Assembly: GCA_033819885.1 (NCBI GenBank)
Contig: JAQYUZ010000042.1
Coordinates: 1-64,000, forward strand
Source of the DNA: Microbotryomycetes sp. JL201
Lineage: Eukaryota > Basidiomycota > Microbotryomycetes
Direction: 5' to 3'
Length of the DNA stretch: 64,000 nucleotides
The notes beneath the pieces were generated by a model, which saw only the letters and a list, made by a program, of their open reading frames with translations, searched no databases and was not told where the DNA came from. Positions 1 through 64,000 of this stretch are shown in pieces (within the stretch, counting starts at the first letter, position 1; every line of letters starts with the position of its first letter). A program made the translations under genes and the position numbers.

Positions 1-80
1 ACCCTAACCCTAACCCTAACCCTAACCCTAACCCTAACCCTAACCCTAACTCTAACCCTAACCCTAACCCTAACCCTAAC
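1..80. repeat. Telomere repeat tract (CCCTAA)n
   Basis: About 13 tandem CCCTAA units start at base 1, the C-rich strand of a TTAGGG telomere, so this is the physical left end of a chromosome. One unit near 48-56 is a variant (TAACTCTAAC). The repeat stops sharply at about 80, where unique sequence begins. Confidence 0.98.
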
Positions 81-1416
81 CATTATCTTTGAAATTTGGG
101 TACTGCCCTGTAGCGCCCGTATACGGTGGCGCGCTCTGGATCCAAGCTCGCGCGTCTCGCGCACCTGAGGCGTTGCGAAGCGTCTGATCAGCGTGGACTT
201 GGCTTTACTACGACCAAGAGACCCGCGCATTCATTGTGATGCAAATATGACCAGAGCTTTCGACAGTCTGCTTCCACCAAAGGTCACGCGCACGGCGTAA
301 CAAACGGAGCTCGAGTTTGTGCCCAGTAACGGCCTTTTGGGCCCCTTGATCACTTTCGGACTCGACGCAACAGCTTGCATTGGTGCTCTCAGCGGCTTCC
401 TTTCTATCGCAACATGATCAGGATATTTGAATCCTCGTGTCAGAAACCGCTCTGCCGAGATCTCGGCTCCGTCGTCGGCAGCCGCAGTGCTTGCCGAAAA
501 TGGGATAGCGTTGAATCAGTTGGCGTAATGCTATGTTGTAAAATGTCTTGACCCGATTGAGGCTGCTTGAGACACTCTAGCATGCGCCGCTCCCCTACGC
601 GCGTCGACCTGGCGTCTTTGGCGCTTTCTTCGCTTTCAAACTGCGCTGGGGACCGAGTTCCTCCTTGTTCTAGCGCAAATTGGTCACGAGCGCCATAAAT
701 AATACCGTAAAAGGATGACTGGGTGCTGAGTGGCATTACCCAAGCATACCCTGGCAGACAAAGTCTGATCAAAGGCTCGATCAAAAGTGAACACGCCTCT
801 GGTGACCAGAGTCTTTCCTTGTTCCAGCGCGAATCGATCACGCGTGCCATTTATGATTATATAAACGGACAGCTGTGCTCTCCAGTGCATGACTCATGCA
901 CACCTCGGAGCAGAACAGGACCCGGTCGCTTGCGTTGACCGCTGAATGACGACATGGATGTACCTGAACTTATGCTCTGCGAGGTGGCTTGTTTGCGCAA
1001 TGCCTTTGGTACAAAAGACGCTCACGCTGGGTTTGAAAGCCGTGGTATGGATCGGTTCAAGTGGGGCGCCGCCGCGCGGCCGACGCGAGCCTGCCGAGGA
1101 CGGCCAAGCCGGTGTATTGGTGCACAGAGGACGGGCAGGAAAAGTCACAAGTGTGGGAGAAAGTCTTTCGTCGGCTGCTGGTGTACAACATGTACAATAT
1201 CGCGTGAAAAGTGGAAACTGCCCCGAAAAAAGCCCGCCGTGTTGCAGACGCGCGCGACCGGCCCGAAGATAGCGGCCGGGCGGTGATTTCGCTTTCGAGG
1301 ATCAGTCAGCATATATGCTGTGACCAGCGCCAAACGACTGACGATCAAGGCCGCGGCTTAAACTCGATTCGCCTTGTTTGCATTCGCGCGCACCTCACGT
1401 TCGAACACCGGCTAGC
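81..1416. other. Subtelomeric region without a recognisable gene
   Basis: Only short overlapping reading frames on both strands are present, with no conserved motif. The one visible structure is a diverged direct duplication (entry at 646-893). Confidence 0.6.
646..893. repeat. Diverged direct repeat, period about 153 bp
   Basis: Bases near 661-740 resemble 814-893. Shared cores are CCTTGTTC.AGCGC.AAT and TCACG.G.GCCAT, with roughly three quarters identity by eye over 43 bases. On the minus strand both copies read as related peptides around 'ARDQFALEQG' and 'TRDRFALEQG'. This could be an old subtelomeric repeat or a decayed coding repeat. Confidence 0.45.
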
Positions 1417-3449
1417 ATGTCTTTCGAGCGCGTGGGTGCTGTGGCTGCGGGGCTCAGCGACAACGACACGCAATCAACGTCGTCAGAGACGGCAGCACAG
1501 GCAACAGCAAGCAGTACAACTCCGTCCCTCAAGGATGCAGTCCCTCCGGAGCGGCTAACGGCGCCTGCAAACGACACGAGCGACTCGGCCGCGTTAAATC
1601 GCCGCTCCTCATTTAATGTCGATAACGATGCGCCAGGCAAAGCAGAAAAGCAGACAACGGACAACACCGCTCTTGACTATCCTGACGGAGGCCTCAGAGC
1701 ATGGCTGTAAGTTGTCACCGGCCTGGTGCTCTCCCCGCGGCCCGAGCGTCTCACGTTTGATGTCGCAAACGTGCTTGCTGACGTTCGTCTCGCAGTGTTG
1801 TAGCAGGCGCGTGGTGCGTCTCGTGGTGTACATGGGGATTGGCGAATGCGTGAGCTCCTGAAATGCCCTGCAGGCTCAATCGTCACCACGATGCCTGAGC
1901 GCGTGGCACTGCGTATACTGCTGCACGCAACGATGCATTCGTGCTGTCGCTAAACACCCTATCGCAGATTCGGGCCATTCCAAAGCTACTATCAAGGAAA
2001 CCAGCTTTCGTCTTTCACAGAGTCCGACATTTCATGGATCGGCTCGTTCCAGCTCGCGAGCGTGCTGTGGTTTGCCATCCTTGCAGGTCGAGCCTTCGAT
2101 GCGGGTTACGTCAAGTGGCTGCTAGCTGCTGGCGTCGTAATCTACGCAGCCGGGTAAGCTCAAGCGAGCAAGAGTGTCGCAGGTGTCGACTGCTGATGCA
2201 TGCCTCTCGCATAGCCTCTTTGGCCTCGCGTTTGCCAACTCGTACTGGCAAATTTTCCTCGCACAAGCGGTTGCACCTGGCATTGCCTCTGGCATCATAT
2301 TCACTCCTGCCGTCTCCTCCGTATCGCATTGGTTCCGCAAACGTCGCGCTTTTGCCCTTGGCATCTTGTCGACAGGTGAGCTCTTGTTGGAGTCAGTCAG
2401 TCGTGAACGCCACAACTGATTGGCACGTATTCTACGAGGCTCCTCTGTCGGCGGCGTCGTATACCCGCTCGTTCTCAACAACATGTTTCAGTCAACAAGC
2501 TATCGCAATACCGTCCTGACGTGCGCATCGTTGACGACCGCTCTGCTCGTGTTTGCCGCTCTCGCCGTCAATAGTCGGCTGCCGCCGCGCACCAAGGGGG
2601 CAATGGTCGATTTTCGTCATTTCAAGGATATCGAGTTTATTTTGTTTGTCATCGGAGAGTCTCTCATCATGGTGAGCGTGTCTCTGCGGGTCCTGCTCTT
2701 TCGCCGTGTGCTTACATTCTGGCCCGCGTAGCTTGGCCTTTACCTACCTTATTACTTCATCCAAGCGTATTCCTTGTCAAATGGCGTCGACGAAAACGTC
2801 GCATTCTATTCTCTATCGATCCTCAATGCCGCGAGTCTCTTTGGGCGCATCATTCCGAATGTGAGTCGGACTATGGACAGCATAGATTGGCCATTGACAC
2901 CAGGGCCGGTTGCAGTGGCTTGCCGATCACTACGGCCCATTCACGATTCTCATCCCAAATTGCTTCGCGTCGGGAATCCTTATTTTCGCTTGGATCGGCA
3001 TGTGCAAAACGACAGCGGGTACTGTAATGTTCTGCTTGCTGTTTGGGTTTGCGAGTGGTGCCTAGTAGGGCAGGGTTGGATTGCCGCCAGCACCGACGTT
3101 GGCTGACCTTGTTTTCTGTTTGGTTCAGCGTTTCAATGATGCCGGCGTGCATCGCTAGCATGACGACCGAGATGAATCAAATTGGTATTCGCATCGCGGT
3201 GAGTCGAGCATATGCCCAGATGTTTGTGTAATTTGGCTAATTAGCTGTCGGATAACGCAGATGGCGTTCCTGTTCGTGTCGCCATTCGCTCTGACGGGTA
3301 CGCCGATCGCTGGCGCCATCGTCTCTAGTAGTAACGGGTCGTACGTCGGCGCTGCATGCTTCTCCGGCGCTGTATGCATCATCGGCTCGTTGGTGAACGT
3401 TGGGACGCATATTGCATTGCAAAAGAGGAAAGGGACGTTCTGGGTCTGA
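1417..3449 (+). CDS. MFS transporter, monocarboxylate (MCT/SLC16-like) type, copy 1
   Basis: Nine exons (1417-1706, 1796-1849, 1968-2153, 2215-2375, 2439-2671, 2732-2860, 2916-3064, 3129-3198, 3261-3449) give 486 aa with phase kept throughout. A Ser/Thr/Ala-rich cytosolic N-terminus of about 90 residues leads to the family's entry motif 'YPDGGLRAWL' and then 'NAFGPFQSYYQ'. 'SHWFRKRRAFALGI' marks the loop between TM4 and TM5, and 'SGAYVSMMPACIA' is the family's TM10-11 motif. It should be a plasma-membrane symporter for a small organic acid or related solute; the substrate cannot be read from sequence. The ATG at 1417 was chosen because the next in-frame upstream codon gives no better N-terminus. 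The next gene is a tandem paralogue on the same strand. It is the first gene from the telomere, about 1.3 kb away. Confidence 0.87.
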
Positions 3450-3653
3450 ACTGCGTACTTGCATCTCGCTGTATATTGTTGTATCCTGTTGCGTTGACGG
3501 ATTGTATATTTCGGCACCTCGGCCGGCAGCCCGGCACTTTGCGCCCCCGCGTTTTGCTTTTCGCCGCTCTCTCGCGCGCGCTCGACTGGTCGCTCACTCG
3601 GCTCGCTCATCGACGGGCTACAGCGGCGTGGGAGGTCCTGCCAAGTTGCGCCC

Positions 3654-5786
3654 ATGTCAGCCGCTCCTCGGCCGGACACCGCGTCATCGACTGCAGGATC
3701 GTCTCCAGCTGCGGCGAGCGCGTTCAAAGAGGCTCGACAAAGGCCATCAGACGTCGAGGTCGGCGTGCTGGCGAGCCCTGGTGGACTGCTGGACGGCGTA
3801 GGACCAGTCTCACTATCGGTGCCATCGCGCGACAGTCTTGGTCAGCCTCCGCGCTCAACTTGCGAAACTCAGCATTTCGGCCGAGCGCACGGCCTTTGCG
3901 CAATACTGACACGCGCGGCACATTCCGCAGGCAAGGACACTACCGATGTGATCGAAAAGAACACGGACAATACCGACCTGAACGACGTCGCCGCCCAGCT
4001 TGTAGCCGGCGACGGCTTCGACGACGGCTGCAGCAACCAAAAAGCCGCGGCCGACGAATTTCCTGAAGGTACATTCCAAGGCTGGCTCTGTGTACTTGGC
4101 GCTTGGAGTATCTCGGCAGTCTCGTGGGGCCTAGTCAACAGCTTTTCCGTATTTCAAGCTTATTACAAGCAGCATCAGCTCGCGGACAAGTCGCCCGATG
4201 TCATTTCCTGGATCGGGTCAACGCAAATCTGCCTCGTCTCACTCGGTGCCGTGTTTGTCGGACGTCTGTTTGATGCAGGGTATTGCCGGTCATTGATGAT
4301 AACGGCAACGGTCGTCTACATGGCTGGGTACGGCCCCTGCTCAAGGCCAACACCATTGCGCTCTGCTGACTGATCTGTTTGCCTTGTCACGTTTCAGCTT
4401 TTTCTCCCTGCCACATTGCTCGTCGTTTGGCCAAATCTTTGCTGCCCAAGGATTGGCCATGGGAGCAGCGCCGGGCATCGCATTCCTCCCTGCCGTCTCG
4501 AGCATCAGCCACTGGTTCAAAAGACGACGCGCTTTTGTGCTTGGCATATTTGCCACCGGAGCCTCTATCGGCGGTAAGAGAAAATCTGGCTCATGCTTCC
4601 AAAACTGAACGGCAATTGATCAGGCATTTGCTACCCTCTGCTGCTGAACAAGCTGCTATATTCTGGAATCGGCTTTGGCTGGACAGTCCGCATTGGTGAG
4701 GGAAAATCACTTGCTTGCTAATCACAGAATCACTGACAATCGCCATATTTGCGCACAGCCGGCTTTTTGACTTTGGCACTGCTGCTTGTCGCAATCGTGT
4801 TTGTCAAACAACGTCTGCCACCGCGCACGGGCAAAGGTCATTTCGTCGACTATCGCGTCTTTAAAGATCCCGCATACTCGTTCATCGTGGCTGGAGCTGC
4901 CATAGTCATGGTGAGATCGCGCGCCATGCTCTTGTTGCCTTCTTGCTGACTGCTGCTTATCGACAGATGGGTCTCTATGTAAGCGTGAACGCAGTCGTCA
5001 CCGGTGACACTGTACTGACACTCAAACCTGTCAGATTCCATTCACTTTTCTGCAAACATACGCACAAGCGGAAAATCTAGACCGCTTTGTTACGCTATAT
5101 GGTGCCGCCATCTTGTCTGCCGGTTCCGTCTTTGGACGCCTTATACCTCCTGTGAGCGATCATCCTTGTCAATCAAGGCCCTGCACCTCTCATGGCGCTC
5201 AATCTTACGCTCGCTTCTACCTTGTAGTTCTTGGCCGACTCTTTCGGGCCAATCTTTGTCCTCGCTTTCAACACCGTTCTGACGGGCATCCTCATCTTTC
5301 TTTGGATTCCTCTTGGACGTTCAACTGCAGGGTTGACCGCGTTTTGCATCATGTTTGGGTTCACATCTGGCACCCAAGTCAGTAAGTCGCCCGTCGTCTG
5401 GCGCGGCTGCTCCCAATTTTGAAAAGATTGCGAGCTAGCTGACCAAATTATCCGCAATGATCAGGCATGGCGCCAGCGTAAGCCTGCGGGAATAGTCCGC
5501 GTCAATCGAATCATACCCCGGCTGATCTTTTTCACTGATCGGACGCAGATGCATCGCCTCGATTACGGCCAGCATGAACGAGATTGGCGTTCGGTTAGCC
5601 ATGTGTTACCTCGCGATAGCACTTTCATCAATCCCCGGTCCTCCTGTAGCTGGTGTCCTGATTGACCGTACAGGAGGCTACGTCGCGAGCGCATGTTTCG
5701 GTGGCGCTTGCGTGCTCGTGGGGGCTGTTTGTTACATGACGAGCTTGACGATTGTTGCAAAACGCAAGGGCAAGTGGCAAGTGTAA
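3654..5786 (+). CDS. MFS transporter, monocarboxylate (MCT/SLC16-like) type, copy 2
   Basis: Nine exons (3654-4327, 4398-4573, 4624-4695, 4759-4910, 4967-4978, 5035-5151, 5228-5381, 5465-5477, 5549-5786) give 535 aa. Motifs parallel copy 1: 'FPEGTFQGWL', 'NSFSVFQAYYKQ', 'SHWFKRRRAFVLGI', 'SGTQVSMAPACIA'. Two exons are only 12 and 13 nt; both are needed to keep the frame and the conserved residues. The polar N-terminus is long, about 140 residues. A stretch at 3799-3931 begins GTAGGA and ends CGCAG, so an optional intron there is possible. Copy 2 starts 204 bp after copy 1 and is a diverged tandem duplicate. Substrate unknown. Confidence 0.85.
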
Positions 5787-5855
5787 ATATTATTCATGTT
5801 GTCATGCATTTGACTCGCTTTATTGTTCCGTGCTTTCACTCTCCGCACGCCCACC

Positions 5856-6883
5856 ATGCTCGGTCCCGCCCGCCCGACCGTGTATGCCGCCGCGCGGCAG
5901 TGTGGATCCTCGTCGCAACGCCATGCTGTGCTATCGCAGTCGTGCAACTCTGTCTCGGGCGAGCAACGCCGTGCGGCCTCGTCATTTTCGTTCGGCGGCG
6001 CGCTCGGATCATTGTTCAAGCGCAAGCGAGACACTCAGCAGTCAAACGTCAACGTCGAAAAAGCCAACGATGGTGTCGGCGCTGTCGAAAGGGAGCAGCC
6101 GCGCGCGCTGTTTGACGAGGTCGAGAAAACGCAAGCTGCAGCGACACAGCCACGAACAAAAGCCACTTTTGTCAGTCTCGAGTGTGCATGTCGAGATCTC
6201 AACCCATGTCCTGACTTTTTGCGCGATCGTCCTCGACAGCACAAGTCGAGCACGGCAAACTTCAAGACGAGCAGGCGCAAACTAAACGACCTCGGCAGGC
6301 TCATCGCCGGCAGAGGTGTTGACGAGGCAATCCTACAGCTCCAAGTATGTCTACCCAATGCTCTCCGTCGCGGTCGGGCCTCGACAAAAACGACATCGTG
6401 TTCCCGCTCGGGCCTCTCTCCTTTTGTACGAGAGCACTGACATGACTGGAACTCGACTCGTTCACAGGCATCAGACAAAAAGCCTGCATCCCGACTCTTG
6501 TCCATGCTCGCCCTTGCTCGTAATCACGCCATCGCCAAAGGCATGTCCCGAGACGAGCTCGTCGTTGGTCAGTCTTTCGTGTCTGAAACTCGATCGTGCC
6601 TTTCGCTCACGCTCGTGACGCCGCAGCGCAATCCTGGGTCACAAAAGGAGTTTACCTGACCCGACTTGACATCAAAGGTCGTGGTCGATTCGGTGTCAAA
6701 CACCATCCTTCGGCCAAACTGCACGTCTTGTTGGCAGAAGGTCCAACAAAGGAAGAGAAAAAGAAACAAAAGAAACGTGACCAATACAGAGACAGCGTCA
6801 GGAATTTGTCTCGAGTAGGCGGCGTCGGACTGGGCCACAGCAAACCAATCATCAACGCCGGCGTAGGTGGTTGGAGGTGGTAA
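5856..6883 (+). CDS. MRPL22: Mitochondrial large ribosomal subunit protein uL22m
   Basis: Four exons (5856-6170, 6240-6344, 6468-6567, 6627-6883) encode 258 aa. The N-terminus is rich in Arg, Ala and Ser with few acids, as in a mitochondrial presequence. The uL22 core starts near 'HKSSTANFKTSRRKL' (residue about 106) and continues through 'LALARNHAIAKGM' and 'VTKGVYLTRLDIKGRGRFG'. The last of these is the extended loop that lines the exit tunnel, followed by 'VKHHPSAKL'. The tail ends in Gly/Trp ('GVGGWRW'). It is a structural protein of the mitoribosome. An ATG at 5823 would add 11 residues; 5856 was chosen because it opens directly into the presequence-like stretch. Confidence 0.88.
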
Positions 6884-7039
6884 GATTCGCGCTGTCATAC
6901 GGGGGCCCACTCTGTCTCTCCGTTCTGTTTTGTAACACTCTTGCATGTTGAATCATAAATTCCGTCTGCACTCGACCGTCGCCAATCGAGATTGAGAAAC
7001 GGTGCCAGTGTCTCTTGAGAATCGACAAAGTACAACACG

Positions 7040-10000
7040 CTACAGAATGCCATTCGAGTACCCTTGGAACAAGCTTGCAATGTCGACAATGGTCAGCTCA
7101 CGTGGCAAAAGAACCGGATCAGACTCACTCGTACAACCGCGTAAAAGAAGAAGTGGCAGAGTTGATCACGAGTCTGTCGCAAAACTCTTCAACCTGACTT
7201 TGCGTCAGAGACAAGACGAATCGTTCGCGCAATTGCTGGGCCGTTTGTTCGCCCGCGCTAAAGCAAGGTAGCGGCGAGTCTGTGGCAAGGCCAGAAGGCT
7301 CGTTCAGCAATCCGCGTCAAAGCCAGGTACACCAACTCGCCTTTTTGCATGAGCTCGACGAGGGTAATGATGCGCTCGGCGTGCTTCCGGGCTGCTTGGA
7401 ATAACCTTTTAAACAGCGTCTTGAACTCTGCAAACTTGTCGCCATCGAAACCGCCGAGAATGTCAATGTAATCTTGCGGCAGTTTGAACGGAGCCATCTC
7501 GAATCCGATCGAGCCGGGCGAGTTGGACAGGATAAAGCCGAAATCAATGTCTGCTCGCATTCTGTCAGCCACCTGCGCTCGAACACAGCTGTCGTCCGAT
7601 ACTCACGAATCAAATGGCCGTCCTTGTCAATAAGAATATTGCCATTGTGTCGGTCTTTGAGCTGCAGCAAGTAGCAAATGACAGAGTACGACGCGAGCGA
7701 CTTGCAAAACGCGTCTTGCGCCTTTCGAAACCTTGCCGACTCGGGTGGCCCATAAGTCTTTGTGCATGATGACTATCAGTATGTCTGAGGACCTCGTTGA
7801 CGCAAAAAGTCGCTCACGTTGACGTAATGATCGTACAGCGTAAATGCCGGAAACACTTGCGAGCCATCGGCGGCCGTCTGCGCATAAGCCTCTTTTTTGA
7901 TCGAATGGACAGACACAGTGTCGGTGATTGTCTCAATCAGGCCAGACCTTTCCGACGTGACCAGGATTCGGAAACTGCACAGACGAGTCAGAGTCGACAG
8001 AACGGATCCTGCGAAACCCACGGCGACTCACTAGCACACCCACGCCGACAGTTTCTCCTCTTGCCAAATCCGACCAAATTCCCTGATCAGCTGCACGGCA
8101 AACTGCTCCTGTCTCAGATCTGCGCCAGTCTTGACAATAACTGAAATCACGTTCCAGTTTGCCAAGTGGCCGTACGGACTCGCCCCGCGAATCCTCGCGA
8201 CCTTGCTAGACCAAGACTCGGCAAAGACAGCTCCAGAAGGATCGTCTTTGTTGACGGCGCGCATGACGACGGCTCCGTCTTCGGTCGTTGAACTCGATCG
8301 CCAGCGGTTGCGAGCTCGTCCGTCCGCCTTCATGCGCGACATTCGCTCTTCCTCTAAAGCCATCATTTCGCTCATGATGCGATCACGAATAGCCGCGGCG
8401 TCGGCAGGAGCCAGCACTCGCGGCCGCGGTGCAATCGCGCCTTGAGGCGGTGTTGCTGTAGCGCCGCCAGACGCAATGATTCCTGTCCCCGAAAAGGCGG
8501 CGCCCACGCCGAGACTCGGATTCCGACCGTCGGAAACAAAAGGCGCGCCTGCGACCGCTGACGTGCCCGAAGCCGCCGAGGTTGTATCAAGCCCGACGGT
8601 CGTCCCCTGTGACGCTTGACCTGCTTCAGCCGATGACGCTAATGACGGCGATGACGATGTACTGCGAGCGAGCGACAGCCGGGTTGCTACAGCCCCAAGT
8701 CCAGCTCCAACGACGCCACCGATGCCTGCGACCGTTGCGACGGGCAAGCCAACGAGCGTACCGGCAGCAGCCGTACCCGTTGCAACGACGCCCTTGCTCG
8801 CTTGTTGAGACGCATCAAGTTGAGCGAGCATGACAGCGGCCATGCGCATCCGTTCCGCATAGTCGTCCAAGGAGATGGCACCTCTGCCAACGTGACTGGC
8901 CGATGCCAATGCCGTTGACGGTGGCATTTTCGCTGCCGTGGACGAGGATACAGACGACGTCGTCGCGTCGGCTTTTTCCGAAAACACATCTCGCGACCGC
9001 ACAAGGTTCTCGGTTCGTCCACCAGCTGCTTTCGGAACCGAGTCAGTTCGCGCCCAAGCTTGCTCGTCAACGTCTCTGTTGCGAATTTCTTCCTCTTCGT
9101 CTCGTCCGTCGTGTTCGACAGCATCGTGAATGGACACGTCACCGTACAATTGCTCGACAAGGTCCATCTCTTCTTTTGGCTCTTGCGGCATCGCCAACTC
9201 TGTCGACTGTTGCCTCGACATTTTCGTCGACGACGACGTGGTCGCCGCAGCCGCCGTCGCAACGTCTCCGCCACCGTCCGTAAACATTTTGTCGACACTG
9301 ACAGCAGAATTGGGCGACGGCAACCCATTGCTACCAAGGCTGCCTCCTCGACGCATCTCCTGACTCGCCGCCTCTGCACTTCGTTTCGCACCGCCGTCAC
9401 CAGCCAGAGTGCCGACTTCACGCTCTTGCAACGCTCTCCTCAAATCTTCGGCATTCTGTCGTCGATCAGGATCAAAGTCGAGGTCGTTCTCGAGTACTTC
9501 AACGTGAATGACAAACGGCGCACGATCAGCCGAGTTGAGCACGACAGATTCTGATGGCGAGATGCGAACGATGCGAGCCTGAGTCTGTTTCTTGGGTTGG
9601 TTCTTTGGCGATGCCGACGATTTCGCCAAAGGATCATCAAAGCCTATCGTTGGCATGCCCAATGAGCAACCTCGCGGCAAGCCATGGTTGAGCACCGTGA
9701 GTTCAGCCCGAAGCGAAGACAACCTGGCCGGTCGTGGTACCAGAACAAGCCGAGTCGAGATGTCTTGTAATGACCTCAACAAGTCGAGTTGAGAGCGACA
9801 GGCTTGGAGCAGCAAAATCCTTGACAGGAACGCTTTTGGCAGACCGTAGCCTGGCAACGTCGAGCCCGACAACTGCGCGTTTGACATGGTCGAGCCTTGC
9901 ATGTACGAGCTTGATCTCGAAGCCAAAGACGCAGACAAAGACGGTAATGTAGGAGTGGAATGTGAAGCTTGGGCCGAAGAACCAGGCACGAGTGATCGCC

Positions 10001-11115
10001 GTCGGCCGGACGAGAGCATCGGCGAGGCCGTGGGCGGTTGACCGCCATTTGGCCACGCCTTGGATTTTGGCAAACTAGACCCCGAAGCGACGACAGGCGT
10101 CCGTGCGGGCAAGTACGAGTGTGAGCTCGTTCGCTCTTTGACATCGTTGAACGCGAGTCCAGCTGGCGCAGACGGAACAAGACGATCTCCAGGTAAATAA
10201 TTAGGCAACGCATGCGGCTTTGACTTTCGTCCTGTTGGCATCGTTTGCGAGCGTGAAACCGCGCCTTTGCTCGAGCCTGCAATCGACCTCTTTCTCGCGT
10301 CTGTCGGTGCACGTTCATCTTCGCTCCCACTATTCGCGCCTTCGTCACTCTCGTAAGCATCTGCGGATGCTGTCGCCGTCGACGATTGATCTGCGTCTAT
10401 ACGCCGGCCCTGTTCGATCGCCATACTTCCGCTCGCCTCGGCCAGTTTCGGTTGCGCTACAGCCGCGGCCACTATGCCCAGACCGACAAATGACGCCATT
10501 GCAGCGTTCAACTTTGTTTTCGGTGGCGCCAATTGTATGTCGCCCCCTTGGCTGCCGTTCGTAGACACAGTCGAAGAAGTATTGGTAGAGGCCGGTGGCA
10601 ATGGCGGATCTGTAAAGATGATGGCCTGGACGCGGTTGTACAACCTGCGACAGACGGCAAATTGATCCGTCTTGGGAGAGCTGGACAAGTCAAAGAGGGA
10701 TGCTTGGAGGTACCACAAGCTCTGGAAAGGGTCCGAGGTCAGCTTGTGGTGGCGAGCGATGGTCAGGCGACGACTGACAATGACTGCAATGTGTGCATTT
10801 GTCTCGCACCTCTCGAGTATAAAGTTTTCGAGCGCGACGGAGGGTGTCGGTCGGGTAATGACGAGGTATCTGTGTCAGTCCAGAACTGATCAGTTTCAAT
10901 GTTCGAGAAACGGCGGGGGCACAAGGGACGAGAGCGTGCATGGGAGCGTACATGAGCTGAGGCCAGTAAAACTCTACGTCCGTGTCTGCAAATTTTCTGA
11001 GCCTGTTGACGAGGTAATGTGTGATGCCGATCGAATTGGGATAAGTCTTGAGGCTGTCGAGGCGAGGCAAGCATGGCGCGTCAGTTGACGCTTCTTTCGT
11101 GAGCTTAGAGTGCAC
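7040..11115 (-). CDS. PIK1: Phosphatidylinositol 4-kinase, Pik1 type
   Basis: Eight exons (10952-11115, 10779-10869, 8032-10721, 7818-7974, 7607-7772, 7341-7550, 7129-7279, 7040-7073) encode 1220 aa. The N-terminal lipid-kinase-unique domain reads '[20 protein letters not shown]' and '[12 protein letters not shown]'. A long low-complexity middle, over 600 residues of Ser/Ala/Gly, separates it from the C-terminal kinase. The catalytic loop is '[17 protein letters not shown]', the activating Asp lies in '[13 protein letters not shown]', and the end is '[14 protein letters not shown]'. The enzyme makes PI4P, in yeast at the Golgi and nucleus with Frq1. The intron at 7280-7340 uses a GC donor (GCGAGT); no GT alternative keeps the frame into '[12 protein letters not shown]'. 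Domain order matches the family. Confidence 0.93.
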
Positions 11116-11586
11116 AGCGTGTGTGTGCGCTTGAAACAGTCGCTAGCTTGCTCGTGGTGATTGCCGCCGACGCGCCGCGACGAGCCAAACGAGCGAGCAA
11201 ACGAAGCAAACGGGACTGTGAGCACACGCAGACTTACTACCCGACACACAAGTGTACGTCAAAGAAGCTGGACTGAAACAAGCGCAGCAGGAGGGCGCTG
11301 CCGCCGTGCGAGCCGGCGCTCGACACAGGCGCGACACGCTTCATTCTCGTCTCGTGTGCTCGTGCACGCCACGCGCAGACGCACACAAAAAGTCCGCTCG
11401 AGCCACAAAGGCCCTCGAACCCGGCGTGCTCCCGGTCCCAGTCGAGCCTCGAGAAGAACACTCGAGCGAGCGCAGCTCAGAGTTGTACACGACATTGCAT
11501 TCACCACCCAATTCAACAAGCAAGCACCGAGTATCAACCTACACAGACAAAATCTACAGAAAAAGTGACTATCCTTTGTTTGCAAT
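11116..11586. other. Intergenic, PIK1 promoter side
   Basis: 471 bp lie between the PIK1 start and the 3' end of the next minus-strand gene. It presumably holds the PIK1 promoter. I see no gene or clear motif. Confidence 0.5.
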
Positions 11587-14500
11587 CTACACCGCCGCAG
11601 CAGGCTCAAATGACACGTCGCCCGGCGCGCTCACGCTCGACATGGCGGGCGCACCACTGACGCTGCTTATGTCGCCTAGCAGATTGTCAAAGTTGTAATG
11701 GTCCAAACCGCCCGCCGCGTCCCTTTTGTGTTGCACAAAAGGTCGGCTCGTCAGCTTGCGAGACCGGACCGAAAGCAAGTCCAAAACTCAAGAAACACGG
11801 AAAACTCACAAGCCCGTCTCCCACGAAAAGAATCCATCAGACCCTTGCGATACCATGATTCCGTTCCAAAAGTTCGTGTCGGACAGGAACGAATCGAGCG
11901 GTTCCATCGCCGTTGTCGACGAAGCCGACGCACCACCTGCGCCACTCGCGCCACCTCCGACCACTGTTGCTGCCGTACCGCCCGGGCCGCCACCAGATGC
12001 CGCTGGCGTTTGGGAACCCGACCCTCCTCCGCCTGCCGTACCAAAATAACTGTTGCCACTCGGAACACTCGCACGTTGAGCTCCGGACGCGAACGGAGTG
12101 TGCATGAACGGGTACGCAGCGGGCGATGCAGGATTTGAAGCAGCGGGTATGCCTGAAAGCGTCCCCTGCAAGCCCAAAGCAGGAGAATTGAAACCAATCT
12201 GCGGACTGTGGTCGATCGAACCGTTGGGGTGACCAGGCAAGGATTGGTGTTGTCGAGCAAAGTGCTCGATGCCATAGTGACCAGGCATGCCAGCGTACGA
12301 ACCCGTTCCGTTTCCGGTATTGACGCCCAATCCAGCCATTTGTTGCGCCTGAGCCTGGCTCATGGCCTTCCACGACGTCAACAAGGCTCTCAACAACGTG
12401 TTGCAAGTCGCAGCGGCATGTCGCTCGCTGCACGTCGCCGCCTGACAGTCTTGAATGTTCGTAATCAACAGCTTTTGCAACTCGTCGGCGTCAACCAAGT
12501 CGGAAAACCTCGTGTTGGACACTTTGACTTTGACGAGAAACACTGCTGCGTACAGCAGCAGCAAAAAATTGACGTCCGGACAATGTAGCAAGACGCCCAA
12601 CTTGGCGTACTCGTGCGCAATCTCCATGATTGACTTTGCAGCCGTGATCGTCGAGGACACGCTCGCCGGGTCATCAGACCCGTCACCATTGCGCAGCATA
12701 GTGTGGAGTGGGATCGAGTTGAGAAACAGCTTTGACGAGAAAAAGTAAAACAGCAAGTTGTTGGCGATGGGCTCGCCCGGTACAGGACACCATCGCTGCC
12801 GCCACTCGTCCATGCGCGAATTAAACAGCTACGCGATCACACGAAAGATCAAGTCAGCTAGCGACTCGAGCCACTCTTGTCTTTCGGCCCTCACTCACCT
12901 TCATGACCGTCGCCGACGGCATCTCGTCACTCGCAGACGGCAGACCGTAGATTCGATCGCGGAACGTGTCCATCACTTGACCGACAATCTCTTGCAGTTC
13001 AGCATGTGCAATCACGCCCAGGTCGAACGGCAGAGCCATCGGATGTGCTGGCAGCATAATGGGCTTGGCCTCGTGAATCTGGTATGGCCGTCCCATCACG
13101 GCGCTCATGCTGCAACGAAAAGCAAAATCGACATGGTCAGTGACGAAAACTATACAAATGTGCGAGATCGCACGCTGCAGACTTACTACCGGTCCATGAC
13201 AAACACGAGTAGCCAAGTGCGCTCACGGTTCAGGGCCTCTCGCTGCTGCTCCTCCGGAACGTGCTTCAGGTTAACCCATGGGTTGGCTTTGCCAGCGTTG
13301 GCCTTTAAATGAGCATCGACAAACGCTGGTGGCCTGAAAAGTCCCAGCTCGAGAGACATCCTGACAGCCATGCCAAAGTACATCCACGCTCGTTGAGGAC
13401 GATCTTCGGTGCCTTTTGGAGCGCTGCCCCACATGGTCAAAATCATGCACGCTTGAACGATTTCAATGGACCGTTCACCGGAAGCAATCGTCTCGATAAA
13501 GCAATTGTGCACCTCGTCGTAGCATTTGACATGCAACGTCGAGTCCGAGTTGAAACGCGATGCGACGGCTGCGCAAGCGGGGAAAAGGAATCCGTGAGCC
13601 AGGTTCGTCACTCGGTCAAAACGACCTCTGCTCGTCTCACCGCATATGGCCGTAAACAAGAATGGCGAACGGGCACACACGGACGTCGCCGTATTTTGCG
13701 CGGGATCGAGCAAAGGCAAATGAATGTACGCCCAGTCAAAGAATCTGACGTTGCGAGATGCAGGCGCACAGAAAAAAGTACTGCGTCAGTATAACCCACG
13801 TCACACCTCGGCCGCGACGCACAATCGAAACATTTCGACGGCCATCTCTGGCGTCACGATTCGCTTTGACAAGATTGCCGGAGTCCTCGTCTCTTCGAGC
13901 GAGTCGGGATCAGGTTTGTCTTGGATAGCTTCCGTCACTCTCGACAAGTTAAAGTCTGGTTCGAGACCTTTGAGCTGGCTGCGACCGTCAATCTGAGCGG
14001 CCAAGCTTGCGTCTGCGAGCATGCTGAGGGGTCCGCCCGAGCTTTGCGCCGATGGCGGTCTGGCCGACAGGGGCATGCTGTCTTTTGAGCGCGGCGTCAT
14101 TTCGAGCTGCAGCTGAGGCAATCGTCCGGTTGAAGGGGCCGAAGCAGGCGACATGGCCATCGAGCCAATGAACGGTGAGCTGTCGCTCGGACTGAGGTGC
14201 AAAGCGGCGTTCGAGTCGTGCCTGGCGCGCTTGTTCGGGTTGCGGGCGCCGCCTGGTTGAGAGTCGGATCCACTGCTCGGACTCTGTCCATCATAGTGCT
14301 GCTGAGAGTGGTGTGCCGTGTTGGACTTTGAGTTCTTGTCCTTGTTGTCTTTTTCTTTGCTTTTTTCGCCTGCGGCAAGTCCTTCTGCGAGCGAGGCTTG
14401 CAGTTGCGACAGTGCGACGGGGTCTGGGGCAGCTCCAGAGTTGATCGAATGAAGCATCATCGAGATTGACTTTTCGACGTTTTTAAACTTTTCTGTCAGC

Positions 14501-15014
14501 GTTTGGTCATTGTTTTTGCTGTAAAAGGACGTCGTGCGTCAGTGCAACGGCTACCGCAGTGTGTGTGCGTCCGGTCCGCGAACGAGTGGCGCACCGGACG
14601 GGTCGTTTGCCTCGCTTGCTCGGCACAAACAAGCATTCTAGCTTTTGTTGCTTGCATCTCTTGCAAGGTGGTTCTGTGTTTTCTTCGCAGCGGGTCTGTT
14701 TGCGAGTGCGCGTTTGCGTGGACGGTGAATGTCAGCAGGGCTGGCTGGGGTTTGGGCTGGCTCGCTCGCTGGCAAGTGTGCGTGTGTGCGCGCGCGCGCG
14801 CGCGCTTTGCCGAGTCCAAACTCGCCTTTAGCTTGCGGCATGCCAAGCAGGCTCTGCCGCTGCGTGGGGGGCCGTCGTCTGCACCCTGCTGTTTCGAGTC
14901 TGTTGCGTTTGCTGGGGCCGATGACGAGCTCGAGGCGGCTGTTTGCGGTGCGCCTGGTGGTGCTGCCGAAACTGCAGCTGCATGGTCGGCGTTGGCCATG
15001 CCGTTGGCAGACAT
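11587..15014 (-). CDS. Zn(II)2Cys6 transcription factor with fungal-TF middle homology region
   Basis: Seven exons (14826-15014, 14595-14695, 13805-14518, 13187-13744, 12899-13109, 11810-12828, 11587-11746) give 983 aa. The binuclear zinc cluster is split by intron 1: 'CLACRKLK' joins 'TRCEENTEPPCKRC', giving C-x2-C-x6-C-x7-C-x2-C-x6-C near residues 55-85. A helical linker ('LTEKFKNVEKSI') follows. The middle homology region contains 'FDWAYIHLPLLDP', 'WLLVFVMDR' and 'SAVMGRPYQI'. The C-terminus is Gly/Ser/Ala-rich with an acidic-aromatic end typical of activation domains. Intron 1 (14696-14825) has a GC donor (GCGAGT) and carries a (GT)n(GC)n run. The first ATG giving a plausible N-terminus is at 15014. 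Target genes unknown. The acceptor of the last intron is weak, so the final 53 residues are less sure. Confidence 0.87.
14779..14806. repeat. (GT)n/(GC)n dinucleotide tract
   Basis: Alternating GT then GC dinucleotides lie inside intron 1 of the Zn2Cys6 gene. Alternating purine-pyrimidine DNA of this kind can adopt Z-form (known property). No function is shown here. Confidence 0.7.
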
Positions 15015-15440
15015 TGCCGTCGGCAGCGTGCACGCGAGTGTGCCCGGGTGCAACGGGGCTCGGCGCGTCGTGTGCAAGACAGGCCAAGTGGGGCGGCTCG
15101 TGAGCGATGCGAGTTTGCGGGGGGAAGCAAAGCCGACGAGGCGAGCAGGCCAGGCCTTTGAACAGGGGGACACTGGCACTGAAAGTGTGCAGGCAAGCGG
15201 CAGGCGCAAGTACCCAGCTAGCTTTGCACTCGACCACCTCTCTGCCGCTCCCGTGCGGCGGGGCCCTGTCCCTGTCATGGCCAGTCTCGTTTGGATGACG
15301 CGCGCGCGCGCAGTGCGGCGATGCGCAGCACACCTTCGACGTCCATTGCGCAGCGCAAATCGGTCATCGCCTGCCTGATTACCACGGCGATATATCACTC
15401 GCACGCCGAACTTGGCCTTCTCGTGCCCAGGATCCCCTAG
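15015..15440. promoter_or_regulatory. Divergent promoter, Zn2Cys6 gene / verprolin gene
   Basis: 426 bp separate the two outward-facing start codons, so both promoters must lie here. Sequence is GC-rich, with a (GC)n run near 15299-15310. Open frames through it are chance products of base composition. Confidence 0.5.
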
Positions 15441-16984
15441 ATGGACAGCGCTTTGCTGCAGCAGATTCAGCAAGGCAAAGGACTGCGCAAGACAGTCACC
15501 AAAGACAGGTCCGCACCAGCCGTCTCGGGTGAGCTCGACCTTGGTTCACACTGGTGCGAATTCAGTCTGTTCTGACAGCGACATGCGCCGTGAACGAGCC
15601 AGGACGAGCACTTGACCAAGGCGGACGGGCACCGAGCGCACCCTCGTCAACATCAAGACAGCCGCCGTCAACTCCTGCACCAGGACCATCTGCGTCAAGA
15701 CCGAGTGCTGGCGTTTCCATTAATGATGTCGACGGTGACGACACGTCGCGACCGGGCCAAGGCGGTGCACCACAACTCGCCGGCATCTTTGCGGGCGTCG
15801 GCATGCCCACGCTGAAAAAGACGGGTGCAGCAGGCATACAGACAGGTTAGTCCATCGTGCACGGATCTACCCAGCAAGTGACCGTCATGCTGCCAGGCCG
15901 AGCCGCCGCCACTCCGCCTCCACCGCCTCCTCCGGCAGCGCCAGCACGTCCAGCGGCCCCCACGCCGCCGTCAGCAGCAGCGCCAAGACCCCCGCCGCCG
16001 CCGCCGCCGCCACCACCCATGCCAAGCTCGAGCACGCCAGCTCGTCCTCCAGCGCCACCGCTGCCAACGCGTGCGGCCCCAACTACCTCGGCCGCGCGAC
16101 CACCGCCACCGCCACCGCCCGGTAGGCCGACCAGTATAGCATCAGCGTCAGGCAGACCGCCGCCTCCGCCACCTGCCCCTCGTAGAGTGCCCGCTCCTGA
16201 GATTGTGCCACCGAGCACGCCTGCTCGTCCGCCTCCAGCCTTGCCCAGCAGACAGGCGTCAGCCGCACCTGCGCCACCTCCTCCAGCTCCGCCGCCGCGA
16301 GCTGCGCCCCCTTCGCTGCCGGCGCGAACCTCGATGCAGCCTCTTCCTCCGCCACCGCCACCACCACCTGCATCATCTGCATTGCCTTCAAGGGTGGAAG
16401 GTTCCTCCGCTGCAGACGGGATCGAGTACCAGCAGCCGTCGCGACAGACAACTGTGCCGCCACGTGCTCCTCCTCCTCCGCCTGCTGCGCCACCAGCTCA
16501 CGTTTCGCCTGCTGCTCCGCCTCCGCCGCCTGCTCGTCACTCTGCCGCCGCTCCTCCGCCTCCGCCACCTCCGTCTAGAGCGGCACCGTCTTCTGCCGTG
16601 TCTCCGGTGCCGGCCTCGATTCGTGCGCCCGCGCCACCCGCTCCGACTGCTGCGAGTAACTTTTCGGCGGCAGCAGGCTCAGCCGCGACCAACGGAGGGT
16701 CGTCTGTCCCTTCCGTTCAGACAAGTGGACCGATTGCTCGAGGCGCGTCTCAGGGTGCCTCCCGAAACCTTTTGATGAAAGAACGTAAAGGGGGCTGACT
16801 TTTCTCCGGTAATTGTGCAGTGCCGTCACCGCCTCTGGTCCTCGCTTTGCCAAATGCGCCTACGCGCAATTTCCCTCCTTCGTCACAGTTTCCACCGCCG
16901 AGGCCGTTTGACAAGATGGCGTCGAGCGCAAGAGGCCGCAAATTGGGCCAGTGGGATTTCAAGCAACACATGACGCCCGTATGA
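15441..16984 (+). CDS. VRP1: Verprolin / WASP-interacting protein
   Basis: Four exons (15441-15528, 15621-15845, 15897-16784, 16821-16984) encode 454 aa. The N-terminus is a WH2 actin-binding motif ('ALLQQIQQGKGLRKT', then 'KDRSAP'), within the first 30 residues as in WIP. About 300 residues of polyproline follow, with many PPPPPP profilin and SH3 ligand sites. The C-terminus has 'FPPPRPF' and a basic-aromatic tail ('GRKLGQWDFKQHM'), matching the WASP-binding end. It stabilises WASP and directs actin patches in endocytosis and polarity. The last intron (16785-16820) is only about 36 nt but is required to join the C-terminal block. Confidence 0.9.
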
Positions 16985-17190
16985 GGTATTTTTGTAGCAG
17001 TGCTTGCATTGAACATATGAATGCATATCGCCTGGTCCCTTTTTGTGCCAGTCATTTGTAATAGTAGTTCGCGCGTGCTGACGCGACGCGTCGCGTGCGG
17101 GCGAGCCGCTTTGACGTCTGTCCCGTCTGCACTCGTGCCTCGGACCGCACGCAGACCTTTGGCGCCACAAGCCAGCTCAATTTGAACAGC

Positions 17191-19597
<2,407 letters not shown>

Positions 19598-20054
19598 TCA
19601 CGCTATTGGCCATTACCGATTCTTTCGTCGAGATGTTTCTGTCAGTCGGTGGCGGCGCAAGAGAGTAGGGGCGACTCGTCTGGAATGTTTCTTTTCGATG
19701 TGATGGGTTTCCCCGCACATGTGTTGTATAAAGGCTCTCTTGTCGTGCTCTCGGTGCTCGAATTGCAATGCAGTGCAAGTCTGGTACATCGATGGAGCGC
19801 GATGCCGGCCCGACGGGCCGCTGGGACCGCGTGCTTCGCAGGGCGAATGACGACACACGCTGTCGAGTCCTTCTCTCACACCCTCTAGCGAAACACTTTG
19901 CGTGAGTAGCGTTCGTGATCGCGTGCACTCGTCGCATTCACTGAACTGTGCTTGGATTGTTGTGCGCACTCTTGTCTGCTTTGCATGTTCGTCGGTCGTG
20001 TCTCGTCCGAACAGCACTTCCCACGCGACCACAGATCAAACAACGTCGTTCAAC
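19598..20054. other. Intergenic, no gene seen
   Basis: 457 bp between the NDR kinase stop and the aldo-keto reductase start; it should hold the latter's promoter. The short frames show no conserved motif. Confidence 0.5.
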
Positions 20055-21690
20055 ATGGTCAAGCACGTCAAGCTGAACAGCGGACACGAGATTCCTTTGA
20101 TGTGCGTTCTCTGTCGTGCAGCGACGCGTATGACAGGGCTGACGTGCTCGTCCGTTCATTTCCCCTGCTCTGTCTTTTCCGCAATAACCTTTTGCAAATC
20201 ACGCTCACTTCGCCATCGTATCATTCTTGCGCACGATCGTTCTTCCCTACAGTGGTTTCGGAACATGGCAATCCGCACCAAAGGTCAGCCCGTCTGGGCG
20301 GGCTCGCCGCGAATTCTATTTCCGTTCACAAAAGTCTGACGTTGCTCGCTTCCAAATTCAAATATGATAGGAAGTCGAAACTGCAGTGTATGAAGCTCTC
20401 AAGGCTGGCTACACTCACCTCGATCTCGCCAAAGTTTACCAAAACCAGGTGCGCGAGCCCCGTTTCTTTCAATACGTTGACAAGCTTGATGACCGTTTCG
20501 AATTCTTGTCGTGTTGCAGGAAGAAGTTGCTGCCGGTATCAAAAAGGCTGGCGTTTCGCGTGACAAACTGTTCATCACAGTCAGTCACAGTCGGCTAGTG
20601 CTAGGCAGGCTGGTTCTCTCCGACATCTGACACGCCACATCGCACCGCAGTCCAAGTTGTGGAACAACTTTCACCGACCCGACTTGGGTGAGTCCCCGTT
20701 TCTTTTCTTTTTTTCTTTTTTTTTTTCACCGCGACGTGTCCTGACATGATCGAATCGCAGTCGAGAAGGGTCTCGACGATACGCTCAAGGAGCTCGAGCT
20801 CGACTACCTTGATTTGTACTTGATTGTAAGATCGTTGCCTGACCCTGTAGACTCTTTGACTAAACGTGAGCGCGTCGACTTGCAGCACTGGCCTGTGTCT
20901 TTCCCCGCCGAGGGCGACATTTCCAAGAACTTGTTCCCCAAAGAGAGCGACGACCAAGTCAAGCTTGATCTGGAGACGAGCTTGTTGGACACCTGGAAGG
21001 CCATGATCAAACTGCTCGACACGGGCAAGGTCAAATCGATTGGCGTGTCCAACTTTTCGCCCGAGCAAATTGACGTCTTGATTAAAGAGACTGGCGTCAC
21101 GCCTGCGGTGAACCAACTCGAGCGTCATCCGCTTTTGCCCATCAAGGACGTTGTCGAGCACCACAAGAAGCACAACATCCACATTACGGCGTACTCGCCT
21201 CTCGGCAACAACAACATTGGCGAGAAAAAGTTGTTCGAGTACCCGGAGGTGATTGCCATCGCCGACAAGTACGTTGCTTTTCCCTATTCTACCCGATTTT
21301 TGCGTGCCTGGCCACCTCGCTGAACCGTGTCGCTCTCCTTACTTGCTTTCGTTTGCGTGCAGGATTGGCGCCACGCCTGCTCAGGTGTTGATCGCATGGG
21401 CCCAAATCGGCGGTCACTCTGTCATTCCGAAATCCGTTTCAAAGGAGCGCATCATTAGCAACTACAAAGAAATCGAATTGCCGGCCGATGCCGTTGCCGA
21501 GCTCGACAAGCTTGGCTCGCGCAACCGCCGCTACAACGTTCGTAAGTTGTCCCCCGCGCAGTTCTCGGGCTTTCAGCGAAGATGACTGACATGGTTGTTG
21601 ATAGCTTACGGATACAAGCCTCGTTGGGACATTAACGTGTTTGGCGAGGGTGAGGAAAAGCCGGCCAAGAACCAAGTCAAAGTCAAGTAG
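20055..21690 (+). CDS. Aldo-keto reductase (Gcy1/Gld1-like, NADPH-dependent)
   Basis: Nine exons (20055-20101, 20253-20283, 20371-20448, 20520-20579, 20651-20687, 20761-20825, 20886-21268, 21363-21541, 21605-21690) encode 321 aa, the family's usual size. The start '[10 protein letters not shown]' and '[10 protein letters not shown]' are typical. The catalytic tetrad is visible: Asp in '[10 protein letters not shown]', Tyr in the same motif, Lys in 'ITSKLWNN' and His in 'LIHWPVSFP'. '[10 protein letters not shown]' and '[11 protein letters not shown]' are the family signatures; the latter binds the NADPH 2'-phosphate. Fungal relatives reduce glyceraldehyde or aldoses. The substrate is unproven. 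The intron at 20688-20760 holds a long pyrimidine tract. Confidence 0.92.
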
Positions 21691-22139
21691 ATTTGCAACC
21701 TTGTCTAGATAGATAGATACGACTTTTTGAAATCCAAAAGTAGCAATTGACGTGTTATTCACTCGTTGCTTCGCTGGCTCCGACGTCGCCGTCCTCGCCG
21801 CCGCCCTCGCGCCTCCAGAGTCTCAGGAGCAGGCGAATCGCGTGTAGCCGACTGGGCCGGACGCCTGCTTGTCGGGCTCCTTGCGCCCACGTTGCTGCTC
21901 AAATACGCCAAACGTAACAACACGATCCGATACCGTTGTCAGAATCTTTGGTCGTCCAACATTCTTGTCGCCACTCTCGCGTCAACGGACACACAGACCT
22001 ACGCACACGACGACGCGCGTACGACGCACGTCTGTAGCCTGTAGACGGCACTTGTACTCGCCACCGACAAGGGCATTTCGGCACCCGATACACGTTCTAG
22101 CAAGGACCCTGATCGGCACGGCCACTGGCCCTCTGCGAG
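21691..22139. other. Intergenic, no gene seen
   Basis: 449 bp between the aldo-keto reductase stop and the start of the CxC5/CxC6 gene. No conserved frame. Confidence 0.5.
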
Positions 22140-24790
22140 ATGCATCATAAGCGGCGTGCGAGCTTGTCGCCGTCTTCACCTTGGTCATCATCGTCGTCTT
22201 CAGAAGAGGCGGAAGTGCGTGTACAAACGAGGGTCAAGCAGCATGATAGTTCTGGTCGTCGTAAACGAACCGTCATCGAGCGCGATGGTGTCGCAAACAC
22301 GGTTGCAACTGGCGCGGCACCCGAGGTTAGTCTCGTCCAAGGAGTATTGTGAATGTACACTCACGATCACCAAACCGCCGCACATTGGACTCTACATTCT
22401 ATTCTCCGCAGAGGAAGCCTCATTTGCACACGCTATCGCAGCCGTCGCCGAGCGCTTTGCCCCTTCATCAAATTGGCGCAAGAACAGACAGTCTCAGTAG
22501 CGACGTTCAGGAGCTGTCCGTGTTTAATCTGGTCAAGATATGCGCCGCCTTGCTCGACAACAGACCTTTGGTCGATCTGGCTGTCTGCCAAGCCCTCGCG
22601 CCACACGGTCGACTTACTTCAAACTCTGCATTCGGCGCCATGGCAAAGCTCGTCAACGGTGACAGTTTACCTCGTATCAACAGCTCTGGCATAGCGTCTA
22701 TCGCTCGCGAACTGGGCATGTACGACTCGGAAAATGCTTCCTCATCGTCATCGTCTTTTGTGAACGCGCTCGAGCCGCCAAAAGCAATTCTGTCTCGTCG
22801 GACAGAATGCATGCAGTGCCAGGCTCCGTTGTCTGTCATCAGCAGCGCGACCTCCTCTGTTTGGCTCGTGGACAATGGCTCGTTGAAACGAGCGACGCTC
22901 ATCAAACTCGCTTGCTCTTCCGTGTCGGGTTGCGGCGCTATTCATTCGCCCGACAAAGTCGAAATTCGTGTCCAACGTCAACGCTTGTGGATATACGATT
23001 CTGACTGTCAAGACTTGCGGGTTGGACGCCAAGTGTACGCCACGAGAGCGTTGGCCGAAACGTTTACAGTGATGCTCGAATCGCATTACGTCCCTGCGAG
23101 CGGCTTTGCTACGGCGTTGAATCGATTGCACCGTACTTCAGCAACCGCAGCCGAGGACAAAGACTTTCATTTGACGAGCAAAAACGTGTGGAAAGCGTTT
23201 GTGCTGCATTCGATCCTTCAAAAGTCCAAGGCTCTCGGACGACCGTTGATCTGTCCGGCCGACAGCTCGACCTCTGACATCGTTCAAGTTGCGCTTGACG
23301 ACTTGATGAGCTCAAAAGTTATAGATGAAGCTCTAGAGCACAAGTGTCCTGAATGTTGTCGGTACAAGCGATATTGGCGAAACAAAGTTGTAGCGGACGG
23401 AACTTCAAAACTGACGACGGGCAAACAAAAGGTACGTTCGAGCTGGCTTGACTTGTCGAAATAATCCTTGCAAAACGTTCATCTCGTTATGAACTAGAAT
23501 AAGGTGAAAGAGCTCACGCGCGTCGACAAGTCACAGGTCGTCAATCTCGCTGTTCTTGACGGGATCCGTATGGGTCATCGGGTGAGTCGTTCCAAGCATG
23601 TGACAGAGAGCAGGCTCATCCTTGACACGGAAAAAGCTGTGTGCAATCGAAGATTGTGCAAATTCGCCTTATTTGAGCAACGGTTTGTTTTGTTTCGATC
23701 ATCGACACTCGTGTCGGATACAAGGATGCGTCAATAGAACAGTCCACCGCAAGAAAGGACCTCAGAATAGCCTTGGACTCTGCAAGCCTCATGCTGCCAA
23801 GATCGGCCAAAGTTTGCACAAGTTCAAGCAACAGAAACGTCACGTTGCCGTCGACTCGATCGATGAGGACATGTCCGAGTGTGCATCAGACTCGACAGTA
23901 TCCTACGACATGTCATCACCAGCAAAGAGAAATCGTGATCGCTGTTTACCTCAAACAAGGCCGTCTGGTGCATACCTTACTGACACGTTTCGCTTGCCTC
24001 GTCAGGGTTGAAACGGTTGCAAAGTCGTCAAGTTGCAGGGATTCAACTCCTCGTCTACGCATGCGGCACCGTATTGGCTTGGCACAAACTAGAAACTGAC
24101 GAACAGGCTTCAGAAGTCTTGTCGTTCCTTGACAAAGTTGACGAGCAGACGAAAGGGACCTTGCCAAAAATTGTCGCGTACGACTCGAGTTGTAAATTGC
24201 TAGCACACATTGCCGACCGTTCAACACGAGATCCTCATTCGTCTTCGTCTTCCTCGTCAAGCTCAACCTCGTCAGAAAACGACTCTGTACCAAACTGGCT
24301 CGGAAGGACAAAGTTGATCGTCGACGCTTTTCACTTTACGACGCATTCAAAAGACGACATATTGTGTAGAACAATGTGCGACCCGGCTCCTTTGGATGGC
24401 AGCCAACCTGACCTTGTCACTCCGTTCAAGACAATCTTGTCGTCCACGCAGAGCAAATCTGATCGCACGACCAACGTTTCGAGCAGGATAGAGTTTCGAC
24501 GTGCTTTCAACACAAGTGTCTGTACAGTTACCAACTCGGTCTCGGACTATACTGAGACATTTTATAAAACTGACTGCAAACAGGCTGCGGAGCAGTTGAA
24601 CAGCTGGCTCCGAGGGTTCGCCACCCTCCTCACAACAATGTCTGCAGGCAAGTTTCAGTCCCAGATCCGGTCACTTTGCCTCAAACCTGACAACGTTTGT
24701 CCTTTCCTCGGACACAACTCTCAGATAACCACGACTTTATGCTTCAAGTCTTGCTCGAACGCAGGGTCGCAAGTCGAATGCAAACGCTGA
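22140..24790 (+). CDS. KDZ-transposase-associated CxC5/CxC6 cysteine-cluster protein
   Basis: Five exons (22140-22325, 22412-23431, 23498-23567, 23614-23967, 24006-24790) give 804 aa. A basic Ser-rich N-terminus leads to a block of about 330 residues with paired cysteines ('CMQCQ', 'CSSVSGCG', 'CPECCRYKRYW'), as in CxC5 domains. A second cluster follows from residue about 430: 'KKLCAIEDC', 'LFCFDHRHSCRIQGC', 'GLCKPHAAKI', the CxC6 pattern. The C-terminal part has 'IVAYDSSCK' and 'VDAFHFTTH...C..MCDP', resembling the YD..C and His/Cys motifs of KDZ-type RNase H-fold enzymes. In basidiomycetes such proteins occur with Kyakuja-Dileera-Zisupton DNA transposons. No terminal repeats are visible, so this may be a domesticated or solo gene. 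The exon 3/4 junction is the least certain; a GTGAGT at 23582 would leave an intron of only 25 nt. Confidence 0.75.
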
Positions 24791-24997
24791 AAGATCGTTA
24801 CGGGGACCAGACTGTAGGCTGAATCATAGGACGCGAAACTCGGTATCGAATTCGTGCAATCGCATTGCACATTAGAAACGTTCTCGCATGAAAAAGCCTG
24901 CGAGACTGAAGAAACAAAGGGGTCTGAAAAGCAGATGACACGCACGAACATTACACCAGCTGGAGCGTCAGAGAAAGGGTGTGGATCACGCAGTCGT

Positions 24998-27175
24998 CTA
25001 GTACTCCTCAGCAACCTCCTCGTCATCGCCGGCATCCATGCCGACCTCTTGGTAATCCTTCTCGAGCGCGGCCAAATCCTCTCGGGCTGTGATATCATCG
25101 ACAGTCAGCAAAGCTTTCCGAACATGGAGACTGACTGCGTTGCTTACCTTCGCTGAACTCGCCCTCCTCCATACCTTCGCCGACGTACCAGTGCACGAAC
25201 GCGCGCTTCGAGTACAACAAGTCAAACTTGTGGTCGAGCGTCTGCCACGCGCCAGCAATGGCCGTCGTGTTCGACAGCATGCACAAGCTGCGGCTGACTT
25301 TGGCCAAGTCACCGCCAGGCACGAGAGCCGGGGGCTCGTTGCAGATGCCGAGCTGCAAGAGACATGGTATACACCGTCAGCGACTATACTGCACGCGGTT
25401 GCAGCGTTCGGATATGCACACCTTGAAGCCGGTAGGGCACCAGTCGACAAACTGAATCGTGCGCTTCGTCTTGATGGTCGCGACGGCCGCATTGACGTCC
25501 TTTGGCACAACGTCGCCGCGGTACAAGAGTGCACAGGCCATGTACTTGCCGGAGCGAGGGTCGCACTTGACCATTTGGTTGTTGGGCTCGAAGCACGACA
25601 TGGTCAGCTCCGCAACAGAATTGGCCTCGTGCGACGCCTTTGACGCCGAGATGATGGGCGCGTACGTCGCCAACGGGAAGTGAATACGAGGGAACGGCAC
25701 CAAATTGGTCTGCGTGCGCAAAATTCGCCTTGTCAGCCGAGTCACGCCTTGCTCAAGCAGAACACTCGAAATTGACCTGGAACTCGTTCAAGTCGACATT
25801 GAGCGAACCTGCAAAGCGGAGCGAAGCAGTGACGCTCGAGACAACCTGGGAGTCGAGTGCAAGTGAGCTTGTGTTTGACGTTGTCATGCGCGAAATTGGC
25901 CCACCTGAGCGATCAAACGGTTCAAGTTGCGGAAACCAGGCGACGAGACGCCAAGCTTTGATCGGCAAATGTCGTAGATGGCCTCGTTGTCAATCAAGAA
26001 AGAGCAATCAACGTGCTCGAGCGTGGTGTGGGTCGTGAGGATAGCATTGTAAGGCTCGACGACCGAGTTGCTCTGCGTATCCGAACGAGCATTGAGCGCA
26101 GCACGAGAAAAGTTTGTTCAAGCTGCTCAGCTCACCATCTTGGGCGAAGGGTAAACGGCAAACTCGAGCTTGGACTTTTTGCCATAATCTTGCGAAAGGC
26201 GCTCGAGCAAGAGCGCACCAAAGCCGGAACCCGTTCCACCACCAAAGCTGCAACTCGATTGTCAGGTCAGACACTCGCATCATGAGATTCTGCCGACTGA
26301 CGAGTGGAAGACGAAAAAGCCTTGCAAGCCATTGCAGTTGTCGGCAAGCTTGCGGATCGTCTCGCAGGTCGTGTCGATGAGCTCCTTGCCGACGGTGTAG
26401 TGACCTGTATGATACGCACACGTCAGCGCATTAAAGACTTGTCTCGAGAGCTCCGCGAACGCCGACTGACCGCGAGCATAGTTGTTGGCGGCGTCTTCCT
26501 TGCCGGCGATGAGCGTCTCGGGGTGGAACAAGCCACGGTACTCGCCCGTCTTGATCTCGTCAATCACACCCGGCTCCAAGTCGATAAAGACTGAGCGAGG
26601 GACGTATTTGCCCTGGCGTGTGCAATAACGATGGTCAGCGCCTCGGCGCAAAGACGCGCGTGACGGCGCGCGTGGAACGTGGCGCGTCTGCACGCCAACC
26701 CCAGCCGCGCCTACAGCTGGGCGCTCAAGGGAGACGACGTACCGATCCGGTCTCTGAGAAGAAAGTCGAGAAGCCATCCTGGCCGCCGAGGGGCCCGTTA
26801 GCCGGGTCGAGCGGCAAACCTTCAGGCGAGAGGCCGTGCTCGAGCGTGTACAGCTGCGCGGGGACGGTCAGGAACGCGTGTCACAAGTGGTTCACAGGTC
26901 AAACAAGTCGACTGACCTCCCAACACGAGTTGCCGATCTGTGTGTTGCGGGCAAACACGCGCGCAACAACAACGCGGTCCGTGCGTCCTCGTCAGCCCGG
27001 GTTCTGTATCGCGATGGGCATACCGATGCGAGCAAAAGTGGCTCTGTACTGACCTGGCAACCGGCCTGACCAATGTCTGCACGCGCATGAGCCGGCAAAC
27101 GTGAGCAAACGCGTGGTCGTGTTGGATGAAAACGCGCGTGTCAAAACACTCACGGATAGACAAGACTTCTCGCAT
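24998..27175 (-). CDS. TUB1: Alpha-tubulin
   Basis: Twelve exons (27154-27175, 27054-27076, 26917-26937, 26743-26853, 26471-26612, 26302-26404, 26136-26247, 25905-26072, 25777-25845, 25422-25709, 25148-25352, 24998-25086) give 450 aa, the usual alpha-tubulin length. Landmarks are 'MREVLSIHIGQAGCQ', the GTP-binding 'GGGTGSG', 'WCPTGFK', '[14 protein letters not shown]' and an acidic tail ending in Tyr ('DDEEVAEEY'). It pairs with beta-tubulin in microtubules. The first three exons are only 22, 23 and 21 nt. Intron 26405-26470 is 66 nt with no stop in frame; reading it through would insert 22 residues between 'NNYARG' and 'HYTVGKE'. Conservation shows it must be removed. Confidence 0.97.
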
Positions 27176-27652
27176 CGTGAGCAGACGTGTATTGACTTGG
27201 AAAGGATGAGACGACGATCGGCAAAGGGCTCTGCTTGACTGTAGGCTTGCAAGTTACGAAGCCTGGTCGAGAGCGCGTGAAGCAAAGCGCGACTGCGCAC
27301 GCGCACGGCAGACGACAGCAAAGGGACTACGCTTGCGCTCACAAGAAGCACTGACGCATGTCAGCGGACAATCACAGCCTATTAGAGCCCGCCATGCACA
27401 TTTTGTTTATTTCATTTACAGACGCGCCCCCTGTCCGAGATATTGTGCCAAACGGCCCGACAGCACTCGCGCCAGGCTCTACACGCAAATTTCAAGTATA
27501 GAACGCTGAATATTCGGGCGGGCTATACGTATGGACCACGTGGATACCGCCGAGATTGCACCGCTTTTCGCAACCTCCGCGGCTTCACCTATCGCAATTT
27601 TTACTTCTGCTTGCCAACCAAGCGTTGGCATCTATCCGCATCCCCATTCTCA
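27176..27652. promoter_or_regulatory. Divergent promoter, alpha-tubulin / family-1 member A
   Basis: 477 bp lie between the outward-facing starts. It contains a 13-mer ATTAGAGCCCGCC at 27381-27393 that recurs exactly at 50170-50182. No gene. Confidence 0.45.
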
Positions 27653-28517
27653 ATGAGCAGCCCATTCTTTCCGCAGCGGCGCATTGTTTCGCCCTTAGAA
27701 TTATGGATTGAATTGCCACTGGCATCCTCGAACGGCGTTTCGTACTCGGTGCAAATTGACGGTAATGGCTATCGGCACTGGTCCAAAACCCAATTACGGG
27801 GTGGACATAGATTTGCAGGCAAGTTTGGCTTGCAACGGTGTGGCCTTGTTACGTAGATTGCTCACCGTCAGCGCGCGGGCACAGCAATCTTGGACGAAAG
27901 TCTCGGCACTGAAGATTTCATTCGAGTGCCTCCCCCTCTTGTCGGTGATCCAGATCGACTGGCACTCGATATTCGCCTCAAAGCCCCTACTGATGAGGAA
28001 TTTGAGAACTTGTGGCGTTTGGTCTGGCTCAGCGAATTTCTGACGGATCCTCGCAACCATACTGACAAGTGGAAAGATGTCAGCTGTTTAACTACAGCTG
28101 ATATAGACTCGCGAACTGATCAGCAAGTACATAGCGCGTTCGACGTTTGCAGCACCGGACTGAGGGTGGCGTGCGGTTTTGGACAGCCATTCAGAGGGCT
28201 CATCGGGATATTTTATTACACAAGGAGGCCCAACATGGCGTTGTGAGGCAGATTGCTTGTGCGAACCGTTCAACTTGCTCAGCTTGCCTTGTCTACAGGC
28301 CGGCCACCGTCTCAATCCCCCCGAAATTCAGTCAATCATGGCCAAATTTCCTTTCTTGCGAGACTTTTCCGAAAGGCTCGACTGCGCACTGTCGGTAAAT
28401 CATCCGTTTCGCACCGGACGAGCGGCCTTTCTCCACAGCGTGCATTCAGCCAACCAGGAAGCAATCGAGGCGGCTTCTGATCCAACAACTTCTGATTTTT
28501 CTATGGCATCCGACTGA
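27653..28517 (+). CDS. Orphan tandem family 1, member A
   Basis: Four exons (27653-27818, 27885-28078, 28153-28242, 28299-28517) give 222 aa. I do not recognise the protein. There is no signal peptide or membrane segment. Exon 1 starts 'MSSPFFPQ' and has a W/Y-rich strand-like stretch ('LWIELPL', 'GYRHWSK'). Exon 2 carries 'FIRVPPPLVG' and an acidic helix with 'LVWLSEFL'. Exon 3 has 'RFWTAIQRAHRDIL'. Exon 4 has 'GHRLNPPEI' and 'KFPFLRDFSERL'. All recur in members B-E downstream. Intron 1 uses a GC donor (GCAAGT) where member B has GTGCGT at the same place. The last intron of B-E is absent here. Confidence 0.7.
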
Positions 28518-28827
28518 CAGTTGACTGTAGTGGGTGGAATGAAGGCTTTGAGCTTTGTGCTCGGATCAACAGGTCTCATTTACTGTTGCGGACGCCCTGC
28601 CATGGTACCACACTGTCCTCGTTGCTGGGGCTGAGCCATTTTGGTATCGGTTCTTTCGAAGAAAAGGGTATAGAAGTGAATAAAGCTAGAACCGCTCATC
28701 TCGGCCCTGCAAACTGCCTGCAGCGCCATGTATTTTCTGTGCACCGCTTTTGCGGCAGCAAGTCCACGGGGCGATATCCTCTTGGCAGGTTGAACAAATC
28801 GGCCTTGTCTCGTAGAGCACCTTCTTC
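28518..28827. other. Intergenic, members A/B
   Basis: 310 bp between two same-strand family members. It presumably holds the promoter of B. No gene seen. Confidence 0.45.
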
Positions 28828-29729
28828 ATGAGCAGCCCTTTTCATCCACAGCAGCGTAGCAGATCGCCATCAGCATGGATCACGTTGCCACTGACGGCAC
28901 CGGACGGGTCGTGGCATTACACAATCAGAGTTGCACATGACGGAAAGAGGCACTGGGTCAAAGACAAGTCAGACGGAGCTCGGAGAACAGCAGGTGCGTC
29001 GAGTTGCGATTGTAGCAGAGTGCTATCTCAAACAAGGCCTGATCAGCTGCGGCAGCAGATGACTTTGTACAGGTGCCACCACTCCTTGTTGGCAGGACAG
29101 AGTATCTTCCGTCTTTCAGTACCATGCACAATCACGCACATGAAATCAAGCTTGAAGCTCAAGATGACGAAGAATTCAAGAAAAAATGGATTTTGGTTTG
29201 GATGGCAGAGATTGTCACGCAGCCCTCGTATCACAGTGAGGAGTGGAGAAGACGTGCGCAGCTCGTTGCGGGCAAAAGAGAGGGTGAGCCACTTGCAGCC
29301 GCTCCTCTCGCCAGATTTTGGTTTGAAATGTGCGCAGCCCATCGTGACATCCTCAGTGCAAAAGACGTTCAGTGGCACGTGGTAAGAATAAAAAAAAAAA
29401 ATCTGCATACTTCTGATCTCACAAGGATTTTCCATCTGCCGACAGATCGGACATCGCAACAACTCTGTGCCTGACCTCGAGCGAATCTTTGCCAAATGGC
29501 CATTTCTTCGAGATTTTGCCGCTCGAGTACGTTTCATCCTTCATCAGACCTGGCGATTCGCTCACCACGCCGCGGCTACAAACAGCTTGACGATGCACTC
29601 ACATCAGACACCCCCTTTCGTCGTGGCCGAGAGCTGCATTTAGCCAACGTCGAATTCTCAAACTCGCGTCAGATTGACAGCTATGAATTGCCCTCTTCTT
29701 CGCCAGACCATTTTTCCTCCTCACAGTAA
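28828..29729 (+). CDS. Orphan tandem family 1, member B
   Basis: Four exons (28828-28993, 29056-29381, 29446-29526, 29586-29729) give 238 aa. Exon 1 is 166 nt, exactly as in member A, and opens alike ('MSSPFHPQ', 'AWITLPL', 'GKRHWVK'). Exon 2 fuses the regions that are exons 2 and 3 in other members: 'FVQVPPLLVG', 'ILVWMAEIV' and 'RFWFEMCAAHRDIL'. Exon 3 has 'GHRNNSV' and 'KWPFLRDFAAR'; exon 4 has 'DTPFRRGR', as in A. A and B are the closest pair. Function unknown; no known domain, signal peptide or membrane segment. A run of A follows the exon 2 donor. Confidence 0.7.
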
Positions 29730-29938
29730 AATTCTGAGGGCCTTTGTGACAAAACTGGATGTTAGAGCAGATAGTCTGCATGGGCACTACATTCTTCATT
29801 CCAATATGTCTTGGGCTTGCCCAAAAGTTGCAATAGATGTCTTAGGAGCTACAACTGCCAACAAACTCCAAACTCCGGCCGTCGGCATCGCAGTGATTCT
29901 CTTCACCAAGCTGGGACACCTCTCAGCTTCTTGCTCGC

Positions 29939-31105
29939 ATGCCCGGCAATATATACTTTCCGGATCGCCGCACTCCTGGCTCCCTGGCACCACGTGTTGG
30001 GCTGCCACACATGCAGCGAGGCGGCGACGACCTCCACGTCCCTCAGAACCCACCAACCTCCCGACCTGGCTCGCCAGCACCAGAATCAAGAGCTCCTTTG
30101 ACCTTTGATCCTTTGCCAGAAAGCGATCAAGTGAACAGAATTGAACTCGTTCACGGCAAAACCTTCGTCTGGGAACCGAGGCAGATCGATTGCAACACAT
30201 GGGTTTACGCACAAACACGAGTACGATCTAATGCGAGACCAGGTGGGTGGCGTACCTGAAATTTTCAAAGCAATTCTGATTGGCCGGCTTCAGTTTTTAC
30301 CACTTTGCCACCTCTGTTGACAAGCGCCAGCACGAATCGCTTCAGAGACCTTGGTTTGACATGGGAGCAAGAAGGGTGGCTTGCCGATGAAAAGAAAATG
30401 GAGGCAGTACTGTGCGCAAGCTCGGCAAGAGAGCTAGTCCTGAAATTCAAGGCCCTTTGTTGGGCTGAATTGTTGTGCTTGCATTATCCTGTGGAGTCCG
30501 TTGCAGCTCGATGGCGTCAAGTGAGCCCAGGTTGGATCGCTTCCGGCCGATTACTGACAAAGCTCAGTGCAGCAATGTGCGGCAGATTTGAGCGTCAGCG
30601 AACCCGAAATTGCGGCGAAAATTGCTGCGTTTTACAAAGAATTGCGTCAAGCTCACGTTCAGCTACTGAGAGCGCACGTACGCCAAGCCAAGCATGTGAG
30701 TCATTCACGTTTGCTTCTTAACAGAAAACTGCTGTTCATGCGTTGCTCAAAAGCAGGAACCAGCAGCCCGTCTTCAAAGATACCAGCCAGAAGCGCTCAT
30801 ACAGCAAATTCTAGCGCAATATCCTCTCATGAGATCGTTTTCGGTCAGAGTGAGTCAAAGCAAAATGTGGCAGTCTGCGTTTGAGGCGCCAAGTTGATTT
30901 TCAATGGTCTTGTTCATCAAAACAGCTTGCACAAGACTTGTCCAGACCCGCAAACCTTCCGCAACACAAAGACTGGGACGTTGAGAACATCCAGCTGATG
31001 CGTAGGCTGCGAGCCGCCCAAACGCTCGCGCAGTCGATATGCAACAAGTTTTTGCAGCAAGGTCACAGTGACGTCTCAAGCAGCGAGAATGAAGGTGAAG
31101 CTTAG
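29939..31105 (+). CDS. Orphan tandem family 1, member C
   Basis: Five exons (29939-30242, 30294-30520, 30573-30695, 30757-30849, 30926-31105) give 308 aa, the longest member. Exon 1 adds a Pro/Arg/Ser-rich region of about 70 residues before the family's aromatic stretch ('FVWEPRQ', 'WVYAQ'). Exon 2 has 'LPPLLT' and 'KALCWAELL', exon 3 a helix 'YKELRQAHVQLL', exon 4 'ILAQYPLMRSFSVR'. Exon 5 is a long helix ending in an acidic Ser tail. Intron phases are 1, 0, 0, 0, as in D and E. Residue identity to A and B is low; membership rests on exon order, phase and motifs. Confidence 0.62.
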
Positions 31106-31296
31106 TTTACTCATTGATTCAACGTGACCTGAAAATGGCGCAATTTTGGTCCCTGTGCACCAGAATCAGACTTGCAACCGGTCCGTAGCCGGCCGGTCCA
31201 TGGATCCAGTTGCATTTCTCCGCGGCCTTTTCCCCCGCGGTTGGCCCGCCTGCAGCCTTATTTGTAGTACGTTGCCTTTCAAGCGTTTCTTGCTGC

Positions 31297-32399
31297 ATGC
31301 CTGACGAAGAGTATGTGCCACACCGCCGTCTTCTTGGCCGAGTCGTGAACGTGAGAAGGCCGTCAATCTCATCTTTGCAAGATTCTGAGGAAACCGGATC
31401 GGAAAGCAACGCCAGGCAAGACACTCTCGGGCCCAGTGTTGAGCTAGGTTTTATACCTCTGGACTTGCACGTGAATGTCGACCCAATTTTCAAGCGAGGC
31501 ATCCAATTTTTTGGATGGATGCCCCAACCATTTGCAAATTTTGACGGTCGAGAAGGCTGGCGATATGAAGCTGTTTCATTGACAAGCTCGTGTCCGGATA
31601 TCACCTGTACGAGTAAAAGTCATTTTTGCGCATCATTCGCAAGCAAAATCGCAGTGCGCTGATGGCTGATGTGACGTGCTTAGTGCGCAAACAGTACATT
31701 CTTCCGCCTCCCTTTACGTACACACGACCAAACCATTTCTCAGAGATGCAACAGCTGGTTGGGCCGACTTTGCAAGCTTTGCGGCTGCGAATATTTGCCG
31801 TATTTTACAGCGAATTACTGTGTGAACGCTATCCAAATGTCATTCACTTCAACGTTTGGAATACTGTTGGTGCCTGAAGAGCCAGATGCGCCTACTTGCT
31901 CTGACTGTAAATTTTGCAGGGCTGTCAGCTGTTGCTGCGTCAGGCAGCTAGATCAGGCCAAGATCCCGAAATCAAGTTCTTCTTTCAGCAAGTCCGAACG
32001 GCGCACATTGAACTGCTCAAGTGCATAGACATGCTCAACGCATTGCAAGCGGTAGCAGAACAATATCTCAACACTGCTTCTGTGTGTGGCGCTCATACAA
32101 ATACTCTCATAGGCGGGACATACCCACAACATGATCACCGAGCTGCAGCCACAACATCGCATTGAGACTATCTTGTCTCAATTCCCCTTCTTGCGTGGCT
32201 TTGTGCAAAGGGCAAGATTCGGTGACACTCATGAAGCAATATGCATCTGATCAGACTGCTTCGCCATTCCCAGCTTGAACAAGACTACACAGCTCCGGCT
32301 TGCTGGTACCATGAACATCCAAATGAGCGTTGGTCGTATTTGAAATCCGATTTGATGCGCAGGCGATTGATCGCAAAGGAAATGGTACAAGGCCAATGA
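31297..32399 (+). CDS. Orphan tandem family 1, member D
   Basis: Five exons (31297-31606, 31684-31865, 31920-32051, 32113-32211, 32274-32399) give 282 aa. Exon 1 has an acidic Ser-rich region, then 'FFGWMPQPF' and 'EGWRYEAV'. Exon 2 has 'YILPPPFTY' and 'FAVFYSELL', exon 3 'FFQQVRTAHIELL'. Exon 4 has 'AGHTHN' and 'ILSQFPFLRGFVQR', exon 5 'LEQDYTAPACW' and 'LMRRRLIAKEM', close to the last exon of C. The last intron (32212-32273) has a GC donor (GCAAGA); only this splice reaches the C-like final exon in frame. Function unknown. Confidence 0.6.
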
Positions 32400-32922
32400 C
32401 GGCATATCAACGCTGGGCTATGTTGCAACATTGTCATCTTTCTCGGATTTAGTTACTGAATCGCCCTTGGCAGGTTGCGAGCTCCGCGGCAGCAAAAACT
32501 TGCCTTCTTTTCCTCATGTCGCGTCTCCAAAAAAAACTCGCGTAAGAATCTTGATCAAAAATATCAAGACCAATGGGTTGCTAAGACTGAGCGACCTTCA
32601 GCTTGATGATGATCTCAGACAGAAACACTCAAACCTCATCCGTCGCCGGCAACTATCCGATTCGTTACATCCTACCCCGACGTGGGCATTTCCTGCGAGC
32701 AGGGCGCCGAATGTGTTTGCACTGAACAATTTTCGCTGAAGAGTATGAAGGGAGATTGCTGGAATAGGAACGACGAATGACGTAGCACAAGAGAATCGCT
32801 GCCTTCGCCGTTCCTTGTCAGGGGCTTTGGATGTGTCTTCGTCCGCGGCGAAAACGTTATGATGCTTGATTGCGGCAAGTCACATCTTCGAGCTCTCCTT
32901 TGTAATCTTTCGGCCACGTACA
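32400..32922. other. Intergenic, members D/E
   Basis: 523 bp on the same strand. I looked for another family copy and found no exon with the FPFLRDF or AHRDIL motif. Confidence 0.45.
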
Positions 32923-33863
32923 ATGCCAGGAGGCCACCATGAAGGCCACTCGTCGCGATGGGTTGGCCCGGGGCCTCCCTGGTCATCGTACCCGTTAATT
33001 GTGGCAAGTAATCAGAGTCGCTGGATGGCGGTGCGCTCGCCAGATGATGGCCAGTACCATTACCAATTACTGCCTCGTGGAAGTGTAGCGCACATTCCAA
33101 TCTGTCAGTCTTGCAGTAGCACGCGCCCCCATGTAAGGCTTGATCAAATCATAGGCTCATACATTCTTTTTTCCTCTTTCTTCTGATGTTATGTTCAGCT
33201 CGGTTCAGTCCAGACTCCAGTATCCAATTGCCGCCATGCCTTACAATCACCCAGTGTCACTATTTTCAAGAGTGCAAGCAGCTGTCAGGCAGCTCAATCG
33301 AGGAACTCAGGGCTCGTTTACGTCTGACATGGTTGAGCGAGGCGCTTGCGATTCGACTGGCGCCGCCCGAGCACATACGTGCTTGGGAAATGGTACGAAA
33401 GAATCAGCTTCCGCGGATTTCATTCTCTGACAGTGTGCCAATACAGGAGCTTCCACTGATTATAGTCCGTCACGAAAGCCGTAAACAATTTTGGAATCAA
33501 GTGCACTCTGCCCACCAGCGCTTGTTCAGGCTCAAGTTGGAGCAGCACGGCCTTCGGACATCGCGAGTGAGGGAGAAATTTACTGCATACCTGTCACCTG
33601 CGACTAACGTAGCACCACAATTCGCCAATAGTCGCACGATTCACAAGCCGAGATGGCCGATATTTTGCGGGATTTTCCCCATTTGAGTGGCCTCGAACAT
33701 CGAGTACGTGCTTGACACTGTGCCCGGTTCTACACAGACTCAATTCACTGACTTTGTCCTCAAGCTGGACCGGGATTTGCCGAGCACTGGTAGCTTTACA
33801 TCGCCTTTCGCGCAGCGTTATCTTGCTTTTCATGCGGACAGCGCCGACTCGGACAGTGATTAG
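32923..33863 (+). CDS. Orphan tandem family 1, member E
   Basis: Five exons (32923-33103, 33199-33392, 33447-33566, 33632-33703, 33738-33863) give 230 aa. Exon 2 is 194 nt, the same as in member A, and exon 5 is 126 nt, the same as in D. Motifs are 'WSSYPLIV' (exon 1), 'IQLPPCLT' and 'RLTWLSEAL' (exon 2), 'QFWNQVHSAHQRL' (exon 3) and 'ILRDFPHLSGLEHR' (exon 4). The tail is acidic ('DSADSDSD'). The intron between exons 2 and 3 has no stop in frame, so retention would add 18 residues. The last intron is only 34 nt. Function unknown. Confidence 0.6.
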
Positions 33864-34283
33864 CAGCGTTCAATTTGCTCTGAAATATATCTGCCGACGA
33901 GTGTGCATATCGCACAAGGATATCTGTCGCAAGTTGGCATCCTTTCCATGTTACAGTATGAGCTTTGAGCGTTCACGGCTCGAGACATTTTCGAAACCTG
34001 GCGCAAATTGCTTTTGCGGTCGGGACGCAATCATGTAATTTCAATCTCAATCGCCCTCATTCGTGATTACTATGTACCAGAAACACAGACTATTCGGACA
34101 ATCAGAAGCTGGAGCCCCACATCGGCGGGCGGCATCTCTCGTTTTGGACGAGAGACTCCGGCCCGGTTTATTAGCATTCAGGGAAGAGCGGGGCCCAGGC
34201 GCAAGCATGCTGATGCTCTGAGCTTGAACAGCTCAGTCGTCGGCTGCATCTGTCGACGGTCACGACCTGTGGCGCTTGGGGAG
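33864..34283. other. Intergenic, family 1 / Zn2Cys6 regulator
   Basis: 420 bp upstream of the regulator gene. No gene seen; it should hold that gene's promoter. Confidence 0.45.
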
Positions 34284-36726
34284 ATGGCGGCAAACGACGA
34301 CGGGTCAATGCGGTTACCTTTCCCTTCGACAACCGTCGGGGCAGCCCTGGCACCGTCACGCGCCCACACTCTCAGCGCCGATGCAGTCAGACAGCTTAAT
34401 TCGGCGCTTGCAACAGTTGCCGAACTGGCGCAGGCCGAAGACCAAAACATGAGCGCACGGAACTCGCGCAGGCGGCGAGCAGCTGCAGCAGCCCAAGCTG
34501 ACGACATACCGGTGACAACGACAAAGTCTTGCACCGCATGTCGCCGAGCCAAGAACCGCTGCATGCCGAGCGACGACCCGCAGACCTGCCAACGGTGTTT
34601 GACGCTCAAACAACCCTGCGAGCATCCCATCTCGCAAAACCGAGGGCCAAAGAAGCGCTCCAGCAGGCAAGACTATGCTGAACCTTGCCGCCGCCATTCC
34701 TTCGAGCTGACACACTCTTCGCGCACAGAACTCAGCGAGCCTTGCAGGCTATTCAACGCAATATACAGGCAGCACTAAATGGTCAGGTGATTGAAGACAA
34801 TGCCGACGACGATGAAAGTCAAAGTGAAGAGTGAGTCCTGGCGATCTGCGCATTCGACATCGGCTCACGCCACAAATTACAGGGGCGAGTGTGGCACGAG
34901 TCTGCTCAGAAATCCGCTTGCCCTTCTGGCTCACCAAGCGCAAATCCGACTCGACACGACTCACAGCGGCGCTCCTGTCGACGAGTCTTCCCAAGAACCC
35001 ACAGCTCGGGCTTCACTGCAGCAGGACGAACACAGTTCGGCTCTAGACCCTGTCACTTGCGGCATCATCACCATCGACGAGCTCGAGCGCTTGCACCGCT
35101 TGTACTTTACGCGACTGCACCCGTTCCTCTGGCTCCTGGTACCAGAACTTCACACAGTCGACAATCTACGACGACGCTCGGCATTCCTGACGACGAGTCT
35201 TGCTTTTGTCGCCTCGACCTTCGATCCCTTGTCTCCACCTCTGACGCCCCTGTTGGAGCGTCACGCGCACGGCCTTGCAGTTCACGCATTCGAGAAAGGC
35301 TGGAAAACGATCGAGACCATACAAGCATATTTTCTCTTGTCGTGAGCAGATGGTCATCCTGACGTTCTCCGTGAAGCGAGACTAAGCGAGTCTATTTGCG
35401 TTCACCAGTCACTGGGCGTCGCCTGTGTCAAACAATGTCGAAGACCGAGCGTTCCAATTCCTTGGGCAGGCATGGCGTATCGCCGTCGAAATCCACCTTG
35501 AAAGTTCGTCGGCCTCGGACATTGTGGATAACGGACCACTGCAACGCGCGCATATAGATTTACTTGTCAAAGACCGAAAAGTGACATGGCTGCTGCTGTT
35601 CTGCGGGGAACTTGCGTGAGCCAGTTCATCATACCAATCCGTTACGTTAATAAGCTTGTGTTCCTGCGTCCCAGCATCTGCGTGCAGACCGGACGCTTGC
35701 AGACAATGCGACTACCGCCCATACCAAGTGAGGACAGTGCTTCTTGAGCGGCTATCTCATACTCACTCCAAGCCATGTCTTCAGACTTTACCTTTTCACC
35801 CTCGAATCTGCCGCCTGAGCTGCCGGACTACAACTATGCCGCGAACATGCAGGTCAACATCATTCTCGCGCGCTCAATTCAACTTTCCGATCAGCTCCGC
35901 GAAAAGGGCGAAGCAGCCACCTCGTTTGTGGCGTTCTGGAAGCCCGCCATGGCCGAATGGCGTGCGAAATGGCCCGACATCAACTCTTATATCAATATTC
36001 ATGCCGAGAATAATACTATTCTGCTCAACTTCATGACATTGCGATTGCGAGGCGCCTCAACGGCGAGCATTCTGGACGAATGCAGGAACGCAGCGATCAG
36101 AACAGTCGACAGGGTAGCAACGTGGGGCGACTTTCTCACCGTCGATCTGCGTTACGCTTCGAATTTTGCGGTTGTCAACATGGCGTGAGTCGCGTGCGGT
36201 ATGCATGGAGACCAGGTCGACTGACAGTCATGTATTATCTAGCTACGGAGCGATGCTGTTGCTGCAATTAACGCTCAACCTTGATCAGCACGTAGACGCA
36301 GCGACTCTGAACAAAATACGGGTCGTGGCAACAACATTACGGCAAATCGGTCAATTTCGACACGTTTTTTCGATCGCGTCACTCTATTCGCAGCGCATCT
36401 TCGCACTCGTCGAGAAACTGGCTTCAGAGGAGAGTGAATCCCAATTTGACCAATGTGGTCTGCAGCAGCTTGGCTCAGGTGATGCCATGTCGGAGTCGAC
36501 TATGTCCCCTTCGGCCACCATTCCATTGCCGCTCGATGACGGGGTCTTGAACGCGACCATGAATATCATCGATGAATCGAACCTTGACGCATACTCAACG
36601 ACAAATTGCTTTAGTTCATGCTTCACCATGCAGTCGACGACCGACTTTCTTGGAATGACGGCGCATGACCCAATGCTTGCCTGGACGTGGGGAACGAGTG
36701 TAGAACAATCCATGCCTATGTTTTAA
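34284..36726 (+). CDS. Zn(II)2Cys6 transcription factor, probable regulator of the adjacent amidase/nitrilase genes
   Basis: Seven exons (34284-34666, 34729-34830, 34883-35341, 35409-35615, 35675-35727, 35785-36184, 36243-36726) give 695 aa. The zinc cluster reads 'CTACRRAKNRC', then 'CQRCLTLKQPC', near residues 84-112, followed by a basic linker ('RGPKKRSSR'). The middle region has 'LYFTRLHPFLW', 'ETIQAYFLLSHW' and 'AWRIAVEIHL', the xylanolytic/fungal-TF pattern. The C-terminus is acidic and Ser-rich. Intron 1 (34667-34728) has a GC donor (GCAAGA) and no usable GT nearby. It ends 89 bp from the amidase stop, the two genes being convergent. The regulatory link is inferred from position only. 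Confidence 0.87.
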
Positions 36727-36815
36727 TGATCTTAACGCGCTGGTACAACTTTATTATATGCCAAATAGGCAGATCCTACGAATTTGCGCGGGACAATCTA
36801 TTTCGAAAGCGAGGT

Positions 36816-38893
36816 TTACTCCCGAGTCAAGACACTCTGCACCGTCTGTGCCAAAGCGAGCAACTCGTCCTCTCGGAAACGTCGAGGACTGACGAGTTGC
36901 AGAACGAGTGGCGCGTTGGCAAACGTGTCCGGGTCATCTGCAGCGGATTATTAGCCAGCCTTGCACATCGAGCAACCTCAAGTCCGACCTACAGCTGTCC
37001 CAGTGTTGCTCATCTTGTAGCGAGAAAGGCTCTTCGGGCATGGAAATTTTTCGGTCTAGCAGAGGATCGAGTTCCCCGAACGGTACGGTGACTGCTGGAA
37101 GATCCAAGATCGACCAGGTTGTTGTCCAAGTGATCATTCTGCAACCATGTCAGTGTGAGAGGCTAATAGACGAATGAGACTTTACAAATCGCTCACTCTG
37201 GCTCCTGCGGTCGACCGAGGTGCGGCCATGCCAGATGAGGTGTAACCGGACAAATTATGAGGTCAAAAGGTCTTCTCGTCTCGCTAGCTTGTCCGGACTG
37301 GCGCCATGTGCGCAAAAAGTCGGCGCGGAAGGTATCTCGGCGTTGCATGAGTTGGGAAAGCTCGTAGACGGAGAGACAGTCCAAGCTGGCAAATGGGAAC
37401 GCTTCTGGAATGGCAGGCTGCGTTTCCGTTATCACAAGAGGCGTCAACGCTGAGATATCGCGTTTTGGCGGTCTTTGCCCCACCTCTCCTGTTGGCGCAA
37501 GGAAACTACGTCGATCTTGCCCCGCGTCTGCACCGGATATCAGTCCGACAAGCTCCTTCGACTCGGACCAATCAATATTCGACAGCGGGGAGACTAGAAA
37601 GACAGCGAACATTGAGTGACTATGGATCATTGACAGGGCAAAGAAGTTGGCAACACACCTTCGTGGCCAGCTCGCCTGAGGGCAAGGACAGTCTCATTGA
37701 TAGCTCGGCGGAGCGGAGGATGCGCGTGTATAAATCCGTTGTCATATGCAAACGCGACGTGCAATCGTGATGGCACAACGATCGTGCTAGGAATTTGCCA
37801 CGGCTGCAAGAGAGAGCCCGCATCAATAATGAAGGCGAGCACATCCGAGAAACAAAGAGGACTAACCCTTTCGACAACTTTGCTGTCATACATTGACGGT
37901 TCTGCCCCGCAGACAGCTTTCATAAAGACGTCGAGAGAGTTCAAGGACCTCGCCATGGGACCAATTGTTGACTCCATGCCTTCGTAGCCTTTCATGACGT
38001 TTGAGACTCCGGAGTAGGGCATACGTCGTGTGGTTGGTCGCAGCCCATACAAGCCACAGCAATGCGAAGGGACGCGGATCGACCCCCCTGCCACCCAGCA
38101 AGCTTAGTGCGCAACTCATGGTGGCCTACGATCTCAGACTCACCATAATCAGTGCCAACTCCAAGGATGCTGCCCTTGAGGGCCAGCAGAGCGCCCTCGC
38201 CTCCAGAAGATCCGCCACAAGTCAGGCCGGTGTTCCTCGGGTTCACCGTTCGACCAAACACGTTGTTATTCGTCTCTGCCGCCATGAGCGTCTGCGGCAC
38301 ATTCGTTTTACAGTACAATACCGCTCCCAAATCGAGCAAAATGTCGACAAGCACGCTGTTGTGGGAGGCGGGTTTGCCGACGAGGGACACGAAGCCAAGT
38401 GATGAATCAGCGCCGACAATGTCGAACTGATCTTTGAGTGATATAGGCAAGCCATGAAGCGGGCCGACATGCGATCCGGTTCGAGTCCAATGCTCATCGA
38501 GCTTGCGAGCTCGAGCGATCGCGGCGTCAAAAAATGTCTCGGTCAAGCAGTTTGTCTGCAGCGGAGACTCGTTTAGTATGATATTGGTACTGTCAGGCGT
38601 GTGTGACCTACAAGCTGCTGTGCAACGGCCGCCCGGCGGCAAAATGCCTCGGCGACCTCGACGGCTGAATATTTGCCTTTCCAAATATGCTCAAGGAGCA
38701 CGCTCGCTTCATCAATGTCGGTGATCTCTTTCTGGCGCTCGTCGAGGACCGAGCATCCACTTTGTATGAAACTGCAAACGTCTGCCGGCAGCGAAGCGAG
38801 CTCAGAAGGCAGCAGTCTGTATTGCGGCGGGATGAGAGCGGCGCATGTTGCTCTCTTGGCCGCTGCCTTCACCTCCCATGTCTCCACAGCCAT
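36816..38893 (-). CDS. Amidase (amidase-signature family, acetamidase/FAAH-like)
   Basis: Seven exons (38612-38893, 38144-38555, 37867-38087, 37659-37803, 37197-37593, 36993-37138, 36816-36937) give 574 aa, normal for fungal general amidases. The Ser-cisSer-Lys triad is visible: Lys in 'PISLKDQFD', the two Ser in 'CGGSSGGEGALLA' and 'GTDYGGSIRVPSH'. The C-terminus has 'LDLPAVTVPFG' and 'NAPLVLQLV'. It hydrolyses an amide to the acid plus ammonia, in the cytosol. ATGs exist at 38971 and 38893; the latter ('MAVETWE') gives the family's usual N-terminus. It is divergent from an MFS gene and near a nitrilase, so it could process amides taken up or formed locally. Confidence 0.92.
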
Positions 38894-39521
38894 GCCTGAG
38901 CCGTCATCGAGACTCGCTCTGATCTTGTTGGGCGTCTGTGCGACCGTTTGCGCGGCTTGGGTGAGCAACATCAAGCAGACGCGAAGTATAGCAGGTCAGA
39001 GAGTCATTCCGAGGGCCAAATCTCTCTCTGTCTCAGACAGGCAGCGCACGCTCTCGCGTTTGACGAGAGAATCCGCGCTGCGGTTGTGGGGATTTGCGCC
39101 AGGCAGCAACAAAGTGGGGCCGAGGACCGCTTTATCCCCCCTTTTCCGCTCTTGCGACGACCCGGAACCTCGAAAAATACCGGCAAACATGCCACCACGG
39201 GGGTTTTATTTACCCAGCTAGAGACCGCGTGCCGTGATCGCCGCCGGACTTGCTCGTCAGGGCCGAACGAGTCCGGGACCGTAGTTCGCTTATCATGCAT
39301 TTCCCCGCGCGCCATGGTCTGTCGGACTTGCTCGTACATGTCGAGCAGGCCGTGACGTATCGCGCCTTTCCCAGGCCCATTTGCTCTGGTCCTGCACGAG
39401 TATCCCCGCCACCCCCGGATAGTTGCTCCGCTATCGGTGTTGAAGTCAGCTCAACCTTGTCTGCACTTGACTTTTCTCTCTTCTCCTAATAATCACCCCT
39501 GAGCACAAATCTGCGACCTTG
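38894..39521. promoter_or_regulatory. Divergent promoter, amidase / MFS transporter, with GATA-type motifs
   Basis: 628 bp between the two outward-facing starts, so the genes are probably co-regulated. TTATCA at 39290-39295 and CTATCG at 39431-39436 fit HGATAR on the minus strand, the site of fungal AreA/Nit2 nitrogen regulators. Two such hexamers in 628 bp can occur by chance. Confidence 0.45.
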
Positions 39522-41680
39522 ATGACATTCGGAATTCTCGAGCCCAAAGGACTTGATAACAGGACGAATGTCCTCGGAACAGCCTTGCTCGAAGAGACGA
39601 CAGCAACGCGAGCGAACACTTTCAACAAACACGCTCCTGGCCGTCCAGATCTCATTCTTGTTCCTACCCCTTCGGATGACATGGTGAATGATCCGCTCAA
39701 CTGGTCGAGAGCAAAGAAAGAAGCTGCATTTGCGGTCCTTTGGTTGGGTACAGTCCTGGCGGGTCAGCCTCGCCGAGTTTGATTCATATGTTCTCATGTC
39801 TTATCCTTCAACACCATCAGGCACCGGCGGTCCACTGGTCGCTCCCGCGTTCGTGGAAATCGCAAAAGACTTTGATCGGCCCCTCTCGCAGATCGCACAA
39901 ATTAATGGTCAGACTCGTCTTGTATCGGATTCGAGAGCCATACCCTCAGCTGACCGAGTCTCTGCTCCGACATGACAGGTGCACTCGTTCTCGCAATTGG
40001 CCCAGGCAGTGCTTTCCTCGGTCCGTTGCAGACGAAATGGGGCATGCGCCCAGTATTCCTCTTGTCAGCTGTAGGTAGCATCTGTAGAGCAAAGCCGATG
40101 CAGAAAGCTGACGAGGCGCGCAGATCATGGCACTCATTGGCCAGGTCTGGGCTGGAGCGTCCAAATATAATTTTCCGTCGCTTATTGGCGCTCGCGTTGT
40201 TCAAGGTCTCGGCATGAGCGCCTACTTCAACAACGTCCCAGCTGCGATTGAAGCCATCTACTTTGTCCATGAGCGTGGCACCCGCATGGCTTTGTGGAAT
40301 CTGGCCCTCGTCGGGTCAGTGACACTTCCCGCCCGGTTGTTTTGTGGCGAACTGACTCTGAGCACCTGATCAGTGGCATCAATTTGGGACCTGTCATCTC
40401 GTCGCAAATCTGTCAGCGTCAAGGATGGCAATTTGCATTCTGGTGGCAAGCTGTTGCTTGTGGCATCGTACTTCTTGGCACCATCGGACTCGTCCCAGAG
40501 ATGATGTACGACCGGACGTACTACGTGGAAGCATGCGAGAAACGTCGCAGAGCCCTTGACAATGGGTCTTCGTCGCCCTCGCAAGACTTTGACGAAAAGA
40601 CATCGGATCGAGACAAGGAAGCTGCTTTCGCAAATGTTGTTCCGGCCGACGTTAACGCAGCACCGACATCGCGCTGGGGGCAGTACAGATTCTGCACTGG
40701 AGTCAAGTCGGATACTTCATTCCTCAAACTGCTTCTGCGACCTGTGAACTATGTTTACTCCCCGACGGTCCTTTGGGCGACCTTGACGTTTTCCGTGTGC
40801 TTCAACCTCTTACCTCTTGCCGCCACCGTGTACGGACAAATCTTCGGGGCTCCTCCATACAATCTCTCTGTAGGCGGCATTGGCCTAGTCGGCGGTGTTC
40901 CGCCGCTGATTGGCACCTTGATCGGAACGTTTGCCACCGGGCCAGTCTCGGACGCGATGGCCAAGTGGCTGTCGAAGCGAAACCAAGGCATCTACGAGCC
41001 TGAATACGTAAGCTGCCCCAACGGTTTGATACTCATCTTCATGACTGACTAGAAGCATGCGGCAGCGACTTCTCACCATGACTTTCTTCCTCCTTTTCAG
41101 CGGAATCGGTTTTTACGGGTGGGCTTTACAGCAATCCACTTCCTGGGTTGCGCCTGCCATTGTGAGTACCGTCGCTTTCCAGAGTGGTATTCGCGTCTGT
41201 CGTTGACTCAGTGCATGTCATCAAGTTTATTGCAATTCTTCACATTGGCGTGTCGGCAGCGACCATTTCAAGCTTTTCGTATATTGCAGACGCTTTGCGC
41301 GACGGCGCAGCCGATGCCCTGGGTTTCGTTGTGTAAGTGATACGTTCTGACATTCAAGCGGACGTGTGACTTATACGCCCTCATCTCCCTCTTTCAGTCT
41401 GATCAAGAGCATTATCGGATTTGGGATAGCGTTTTTCGTAAATGATTGTGAGTTTCGTCAATTATGAGAAAGGCCGTAGCGACTGACAGAGAGCTCACAA
41501 TGGGCGCAAATAGGGTATGCTGCTCGTGGTCCGCGCCAGTTTTTTGTCTCACTCGGCTCGTTGGTCGTGGCGACTTCTGCGTTGTCCGTGCCAGCTTGGA
41601 TCTTTGGCAAGCGCGCACGTCATTGGTTCTCGATGCACAACGTACTTTCGGAACGGGGTCCATGTACCGCACTTGCGTAG
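39522..41680 (+). CDS. MFS transporter (DHA1/HOL1-like, 12 TM)
   Basis: Nine exons (39522-39762, 39821-39907, 39979-40070, 40124-40314, 40374-41007, 41066-41161, 41226-41332, 41398-41447, 41514-41680) give 554 aa. A cytosolic N-terminus of about 60 residues ends in 'DPLNWSRAKK', typical of fungal DHA1 drug/proton antiporters. TM2-5 follow: 'GTGGPLVAPAF', 'GPLQTKWGMRPVF', 'GARVVQGLGMSAYFNNVPA'. A large central loop with acidic and Lys-rich stretches precedes 'LLLRPVNYVYSP'. Its place between amidase and nitrilase suggests it imports their substrate, such as an amide or nitrile (inference). The acceptor of exon 6 is less certain. Confidence 0.85.
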
Positions 41681-42164
41681 TTTCTGTTTGGTTTTGGACC
41701 CGAGTCAGGGTTCTTTGTCTCGAATTTTTTTTTCCGCCCAGATTTTTGAGGATGCGTTTCGGGTCTGGTCTGGCTGTAGATAGGCATATATTGACATGCA
41801 TGATGTCGGCCGCTTATAAATTTTTTTTCTCGGAATCTACTTGCGTGCCAGCCGAAGTTTGCCTTTTACAAAGGCGGTGCGCCACATCTCGTTAAAGTAT
41901 TTATCGCTTCTCTTTCCGCCTAGACTCACGAAGCAGCTTTCGGGTTCGGGCATCAAGAGGTTGTCAGTGAGGTACTACACTTATCGGCGCATGCCCGCTT
42001 TTGGGTGCGATAAGTCTGAAACCGCCGCCCGGCGCGTTTGGCTCGCGAGTATTTCCGCCACGACGGATGACCAAACGCGGGGTCTGCGAGCCACGACTCT
42101 TGCTGTCCGGCGCAACCGGGCTTTTGCTGTCAAGTTCGGATTGGCACGCTTCGCAGATTGCAAG
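41681..42164. promoter_or_regulatory. Nitrilase promoter with three GATA-type motifs
   Basis: 484 bp upstream of the nitrilase. TTATCG at 41901-41906, CTTATCG at 41980-41986 and CGATAAG at 42008-42014 all fit HGATAR; the last two lie 28 bp apart and about 150-190 bp before the ATG. This fits nitrogen-catabolite control by an AreA-type factor (inference). Confidence 0.5.
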
Positions 42165-43636
42165 ATGGCCTTGCGACAATTCAAGGTGGCTGCGGCTCAA
42201 CTTGATGCAGGTGCGATGCGATGCACCTCGAACACAGTCGCAGCTTCGAGTACGCTTACGTCCGGAATCATCAGTTTTTTACGACGCTGAGGCAAACTTG
42301 CGAAAAATCTTGTCGGCAATTGAAGAAGCGGCCACAGCCGGCGCCAAACTCGTCGTGTTTTCAGGTTGGTCCGATTGAATTCTCATGGGAATTGGCTCTT
42401 GTATCTCTGACGGTCTTCCGTCAGAACTAGCACTGTCAGGCTATCCATTTCATATTTGGACGCTACCATACCACGGTGAGATGCCAAGCACAATGCGATG
42501 CTATGCTTTGGCTCGGGGCTTACCTGGCGCCACGCGTACCAGAGCAATTACCGTTCATCAAGCAGTTCTACATTGATGCTGCGGTCGAAGCCGAAGGGCC
42601 AGAAATGCGCGCGCTGCAAGCCGCTGTGATCAAATACAACATCAGGGCCGTCGTAGGCTTCAGCGAGCGCGACGGAGGATCATTATTCATGTCGCAATGG
42701 ATCCTCTCACCAAGTGGCGACGTCAAAGTGAGACGGAAGCTCAAACCAACATCTCTCGAACGAATCGTCTATGGAGAAGGTGACGTAAGTGCACAGCAGT
42801 CGACATCCAGAAGTGGACGCTGACGAGAACGGTGGCAGGGCTCAGACCTCAAAGTACACGACACCGAGCTCGGCCGTCTTGGAGTACTGCAATGTTGGGT
42901 ACTTTCATGCTTTCCACTGTCAGCAGATACTCATTGCTGACCTGTGACTTGGGCACGGACCAGGAGCACGTACAGCCGCTGATCAAAGTGGCAATGTCAA
43001 GCCAGCACGAAGAGCTACATGCCGCCAGCTGGCCCATTTTTCCAGCGGCTTTGCCACATTTTTCGCTCTCTCGAGAGGCGAATTCGGCCGCTTTAAAGAC
43101 GTACGCGGTCGAGACGGGCTCGTTTGTCGTCTCGGCCTCGAGCCTGTTTTCGCACCAGAACATTGATGTCTTGTCGGCCAATGGCACTCGCCTGTGTCCT
43201 CTGGAGCCTGGTGCAGGTTGGTCGACGATCATCGACCCCGAAGGCCGCACGCTCGCCACGAGTGAGCCCGACAAGGCTGGGTTGATCTATGCCGATATCG
43301 ACCTCGATGATTGCTACAAAGCCAAGAGTGTTCTTGATCCGGTCGGGCATTACAGTCGACGTGACGTCTTTCAGGTGAAAAGTATTGGCTTCTACTCGAA
43401 TACGGGCCAATCGTGAGCTAAGTGAGGCCATTGCTTCGCAGGTCAACTTTGACATGACGCCACGACATGTTGTTGAAGTCGGCACTCGTTCGCGACCGCA
43501 TCACGGGACAGCATTTCGACAAAGTCGAGCCGAACAATTCAGTGCAAAAGCCTCGGAGACAGGAGGACTTGCTCCAGCTGTCACCTTTGAGAAAACAGCA
43601 GATCCATCCCGTCCTCTCGAAAATACAGGGGCCTAA
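42165..43636 (+). CDS. Nitrilase / carbon-nitrogen hydrolase
   Basis: Seven exons (42165-42210, 42275-42364, 42425-42475, 42543-42784, 42839-42898, 42964-43374, 43442-43636) give 364 aa. The catalytic Glu-Lys-Cys triad is visible: 'FSELALSGYPFHIW', 'RRKLKPTSLER' and 'VLQCWEHVQPL'. The Cys-Trp-Glu context is that of true nitrilases and cyanide hydratases rather than amidases of the superfamily. It turns a nitrile into the acid and ammonia, or into an amide. Exon 3 to exon 4 was resolved with a 67-nt intron (42476-42542); without it the frame is lost. The amidase next door could take an amide product onward. Confidence 0.86.
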
Positions 43637-43944
43637 ATTGCATGTCAGCTTGGAATGTAACGAGTCTTGGGCTTAGTTGTTTCGCATCAAAGAAAAGAAA
43701 AGGAGCAGATGCACGCTTCCCAATGACCGCATGCCTGGCGTTGCGCTAGCAGACTAGAGCTTCGCGACACGCTAAGCGGGAGTGTGCCCGCTCTGCTTCC
43801 TCCAAGCCACTGCCACCTCCTCAGACTACTTGTCAACAATCTTCCTGATCAAGGACTGCATTGCTGTGTCGTCCCTCGACGAGCATCGACGAGAGAGACT
43901 ACGAGAACGCGAAACTGCGCTTTTCCTGCCGTTTGCCGACGTCA
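43637..43944. other. Intergenic, no gene seen
   Basis: 308 bp between the nitrilase stop and the start of the secreted protein gene. Confidence 0.45.
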
Positions 43945-44845
43945 ATGCAGCCACGCGCGGGAACACTATCGTGGCTCCCATTGCTACTGCTGCTCGTGTC
44001 GGCGGTCGCGGGCGGGCGCGCGTCTTCTGCGCCAACGTTCAAGCGTGAGTGCCGTTTTAATTGACAGCGCGAGCTGCGCATCGGATCTCTCGCCGGTAGC
44101 CGATTAACGAGCTTTTGCGCGTTCTGCAGGCGACAGCCGGGATTCTACAGGAGACAGCACCGACGAAATGAAGCTCCGACCATGGCAGATCATGTCGCCG
44201 TATATTGCTGAAGCAAACAAGCAGCACAAAGAGTTTGCTCTTTCGCTTGACGACGTTGTCGAACAGCGCATCATATCACCGAGTATAGATGCGGTGAGGC
44301 AAGCAGACAACATGGCATCGAAGCCCTTGTTTGCCAGTGACTCGTCAGCAAGGTTTCGCAAGATGAAGAAGCTCGCCACTGACGACTTTGTCAAGCGCGA
44401 TACACGGATCCGGCGACAACTCGCTGACGAAAAAGTCGAGAACGAGCACGTCAAGTTGATCAGCTCGACGTCTTTCTTGGAGCTCGCGACGCGTCAGAGA
44501 CCTGTCTCGGAGGCTGAGATGGCCGAACCGTCTTCAGTCATTTCGACAGGACTTTTGACAGCACCAAACCATGATGGCAAACAAGCTCGAATCACATCTG
44601 CAGACATGATTGCTACAGAGACAGTCTATGTTGCACCACCATCGTCGACGTCAAGACCGACGCCACAATTGGCAACGTTGAGTGCGCTGTCCGACGAAAA
44701 CAGCGCTTTGCACGACATTCAGGAGACTCAGGGCTCATCCGTCAATGACAGCTCGCTCAACAGCGGTACTGTGCGTCGTGCAGCCCTTCCAGATTCCCTA
44801 CTTGTGCTCGCTATTGCATTTATTATCGGGTTGCAAGCTTGGTAA
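43945..44845 (+). CDS. Secreted protein with GPI-anchor-like C-terminus, unknown function
   Basis: Two exons (43945-44044, 44130-44845) give 271 aa. The first 30 residues are a signal peptide: 'MQPRAG', then a Leu/Val core 'LPLLLLLVSAVAG' ending near Ala-Ser-Ser-Ala. The C-terminus is a hydrophobic run ('LLVLAIAFIIGL') with no basic residue after it, preceded by a Ser/Asn/Gly stretch. That is the pattern of a GPI attachment signal; a single-pass membrane anchor is the alternative. The middle is charged and helical, then Ser/Thr-rich, as in cell-wall proteins. No domain recognised. Confidence 0.72.
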
Positions 44846-45054
44846 TGCCTCGACCAATACATTGTGCATAGCTTTCCGTGCAGACACTTGACAATTAATC
44901 CGGGCGGGTCCCTGTCTCCCATAGCAAAGTTGAGAGTGGCTGCCGGGTTCTGTACTGTATGGAAACCACGAAAGTGGGGCTCCTGCTCCGCTTCCGGCCC
45001 GATCGTAAGCGGTTTCTTTGCGCTGTCGGCTTTGTGACTTTGCCATCACCCACC

Positions 45055-46685
45055 ATGTCAAAGCCCGTGCCGTCTGATGCTTTGAGACAAGCTCAAGAGC
45101 GTACTTTGAATCGTCTGAACCAGATCCAGCAGCAGTTTGAATCTCAAAAGTCGGCCAACCGGTTCCATGGCAAGGTCGCGATTCTCACGGGCGTCGGTAG
45201 CTTGAAGGGCATCGGGTCAGTCTGCAGCTTTGTGACCTTCTACAAGTCTGCCTATGATGCCGTAGAAGGTTGACGTGGCGGTCGGGATCGGCCCTAAACT
45301 CCTAGACGCGCAACGGCGAGGGTATTGGCACGAGAAGGTGCGCTCACGCAATCGAGATGGAGAGGACTGTTCAAGGATGAACTTGTTGGTCTGCAGGCGC
45401 CAAGCACCTCTACGTCATGGATTTCAACGCAGAATCGCTGCCGGCACTCAAGCAAGAACTCGAAGGCAAATACCCTGGCCTCAAGGTGAGCACATACACA
45501 ATCGGATGGAGATCACTCAGTCTGACCAAACCTGACATTGGACAGGTCACGCATTCGCAAGCGGATGCTGCCGACGAGCAGGCAATTTCTGCCGTCTGCG
45601 AACAAGCCATCACCGAAGAGGGACGACTTGACTTTTTCTTTGCCAATGCTGGCATTGTTGGGCTCAATATGCTCCAATCGACCGACCCTAGCGAGTTCAT
45701 GGAGGTGTTCAGGGTTAACACACTCAGGTGAGCGGAATGAAAGCCCAGCCTGAGCAACCTTTTCGCTCAAGCGAGTCGAGATTGATTGCGTGCTGGTTAC
45801 AGCTGCTTCTTGGCTGTCAAACATGCGTCAGAGGCCATGAAAGTGGCCAACAAGGGATCTGGCAAATCAGAGAGTGGCGGCAGCATCGTCTTGACAGCGT
45901 CCGGTGAGCGAGTAGCGACAAGGTTCTATGTGCGATGACTCACTTGCACGAGAACAGTCGCCGGACTGCGTAGTGGAGCTGGTCCTATCGACTACTCGTG
46001 AGTGGATGATCGCAGAAAGTACGACATCTCGAATTCTCAAGTCGTCGTCCGCGCAGATCATCAAAAGCTGGCGTCATCAACCTCGCCAACACTTCAGCAC
46101 AAGCTCTCGCGGGTACAAATATTCGAGTGGTCAGCTGAAACTTGCGCAGGCGGTAACGGGTCGCTCACCGCAGACACTTTTTTACAGAACGCTGTTTGCC
46201 CAGGCTTGATCGAGACTGGCATGACCACATACACGTGAGTGCGAACGACAACTTTTCGTTCAGTTCTCTTGTCGTCTGATCCATGTCAATCATAGGTTTG
46301 AACGAGCAAAGGAGCGAGGCACGCTCGGCAAGGTCGGACAGCTCAACCCTTTGAAGCGGTAAACTTTTCCGTGTCATAGAACATGCAAGCGCGTCTGATG
46401 GGTTTTTCTCGATATCAGGTTTGGAATCGCCGAAGAAATCGCACAGGCTGTCCTTTTCTTGGCATCTGGTAAGTTTGTCCATCTTGTGCCCCAGTGAGCC
46501 CTTGGACTGACAAGCATGCTCTTGCGCCAGACGAGTCATCTTATGTCAGTTTGAGCGCTTTTCTCTTGCGGCTTCGAGGAGCATCAACAATTGACTTGTC
46601 TTGTTCGCAGGTCAACGGCATTGCTCTTCCCGTCGACGGTGGTCTGTCGAGTTCACTGCCTGTCGTGCCAGGACAATCTTTCTAG
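45055..46685 (+). CDS. Short-chain dehydrogenase/reductase
   Basis: Twelve exons (45055-45215, 45306-45337, 45397-45485, 45546-45727, 45803-45903, 45958-45997, 46057-46129, 46188-46234, 46296-46358, 46419-46468, 46531-46544, 46611-46685) give 308 aa. The Rossmann dinucleotide motif is 'LTGVGSLKGIGRATA', then 'FFFANAGIVG' (NAG motif). The active-site Ser lies in 'SIVLTAS', and Tyr and Lys in 'DYSSSKAG'. 'VCPGLIETGM' and 'VDGGLSSS' complete the classical SDR fold. An N-terminal helix of about 40 residues precedes the fold. Exon 11 is a 14-nt microexon. Substrate unknown. Fourteen residues between the active site and 'NLANTSAQALAG' look standard. Confidence 0.9.
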
Positions 46686-46881
46686 CAGTGCCAGTGTTTG
46701 TTGTCTTCAGAAGATGCCAACCGATAATCAACGTGCAATGGAATACAACAAGTTGCAAATCACCAGAGATCCAAAAATCGCGAGGAGGAAAACGATGCAG
46801 ACGGAGGAGGATAATAACGTAGAGAGGTAACATGCATGCGACCAAAGCAAACGAAAGAGAGAACACAAGTGTCTGTCGACC

Positions 46882-49584
46882 TCAAGACTCGTCAGAATCG
46901 TCGTCTTGATGGTTTTGCAGCGCGTGGCAATTGGATTCGTCTCGACCAAACAAGACTTTCTTGGACGTGTCATAGACGGCATCTTGAACCGAGAGCAGGA
47001 TCAGTAGCTTGATCAGAAGAAAAAGCTTTCGATGAAAGTCTCACAAGAAATGGCAACGGCAGGAACGACCTTGACAAGAGTCGGCGTCAAACCTTTGTAG
47101 AAACCTCGCCAGCCATCGTTGACATAACACCGGTGTGCAGCATCTCGCACGCCAGTGTACACCTGAGGATGGGCTGGTGTACCTTGCGCTTGCAGCCTTG
47201 TCCGAATGACGTTCCTGCACGAAACATGCTAAGTATGCAATGCACAGAAAGGCCGAGACGTAATACTCACAGTGGATAAACGCTCGTAGCACCAATGCCG
47301 CCGCTCAAAGCGCCAAACGCCAGACTGCCTACAACGCCCGGCTCCGTTCCGGACCATTTCGTGTATGCGAGTTTGATGCCCTCAAAGGTCGACATGTCGA
47401 TCGCCGAGTAAGGAAACACGCCGACCAACCCTGCCGGCAAGCCTCGGAAAAAGAAAGGGATTCCGCCTTTGGCCCACATGTCGGCTGCTGTTTTCAAGAT
47501 GAGAGCGTTGCCGCGTAATGCGCCTCCGGTCGATGACATGACACGGGTCTTGAGCGACTCTATCGGATAGATGACTGCGCATTTGTAAGAATGAGAATTG
47601 AGTATACCATCGGCTTGACTCGATTCTCACCAAATTGTGAGACGACACCGCCAATGCCACCCGCTACGAATCGACTCGAATTGGATATCATTGTCTGGTC
47701 CGGAACGTGATCCCAGTATTGGGCAAACACCCGTTTCGCCGACTCGTACGACAAAAACTTGATGGCCGATTCCTTTACGTGGTAAGCTATCGTCAGCGCT
47801 GATTCGCGAACTACACGCGCAAGGCACTGACCGGAAAAATTTTAATCACATTGAGGCCGTTCCCCGTCCAGAAGCCCTTGATGCCGCCGCCCTGTTTGAG
47901 CACGGCTCGTACGGCCGCAGGTAGGCTGCCTGCGTTTTTGCGCCGCTTGACCTTTTTGGCAAGATCTTTGCCAGTCACTTCTGGTTGCTCAATGGGTTCT
48001 TTCCCTTGCGTTATTAGATACACTTTGAGTCGATCGAATGGAGCGGTTGCGGTACGTGACACTACGGGAAGTCGTGGTCAGCTTTCACCTGGCAACCGAA
48101 TATTGCCGAGAGCTTACCTGCTCCTGCCAGGCCGCCTGCGAGGAGGAATTTCCCAGCGCCGGAAAACATGCCAGCAGTCGGTTCGGGCTCGTCCTCTTCC
48201 TCCTCGTCGTCGAGAGACAGACCGGCGTCATCCTCTTTCAAGTTGATTGAAGAGCCTGGCGCCTGCGCTTCTGTCGACGTCGCAGGGGCAGATTTGCTTG
48301 AGGACGCGTTTGCTTCTGCATTGCTCTTCTCCGCAGCTTTCCGCTCTGCTTGAACTGCTCGCGTCGTAGCAGTCTTGTGCTGCCTCGCTTCCTGCTCCCG
48401 TAATCGCATGTTCCTCGCTCGTCGACAAGCTGTCGCAAACTTGCGCTCATCATTCTCGGTCTCGAGCTGTTTCAAGTTGGTACGGTCGCGCATCTGCGGC
48501 GCGTCAGCTTGCCCCTTAGAGGACGATCGGTCTCGATGTGCTTGTGTAGCGGACGCTTTGCCTGCCATTCTGTCCCAACTCGACTTTCCGCCGCCGATGA
48601 CGACTGCACAAAAGTCGCTGTGAGAAAGCCGTCTCGATTGAGTGTATGAAGCACGGCTCACCATCGCCGTCTTGAGTCAGTCTGCTCATTGATGGTCGCC
48701 TGGACCGATGTGTCTGATAATACTTCCACATTTCGGGCATTGAAGTCTGTCGAGGCAGTAGCTGAAAGAGCACTAATCAGATATGCCGAGAAATGTGGCA
48801 GACACAAGAGCGTGTTCCTGCGCACCAGAAAGAAATTTCGCCATTCCTCAAACGAAATAGCGCCATCACCGTTGCGCGAGACGTTGCGGATGAACTCGTC
48901 AATCGTTGCATCGTCCGTCGCCTGAACGCCCGCTCTCCTGCACGCTTCGCGTACTTCGTCCTTCCGTAAACGCATGTCGCCGTCCTTGTCCATTTCAACA
49001 AATGCTCGCCACAGCTCGCGCTCTTTTTCGTCAGCGTACTTTTCAAACGCTGTCCATCGAGCTGCGACACTCGACAGTGGCGCCGAGCCGGCGACCGCTG
49101 TCGAGGACGTCATTGAAGCGGTATTTGGCTTGTCCGTGTTGCTCGAGGCAGTGCTGTCATGTGATTGCACGTTTGACGTTGAGCACTGCCCCCAAAGCTC
49201 TCGCGCATAGAGAGACCGATCTGCCTCGCGCTGTCTTTCGTCCGAATCTGACTGCGTGGACGTCGATGGCTCGCTCGCAGCGGATGTCTCCGAGCTGCTT
49301 CCAGAACTTGACGATGCGACCGACGGCAGCGGCAGCGAGTCGAACAGCCTGCGAAACGCGCTCAAGCGCGTTGCGGGATCTTCTGCCTGGCGAAAGTCCT
49401 TGAGCGTCACTGGTTCATCGTCGTCGTCATCGAGCCTCCGTTTCCGTGTTTTTGCGTCGTGGCCATAAAACGATGAGCTCGCTGACGGTCTCAGGGACAC
49501 GCGCGGGTCGTCTGCAGTCCACGGCCGAGGTGGAGCGGCGGCGGCCAATGCAAAGATCTCGGCCTTTGTTGGCGGGGGATGCAC
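46882..49584 (-). CDS. Calcium-regulated mitochondrial carrier (SCaMC/Sal1-like)
   Basis: Eight exons (48826-49584, 48662-48761, 48118-48603, 47832-48061, 47631-47772, 47271-47574, 47045-47214, 46882-46982) give 763 aa. The N-terminal half has EF-hands: 'DKDGDMRLRKDEV' and 'SRNGDGAISFEEW'. The C-terminal half has three mitochondrial-carrier repeats with signatures 'TAPFDRLKVYL', 'YPIESLKTRV' and 'YPLNVIRTRL'. Relatives exchange ATP-Mg for phosphate across the inner membrane under Ca2+ control from the intermembrane space. The protein is about 200 residues longer than yeast Sal1. The extra length is a Ser/Asp-rich N-terminal region and a charged Ala/Lys/Glu linker of about 130 residues between EF-hands and carrier. 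It ends in an acidic tail. Confidence 0.88.
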
Positions 49585-50277
49585 CGGCTGACTGGCTGAT
49601 ATCGCTGACGGTTCCGGGTCCGTGTCTTGCGCCGTTGCTGGCGCGCCAGACGTCTGTCGCGGCGCTCAGTCAGCCAAGTCTGAAAACGGGTTGCACAGAA
49701 CGCGCACGGCCGCCTTGGCAGCAGCACAGCCGGTGTAGACATGCAAACCGATGCTGAGCATGACTTCTGTCGCTTACCATTGCGTTCGAGTTCTTGAAAG
49801 CTCAGAGACGGGCCGCGCGTGCGCGTCTGCTCGTCTCGTGCGGGCCTCGTGAGCCTCGTACGCGTGTCAGTCGGCTGTCTGGGCACCTGTATAGACTTGA
49901 ATCAATATCAAAACACCTTTCCGGCTTCAACGTTGACCCACGGTGACCTGTCTTGGCTACAAACGCGCGTTTTTTTGGGCGCTCGTTCGTTCGGATTGTT
50001 CGGCGAACCCGTTACACGTCAAACAGGGCCAGTCAGGTGCAGAAAGCCGCGCCCAAAACTCGCTCGACTTGAGAGCGTGTCAGCGGCCGGGCCAGCTCGT
50101 CCGTCGCACCTCGTCGTCGCAGCGTACAGTCGATGACGAAACTGCCTTGCGCCCGGTTGCTGTGAGCCAATTAGAGCCCGCCCGTACTCGCCGACATGCG
50201 ATACAATCCACAACGAGACCCTCAACTCGGTACAGTTACAACATCAAATTTGTCTCCAAACAAAAATAAGCGCACAT
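49585..50277. other. Intergenic, carrier promoter / WD40 gene 3' side
   Basis: 693 bp; it should contain the carrier promoter and the 3' UTR of the WD40 gene. The 13-mer ATTAGAGCCCGCC at 50170-50182 is shared with the alpha-tubulin upstream region. Frames here show no conserved protein. Confidence 0.45.
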
Positions 50278-52990
50278 CTACTCTACATCTGTGAAAACAG
50301 GCCGCCACGTCTTGACGACCCAATCGCCACCGGCACTCGCCAACAGACCAGGACCAGTGTATGCCTCTGCCCCACCACTTTGCCAGTCGACATCTCCCTC
50401 ATTCAAGACATCTGCCTCGTGATTTTGCAAAAAGTCGACTGCGTACACCGACTCTTTGTGTCCTTCGAGTCGCTGCAACAGTCGAGGGGCCGCCGCACTG
50501 GCCGAGCTCGTCTGCGAGAAACTAGAACCGATACTGCCGCCACCACCTCCAGACAGCGTACCATTCTGCATGGCTGAGGGGTTGCCGGCACTCGCAGCCG
50601 ACGTCGATCCAGACTCTCCGATTCTCGTGCAATCGTAAAGCAAAACGACGGGCTCACTCGAACCCGCCGCCAGCAGCATCGACGAAGCCAAAGGACGTTG
50701 TCGGTCTTGATGCTCGTCGTCTTTTCGTTTGTTCATTGCGCTGCTGGCGCGCGAATGTTGATGCAAGGGCTCATCGTCTGATGAGGTGTGGTCCGGATGG
50801 TCTGACGAGAACGAAGCAGACCTCGATCGGCCACGAGACACCGCCGCAGTTCGTCTTTTTGAAACAGGTTGAGGATCGACGTCTATATGCATCGACAGAA
50901 GGTCAGCTTGTACTTCTCGCGACGATTGAACGTGGCACTCACAATCAGCGCCTTGGAACCACGCCGCTTTAATGGGCCAATTTCGGTTCTTGCCCTTGAG
51001 CGCATGGACCAGTTTCGGACAGTTCGCCAACATCTTGACTGGATCTGTTCCTCGATCGTATATCCGAATGACTGTAGAAATGACGTTTAGTGCCCTGCGG
51101 ATGACAGCTCCACCCCGGCAACTGACAGTTGTCGAACCCAGTACTAGCCATCCATCGCGGCTCCGTGGTGTTGCGTCGGCTGTCAGAGCTGAGTGCGAGG
51201 CACGAGATGGGTGCTGGACCTTTTCTGCCAGCCGCGCCGCCGGCGACGGCTGCAACAGACGCAGACAGCTCGGGTAATGGCAGAAACGATGCTGATCTAA
51301 GCGAGAAATGTCGAATCGCGCCCGAAGAATCACCAACGATCAAATTCGGAGAGCGCTTGAATGAGCGTCTGCTCCGGACCACGTTAGCGCAACGACAAGC
51401 TCAAGATTTGCGGATCGACTCACATGGAATTGATCATGGTATCCGAGCGCATCTCGAGCACAGGCTTGTCCATGCGCATGTCTCCGACGCCGAGTATCCG
51501 ACCACTCGTGCCGTACGCAAACAGGTTCATACTTTCGGCACCTTGACCCGTTGAGGGATGTATCCATGCGACCGTCTGCACAAGCCCATCCGTTGCATGA
51601 GACCATGTCCACGCATGCGGGGACAAAGTCGAGGTGGTCGGCGTCGCAGGCGTCGACGCTGGTGGCGTTGTCGTTGCCGAAGAGGACGCGCCCAACCTTT
51701 CAGACAACGGATGAATGTACACTTGTGAATCGTATCCTCCGCTGAGTATATGCGTCATTGCCGGATGAAAATCAATGTCCGACACTGGCCCAGTATGCGA
51801 AGTGAGGTGCGAGAGCTGGGTGCAGACCGTCAGCAAGCTTGACAGTCTTCCTTGAAATCTGACCTCACCTCTTCGACTTCGCCATCGTCCCATGGATCAG
51901 CGACATCGTCCAAGTCATCATTCTGGTCGACGTCTTGATCTCGCTTGAGCAAGTCTTTCGGAGCCCATAGCCGAACGCCGTCAAAGCCAGCGCTAGCCAG
52001 TATCCGGCCTCGACCCCGCAATCGCTGTTGGCCAAACTTGAGCGTGTACACGGCACCCCGATGACCTTTCAAATCGTAGCCTCTTCCCCACCTCCAGCTC
52101 TCATGTGCCGTTGCGTCAGATGTACGCGCCGAAGGCAGCGAAATGTCGAGCTCGCGCTTGAGCGACGCATCGCGCATGGCCGTATTCGTGCGCGAAGACG
52201 TCGATGAAGGAGCTGGGGTAGCTTTTGAAATGGAACTTTTACCAAGCAAGCCCGCTTCGGTTTGAGTATTGGTTCTGGATGATGGTACGGGTGGCGGCAA
52301 CATGGCAGGTTGAGGAAATAAAGTGGCGGCGATTGATGACGGACTCGTCGGCAGAGTTGCGGAAGTCGTTGACGTCGGCACGGCGGGCGCTTTGATTGGC
52401 TCGTTCAATCGCATGAACTCGGTCTCTCCAAAGACTGCCGAAACGAGGCCAGTCGCGCTCGAGCCGTTTGCGAACGACGGAGCCGTTGCTGCAGACTTGA
52501 CAGTGAGCGGCGGCTTGGCAGCAGAGAGCTTGGGTGTCTCTTCTGGGCTAAAAGGAGGATCCAGACTTGTTGTCGCTCTATCTTCCATACTCGGATGGGC
52601 TGCAGCGGCCGTCGGCGATCTCGTGCCACCGTTCGTGTCTGCCGCTGTAGTCTGCGGTTGCTCTTTCGGACCCACAGCAGCATCTTTTGGATTGTTCGAT
52701 TTTGAGGTACTGTTGTTATCCTTCCTCGACCGACCCTGACTCTTGCCGTAGCGCCAGCTGACTTCCCACAAGCTCGTGCGCAGTGCCTCATTCTCGCGCT
52801 CCAGCTGCTCAACACGCTGCTTCAAACGCTTGTGCTCTCTCAAGAGACGATTGTGCACATCGACGTCAACACCTGCGGCGTGCGCCGTATGCTGAGGCTG
52901 CCCTGACGAAGACGGCTGCGCGCCAGACTGCTGGCGCTGTATGACACTCGCGCCGCCACCAGACGAGTCGAACAGAGTCGTAGCATCCAT
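50278..52990 (-). CDS. Coiled-coil plus WD40-repeat protein
   Basis: Five exons (51869-52990, 51424-51815, 51127-51368, 50943-51071, 50278-50906) give 837 aa. A short Ser/Gln-rich N-terminus leads to a coiled coil at about residues 45-75 ('LKQRVEQLERENEALR'). A low-complexity linker of about 200 residues follows, then WD repeats: 'YDLKGHRGAVYTLKF', 'ASAGFDGVRLW', 'LTSHTGPVSDIDFHP', 'MASTGFDNFIRIYD', 'LEGHKESVYAVDF' and 'ASAGGDWVVKTW'. At least six blades can be counted, with long loops between them. It is probably a scaffold. I could not assign an orthologue. The intron at 50907-50942 is only 36 nt. The ATG at 52990 was chosen as the first real ATG of the frame. Confidence 0.78.
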
Positions 52991-53768
52991 TGACGTAAGC
53001 GACACTCCGGTCCGCGCGCTCGTCGGCGAGCAAGACTCGCTCTACCGAAGGCTGCAGCACGAGCTAAAAGGCATCAAACGAAGATTACCAATCTCAAGCT
53101 AGGACCAAAGTACTGAAGACATTCGCTCGCATCTGACAGTAGCTCTGACAAGCCCAAAAGCAAGACAGCATGATTGAGCGTCACGTGATCGTTGTTGCAC
53201 GCGGCACATGGTCATATCCTCGGAACCTGTCAAGCCGAGCCGCAGTGTCATTCATGCCTTCCTTCCGGCGATATTCCATCAAGCGCGATGCCAAGCCAAC
53301 TCCCCCGGATTCCCGGCTGATAAGCCGCGTTATCAATCTCTTGAACGGGTGCACTTGACAGCATATGTCACGCCTCAGCACGACATCTTTGTCAGCTAGA
53401 TATGCTCTGGATCCACATCAGGCTGTCCTGATATGAATTATCAGCAACCTCAGAATCCCGAGTCGCTTTCAAGGAAAGTTCGGCCGAAATAAACCCCGGG
53501 CAGAGCGGCGCAAGCGATCCGGCAGTTCGTGCCCGGTAGAATCGGTGTACTCTCCAAGCGCGCGCGTAGATGGCCCCGTGTGCATTCTGGTCTCGGCTGC
53601 CGACGGCACCCCGCTTTCTCGGGTCTGTGCAGTTCGGACTTGGTATCTCCCTATCAGTGCGCTGATCGCAGTGCAACAATCGACCCCACCTTCTCTCTTT
53701 CCTTCTTGTCAGCCACTTCGTCTCTTTTCACGTGGCTTGGTCAGTCAAGCTTCGCTTCGCCACTCGCC
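52991..53768. promoter_or_regulatory. Divergent promoter, WD40 gene / copper amine oxidase
   Basis: 778 bp between two outward-facing starts. No gene. A pyrimidine-rich stretch at about 53685-53720 lies just before the amine oxidase ATG. Confidence 0.45.
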
Positions 53769-56672
53769 ATGATCCCTTCGACTCTGGCCCTGGGAGCGGC
53801 CGCTGTCTTGATGGCAGCCGCTCCAGGTGTCAATGCAGCACCCAAATTCCTCAGCATGCAGGGTATCCATCGTCCGACCAAGCCTCGTCCAACTATACCC
53901 CTCAGCCATCCGTTCGAAGACACCAAGACTGGCGTCCAAACCAACAATGATGGCAAAAGTGCCGACCCTGTCGTCAAAGCCCCGTACAAGAACGTCTGGG
54001 CGTCCTTGACCAACGACGAAGCTGCATCGGTTATCAAGTTTTTGCACGATCAAGCACAAATGAATTTGACTGCCGCGACCAATGCTACTTCGTGAGTCCC
54101 GGTATGTCCTGATGTCATGGGTTTCCACTGATGAAGCAACATTCAGATGGGACAACTCCATCGGCACCGTTGATCTGGCATACGTTAACAAAGCCGCTGC
54201 GCTCAAATACACTTTGGGAGAGACCGACACTCCTCCCGAGCGATACGCGAAGGCCATCATCAATTTTCAGGCTACCGAGACTCCTTACCTCGAGGAGTTT
54301 ATCGTCGGACCGTTGCCAGTGTCCGAGTCTACGACTGTACGCCCATACACCGATGGCCACACCCGAGGCAAGGGCGGATCTGGCAAGCAATTAAACTTCG
54401 ATGCGGATGGCGATGCAGTGTACGAGTGGATGCTTACGGAGATGGAGCCTCTCACCGAAGTTTACAAAGGCTTGACAAACGGTTACGGACCCCAGAACCT
54501 TTCCCACTGGGGCATTGATCCTCTCTGGCGCGAAAACGGACGCACTATCAAATGGGTTGTCGCGTGGGGAGACCCAACTACGGGCATGGGTGCACAGACT
54601 CTGTTGCCTCAAGGGATCTATTGCAAGATGGACATCACTGGTCGCGACCCTGCCGGTTGGTCGATCGAAGGCTGGCTCTACAACGACGTCTTCTACTCGA
54701 CGACCGCCGAGTTCCTGGACGCATACAGCTCACCCGACTTTGTTAAAGCTACACCAAACAATGGTCAAGACGAGGATTGGATCGGCACGAACCAAGCCGG
54801 CGAACCTTTGCCAAATGACGACCGTGCGCCACCGATGCAGATTCTTCCGCAAGGCAAACGATGGGCCGTCGACCAGGAGGAAAAGTATGTGACCTGGGGC
54901 GACTTTTCATTCTTTGTCGCGTTCACGCGCGACACGGGTGTTCGCTTGTTCGACATCAAGTACAAGGGCGAGCGTGTCATGTACGAACTTGGCTTGCAAG
55001 AAGCTATTGCTCACTACGCTGGCAATGATCGTGAGTATGATTTTGCCTGGTGTTTTCTTGTTCTGACCACGGTGTCGATTACAGCTGTTCAATCTGGCAT
55101 CGGCTACCTCGACTCGTACTATGGCTTTGGTCCATACACATTCGAGCTCATCGCCGGATACGATTGTCCAGCATACTCCACCTTCATGAATACGACCTTC
55201 CATGCCAACGAAAAATCAACAACTCATCGAAACGCTATTTGCTTGTTCGAGTCGGACGTCGGATACCCAATGCAGCGCCACAGCTCGGACTCTTATGTCT
55301 CGATCACCAAAAACATCGCATTCACGCTGCGCTCGGTTTCGACTGTCGGAAACTACGACTACAGCTTCTCTTATGTGTTCTATCAGGACGGTTCGATCGA
55401 GGTGAGCTGTTTTTTCAATCTTCTGCACCCAGCTAAAGCTATTTCGGCTGACCAAGAAATACTTCAGACATTCGTTCAAGCCTCAGGCTACATTCAATCC
55501 GCCTACTACGCGCACAACGACAGGTACGGCTACAAGATTCACGATGGCTTGGTGAGCTTGCAAATTTGCATTGGTTCCTCAAGAGAGTGCGTGCAACTGA
55601 TTCTGGATTGTCCTCACATAGTCGGGTAGCATGCACGACCATGCATTGCTGATGAAGGCAAGCATGAAAAGCCCCGATTGCAGTGAAAAGAAGCAGCTAA
55701 TTGTTTTCTGTTCCGGTAGGCCGACATTGACATCTTGGGCACGGCAAACACCTTGCAACACCACAAGGTGACCAAAGCCGAGGCAAAGTACGTGTGGTCC
55801 AACCAGACTCGATCGACAATGTATGTGGCCAAGAAGAACGTCACAAATGAAGACTACACCAAGCTCGACTTCCATGATGGCGACATGTACATGATTGCCA
55901 ACTACGACGAAAAGAACAAATGGGGTGAAACACGCGCGTATCGCATGATGCCTGGACGCGGCGCCGGAATGAAACTCATGGTCGAGCACAGCGACAATCT
56001 ACACAAGTCCCAGTCGTTCGCGACCAATCACTTCTACGTCACCAAACAAAAGGACAACGAACACGCTGCAGCTCACTCAAGCAATGCTTACGACCCAATC
56101 AACCCTGTGATCAACTTTGGCCGCTTCTTCGACTCGGAAGATCTCGAGCAGGAAGATCTCGTTGTCTGGTACAATCTCGGTATGCACCATGTGCCAAATG
56201 TACGTACCAGGGAAAGCACAAGAAAGGCACCCGAACTGAACCATGTGTGGACAGACCGCCGACGTGCCAAATACTGTGCAAATTGGCGCACAAGCTTCGA
56301 TGCTGTTCATGCCTGTAAGATCTGCTCACTGTTCAGGCTTTTGATCACGGTCACTTATACGTTTTGGTCACTTTGAAGCACAACTTCTTTGACGGCGACG
56401 TGTCTCGCCGCTCACAGCATATGCTTCGCCTCGACTACGACAGCTCGGCTGATTTCATCGTCTCCCAAGTTGACACGTTCGGAGTAAGCCAACCATCTGG
56501 CATGTTCAATCTGACTGCGGCACAAGTCGACTACAACGAGTACAAGGGCGATGTGAACGTTCGCAAGTTCCCTTACGACCCCTTGAACCCTTTCAACGAG
56601 AGTGAGTACCGGCGATTGTGTCTGATAGCTCAAGTCGGCTGACTTGAGTCTGGCACAGCTCGTGGAATTTGA
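53769..56672 (+). CDS. Secreted copper amine oxidase
   Basis: Nine exons (53769-54091, 54147-55030, 55085-55401, 55468-55551, 55622-55657, 55720-56199, 56255-56314, 56379-56601, 56659-56672) give 806 aa. A signal peptide ('LALGAAAVLMAAAPGVNA') occupies the first 23 residues. The catalytic core has 'YELGLQEAIAHYAGND', the proton-acceptor region 'LDSYYGFGPY' and the TPQ-forming Tyr in 'VGNYDYSF'. The copper His pair lies in 'SGSMHDHALL', followed by 'KADIDILGTAN'. It oxidises primary amines to aldehyde, ammonia and H2O2 outside the cell. Several NxS/T sites fit secretion. Intron 55658-55719 has a GC donor (GCAAGC) at the codon after 'LLMK'; the join restores the family sequence. The last exon is 14 nt and slightly uncertain. 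Confidence 0.92.
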
Positions 56673-57384
56673 TTGGACGAGACGTTGCAGAGCAAGAATA
56701 GAGCTGGGTTTTGTGCTTTAGAATAGTGCGATTTGGGTAGACTTGACTGTAGGTAGATCACTTTGAAAAAGCTACAATGCTTCGTTCTCCAGTCACTTAT
56801 TAGGGTCTGAGTCTCTGGGAGCTTTGAGGCCTGAGCGCCAAAGTGTTTCAGCGTTTCTAATCGGCTGCTCGTCATGTCTCGCAATAGCAAGCAGGTTCTA
56901 GTCTCCTTACATCGAGTCCAAGGGCATGAGGCAGCCTACTCTTTCAGAGAAAAACGGCCGAAACTTGTATCGAGCTTTCTTTCTCATCTCGGACACTGAC
57001 TCGCGCCCTTGCTGTTTATCCGGTCGTGCCGGGTATCGTTGAACTCACTCGCCAAGCTTGAAGACGTTGTCATTCCTCTCAGCATACTTGTCTGGTCGCA
57101 CTCACCTCGGACCGACTCTTCCCAGCGGCTCTGCGCAACGTCACGAGCACCGCTGGCTTGACAGAAATCTTGTTCCGGCTAAGAGTAGGTCTTTGAGGAG
57201 CTTTGGACTCTTTGTAACGATGTGTCGCGGCTAGGTCGCCCCGTACTCGACTACCAGCAGGTCAAACACGAGCGGAATGTACTCCGACAGCATGTATCAC
57301 CGTGCTCGATCAAGCTCACATACTGCTACAAACATGACTGACTGATGTCCTCGCGCACCTGTCAGCGCACGTGACGGGGGAACG
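56673..57384. other. Intergenic, no gene seen
   Basis: 712 bp between the amine oxidase stop and the insertase start. It is moderately AT-richer near 56700-56780. No conserved frame on either strand. Confidence 0.5.
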
Positions 57385-58751
57385 ATGCCGACTCGAGCAG
57401 TTCTGCACACCGGTAAAGCCGCTCCCAGGATACTCGGTCGACCATTCAACGTACAACATGCTCGACTTTTGTCACTATGGTCGTCCGCTGCTCCTACTTC
57501 CGAACCAAGCACGCCTGTGCCACCCGTGAGACCGCCGTCAATCGCCGAAATGACGACACCGCTCAGCTTGCCGCCTCCAACATTCTTTGAGCCGGCATCC
57601 ACAGTGCTATTGAGTCTGCCTCCGTCACTGCACCTGTCCTATGCGCTGTTCATCCCGCTGTGGACGCTCTTATTGCGAAGCTCGACGACACTTCCATTAA
57701 CTCTATGGCAAAGAGCCAGAACACGAAAATTTGCCGACAAAGTGTTGCCATTGATCAGGCAAGCGCAGCACAGGATCAGTCTTCAGACACGAGACGAGTG
57801 CAGGCGAGCGGCCAAGAGCTACGAAGAGTATCAAAAAGAATTTCAAAAGCGGGCAAGTTGTTCCGCATCATACTTTTCGCTTGCACTGACAATGCATGCC
57901 ACAGGCTAAAGCCGAAGCAAAGCGTATCGCTCGTCAACACAACGCGTCCCCTATGGTGACGCTGCTCGTGCCACCGCTACTTCACCTGCCGATATTCATT
58001 TCCATGACTCTGATCATTCGAGATGCGTGTCAGCGTGCATCGACGACGCTATCTCTGACACCATCATCGTTCACGCAATTGCTCGCGAATGTAGAAACGG
58101 AATCGACCCTGACGTCTACCGCCTTGGCGCATTTGCAAGAATTTGCGACAACGCCACTCTACTGGTGTCCCTCTCTCATTCTGCCAGACTCTACCATGAT
58201 GCTCCCGTTAGCAGTCGGACTGGCGGCATTGGCTAATGTCGAAGTATCGGCGAAAACACGAAAGGCCAACGCAGCTGCCGCTCTCGCTTCTCGGCCAGCG
58301 CAAGGATCGGACGGCGTTCAGGCCTCTGGCCCGTTGACGGCAGCGCAGAAACGACGAGTCGTCGCGAAAATGGCACGGGCCGGCGATGTCGTGATGCCAG
58401 GCACGACCAAACCAGTCTCCAGGGGATACGCATCGTCGGCACCCGTTCAAGGGCCGTCAGTCGCCGTCATGGAAGAGACAGAAGACGAACCGCGGACAAC
58501 GCGAATTATCACAAACGCATTACGGTTCTCAGCCGTCCTTTTTATCCCGTTTGCAGCGTTTGCACCGAGCGTGAGTGCCAGCCGCAACTCGTTCAACTAT
58601 TGCTAACGCCCGTTTGCAACTGTAGGCTGTTTGCGTATATTGGCTCACATCCAACATGTTCACGCTCGTTCAAAACACAGTGTTTGCGTGGTACGACCGA
58701 AAGCGCGATCAGCAGCAACGGATACAGAGAATATTGCGAGGTCGAACGTAG
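57385..58751 (+). CDS. COX18: Mitochondrial inner-membrane insertase, COX18/OXA1 family
   Basis: Three exons (57385-57852, 57905-58570, 58626-58751) give 419 aa. The Arg/Ala/Ser-rich N-terminus fits a mitochondrial presequence. TM1 region 'LHLSYALFIPLWTLLLRS' is followed by a basic coiled segment ('SYEEYQKEFQKR', 'KAEAKRIARQHN') facing the matrix, as in Oxa1/YidC. Further membrane segments are 'VTLLVPPLLHLPIFISM', 'LPLAVGLAALANVEV', 'LFIPFAAFAPSAVCVYWLTS'. The last contains the family's end-of-TM motif. Cox18 inserts the C-terminal tail of Cox2. The alternative is Oxa1 itself; it lacks an obvious long ribosome-binding tail, which favours Cox18. Intron 1 (57853-57904) has a GC donor (GCAAGT). 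A low-complexity matrix loop of about 100 residues adds to the usual size. Confidence 0.78.
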
Positions 58752-59485
58752 CCAGTGCAATCCGATTTCAGTTCTGCTGCAGAGGCTAATTGTCGTCGTC
58801 CACGAGCAAGATGATGAGCACGTCTTTGTCACGGGGATGCAACAGCATTTCACCGTTGAAAGTGATCTGGTGTCGGTTCGTCAGGTTCGCTCTCTAGCGA
58901 TATGGGATGAGCCTGCGCACCTTTTTGGCCCTCTTTGCTGCTCTCAGAGTTCCATTGAGTGCTTCCACTGTTGTGATGTCAGCTCGGGTACATGTTTCTC
59001 ACGCCCGCCCGCCGACGCACGTTCGTTTGCCGTCTTGTCAAACAATACGCCATACGGGCATGCGTAATGGCCCTCAGGAGGCTGTTTGGACCCATGCTGC
59101 TTGATTGCCCGCTGCTCGGGTGCATGCGTATGCGATGCGAGGGCAGTCGATGAGAATGGGCACAGCGCAATGTTGAATCACGTGTCAATCGGGCGGCATA
59201 TCGACTGGCATGCACCGGAACTGACACAGAGGATCGCAATCTCAGACGTGGTGTCGAGCATGACGGGCGAGCGTACAAACAGTCCGACTGACAGAGTGAT
59301 CGAATGCGCTCGGGCCCCAGTACTAATTCAATTCACGTGATTCAATCTCGCTAAACTTGTGCCAGGCTACAGTCCCGATCCAAAGTACATACGCTCCTTG
59401 CGCGCAGATAGCCTGCCTGTTGAAGTCCTTACATGTCCAAACGAGTCGGCGGCGTGGGACGGCGAGTGAGACTTGGTGCTCTGTA
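58752..59485. other. Intergenic, no gene seen
   Basis: 734 bp between the insertase stop and the 3' end of the minus-strand family-2 copy. A missing last exon of that copy could lie here but was not found. Confidence 0.45.
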
Positions 59486-60742
59486 TCAGCTCAGGCCATC
59501 AACTGGGTGGTCATACTCCGGACACACCTTGAATCTGTCGAGAGCTTGGTGAGCCAAGCGCATGCGTTCAAGCGGAGACTTCATGATCCAAGTTTGACCG
59601 AGATGCGCTCCGTCACCGAAAACAAGACGACGGAACGCTGTGTCTGCTTGACAGTAATCAGTCACGTTCACAAATTTCGAGCGATGGGAAATTGACAGCG
59701 CACCGATCGACGTCAACGAAAAAAATTCAGGCACGGCTGACATGCGTTGGCTCAAGGTCCGTACCATGTAGGCTCGTTTCTCGCCCATCGGCGTCACAAA
59801 AGTCTCTCTCCATGACAAGCCTTGAGAAAGCATGCGCAAAGCAAAGTATTTTGCCACATTCGAGATAGCTTTTGGAAACAGCTTTAAACCTCCGAGACGT
59901 GTTCGAGCATATTCTGGCACGAGCACGAGCAGCGCGAGTTCCACTTGCGCCGTGGCATCGCCATACGTACACTCGGCCTACGAAGACGAAGCCAACATTG
60001 AGTCACCCTCTGTCGCGCTGATGTTGAGCTCACTGACCGGACCCCAATTGTAAGCGCCATGCGGGCCTTGAGCAAGCCTCTGCAGGAAAGACAACAAAGT
60101 CGGTTTACCAGCCAGGCTCTCTAGCTGGAGCTGAGCTCACTGTGCACGTATCCAAGAGCGAGAAAACGGCGACCATGACTAGCTTTGCTCGGTCTGCACT
60201 CAACCCGACTGCTGATTCCGCCGCAAAACAATGCAGGACTCGGACAGCGGATAGAGACGTGCCAGAAATGATTGCATGTGCATACTGATGAGGAAGCATT
60301 TCTGAAAATTTGAGCGCCAGACTGGCCATGTGCGGTCCTGTGGAAACCGGCGTCACTTTATGCGCTGGCGCGAATCTGAACACAAGAGCGGTCTACCAAT
60401 GATCTCAACAAGCTGTGTACGAGGCGAGGCAACTGCTCTTCAGCAATATAAATCGGATGGCCCGCACCCAGCTCTGACCTTGGCGAATTCGGCTTGCATT
60501 GACGCGCAATTTGCATCTGCCAATCCTGCCAGAAGGGCGCCAGCATGTGATTTGATCGTGAATCTCTGGTTGTAGAATGGATCGAGTCCATGATCGTTCA
60601 TCCACTCGTGGGTGGTGCTAGGATCTAGCCCGACTCGTATCTTTTCCGGAAACAAAGGGTGAAGGAAAGTGTGCGGTATCACGAGCTCTGCCGTTCGTGC
60701 GAGCATGAGCGTTTCTTGAGCCACACTCAGTGAGACGCTCAT
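59486..60742 (-). CDS. Orphan tandem family 2, copy 2 (incomplete model)
   Basis: Three coding-looking blocks are visible. Block 1 (60479-60742, 88 codons) starts 'MSVSLSVAQ' and has 'TAELVIP', then 'WMNDHGLDPFYNQR'. Block 2 (about 60105-60345) has 'VSTGPHMASLALKFSEML'. Block 3 (about 59540-59985) has 'GDATAQVELALLVLVPEYART', 'FALRMLSQGLSW' and 'MRLAHQALDRFK'. Each block aligns by eye with the complete copy at 61717-63909. I could not join block 1 to block 2 in phase: the block reading 'LVEIIGRPLLCSD' between them ends at a stop. Either an intron boundary was missed or the copy is broken. Function unknown. Cytosolic and helix-rich by appearance. Confidence 0.45.
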
Positions 60743-61148
60743 GATTCAAGGTGAGTGACAGAGAGGCACGCCCCTCTTTCACGGGGACCTCGGACATGAA
60801 GCCCGAAGAATGTGCACAGCAAGAAAGGCTCCTCGCATTTTCACCCCAAGTCAGAAGCCAGTGCGAAAGTACAAGCGATGTTTCCGAGCGCTCTGCTGAC
60901 CATGCGAAGATCTATATAAGTGCTCTAAAGCATGCGCCTGGGATGGGGGATTAAGCGAGGCGCCTTCATTTCCGTCCAAATCGTGACCCCGCTCTCACCT
61001 CAACGTCATGATCAATCGCGATTGCGACAAGAAATTTCTGCTGCTTAAATGACATCAGGTGCCATTGAGAGTCTGACATCTCCCCACGCTTGTTGTGAAC
61101 GAGCTGGCGCAAGTATTTTCCTGAAATTTTGCGCTCGGCTCAATTGTC
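60743..61148. other. Intergenic, family 2
   Basis: 406 bp between the start of copy 2 and the remnant. It should contain the promoter of copy 2. No gene seen. Confidence 0.4.
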
Positions 61149-61426
61149 TCATAATTCCAGTCTTTTGCTTGGCCGCTTACCCATTGAGCTCGAAAACAGG
61201 GCGTGGAGTGCGGGCGGCAATCTCTCCAATTCTTTCTGGGCTATCAAGTTATTTTTCTCGAGCGCTGAAACCCACGAGCTGCCATGCGAGAACGCGTGGA
61301 GCGCAATAATTTGAGCAACAAACGCCAAATCGCCTGCTTGATAGAAGCTCCATTCGGGTAAGGTTCGAGCAGCTCGATGACTGCCATCCAGGAAGAGTAC
61401 GGCAATTGCGACTTGAAGTTGGGCGT
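61149..61426 (-). pseudogene. Orphan family 2, truncated remnant
   Basis: The frame from 61426 reads 'DAQLQVAIAVLFLDGSHRAA', then 'IIALHAFSHGSSW', then a stop at 61149. It matches block 3 of copy 2 ('DATAQVELALLVL...YART', 'FALRMLSQGLSW'). It begins at an AG acceptor in the same place as exon 5 of the complete copy (CGCAG/ACGCC there, GGCAG/ACGCC here). No earlier exons lie upstream, because the complete gene ends only about 290 bp away. So this is a 5'-truncated duplicate. Confidence 0.5.
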
Positions 61427-61716
61427 CTGCCAGCGAGAGGCGAGGCTGCAAGGCATTTTGAGGTGCTTGTTGGGAATGAGCCGTAATAAACTATGTCGCC
61501 TGAGGCATTTGCCACAGTTGTTTGCCACCCAGGCATATGGTCACATGACTTCGTTCAGGTTCTACGGTCTTCCATTCGGCCCTTAGTCATCAAGTTCCAT
61601 TCTGTTCTATTGCTGAGTCAGCTTCTGTCTAGAATATTCTATGCGGGTATATAAGCCAGGCTAGTTGACAGCTGCTTCTTTGATGAGGAATCCAATCTCT
61701 GATTTCAACAACACTG

Positions 61717-63909
61717 TCAACGCCACTCGCCATTAGCAACTTGCAACAAACTACCCACCGAGACTTGAAAAGCCGTGATCGGCAAGTGCACCAAAGGTTG
61801 GAACCAAGCCTGTCAAACAAAAAACAGCCGGTCAGCCGGAGTGTGATACCTCTGACATTCACCGGCTCACCATGTAGTGATCAAAGGTCTTGAAAAACAT
61901 CTGCATAAAGACGACTGGATCATGATCCACGTTCGGGCCAAATCGTATGCTCTGCTCTAGCCTGTGAAGTTTTTTGGACCCGTCGAATGATGTATTTTGC
62001 AGAGCTGCATCAAGAGCCACTCGGACATGGTCCAAGTAGGGTCCTGGAATCATATTCAGATTGCAACGTCAGAGTCTTTGCGCTTCTTCGTGGAAAAGTT
62101 TTCGCTGTTCTACGCACGAGCAAAGTGCACGAGCTGCGCCATTCTCATTATGTTAGTTCAGACCCAATATCACCTAGCACTTTGACCTGGGCTGACGTTA
62201 GCAAACTCCTGCCCAGCGACGTCCATACTGCCGAGTATTGTGTGCGCATGGGTGTCGATTGCCAACCGGATAGCCTGATCGGCTACAAGGTCCAAGCCGA
62301 GCGCCGTTGCAGAGCGGACCTGACCTTCCATGATGAAGAAAGTGGGGAAGAGGGCATGAATGCAGCCCGCAGAGACAAGCAGTCCCGCAGTGCGACGATA
62401 CAAAGCAATGTGGTGATGCGGGTCGGGCATGGCTTGCAGCAAAACGGATCACGCTCGAGTGGCGAGGAATCCCTCTTTGCCGTGGACTCTTGCGCGGTCA
62501 AGAGTCGTGGCATTGGAGCAGAGCACCAAAAGATGTACCAAAAACAAACACATGTTGTCCTAACCTCGTCAGTGCCCATAATACCTCAATCTCTGCCGCT
62601 TCGACAACCACCCGCCGTTGGGCCCCTTCTGAATAGCTGACAAGCTCTCCTCCCGGCTTTCCTGCAAGCGTGTTTCAGATTTGCAAGACATACGAAACAT
62701 GTCTTCTTGCGCAAACGCACCGTACTCTGATGCAACAATGACACGAGCAATCCAATCGCTGCGGCACGCTTCCAAAGCGGAGGTCGTGGGTGCTTGTGCC
62801 AAGAGTCGACTATTGTACACGAGTCACCCCAAGCCCCATGTCTGGTAGCCTGTCTGCTTGTGCTGAGATGCTTGATGATTTCCGCAGCCCCGTGTGCGAG
62901 TGTGGCGTCTGCGAGCTGAAAGTGTCAAGCAGATTCCTGCCGACATCCAAAGTCCTGTCGGCCAACTTACCAACAGCTGGGCAATTCATCAGAGCGCGAA
63001 AGGCAGGAACTCGTGTGTGCTCAGCCGTGTCCCAAGGCAGAGGCGCTGAAGGCTTCTTGTAGACGCTAGCTTCGGAGAAAGCTGCTCGAGCAAGAAATTC
63101 GACGAGCGCGTCCTTGCCGTTCGCCAGACGAAACGGGTTGGCTAGATGCGGTCGATCACATGGCGCAAAGTCAGGGAAGATGAAGTTTCTAGCGATCGTG
63201 TATCGAAGATGTTGGCTTTCTGACGAGTTTTGACGGGCAAGCAGTGGCTTTAATCCATCCATAACGTTCAGTCACAAACCTTCACGCAGATCCTTGAAGC
63301 GCTGACCCTTTCCGGATTCTCCGTCAACGTTTCATAAAGGCCCGTCTCTGCCGATAGTTGTTTGACAGCAGCCTGCAATCCACAATAGCAGTGAGCAAGC
63401 CGCCCAATTATCTATCGGACTGACTACTCCGCGCTCAAATGCTCCGAGAATCAATCTCATTCCATTTGAGGCTTCAACTTGGCGCTCGAGCTCGAAAGAG
63501 CCAAGCAGTGTCTTGGCCAACAGTGTCAAACGCTCCCCTGGCCGGGAAAAAAAATAAGTGTCAGCACCGGTCCGACCGACGGCCCCTTTGGAGAAGAAAT
63601 GCCTTATGTACTTGTGATATCATACAGCTAAATATTCGAGTAAGCGCCTAAAAGAAAGTCACGGTGGACTCAACTCACGGCGCAAAATGCTGCAGACTTG
63701 ATCTCTGGCGACCTCTTTGAATCAAAATGGCCCAAAATGACATGACAGTGCAGGTCTATCTGCTCTCTGTCGTCGTGGAATGGATCGGCTACCGGCATGA
63801 AATTGAATTGATGAAAGGCCGTCTGCAACTGGGCAAAGAACACGGGTTGCTGGCCATCAAAAGGAATGAACAGCCGGGCAGTTCGAGTTGCGATATCCAC
63901 GCTAGCCAT
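61717..63909 (-). CDS. Orphan tandem family 2, complete copy
   Basis: Ten exons (63679-63909, 63425-63532, 63307-63372, 62971-63247, 62828-62908, 62694-62768, 62539-62661, 62187-62432, 61871-62043, 61717-61809) give 490 aa with phase kept at all nine junctions. I do not recognise it. There is no signal peptide. Exon 1 has 'TARLFIP' and 'FMPVADPFHDDREQ'; exon 4 has 'ARNFIFPDFAPCDRPH' and 'EFLARAAFSEA'; exon 5 starts 'DATLAHGAAEIIKHL'; exon 8 has 'FIMEGQVRSATALGLDL'; exon 9 has 'HDPVVFMQMFFKTFDHYM'. It is rich in helices and aromatic residues. The paired acids in exon 1 recall terpene-synthase metal motifs, but no second metal motif was found, so no function is claimed. One intron (62662-62693) is only 32 nt. 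The exon 2 acceptor is weak. Confidence 0.58.
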
Positions 63910-64000
63910 TGCTCAAGAACAAGAACTTTTTGGCAGCGGCGCTCTTCCGATGAGAATCCCGCGGAGTAGCACTTTCAGGAGTCCGTCCGCGATTCTCGGC

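What the first reader, a model, noticed from the sequence alone, without database searches (positions are those of the whole stretch)
27653..33863. A five-gene tandem array of an unrecognised, fast-diverging protein family
Five head-to-tail genes (A-E, 222-308 aa) share one gene structure. All have a phase-1 first intron followed by phase-0 introns at matching places. Exon sizes coincide: 166 nt for exon 1 in A and B, 194 nt for exon 2 in A and E, 126 nt for the last exon in D and E. Shared motifs come in fixed order: an aromatic stretch, then 'PPLL', then 'W(L/M)(S/A)E', then 'FW....AH(R/Q)..L', then 'FPFLRDF..R'. Between motifs the sequences hardly align. Intron phase plus motif order implies common origin with rapid change, as in genes under conflict or host interaction. 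None has a signal peptide, so they act inside the cell. I know of no described family with this pattern.
Basis: partly seen in the sequence, partly recalled or inferred. Interest (0 to 1): 0.82.

Follow-up and report, generated by a model that had tools for sequence, protein, structure and literature searches.

The report
Tandem array of an orphan family
Near one chromosome end of a fungus, five side-by-side genes are old, strongly diverged copies of one ancestral gene whose protein resembles nothing in the databases searched; the array is real, but there is no sign yet of unusually fast or conflict-driven change.

Summary
Five head-to-tail spliced genes (A 222, B 237, C 308, D 284, E 221 aa) at 27653-33863 descend from one ancestor. 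Each protein matches a profile of the other four at 59-105 bits; the best of 1000 shuffles per gene reaches 3.8-9.9 bits. All have a phase-1 first intron. Introns 2 and 4 fall on identical alignment columns in the four genes that have them; B lacks one and A the other. A+B and C+D are sister pairs, as serial tandem duplication predicts. No known domain was found in Pfam, PDB sequences or one viral-contig scan. Genome searches with all five found relatives nowhere else in the 17.15 Mb assembly, though they could miss copies as diverged as these. Details need correction: E's last exon is probably 99 nt, not 126, and the motifs are looser than written. 'Fast-diverging' and 'under conflict' are not supported: synonymous codons look saturated in all ten pairs, so age alone can explain the divergence. 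Exon-level structure models are helical but weak; one fold search found nothing. Most likely a lineage-restricted family of small intracellular helical proteins; function is inferred only.

The parts
27653..28517 (+). gene A, 222 aa; exons 27653-27818, 27885-28078, 28153-28242, 28299-28517; intron 1 is GC-AG; lacks the fourth intron site of the others
28828..29729 (+). gene B, 237 aa; exons 28828-28993, 29059-29381, 29446-29526, 29586-29729; lacks the second intron site of the others
29939..31105 (+). gene C, 308 aa; exons 29939-30242, 30294-30520, 30573-30695, 30757-30849, 30926-31105; all four intron sites; longer N-terminal part
31297..32399 (+). gene D, 284 aa; exons 31297-31612, 31684-31865, 31920-32051, 32113-32211, 32274-32399; introns 1, 3 and 4 provisional, last intron GC-AG
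32923..33863 (+). gene E, 221 aa; exons 32923-33103, 33199-33392, 33447-33566, 33632-33703, 33765-33863
   Evidence: exon 1 revised

Best explanation
The five genes are an old, serially duplicated tandem array of one lineage-restricted fungal gene, about 27 kb from a telomere. Shown: common ancestry, shared intron sites and phases, A+B and C+D as sister pairs, no detected relative elsewhere in the assembly. Inferred by parsimony: an ancestral gene with four introns (phases 1,0,0,0) and one later intron loss each in A and in B. Inferred: each makes a small soluble intracellular protein with a variable tryptophan-containing N-terminal part, a conserved mainly helical core (carrying the W-x-x-E-like, F-W-x5-A-H-like and F-P-F-L-R-x-F-x-x-R-like motifs) and, in A, B, C and E, a serine/acid-rich tail. 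Most likely the core is a binding module that holds a partner protein through its conserved aromatic and arginine residues, and the copies have diverged in the N-terminal part and tail to bind different partners or act in different conditions. This mechanism is a commitment without a direct test (about 0.3 by itself); the ancestry part is about 0.95.
For: Leave-one-out profile scores far above shuffles; blastp lists 8 of 10 pairs at E <= 1e-3; intron 2 on one alignment column in A, C, D, E and intron 4 on one column in B, C, D, E; (A,B) supported 97/94 and (C,D) 96/97 (earlier E model); codon positions constrained in A-B; genome searches with all five proteins hit only this array, and a degenerate pattern for F-P-F-(L/F)-(R/S)-(D/E/G)-F has two matches genome-wide, both here, in A and D; exon-level models are helical; no strongly hydrophobic stretch.
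Against: No RNA, no orthologues, no solved or confident structure. The two AlphaFold models cover one exon each and are weak (mean pLDDT 63.4 both, pTM 0.40 and 0.28); a PDB fold search of the first found nothing with E <= 0.001 and the second was not searched. A binding function is not tested. B-E and C-E are not listed by blastp at E <= 1e-3. Shared intron sites are not fully independent evidence, since models were partly guided by similarity. The genome search works exon by exon and found few cross-matches even inside the array (query D reached E only at 0.0034; query C reached no other member), so distant copies elsewhere could be missed.
Confidence: 0.6

Rival explanations
1. A fast-evolving array under conflict (host interaction, self/non-self recognition or defence): copies change quickly to track a moving partner.
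For: Subtelomeric position (telomere repeat at 1-81), tandem array, low identity between copies (20-45% on aligned codons), no relatives detected elsewhere.
Against: Synonymous codons look saturated in all ten pairs, so there is no measure of rate; the codon position pattern in A-B shows constraint; intron sites have been kept; no near-identical copies: the longest repeats found in 26800-35000 are 21-26 nt at 72-81%.
Confidence: 0.12
2. Diverged members of a known family that sequence profiles cannot recognise (for example a helical regulatory or adaptor domain), so the family is not new in fold. This is compatible with the best explanation.
For: Only five sequences were available and no structure of the whole protein; exon pieces are helical.
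Against: No Pfam hit for the five up to E 10 except one member's chance-level match to Glyco_transf_5 (E 0.069); no PDB sequence match up to E 10; no fold match for one exon model.
Confidence: 0.3
3. Remnants of or cargo from a mobile element.
For: Subtelomere; an ORF at 22331-23461 matches the CxC5 cluster associated with KDZ transposases weakly (E 1.6e-5, 25.5 bits against a cut-off of 26.9).
Against: Genes are spliced at shared sites with constrained frames; no long repeats in 26800-35000; no other copies found in the assembly.
Confidence: 0.06

Closest known systems
Lineage-restricted, tandemly duplicated gene families near fungal chromosome ends (general class, recalled; related titles and abstract openings seen in the listings, e.g. 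PMC4055711, PMC5082898, neither opened)
   Same: Tandem paralogues near a telomere with no known domain.
   Different: Examples that I recall are often recent, similar copies on many chromosome ends; here the copies are deeply diverged and were found at one locus only.
Fungal candidate effector families (general class, recalled)
   Same: Small proteins in a tandem array without detectable relatives.
   Different: No strongly hydrophobic stretch, 1-6 cysteines per protein, no host known; no evidence of secretion.

Membership tests
Tandem paralogue array of one gene family | members are homologous | tested here: met
   leave-one-out profile 59.4-104.5 bits vs at most 9.9 in 1000 shuffles per gene
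Tandem paralogue array of one gene family | adjacent, same strand, shared intron sites | tested here: met
   introns 2 and 4 exact, introns 1 and 3 within 10 and 6 alignment columns
Tandem paralogue array of one gene family | neighbours are each other's closest relatives | tested here: met
   (A,B) and (C,D) in the tree (earlier E model); end branches are long, so depth is unsure
Known protein domain family (Pfam-A) | profile match above cut-off | tested here: not met
   (with an earlier model of E, 7 aa shorter); one chance-level match at E 0.069 in one of five members
Fungal secreted effector | N-terminal signal peptide | tested here: inconclusive
   no signal-peptide program on hand; highest mean hydropathy over 19 residues is 0.56-1.12 (earlier E model)
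Rapidly evolving conflict gene family | dN/dS above 1 or copy-number change between strains | not testable with these tools
   synonymous sites look saturated between copies; no strain or sister-species genome is held ('no relatives here')
Subtelomeric gene family | members on several chromosome ends | tested here: inconclusive
   genome searches with five proteins hit only this locus; a profile scan of the next 60 kb of this contig and of 30 kb lying 10-40 kb from the telomere of C78 found none. One search shows telomere repeats on 12 contigs; the other 10 ends were not scanned by profile

The most novel reading that the evidence does not exclude
The family is a new protein fold private to one fungal lineage, kept as five old, functionally distinct copies that act together inside the cell, for instance as a self/non-self recognition or counter-element system at a chromosome end.
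Probability: 0.06. Interest if true: 0.7.

Novelty: new member of a known kind. Interest (0 to 1): 0.33.

Why it matters
Orphan families are common, but few are laid out so that their history can be read from one locus: the shared intron plan, one intron missing in each of two copies, and sister pairs are all visible in 6 kb. If the proteins are expressed, five diverged copies supply a ready natural alignment for structure work on an undescribed family.

Tried and rejected
Rejected: a known domain; a viral source (one peptide pattern, 10 stretches matched, none confirmed at E <= 1e-3); recent duplication; further members in the window (next best E 0.41 at 22113-22349, not reported at E <= 1 with the revised profile) or in 100 kb of other sequence (best E 1.3). 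My first motif pattern for F-W-x-A-H had one codon too few because I copied the finding's spacing; it therefore could not match the array, and its single hit on C67 means nothing. Paper searches on subtelomeric or tandem orphan families (11 papers, 10 listed; 9; 19, 10 listed) showed no title describing this family; only listings and abstract openings were seen and no paper was opened. A prokaryotic promoter scan is not informative here. An alpha-tubulin check in a wrong frame gave nothing (and protein 10); the right frame did.

My first model of E (used) had a weaker donor for intron 1; one search showed a better one and revised E from 214 to 221 aa. With the revised E, B-E is no longer listed by blastp at E <= 1e-3, although it was 1.7e-9; C-E is not listed and was 7-10. 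The protein typed as B carried one extra alanine at the first splice junction (238 aa instead of 237).

Full report
What was checked. The window is bases 1-64000 of contig C37 (155,086 bases) of an unnamed 17.15 Mb, 92-contig genome. It opens with 13.5 copies of ACCCTA, a telomere-type repeat that one search also finds at the ends of 11 other contigs. Neighbouring genes look fungal: a Zn2Cys6 cluster near 34.5 kb (PF00172, E 0.0044, 17.5 bits against a cut-off of 21), an alpha-tubulin gene on the minus strand, and an amidase, an MFS transporter, a carbon-nitrogen hydrolase and a copper amine oxidase further on. That the fungus is a basidiomycete is my guess from intron density and the weak CxC5 match; it was not tested.

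Gene models. I placed exons by open frame, splice signals and agreement between copies, then scored each of the 18 introns against in-frame alternatives of 45-130 nt with ends within 30 bases, using splice weights trained on the other four genes. The chosen intron ranked first in 12 of 18. The others were C intron 3 (rank 2), D intron 1 (5), D intron 2 (2, tied score), D intron 3 (2), D intron 4 (5) and E intron 1 (6). E intron 1 was then changed to the top-ranked site, which makes 13 of 18. For D intron 1 a second phase-1 donor six bases upstream scores higher than mine. Because models were partly guided by similarity between copies, shared intron sites are not fully independent evidence. The reading frames of the motif-bearing exons do not depend on that choice: single stop-to-stop frames of the window already match the family profile (that profile was built from these genes).

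Common origin. All five proteins are related: leave-one-out profiles score 104.5, 95.7, 59.4, 77.5 and 60.9 bits for A to E, while the best of 1000 shuffles per gene scores 3.8-9.9; reversed sequences score below zero (B-E) or are not reported (A). Eight of ten pairs are listed by blastp at E <= 1e-3; B-E and C-E are not. On the alignment, intron 2 lies on column 206 in A, C, D and E (absent in B), and intron 4 on column 287 in B, C, D and E (absent in A). Intron 3 lies on columns 252-258 in all five, and intron 1, in phase 1, on columns 118-128 in a poorly aligned part. The simplest history is an ancestral gene with introns in phases 1,0,0,0, then loss of intron 2 in B and of intron 4 in A. 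The tree joins A with B (97/94) and C with D (96/97), but end branches are long, A's is implausibly short (0.017), and it used the earlier E model.

Tempo. The claim of rapid change was tested as far as five copies allow and not borne out. Among shared degenerate amino acids, codons differ at 0.59-0.76 of sites, against 0.65-0.69 expected from random codon choice, over the ten pairs (earlier E model). Synonymous change looks saturated, so dN/dS is meaningless (the one estimate, A-B dN 0.55 and dS 4.9 by NG86, must not be read as a rate). In A-B the codon positions differ 0.42, 0.35 and 0.64, as constrained coding sequence does. The longest repeats in 26800-35000 are 21-26 nt at 72-81%. The copies are old or unmeasurably diverged; whether they are also fast cannot be told without orthologues.

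What the protein is. Pfam gave nothing at E <= 10 for the five apart from one member's match to Glyco_transf_5 at E 0.069. A PDB sequence profile search gave none up to E 10, and one viral-contig scan none. A scan of prokaryote genomes was not possible with the alignment. The fold predictor takes only contiguous translations, so two single exons were modelled: B exon 2 (three helices, mean pLDDT 63.4, pTM 0.40) and A exon 4 (three helices, mean pLDDT 63.4, pTM 0.28). A PDB fold search of the first returned three matches, none with E <= 0.001; the second was not searched. These support 'mainly helical core' weakly and no more. Proteins are 24.6-34.9 kDa, without a strongly hydrophobic 19-residue stretch, with 1-6 cysteines (earlier E model); by eye, A, B, C and E end in a serine/acid-rich tail.

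Spread. Whole-genome searches with all five proteins and one motif pattern found only this locus. The search is exon by exon and reports lower bounds; inside the array it linked only some copies (A and B to each other, D and E to each other at 0.003-0.007, C to none), so equally distant copies elsewhere could be missed. A profile scan of 100 kb of further sequence (60 kb of the same contig, 30 kb from C78, 10 kb of C67) found nothing better than E 1.3.

Verdict. The array is a genuine, old-looking, tandemly duplicated family with no recognised domain, and lineage-restricted as far as could be seen; no other eukaryotic genome could be searched. It is a good example of a common kind of finding. 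The proposed function, intracellular binding modules with copy-specific partners, is an inference at about 0.3.

Noticed in passing
window 24998-27175 (minus strand; ends read by eye): An intron-rich alpha-tubulin gene lies about 25 kb from the telomere, divergent from gene A. A search of the assembly with one of its exons found itself and one 36% match on contig C11, so this may be the only alpha-tubulin gene.
   Followed up: partly
window 22331-23461 (+): A 377-aa ORF matches the CxC5 cysteine cluster associated with KDZ transposases just below the family cut-off (E 1.6e-5).
   Followed up: no
window 34500-43413 and 54070-55626: A Zn2Cys6-type gene, amidase (minus strand, 37995-38690), MFS transporter, carbon-nitrogen hydrolase and copper amine oxidase lie within about 21 kb, which looks like a nitrogen or amide catabolism neighbourhood.
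   Followed up: no
window 8034-10874 (minus strand): A 947-aa uninterrupted frame with only a weak Pik1 match (E 0.001, below cut-off).
   Followed up: no
window 27819-27884 and 32212-32273: Two introns in the array are GC-AG in the models given; the second was not the best-scoring choice.
   Followed up: partly
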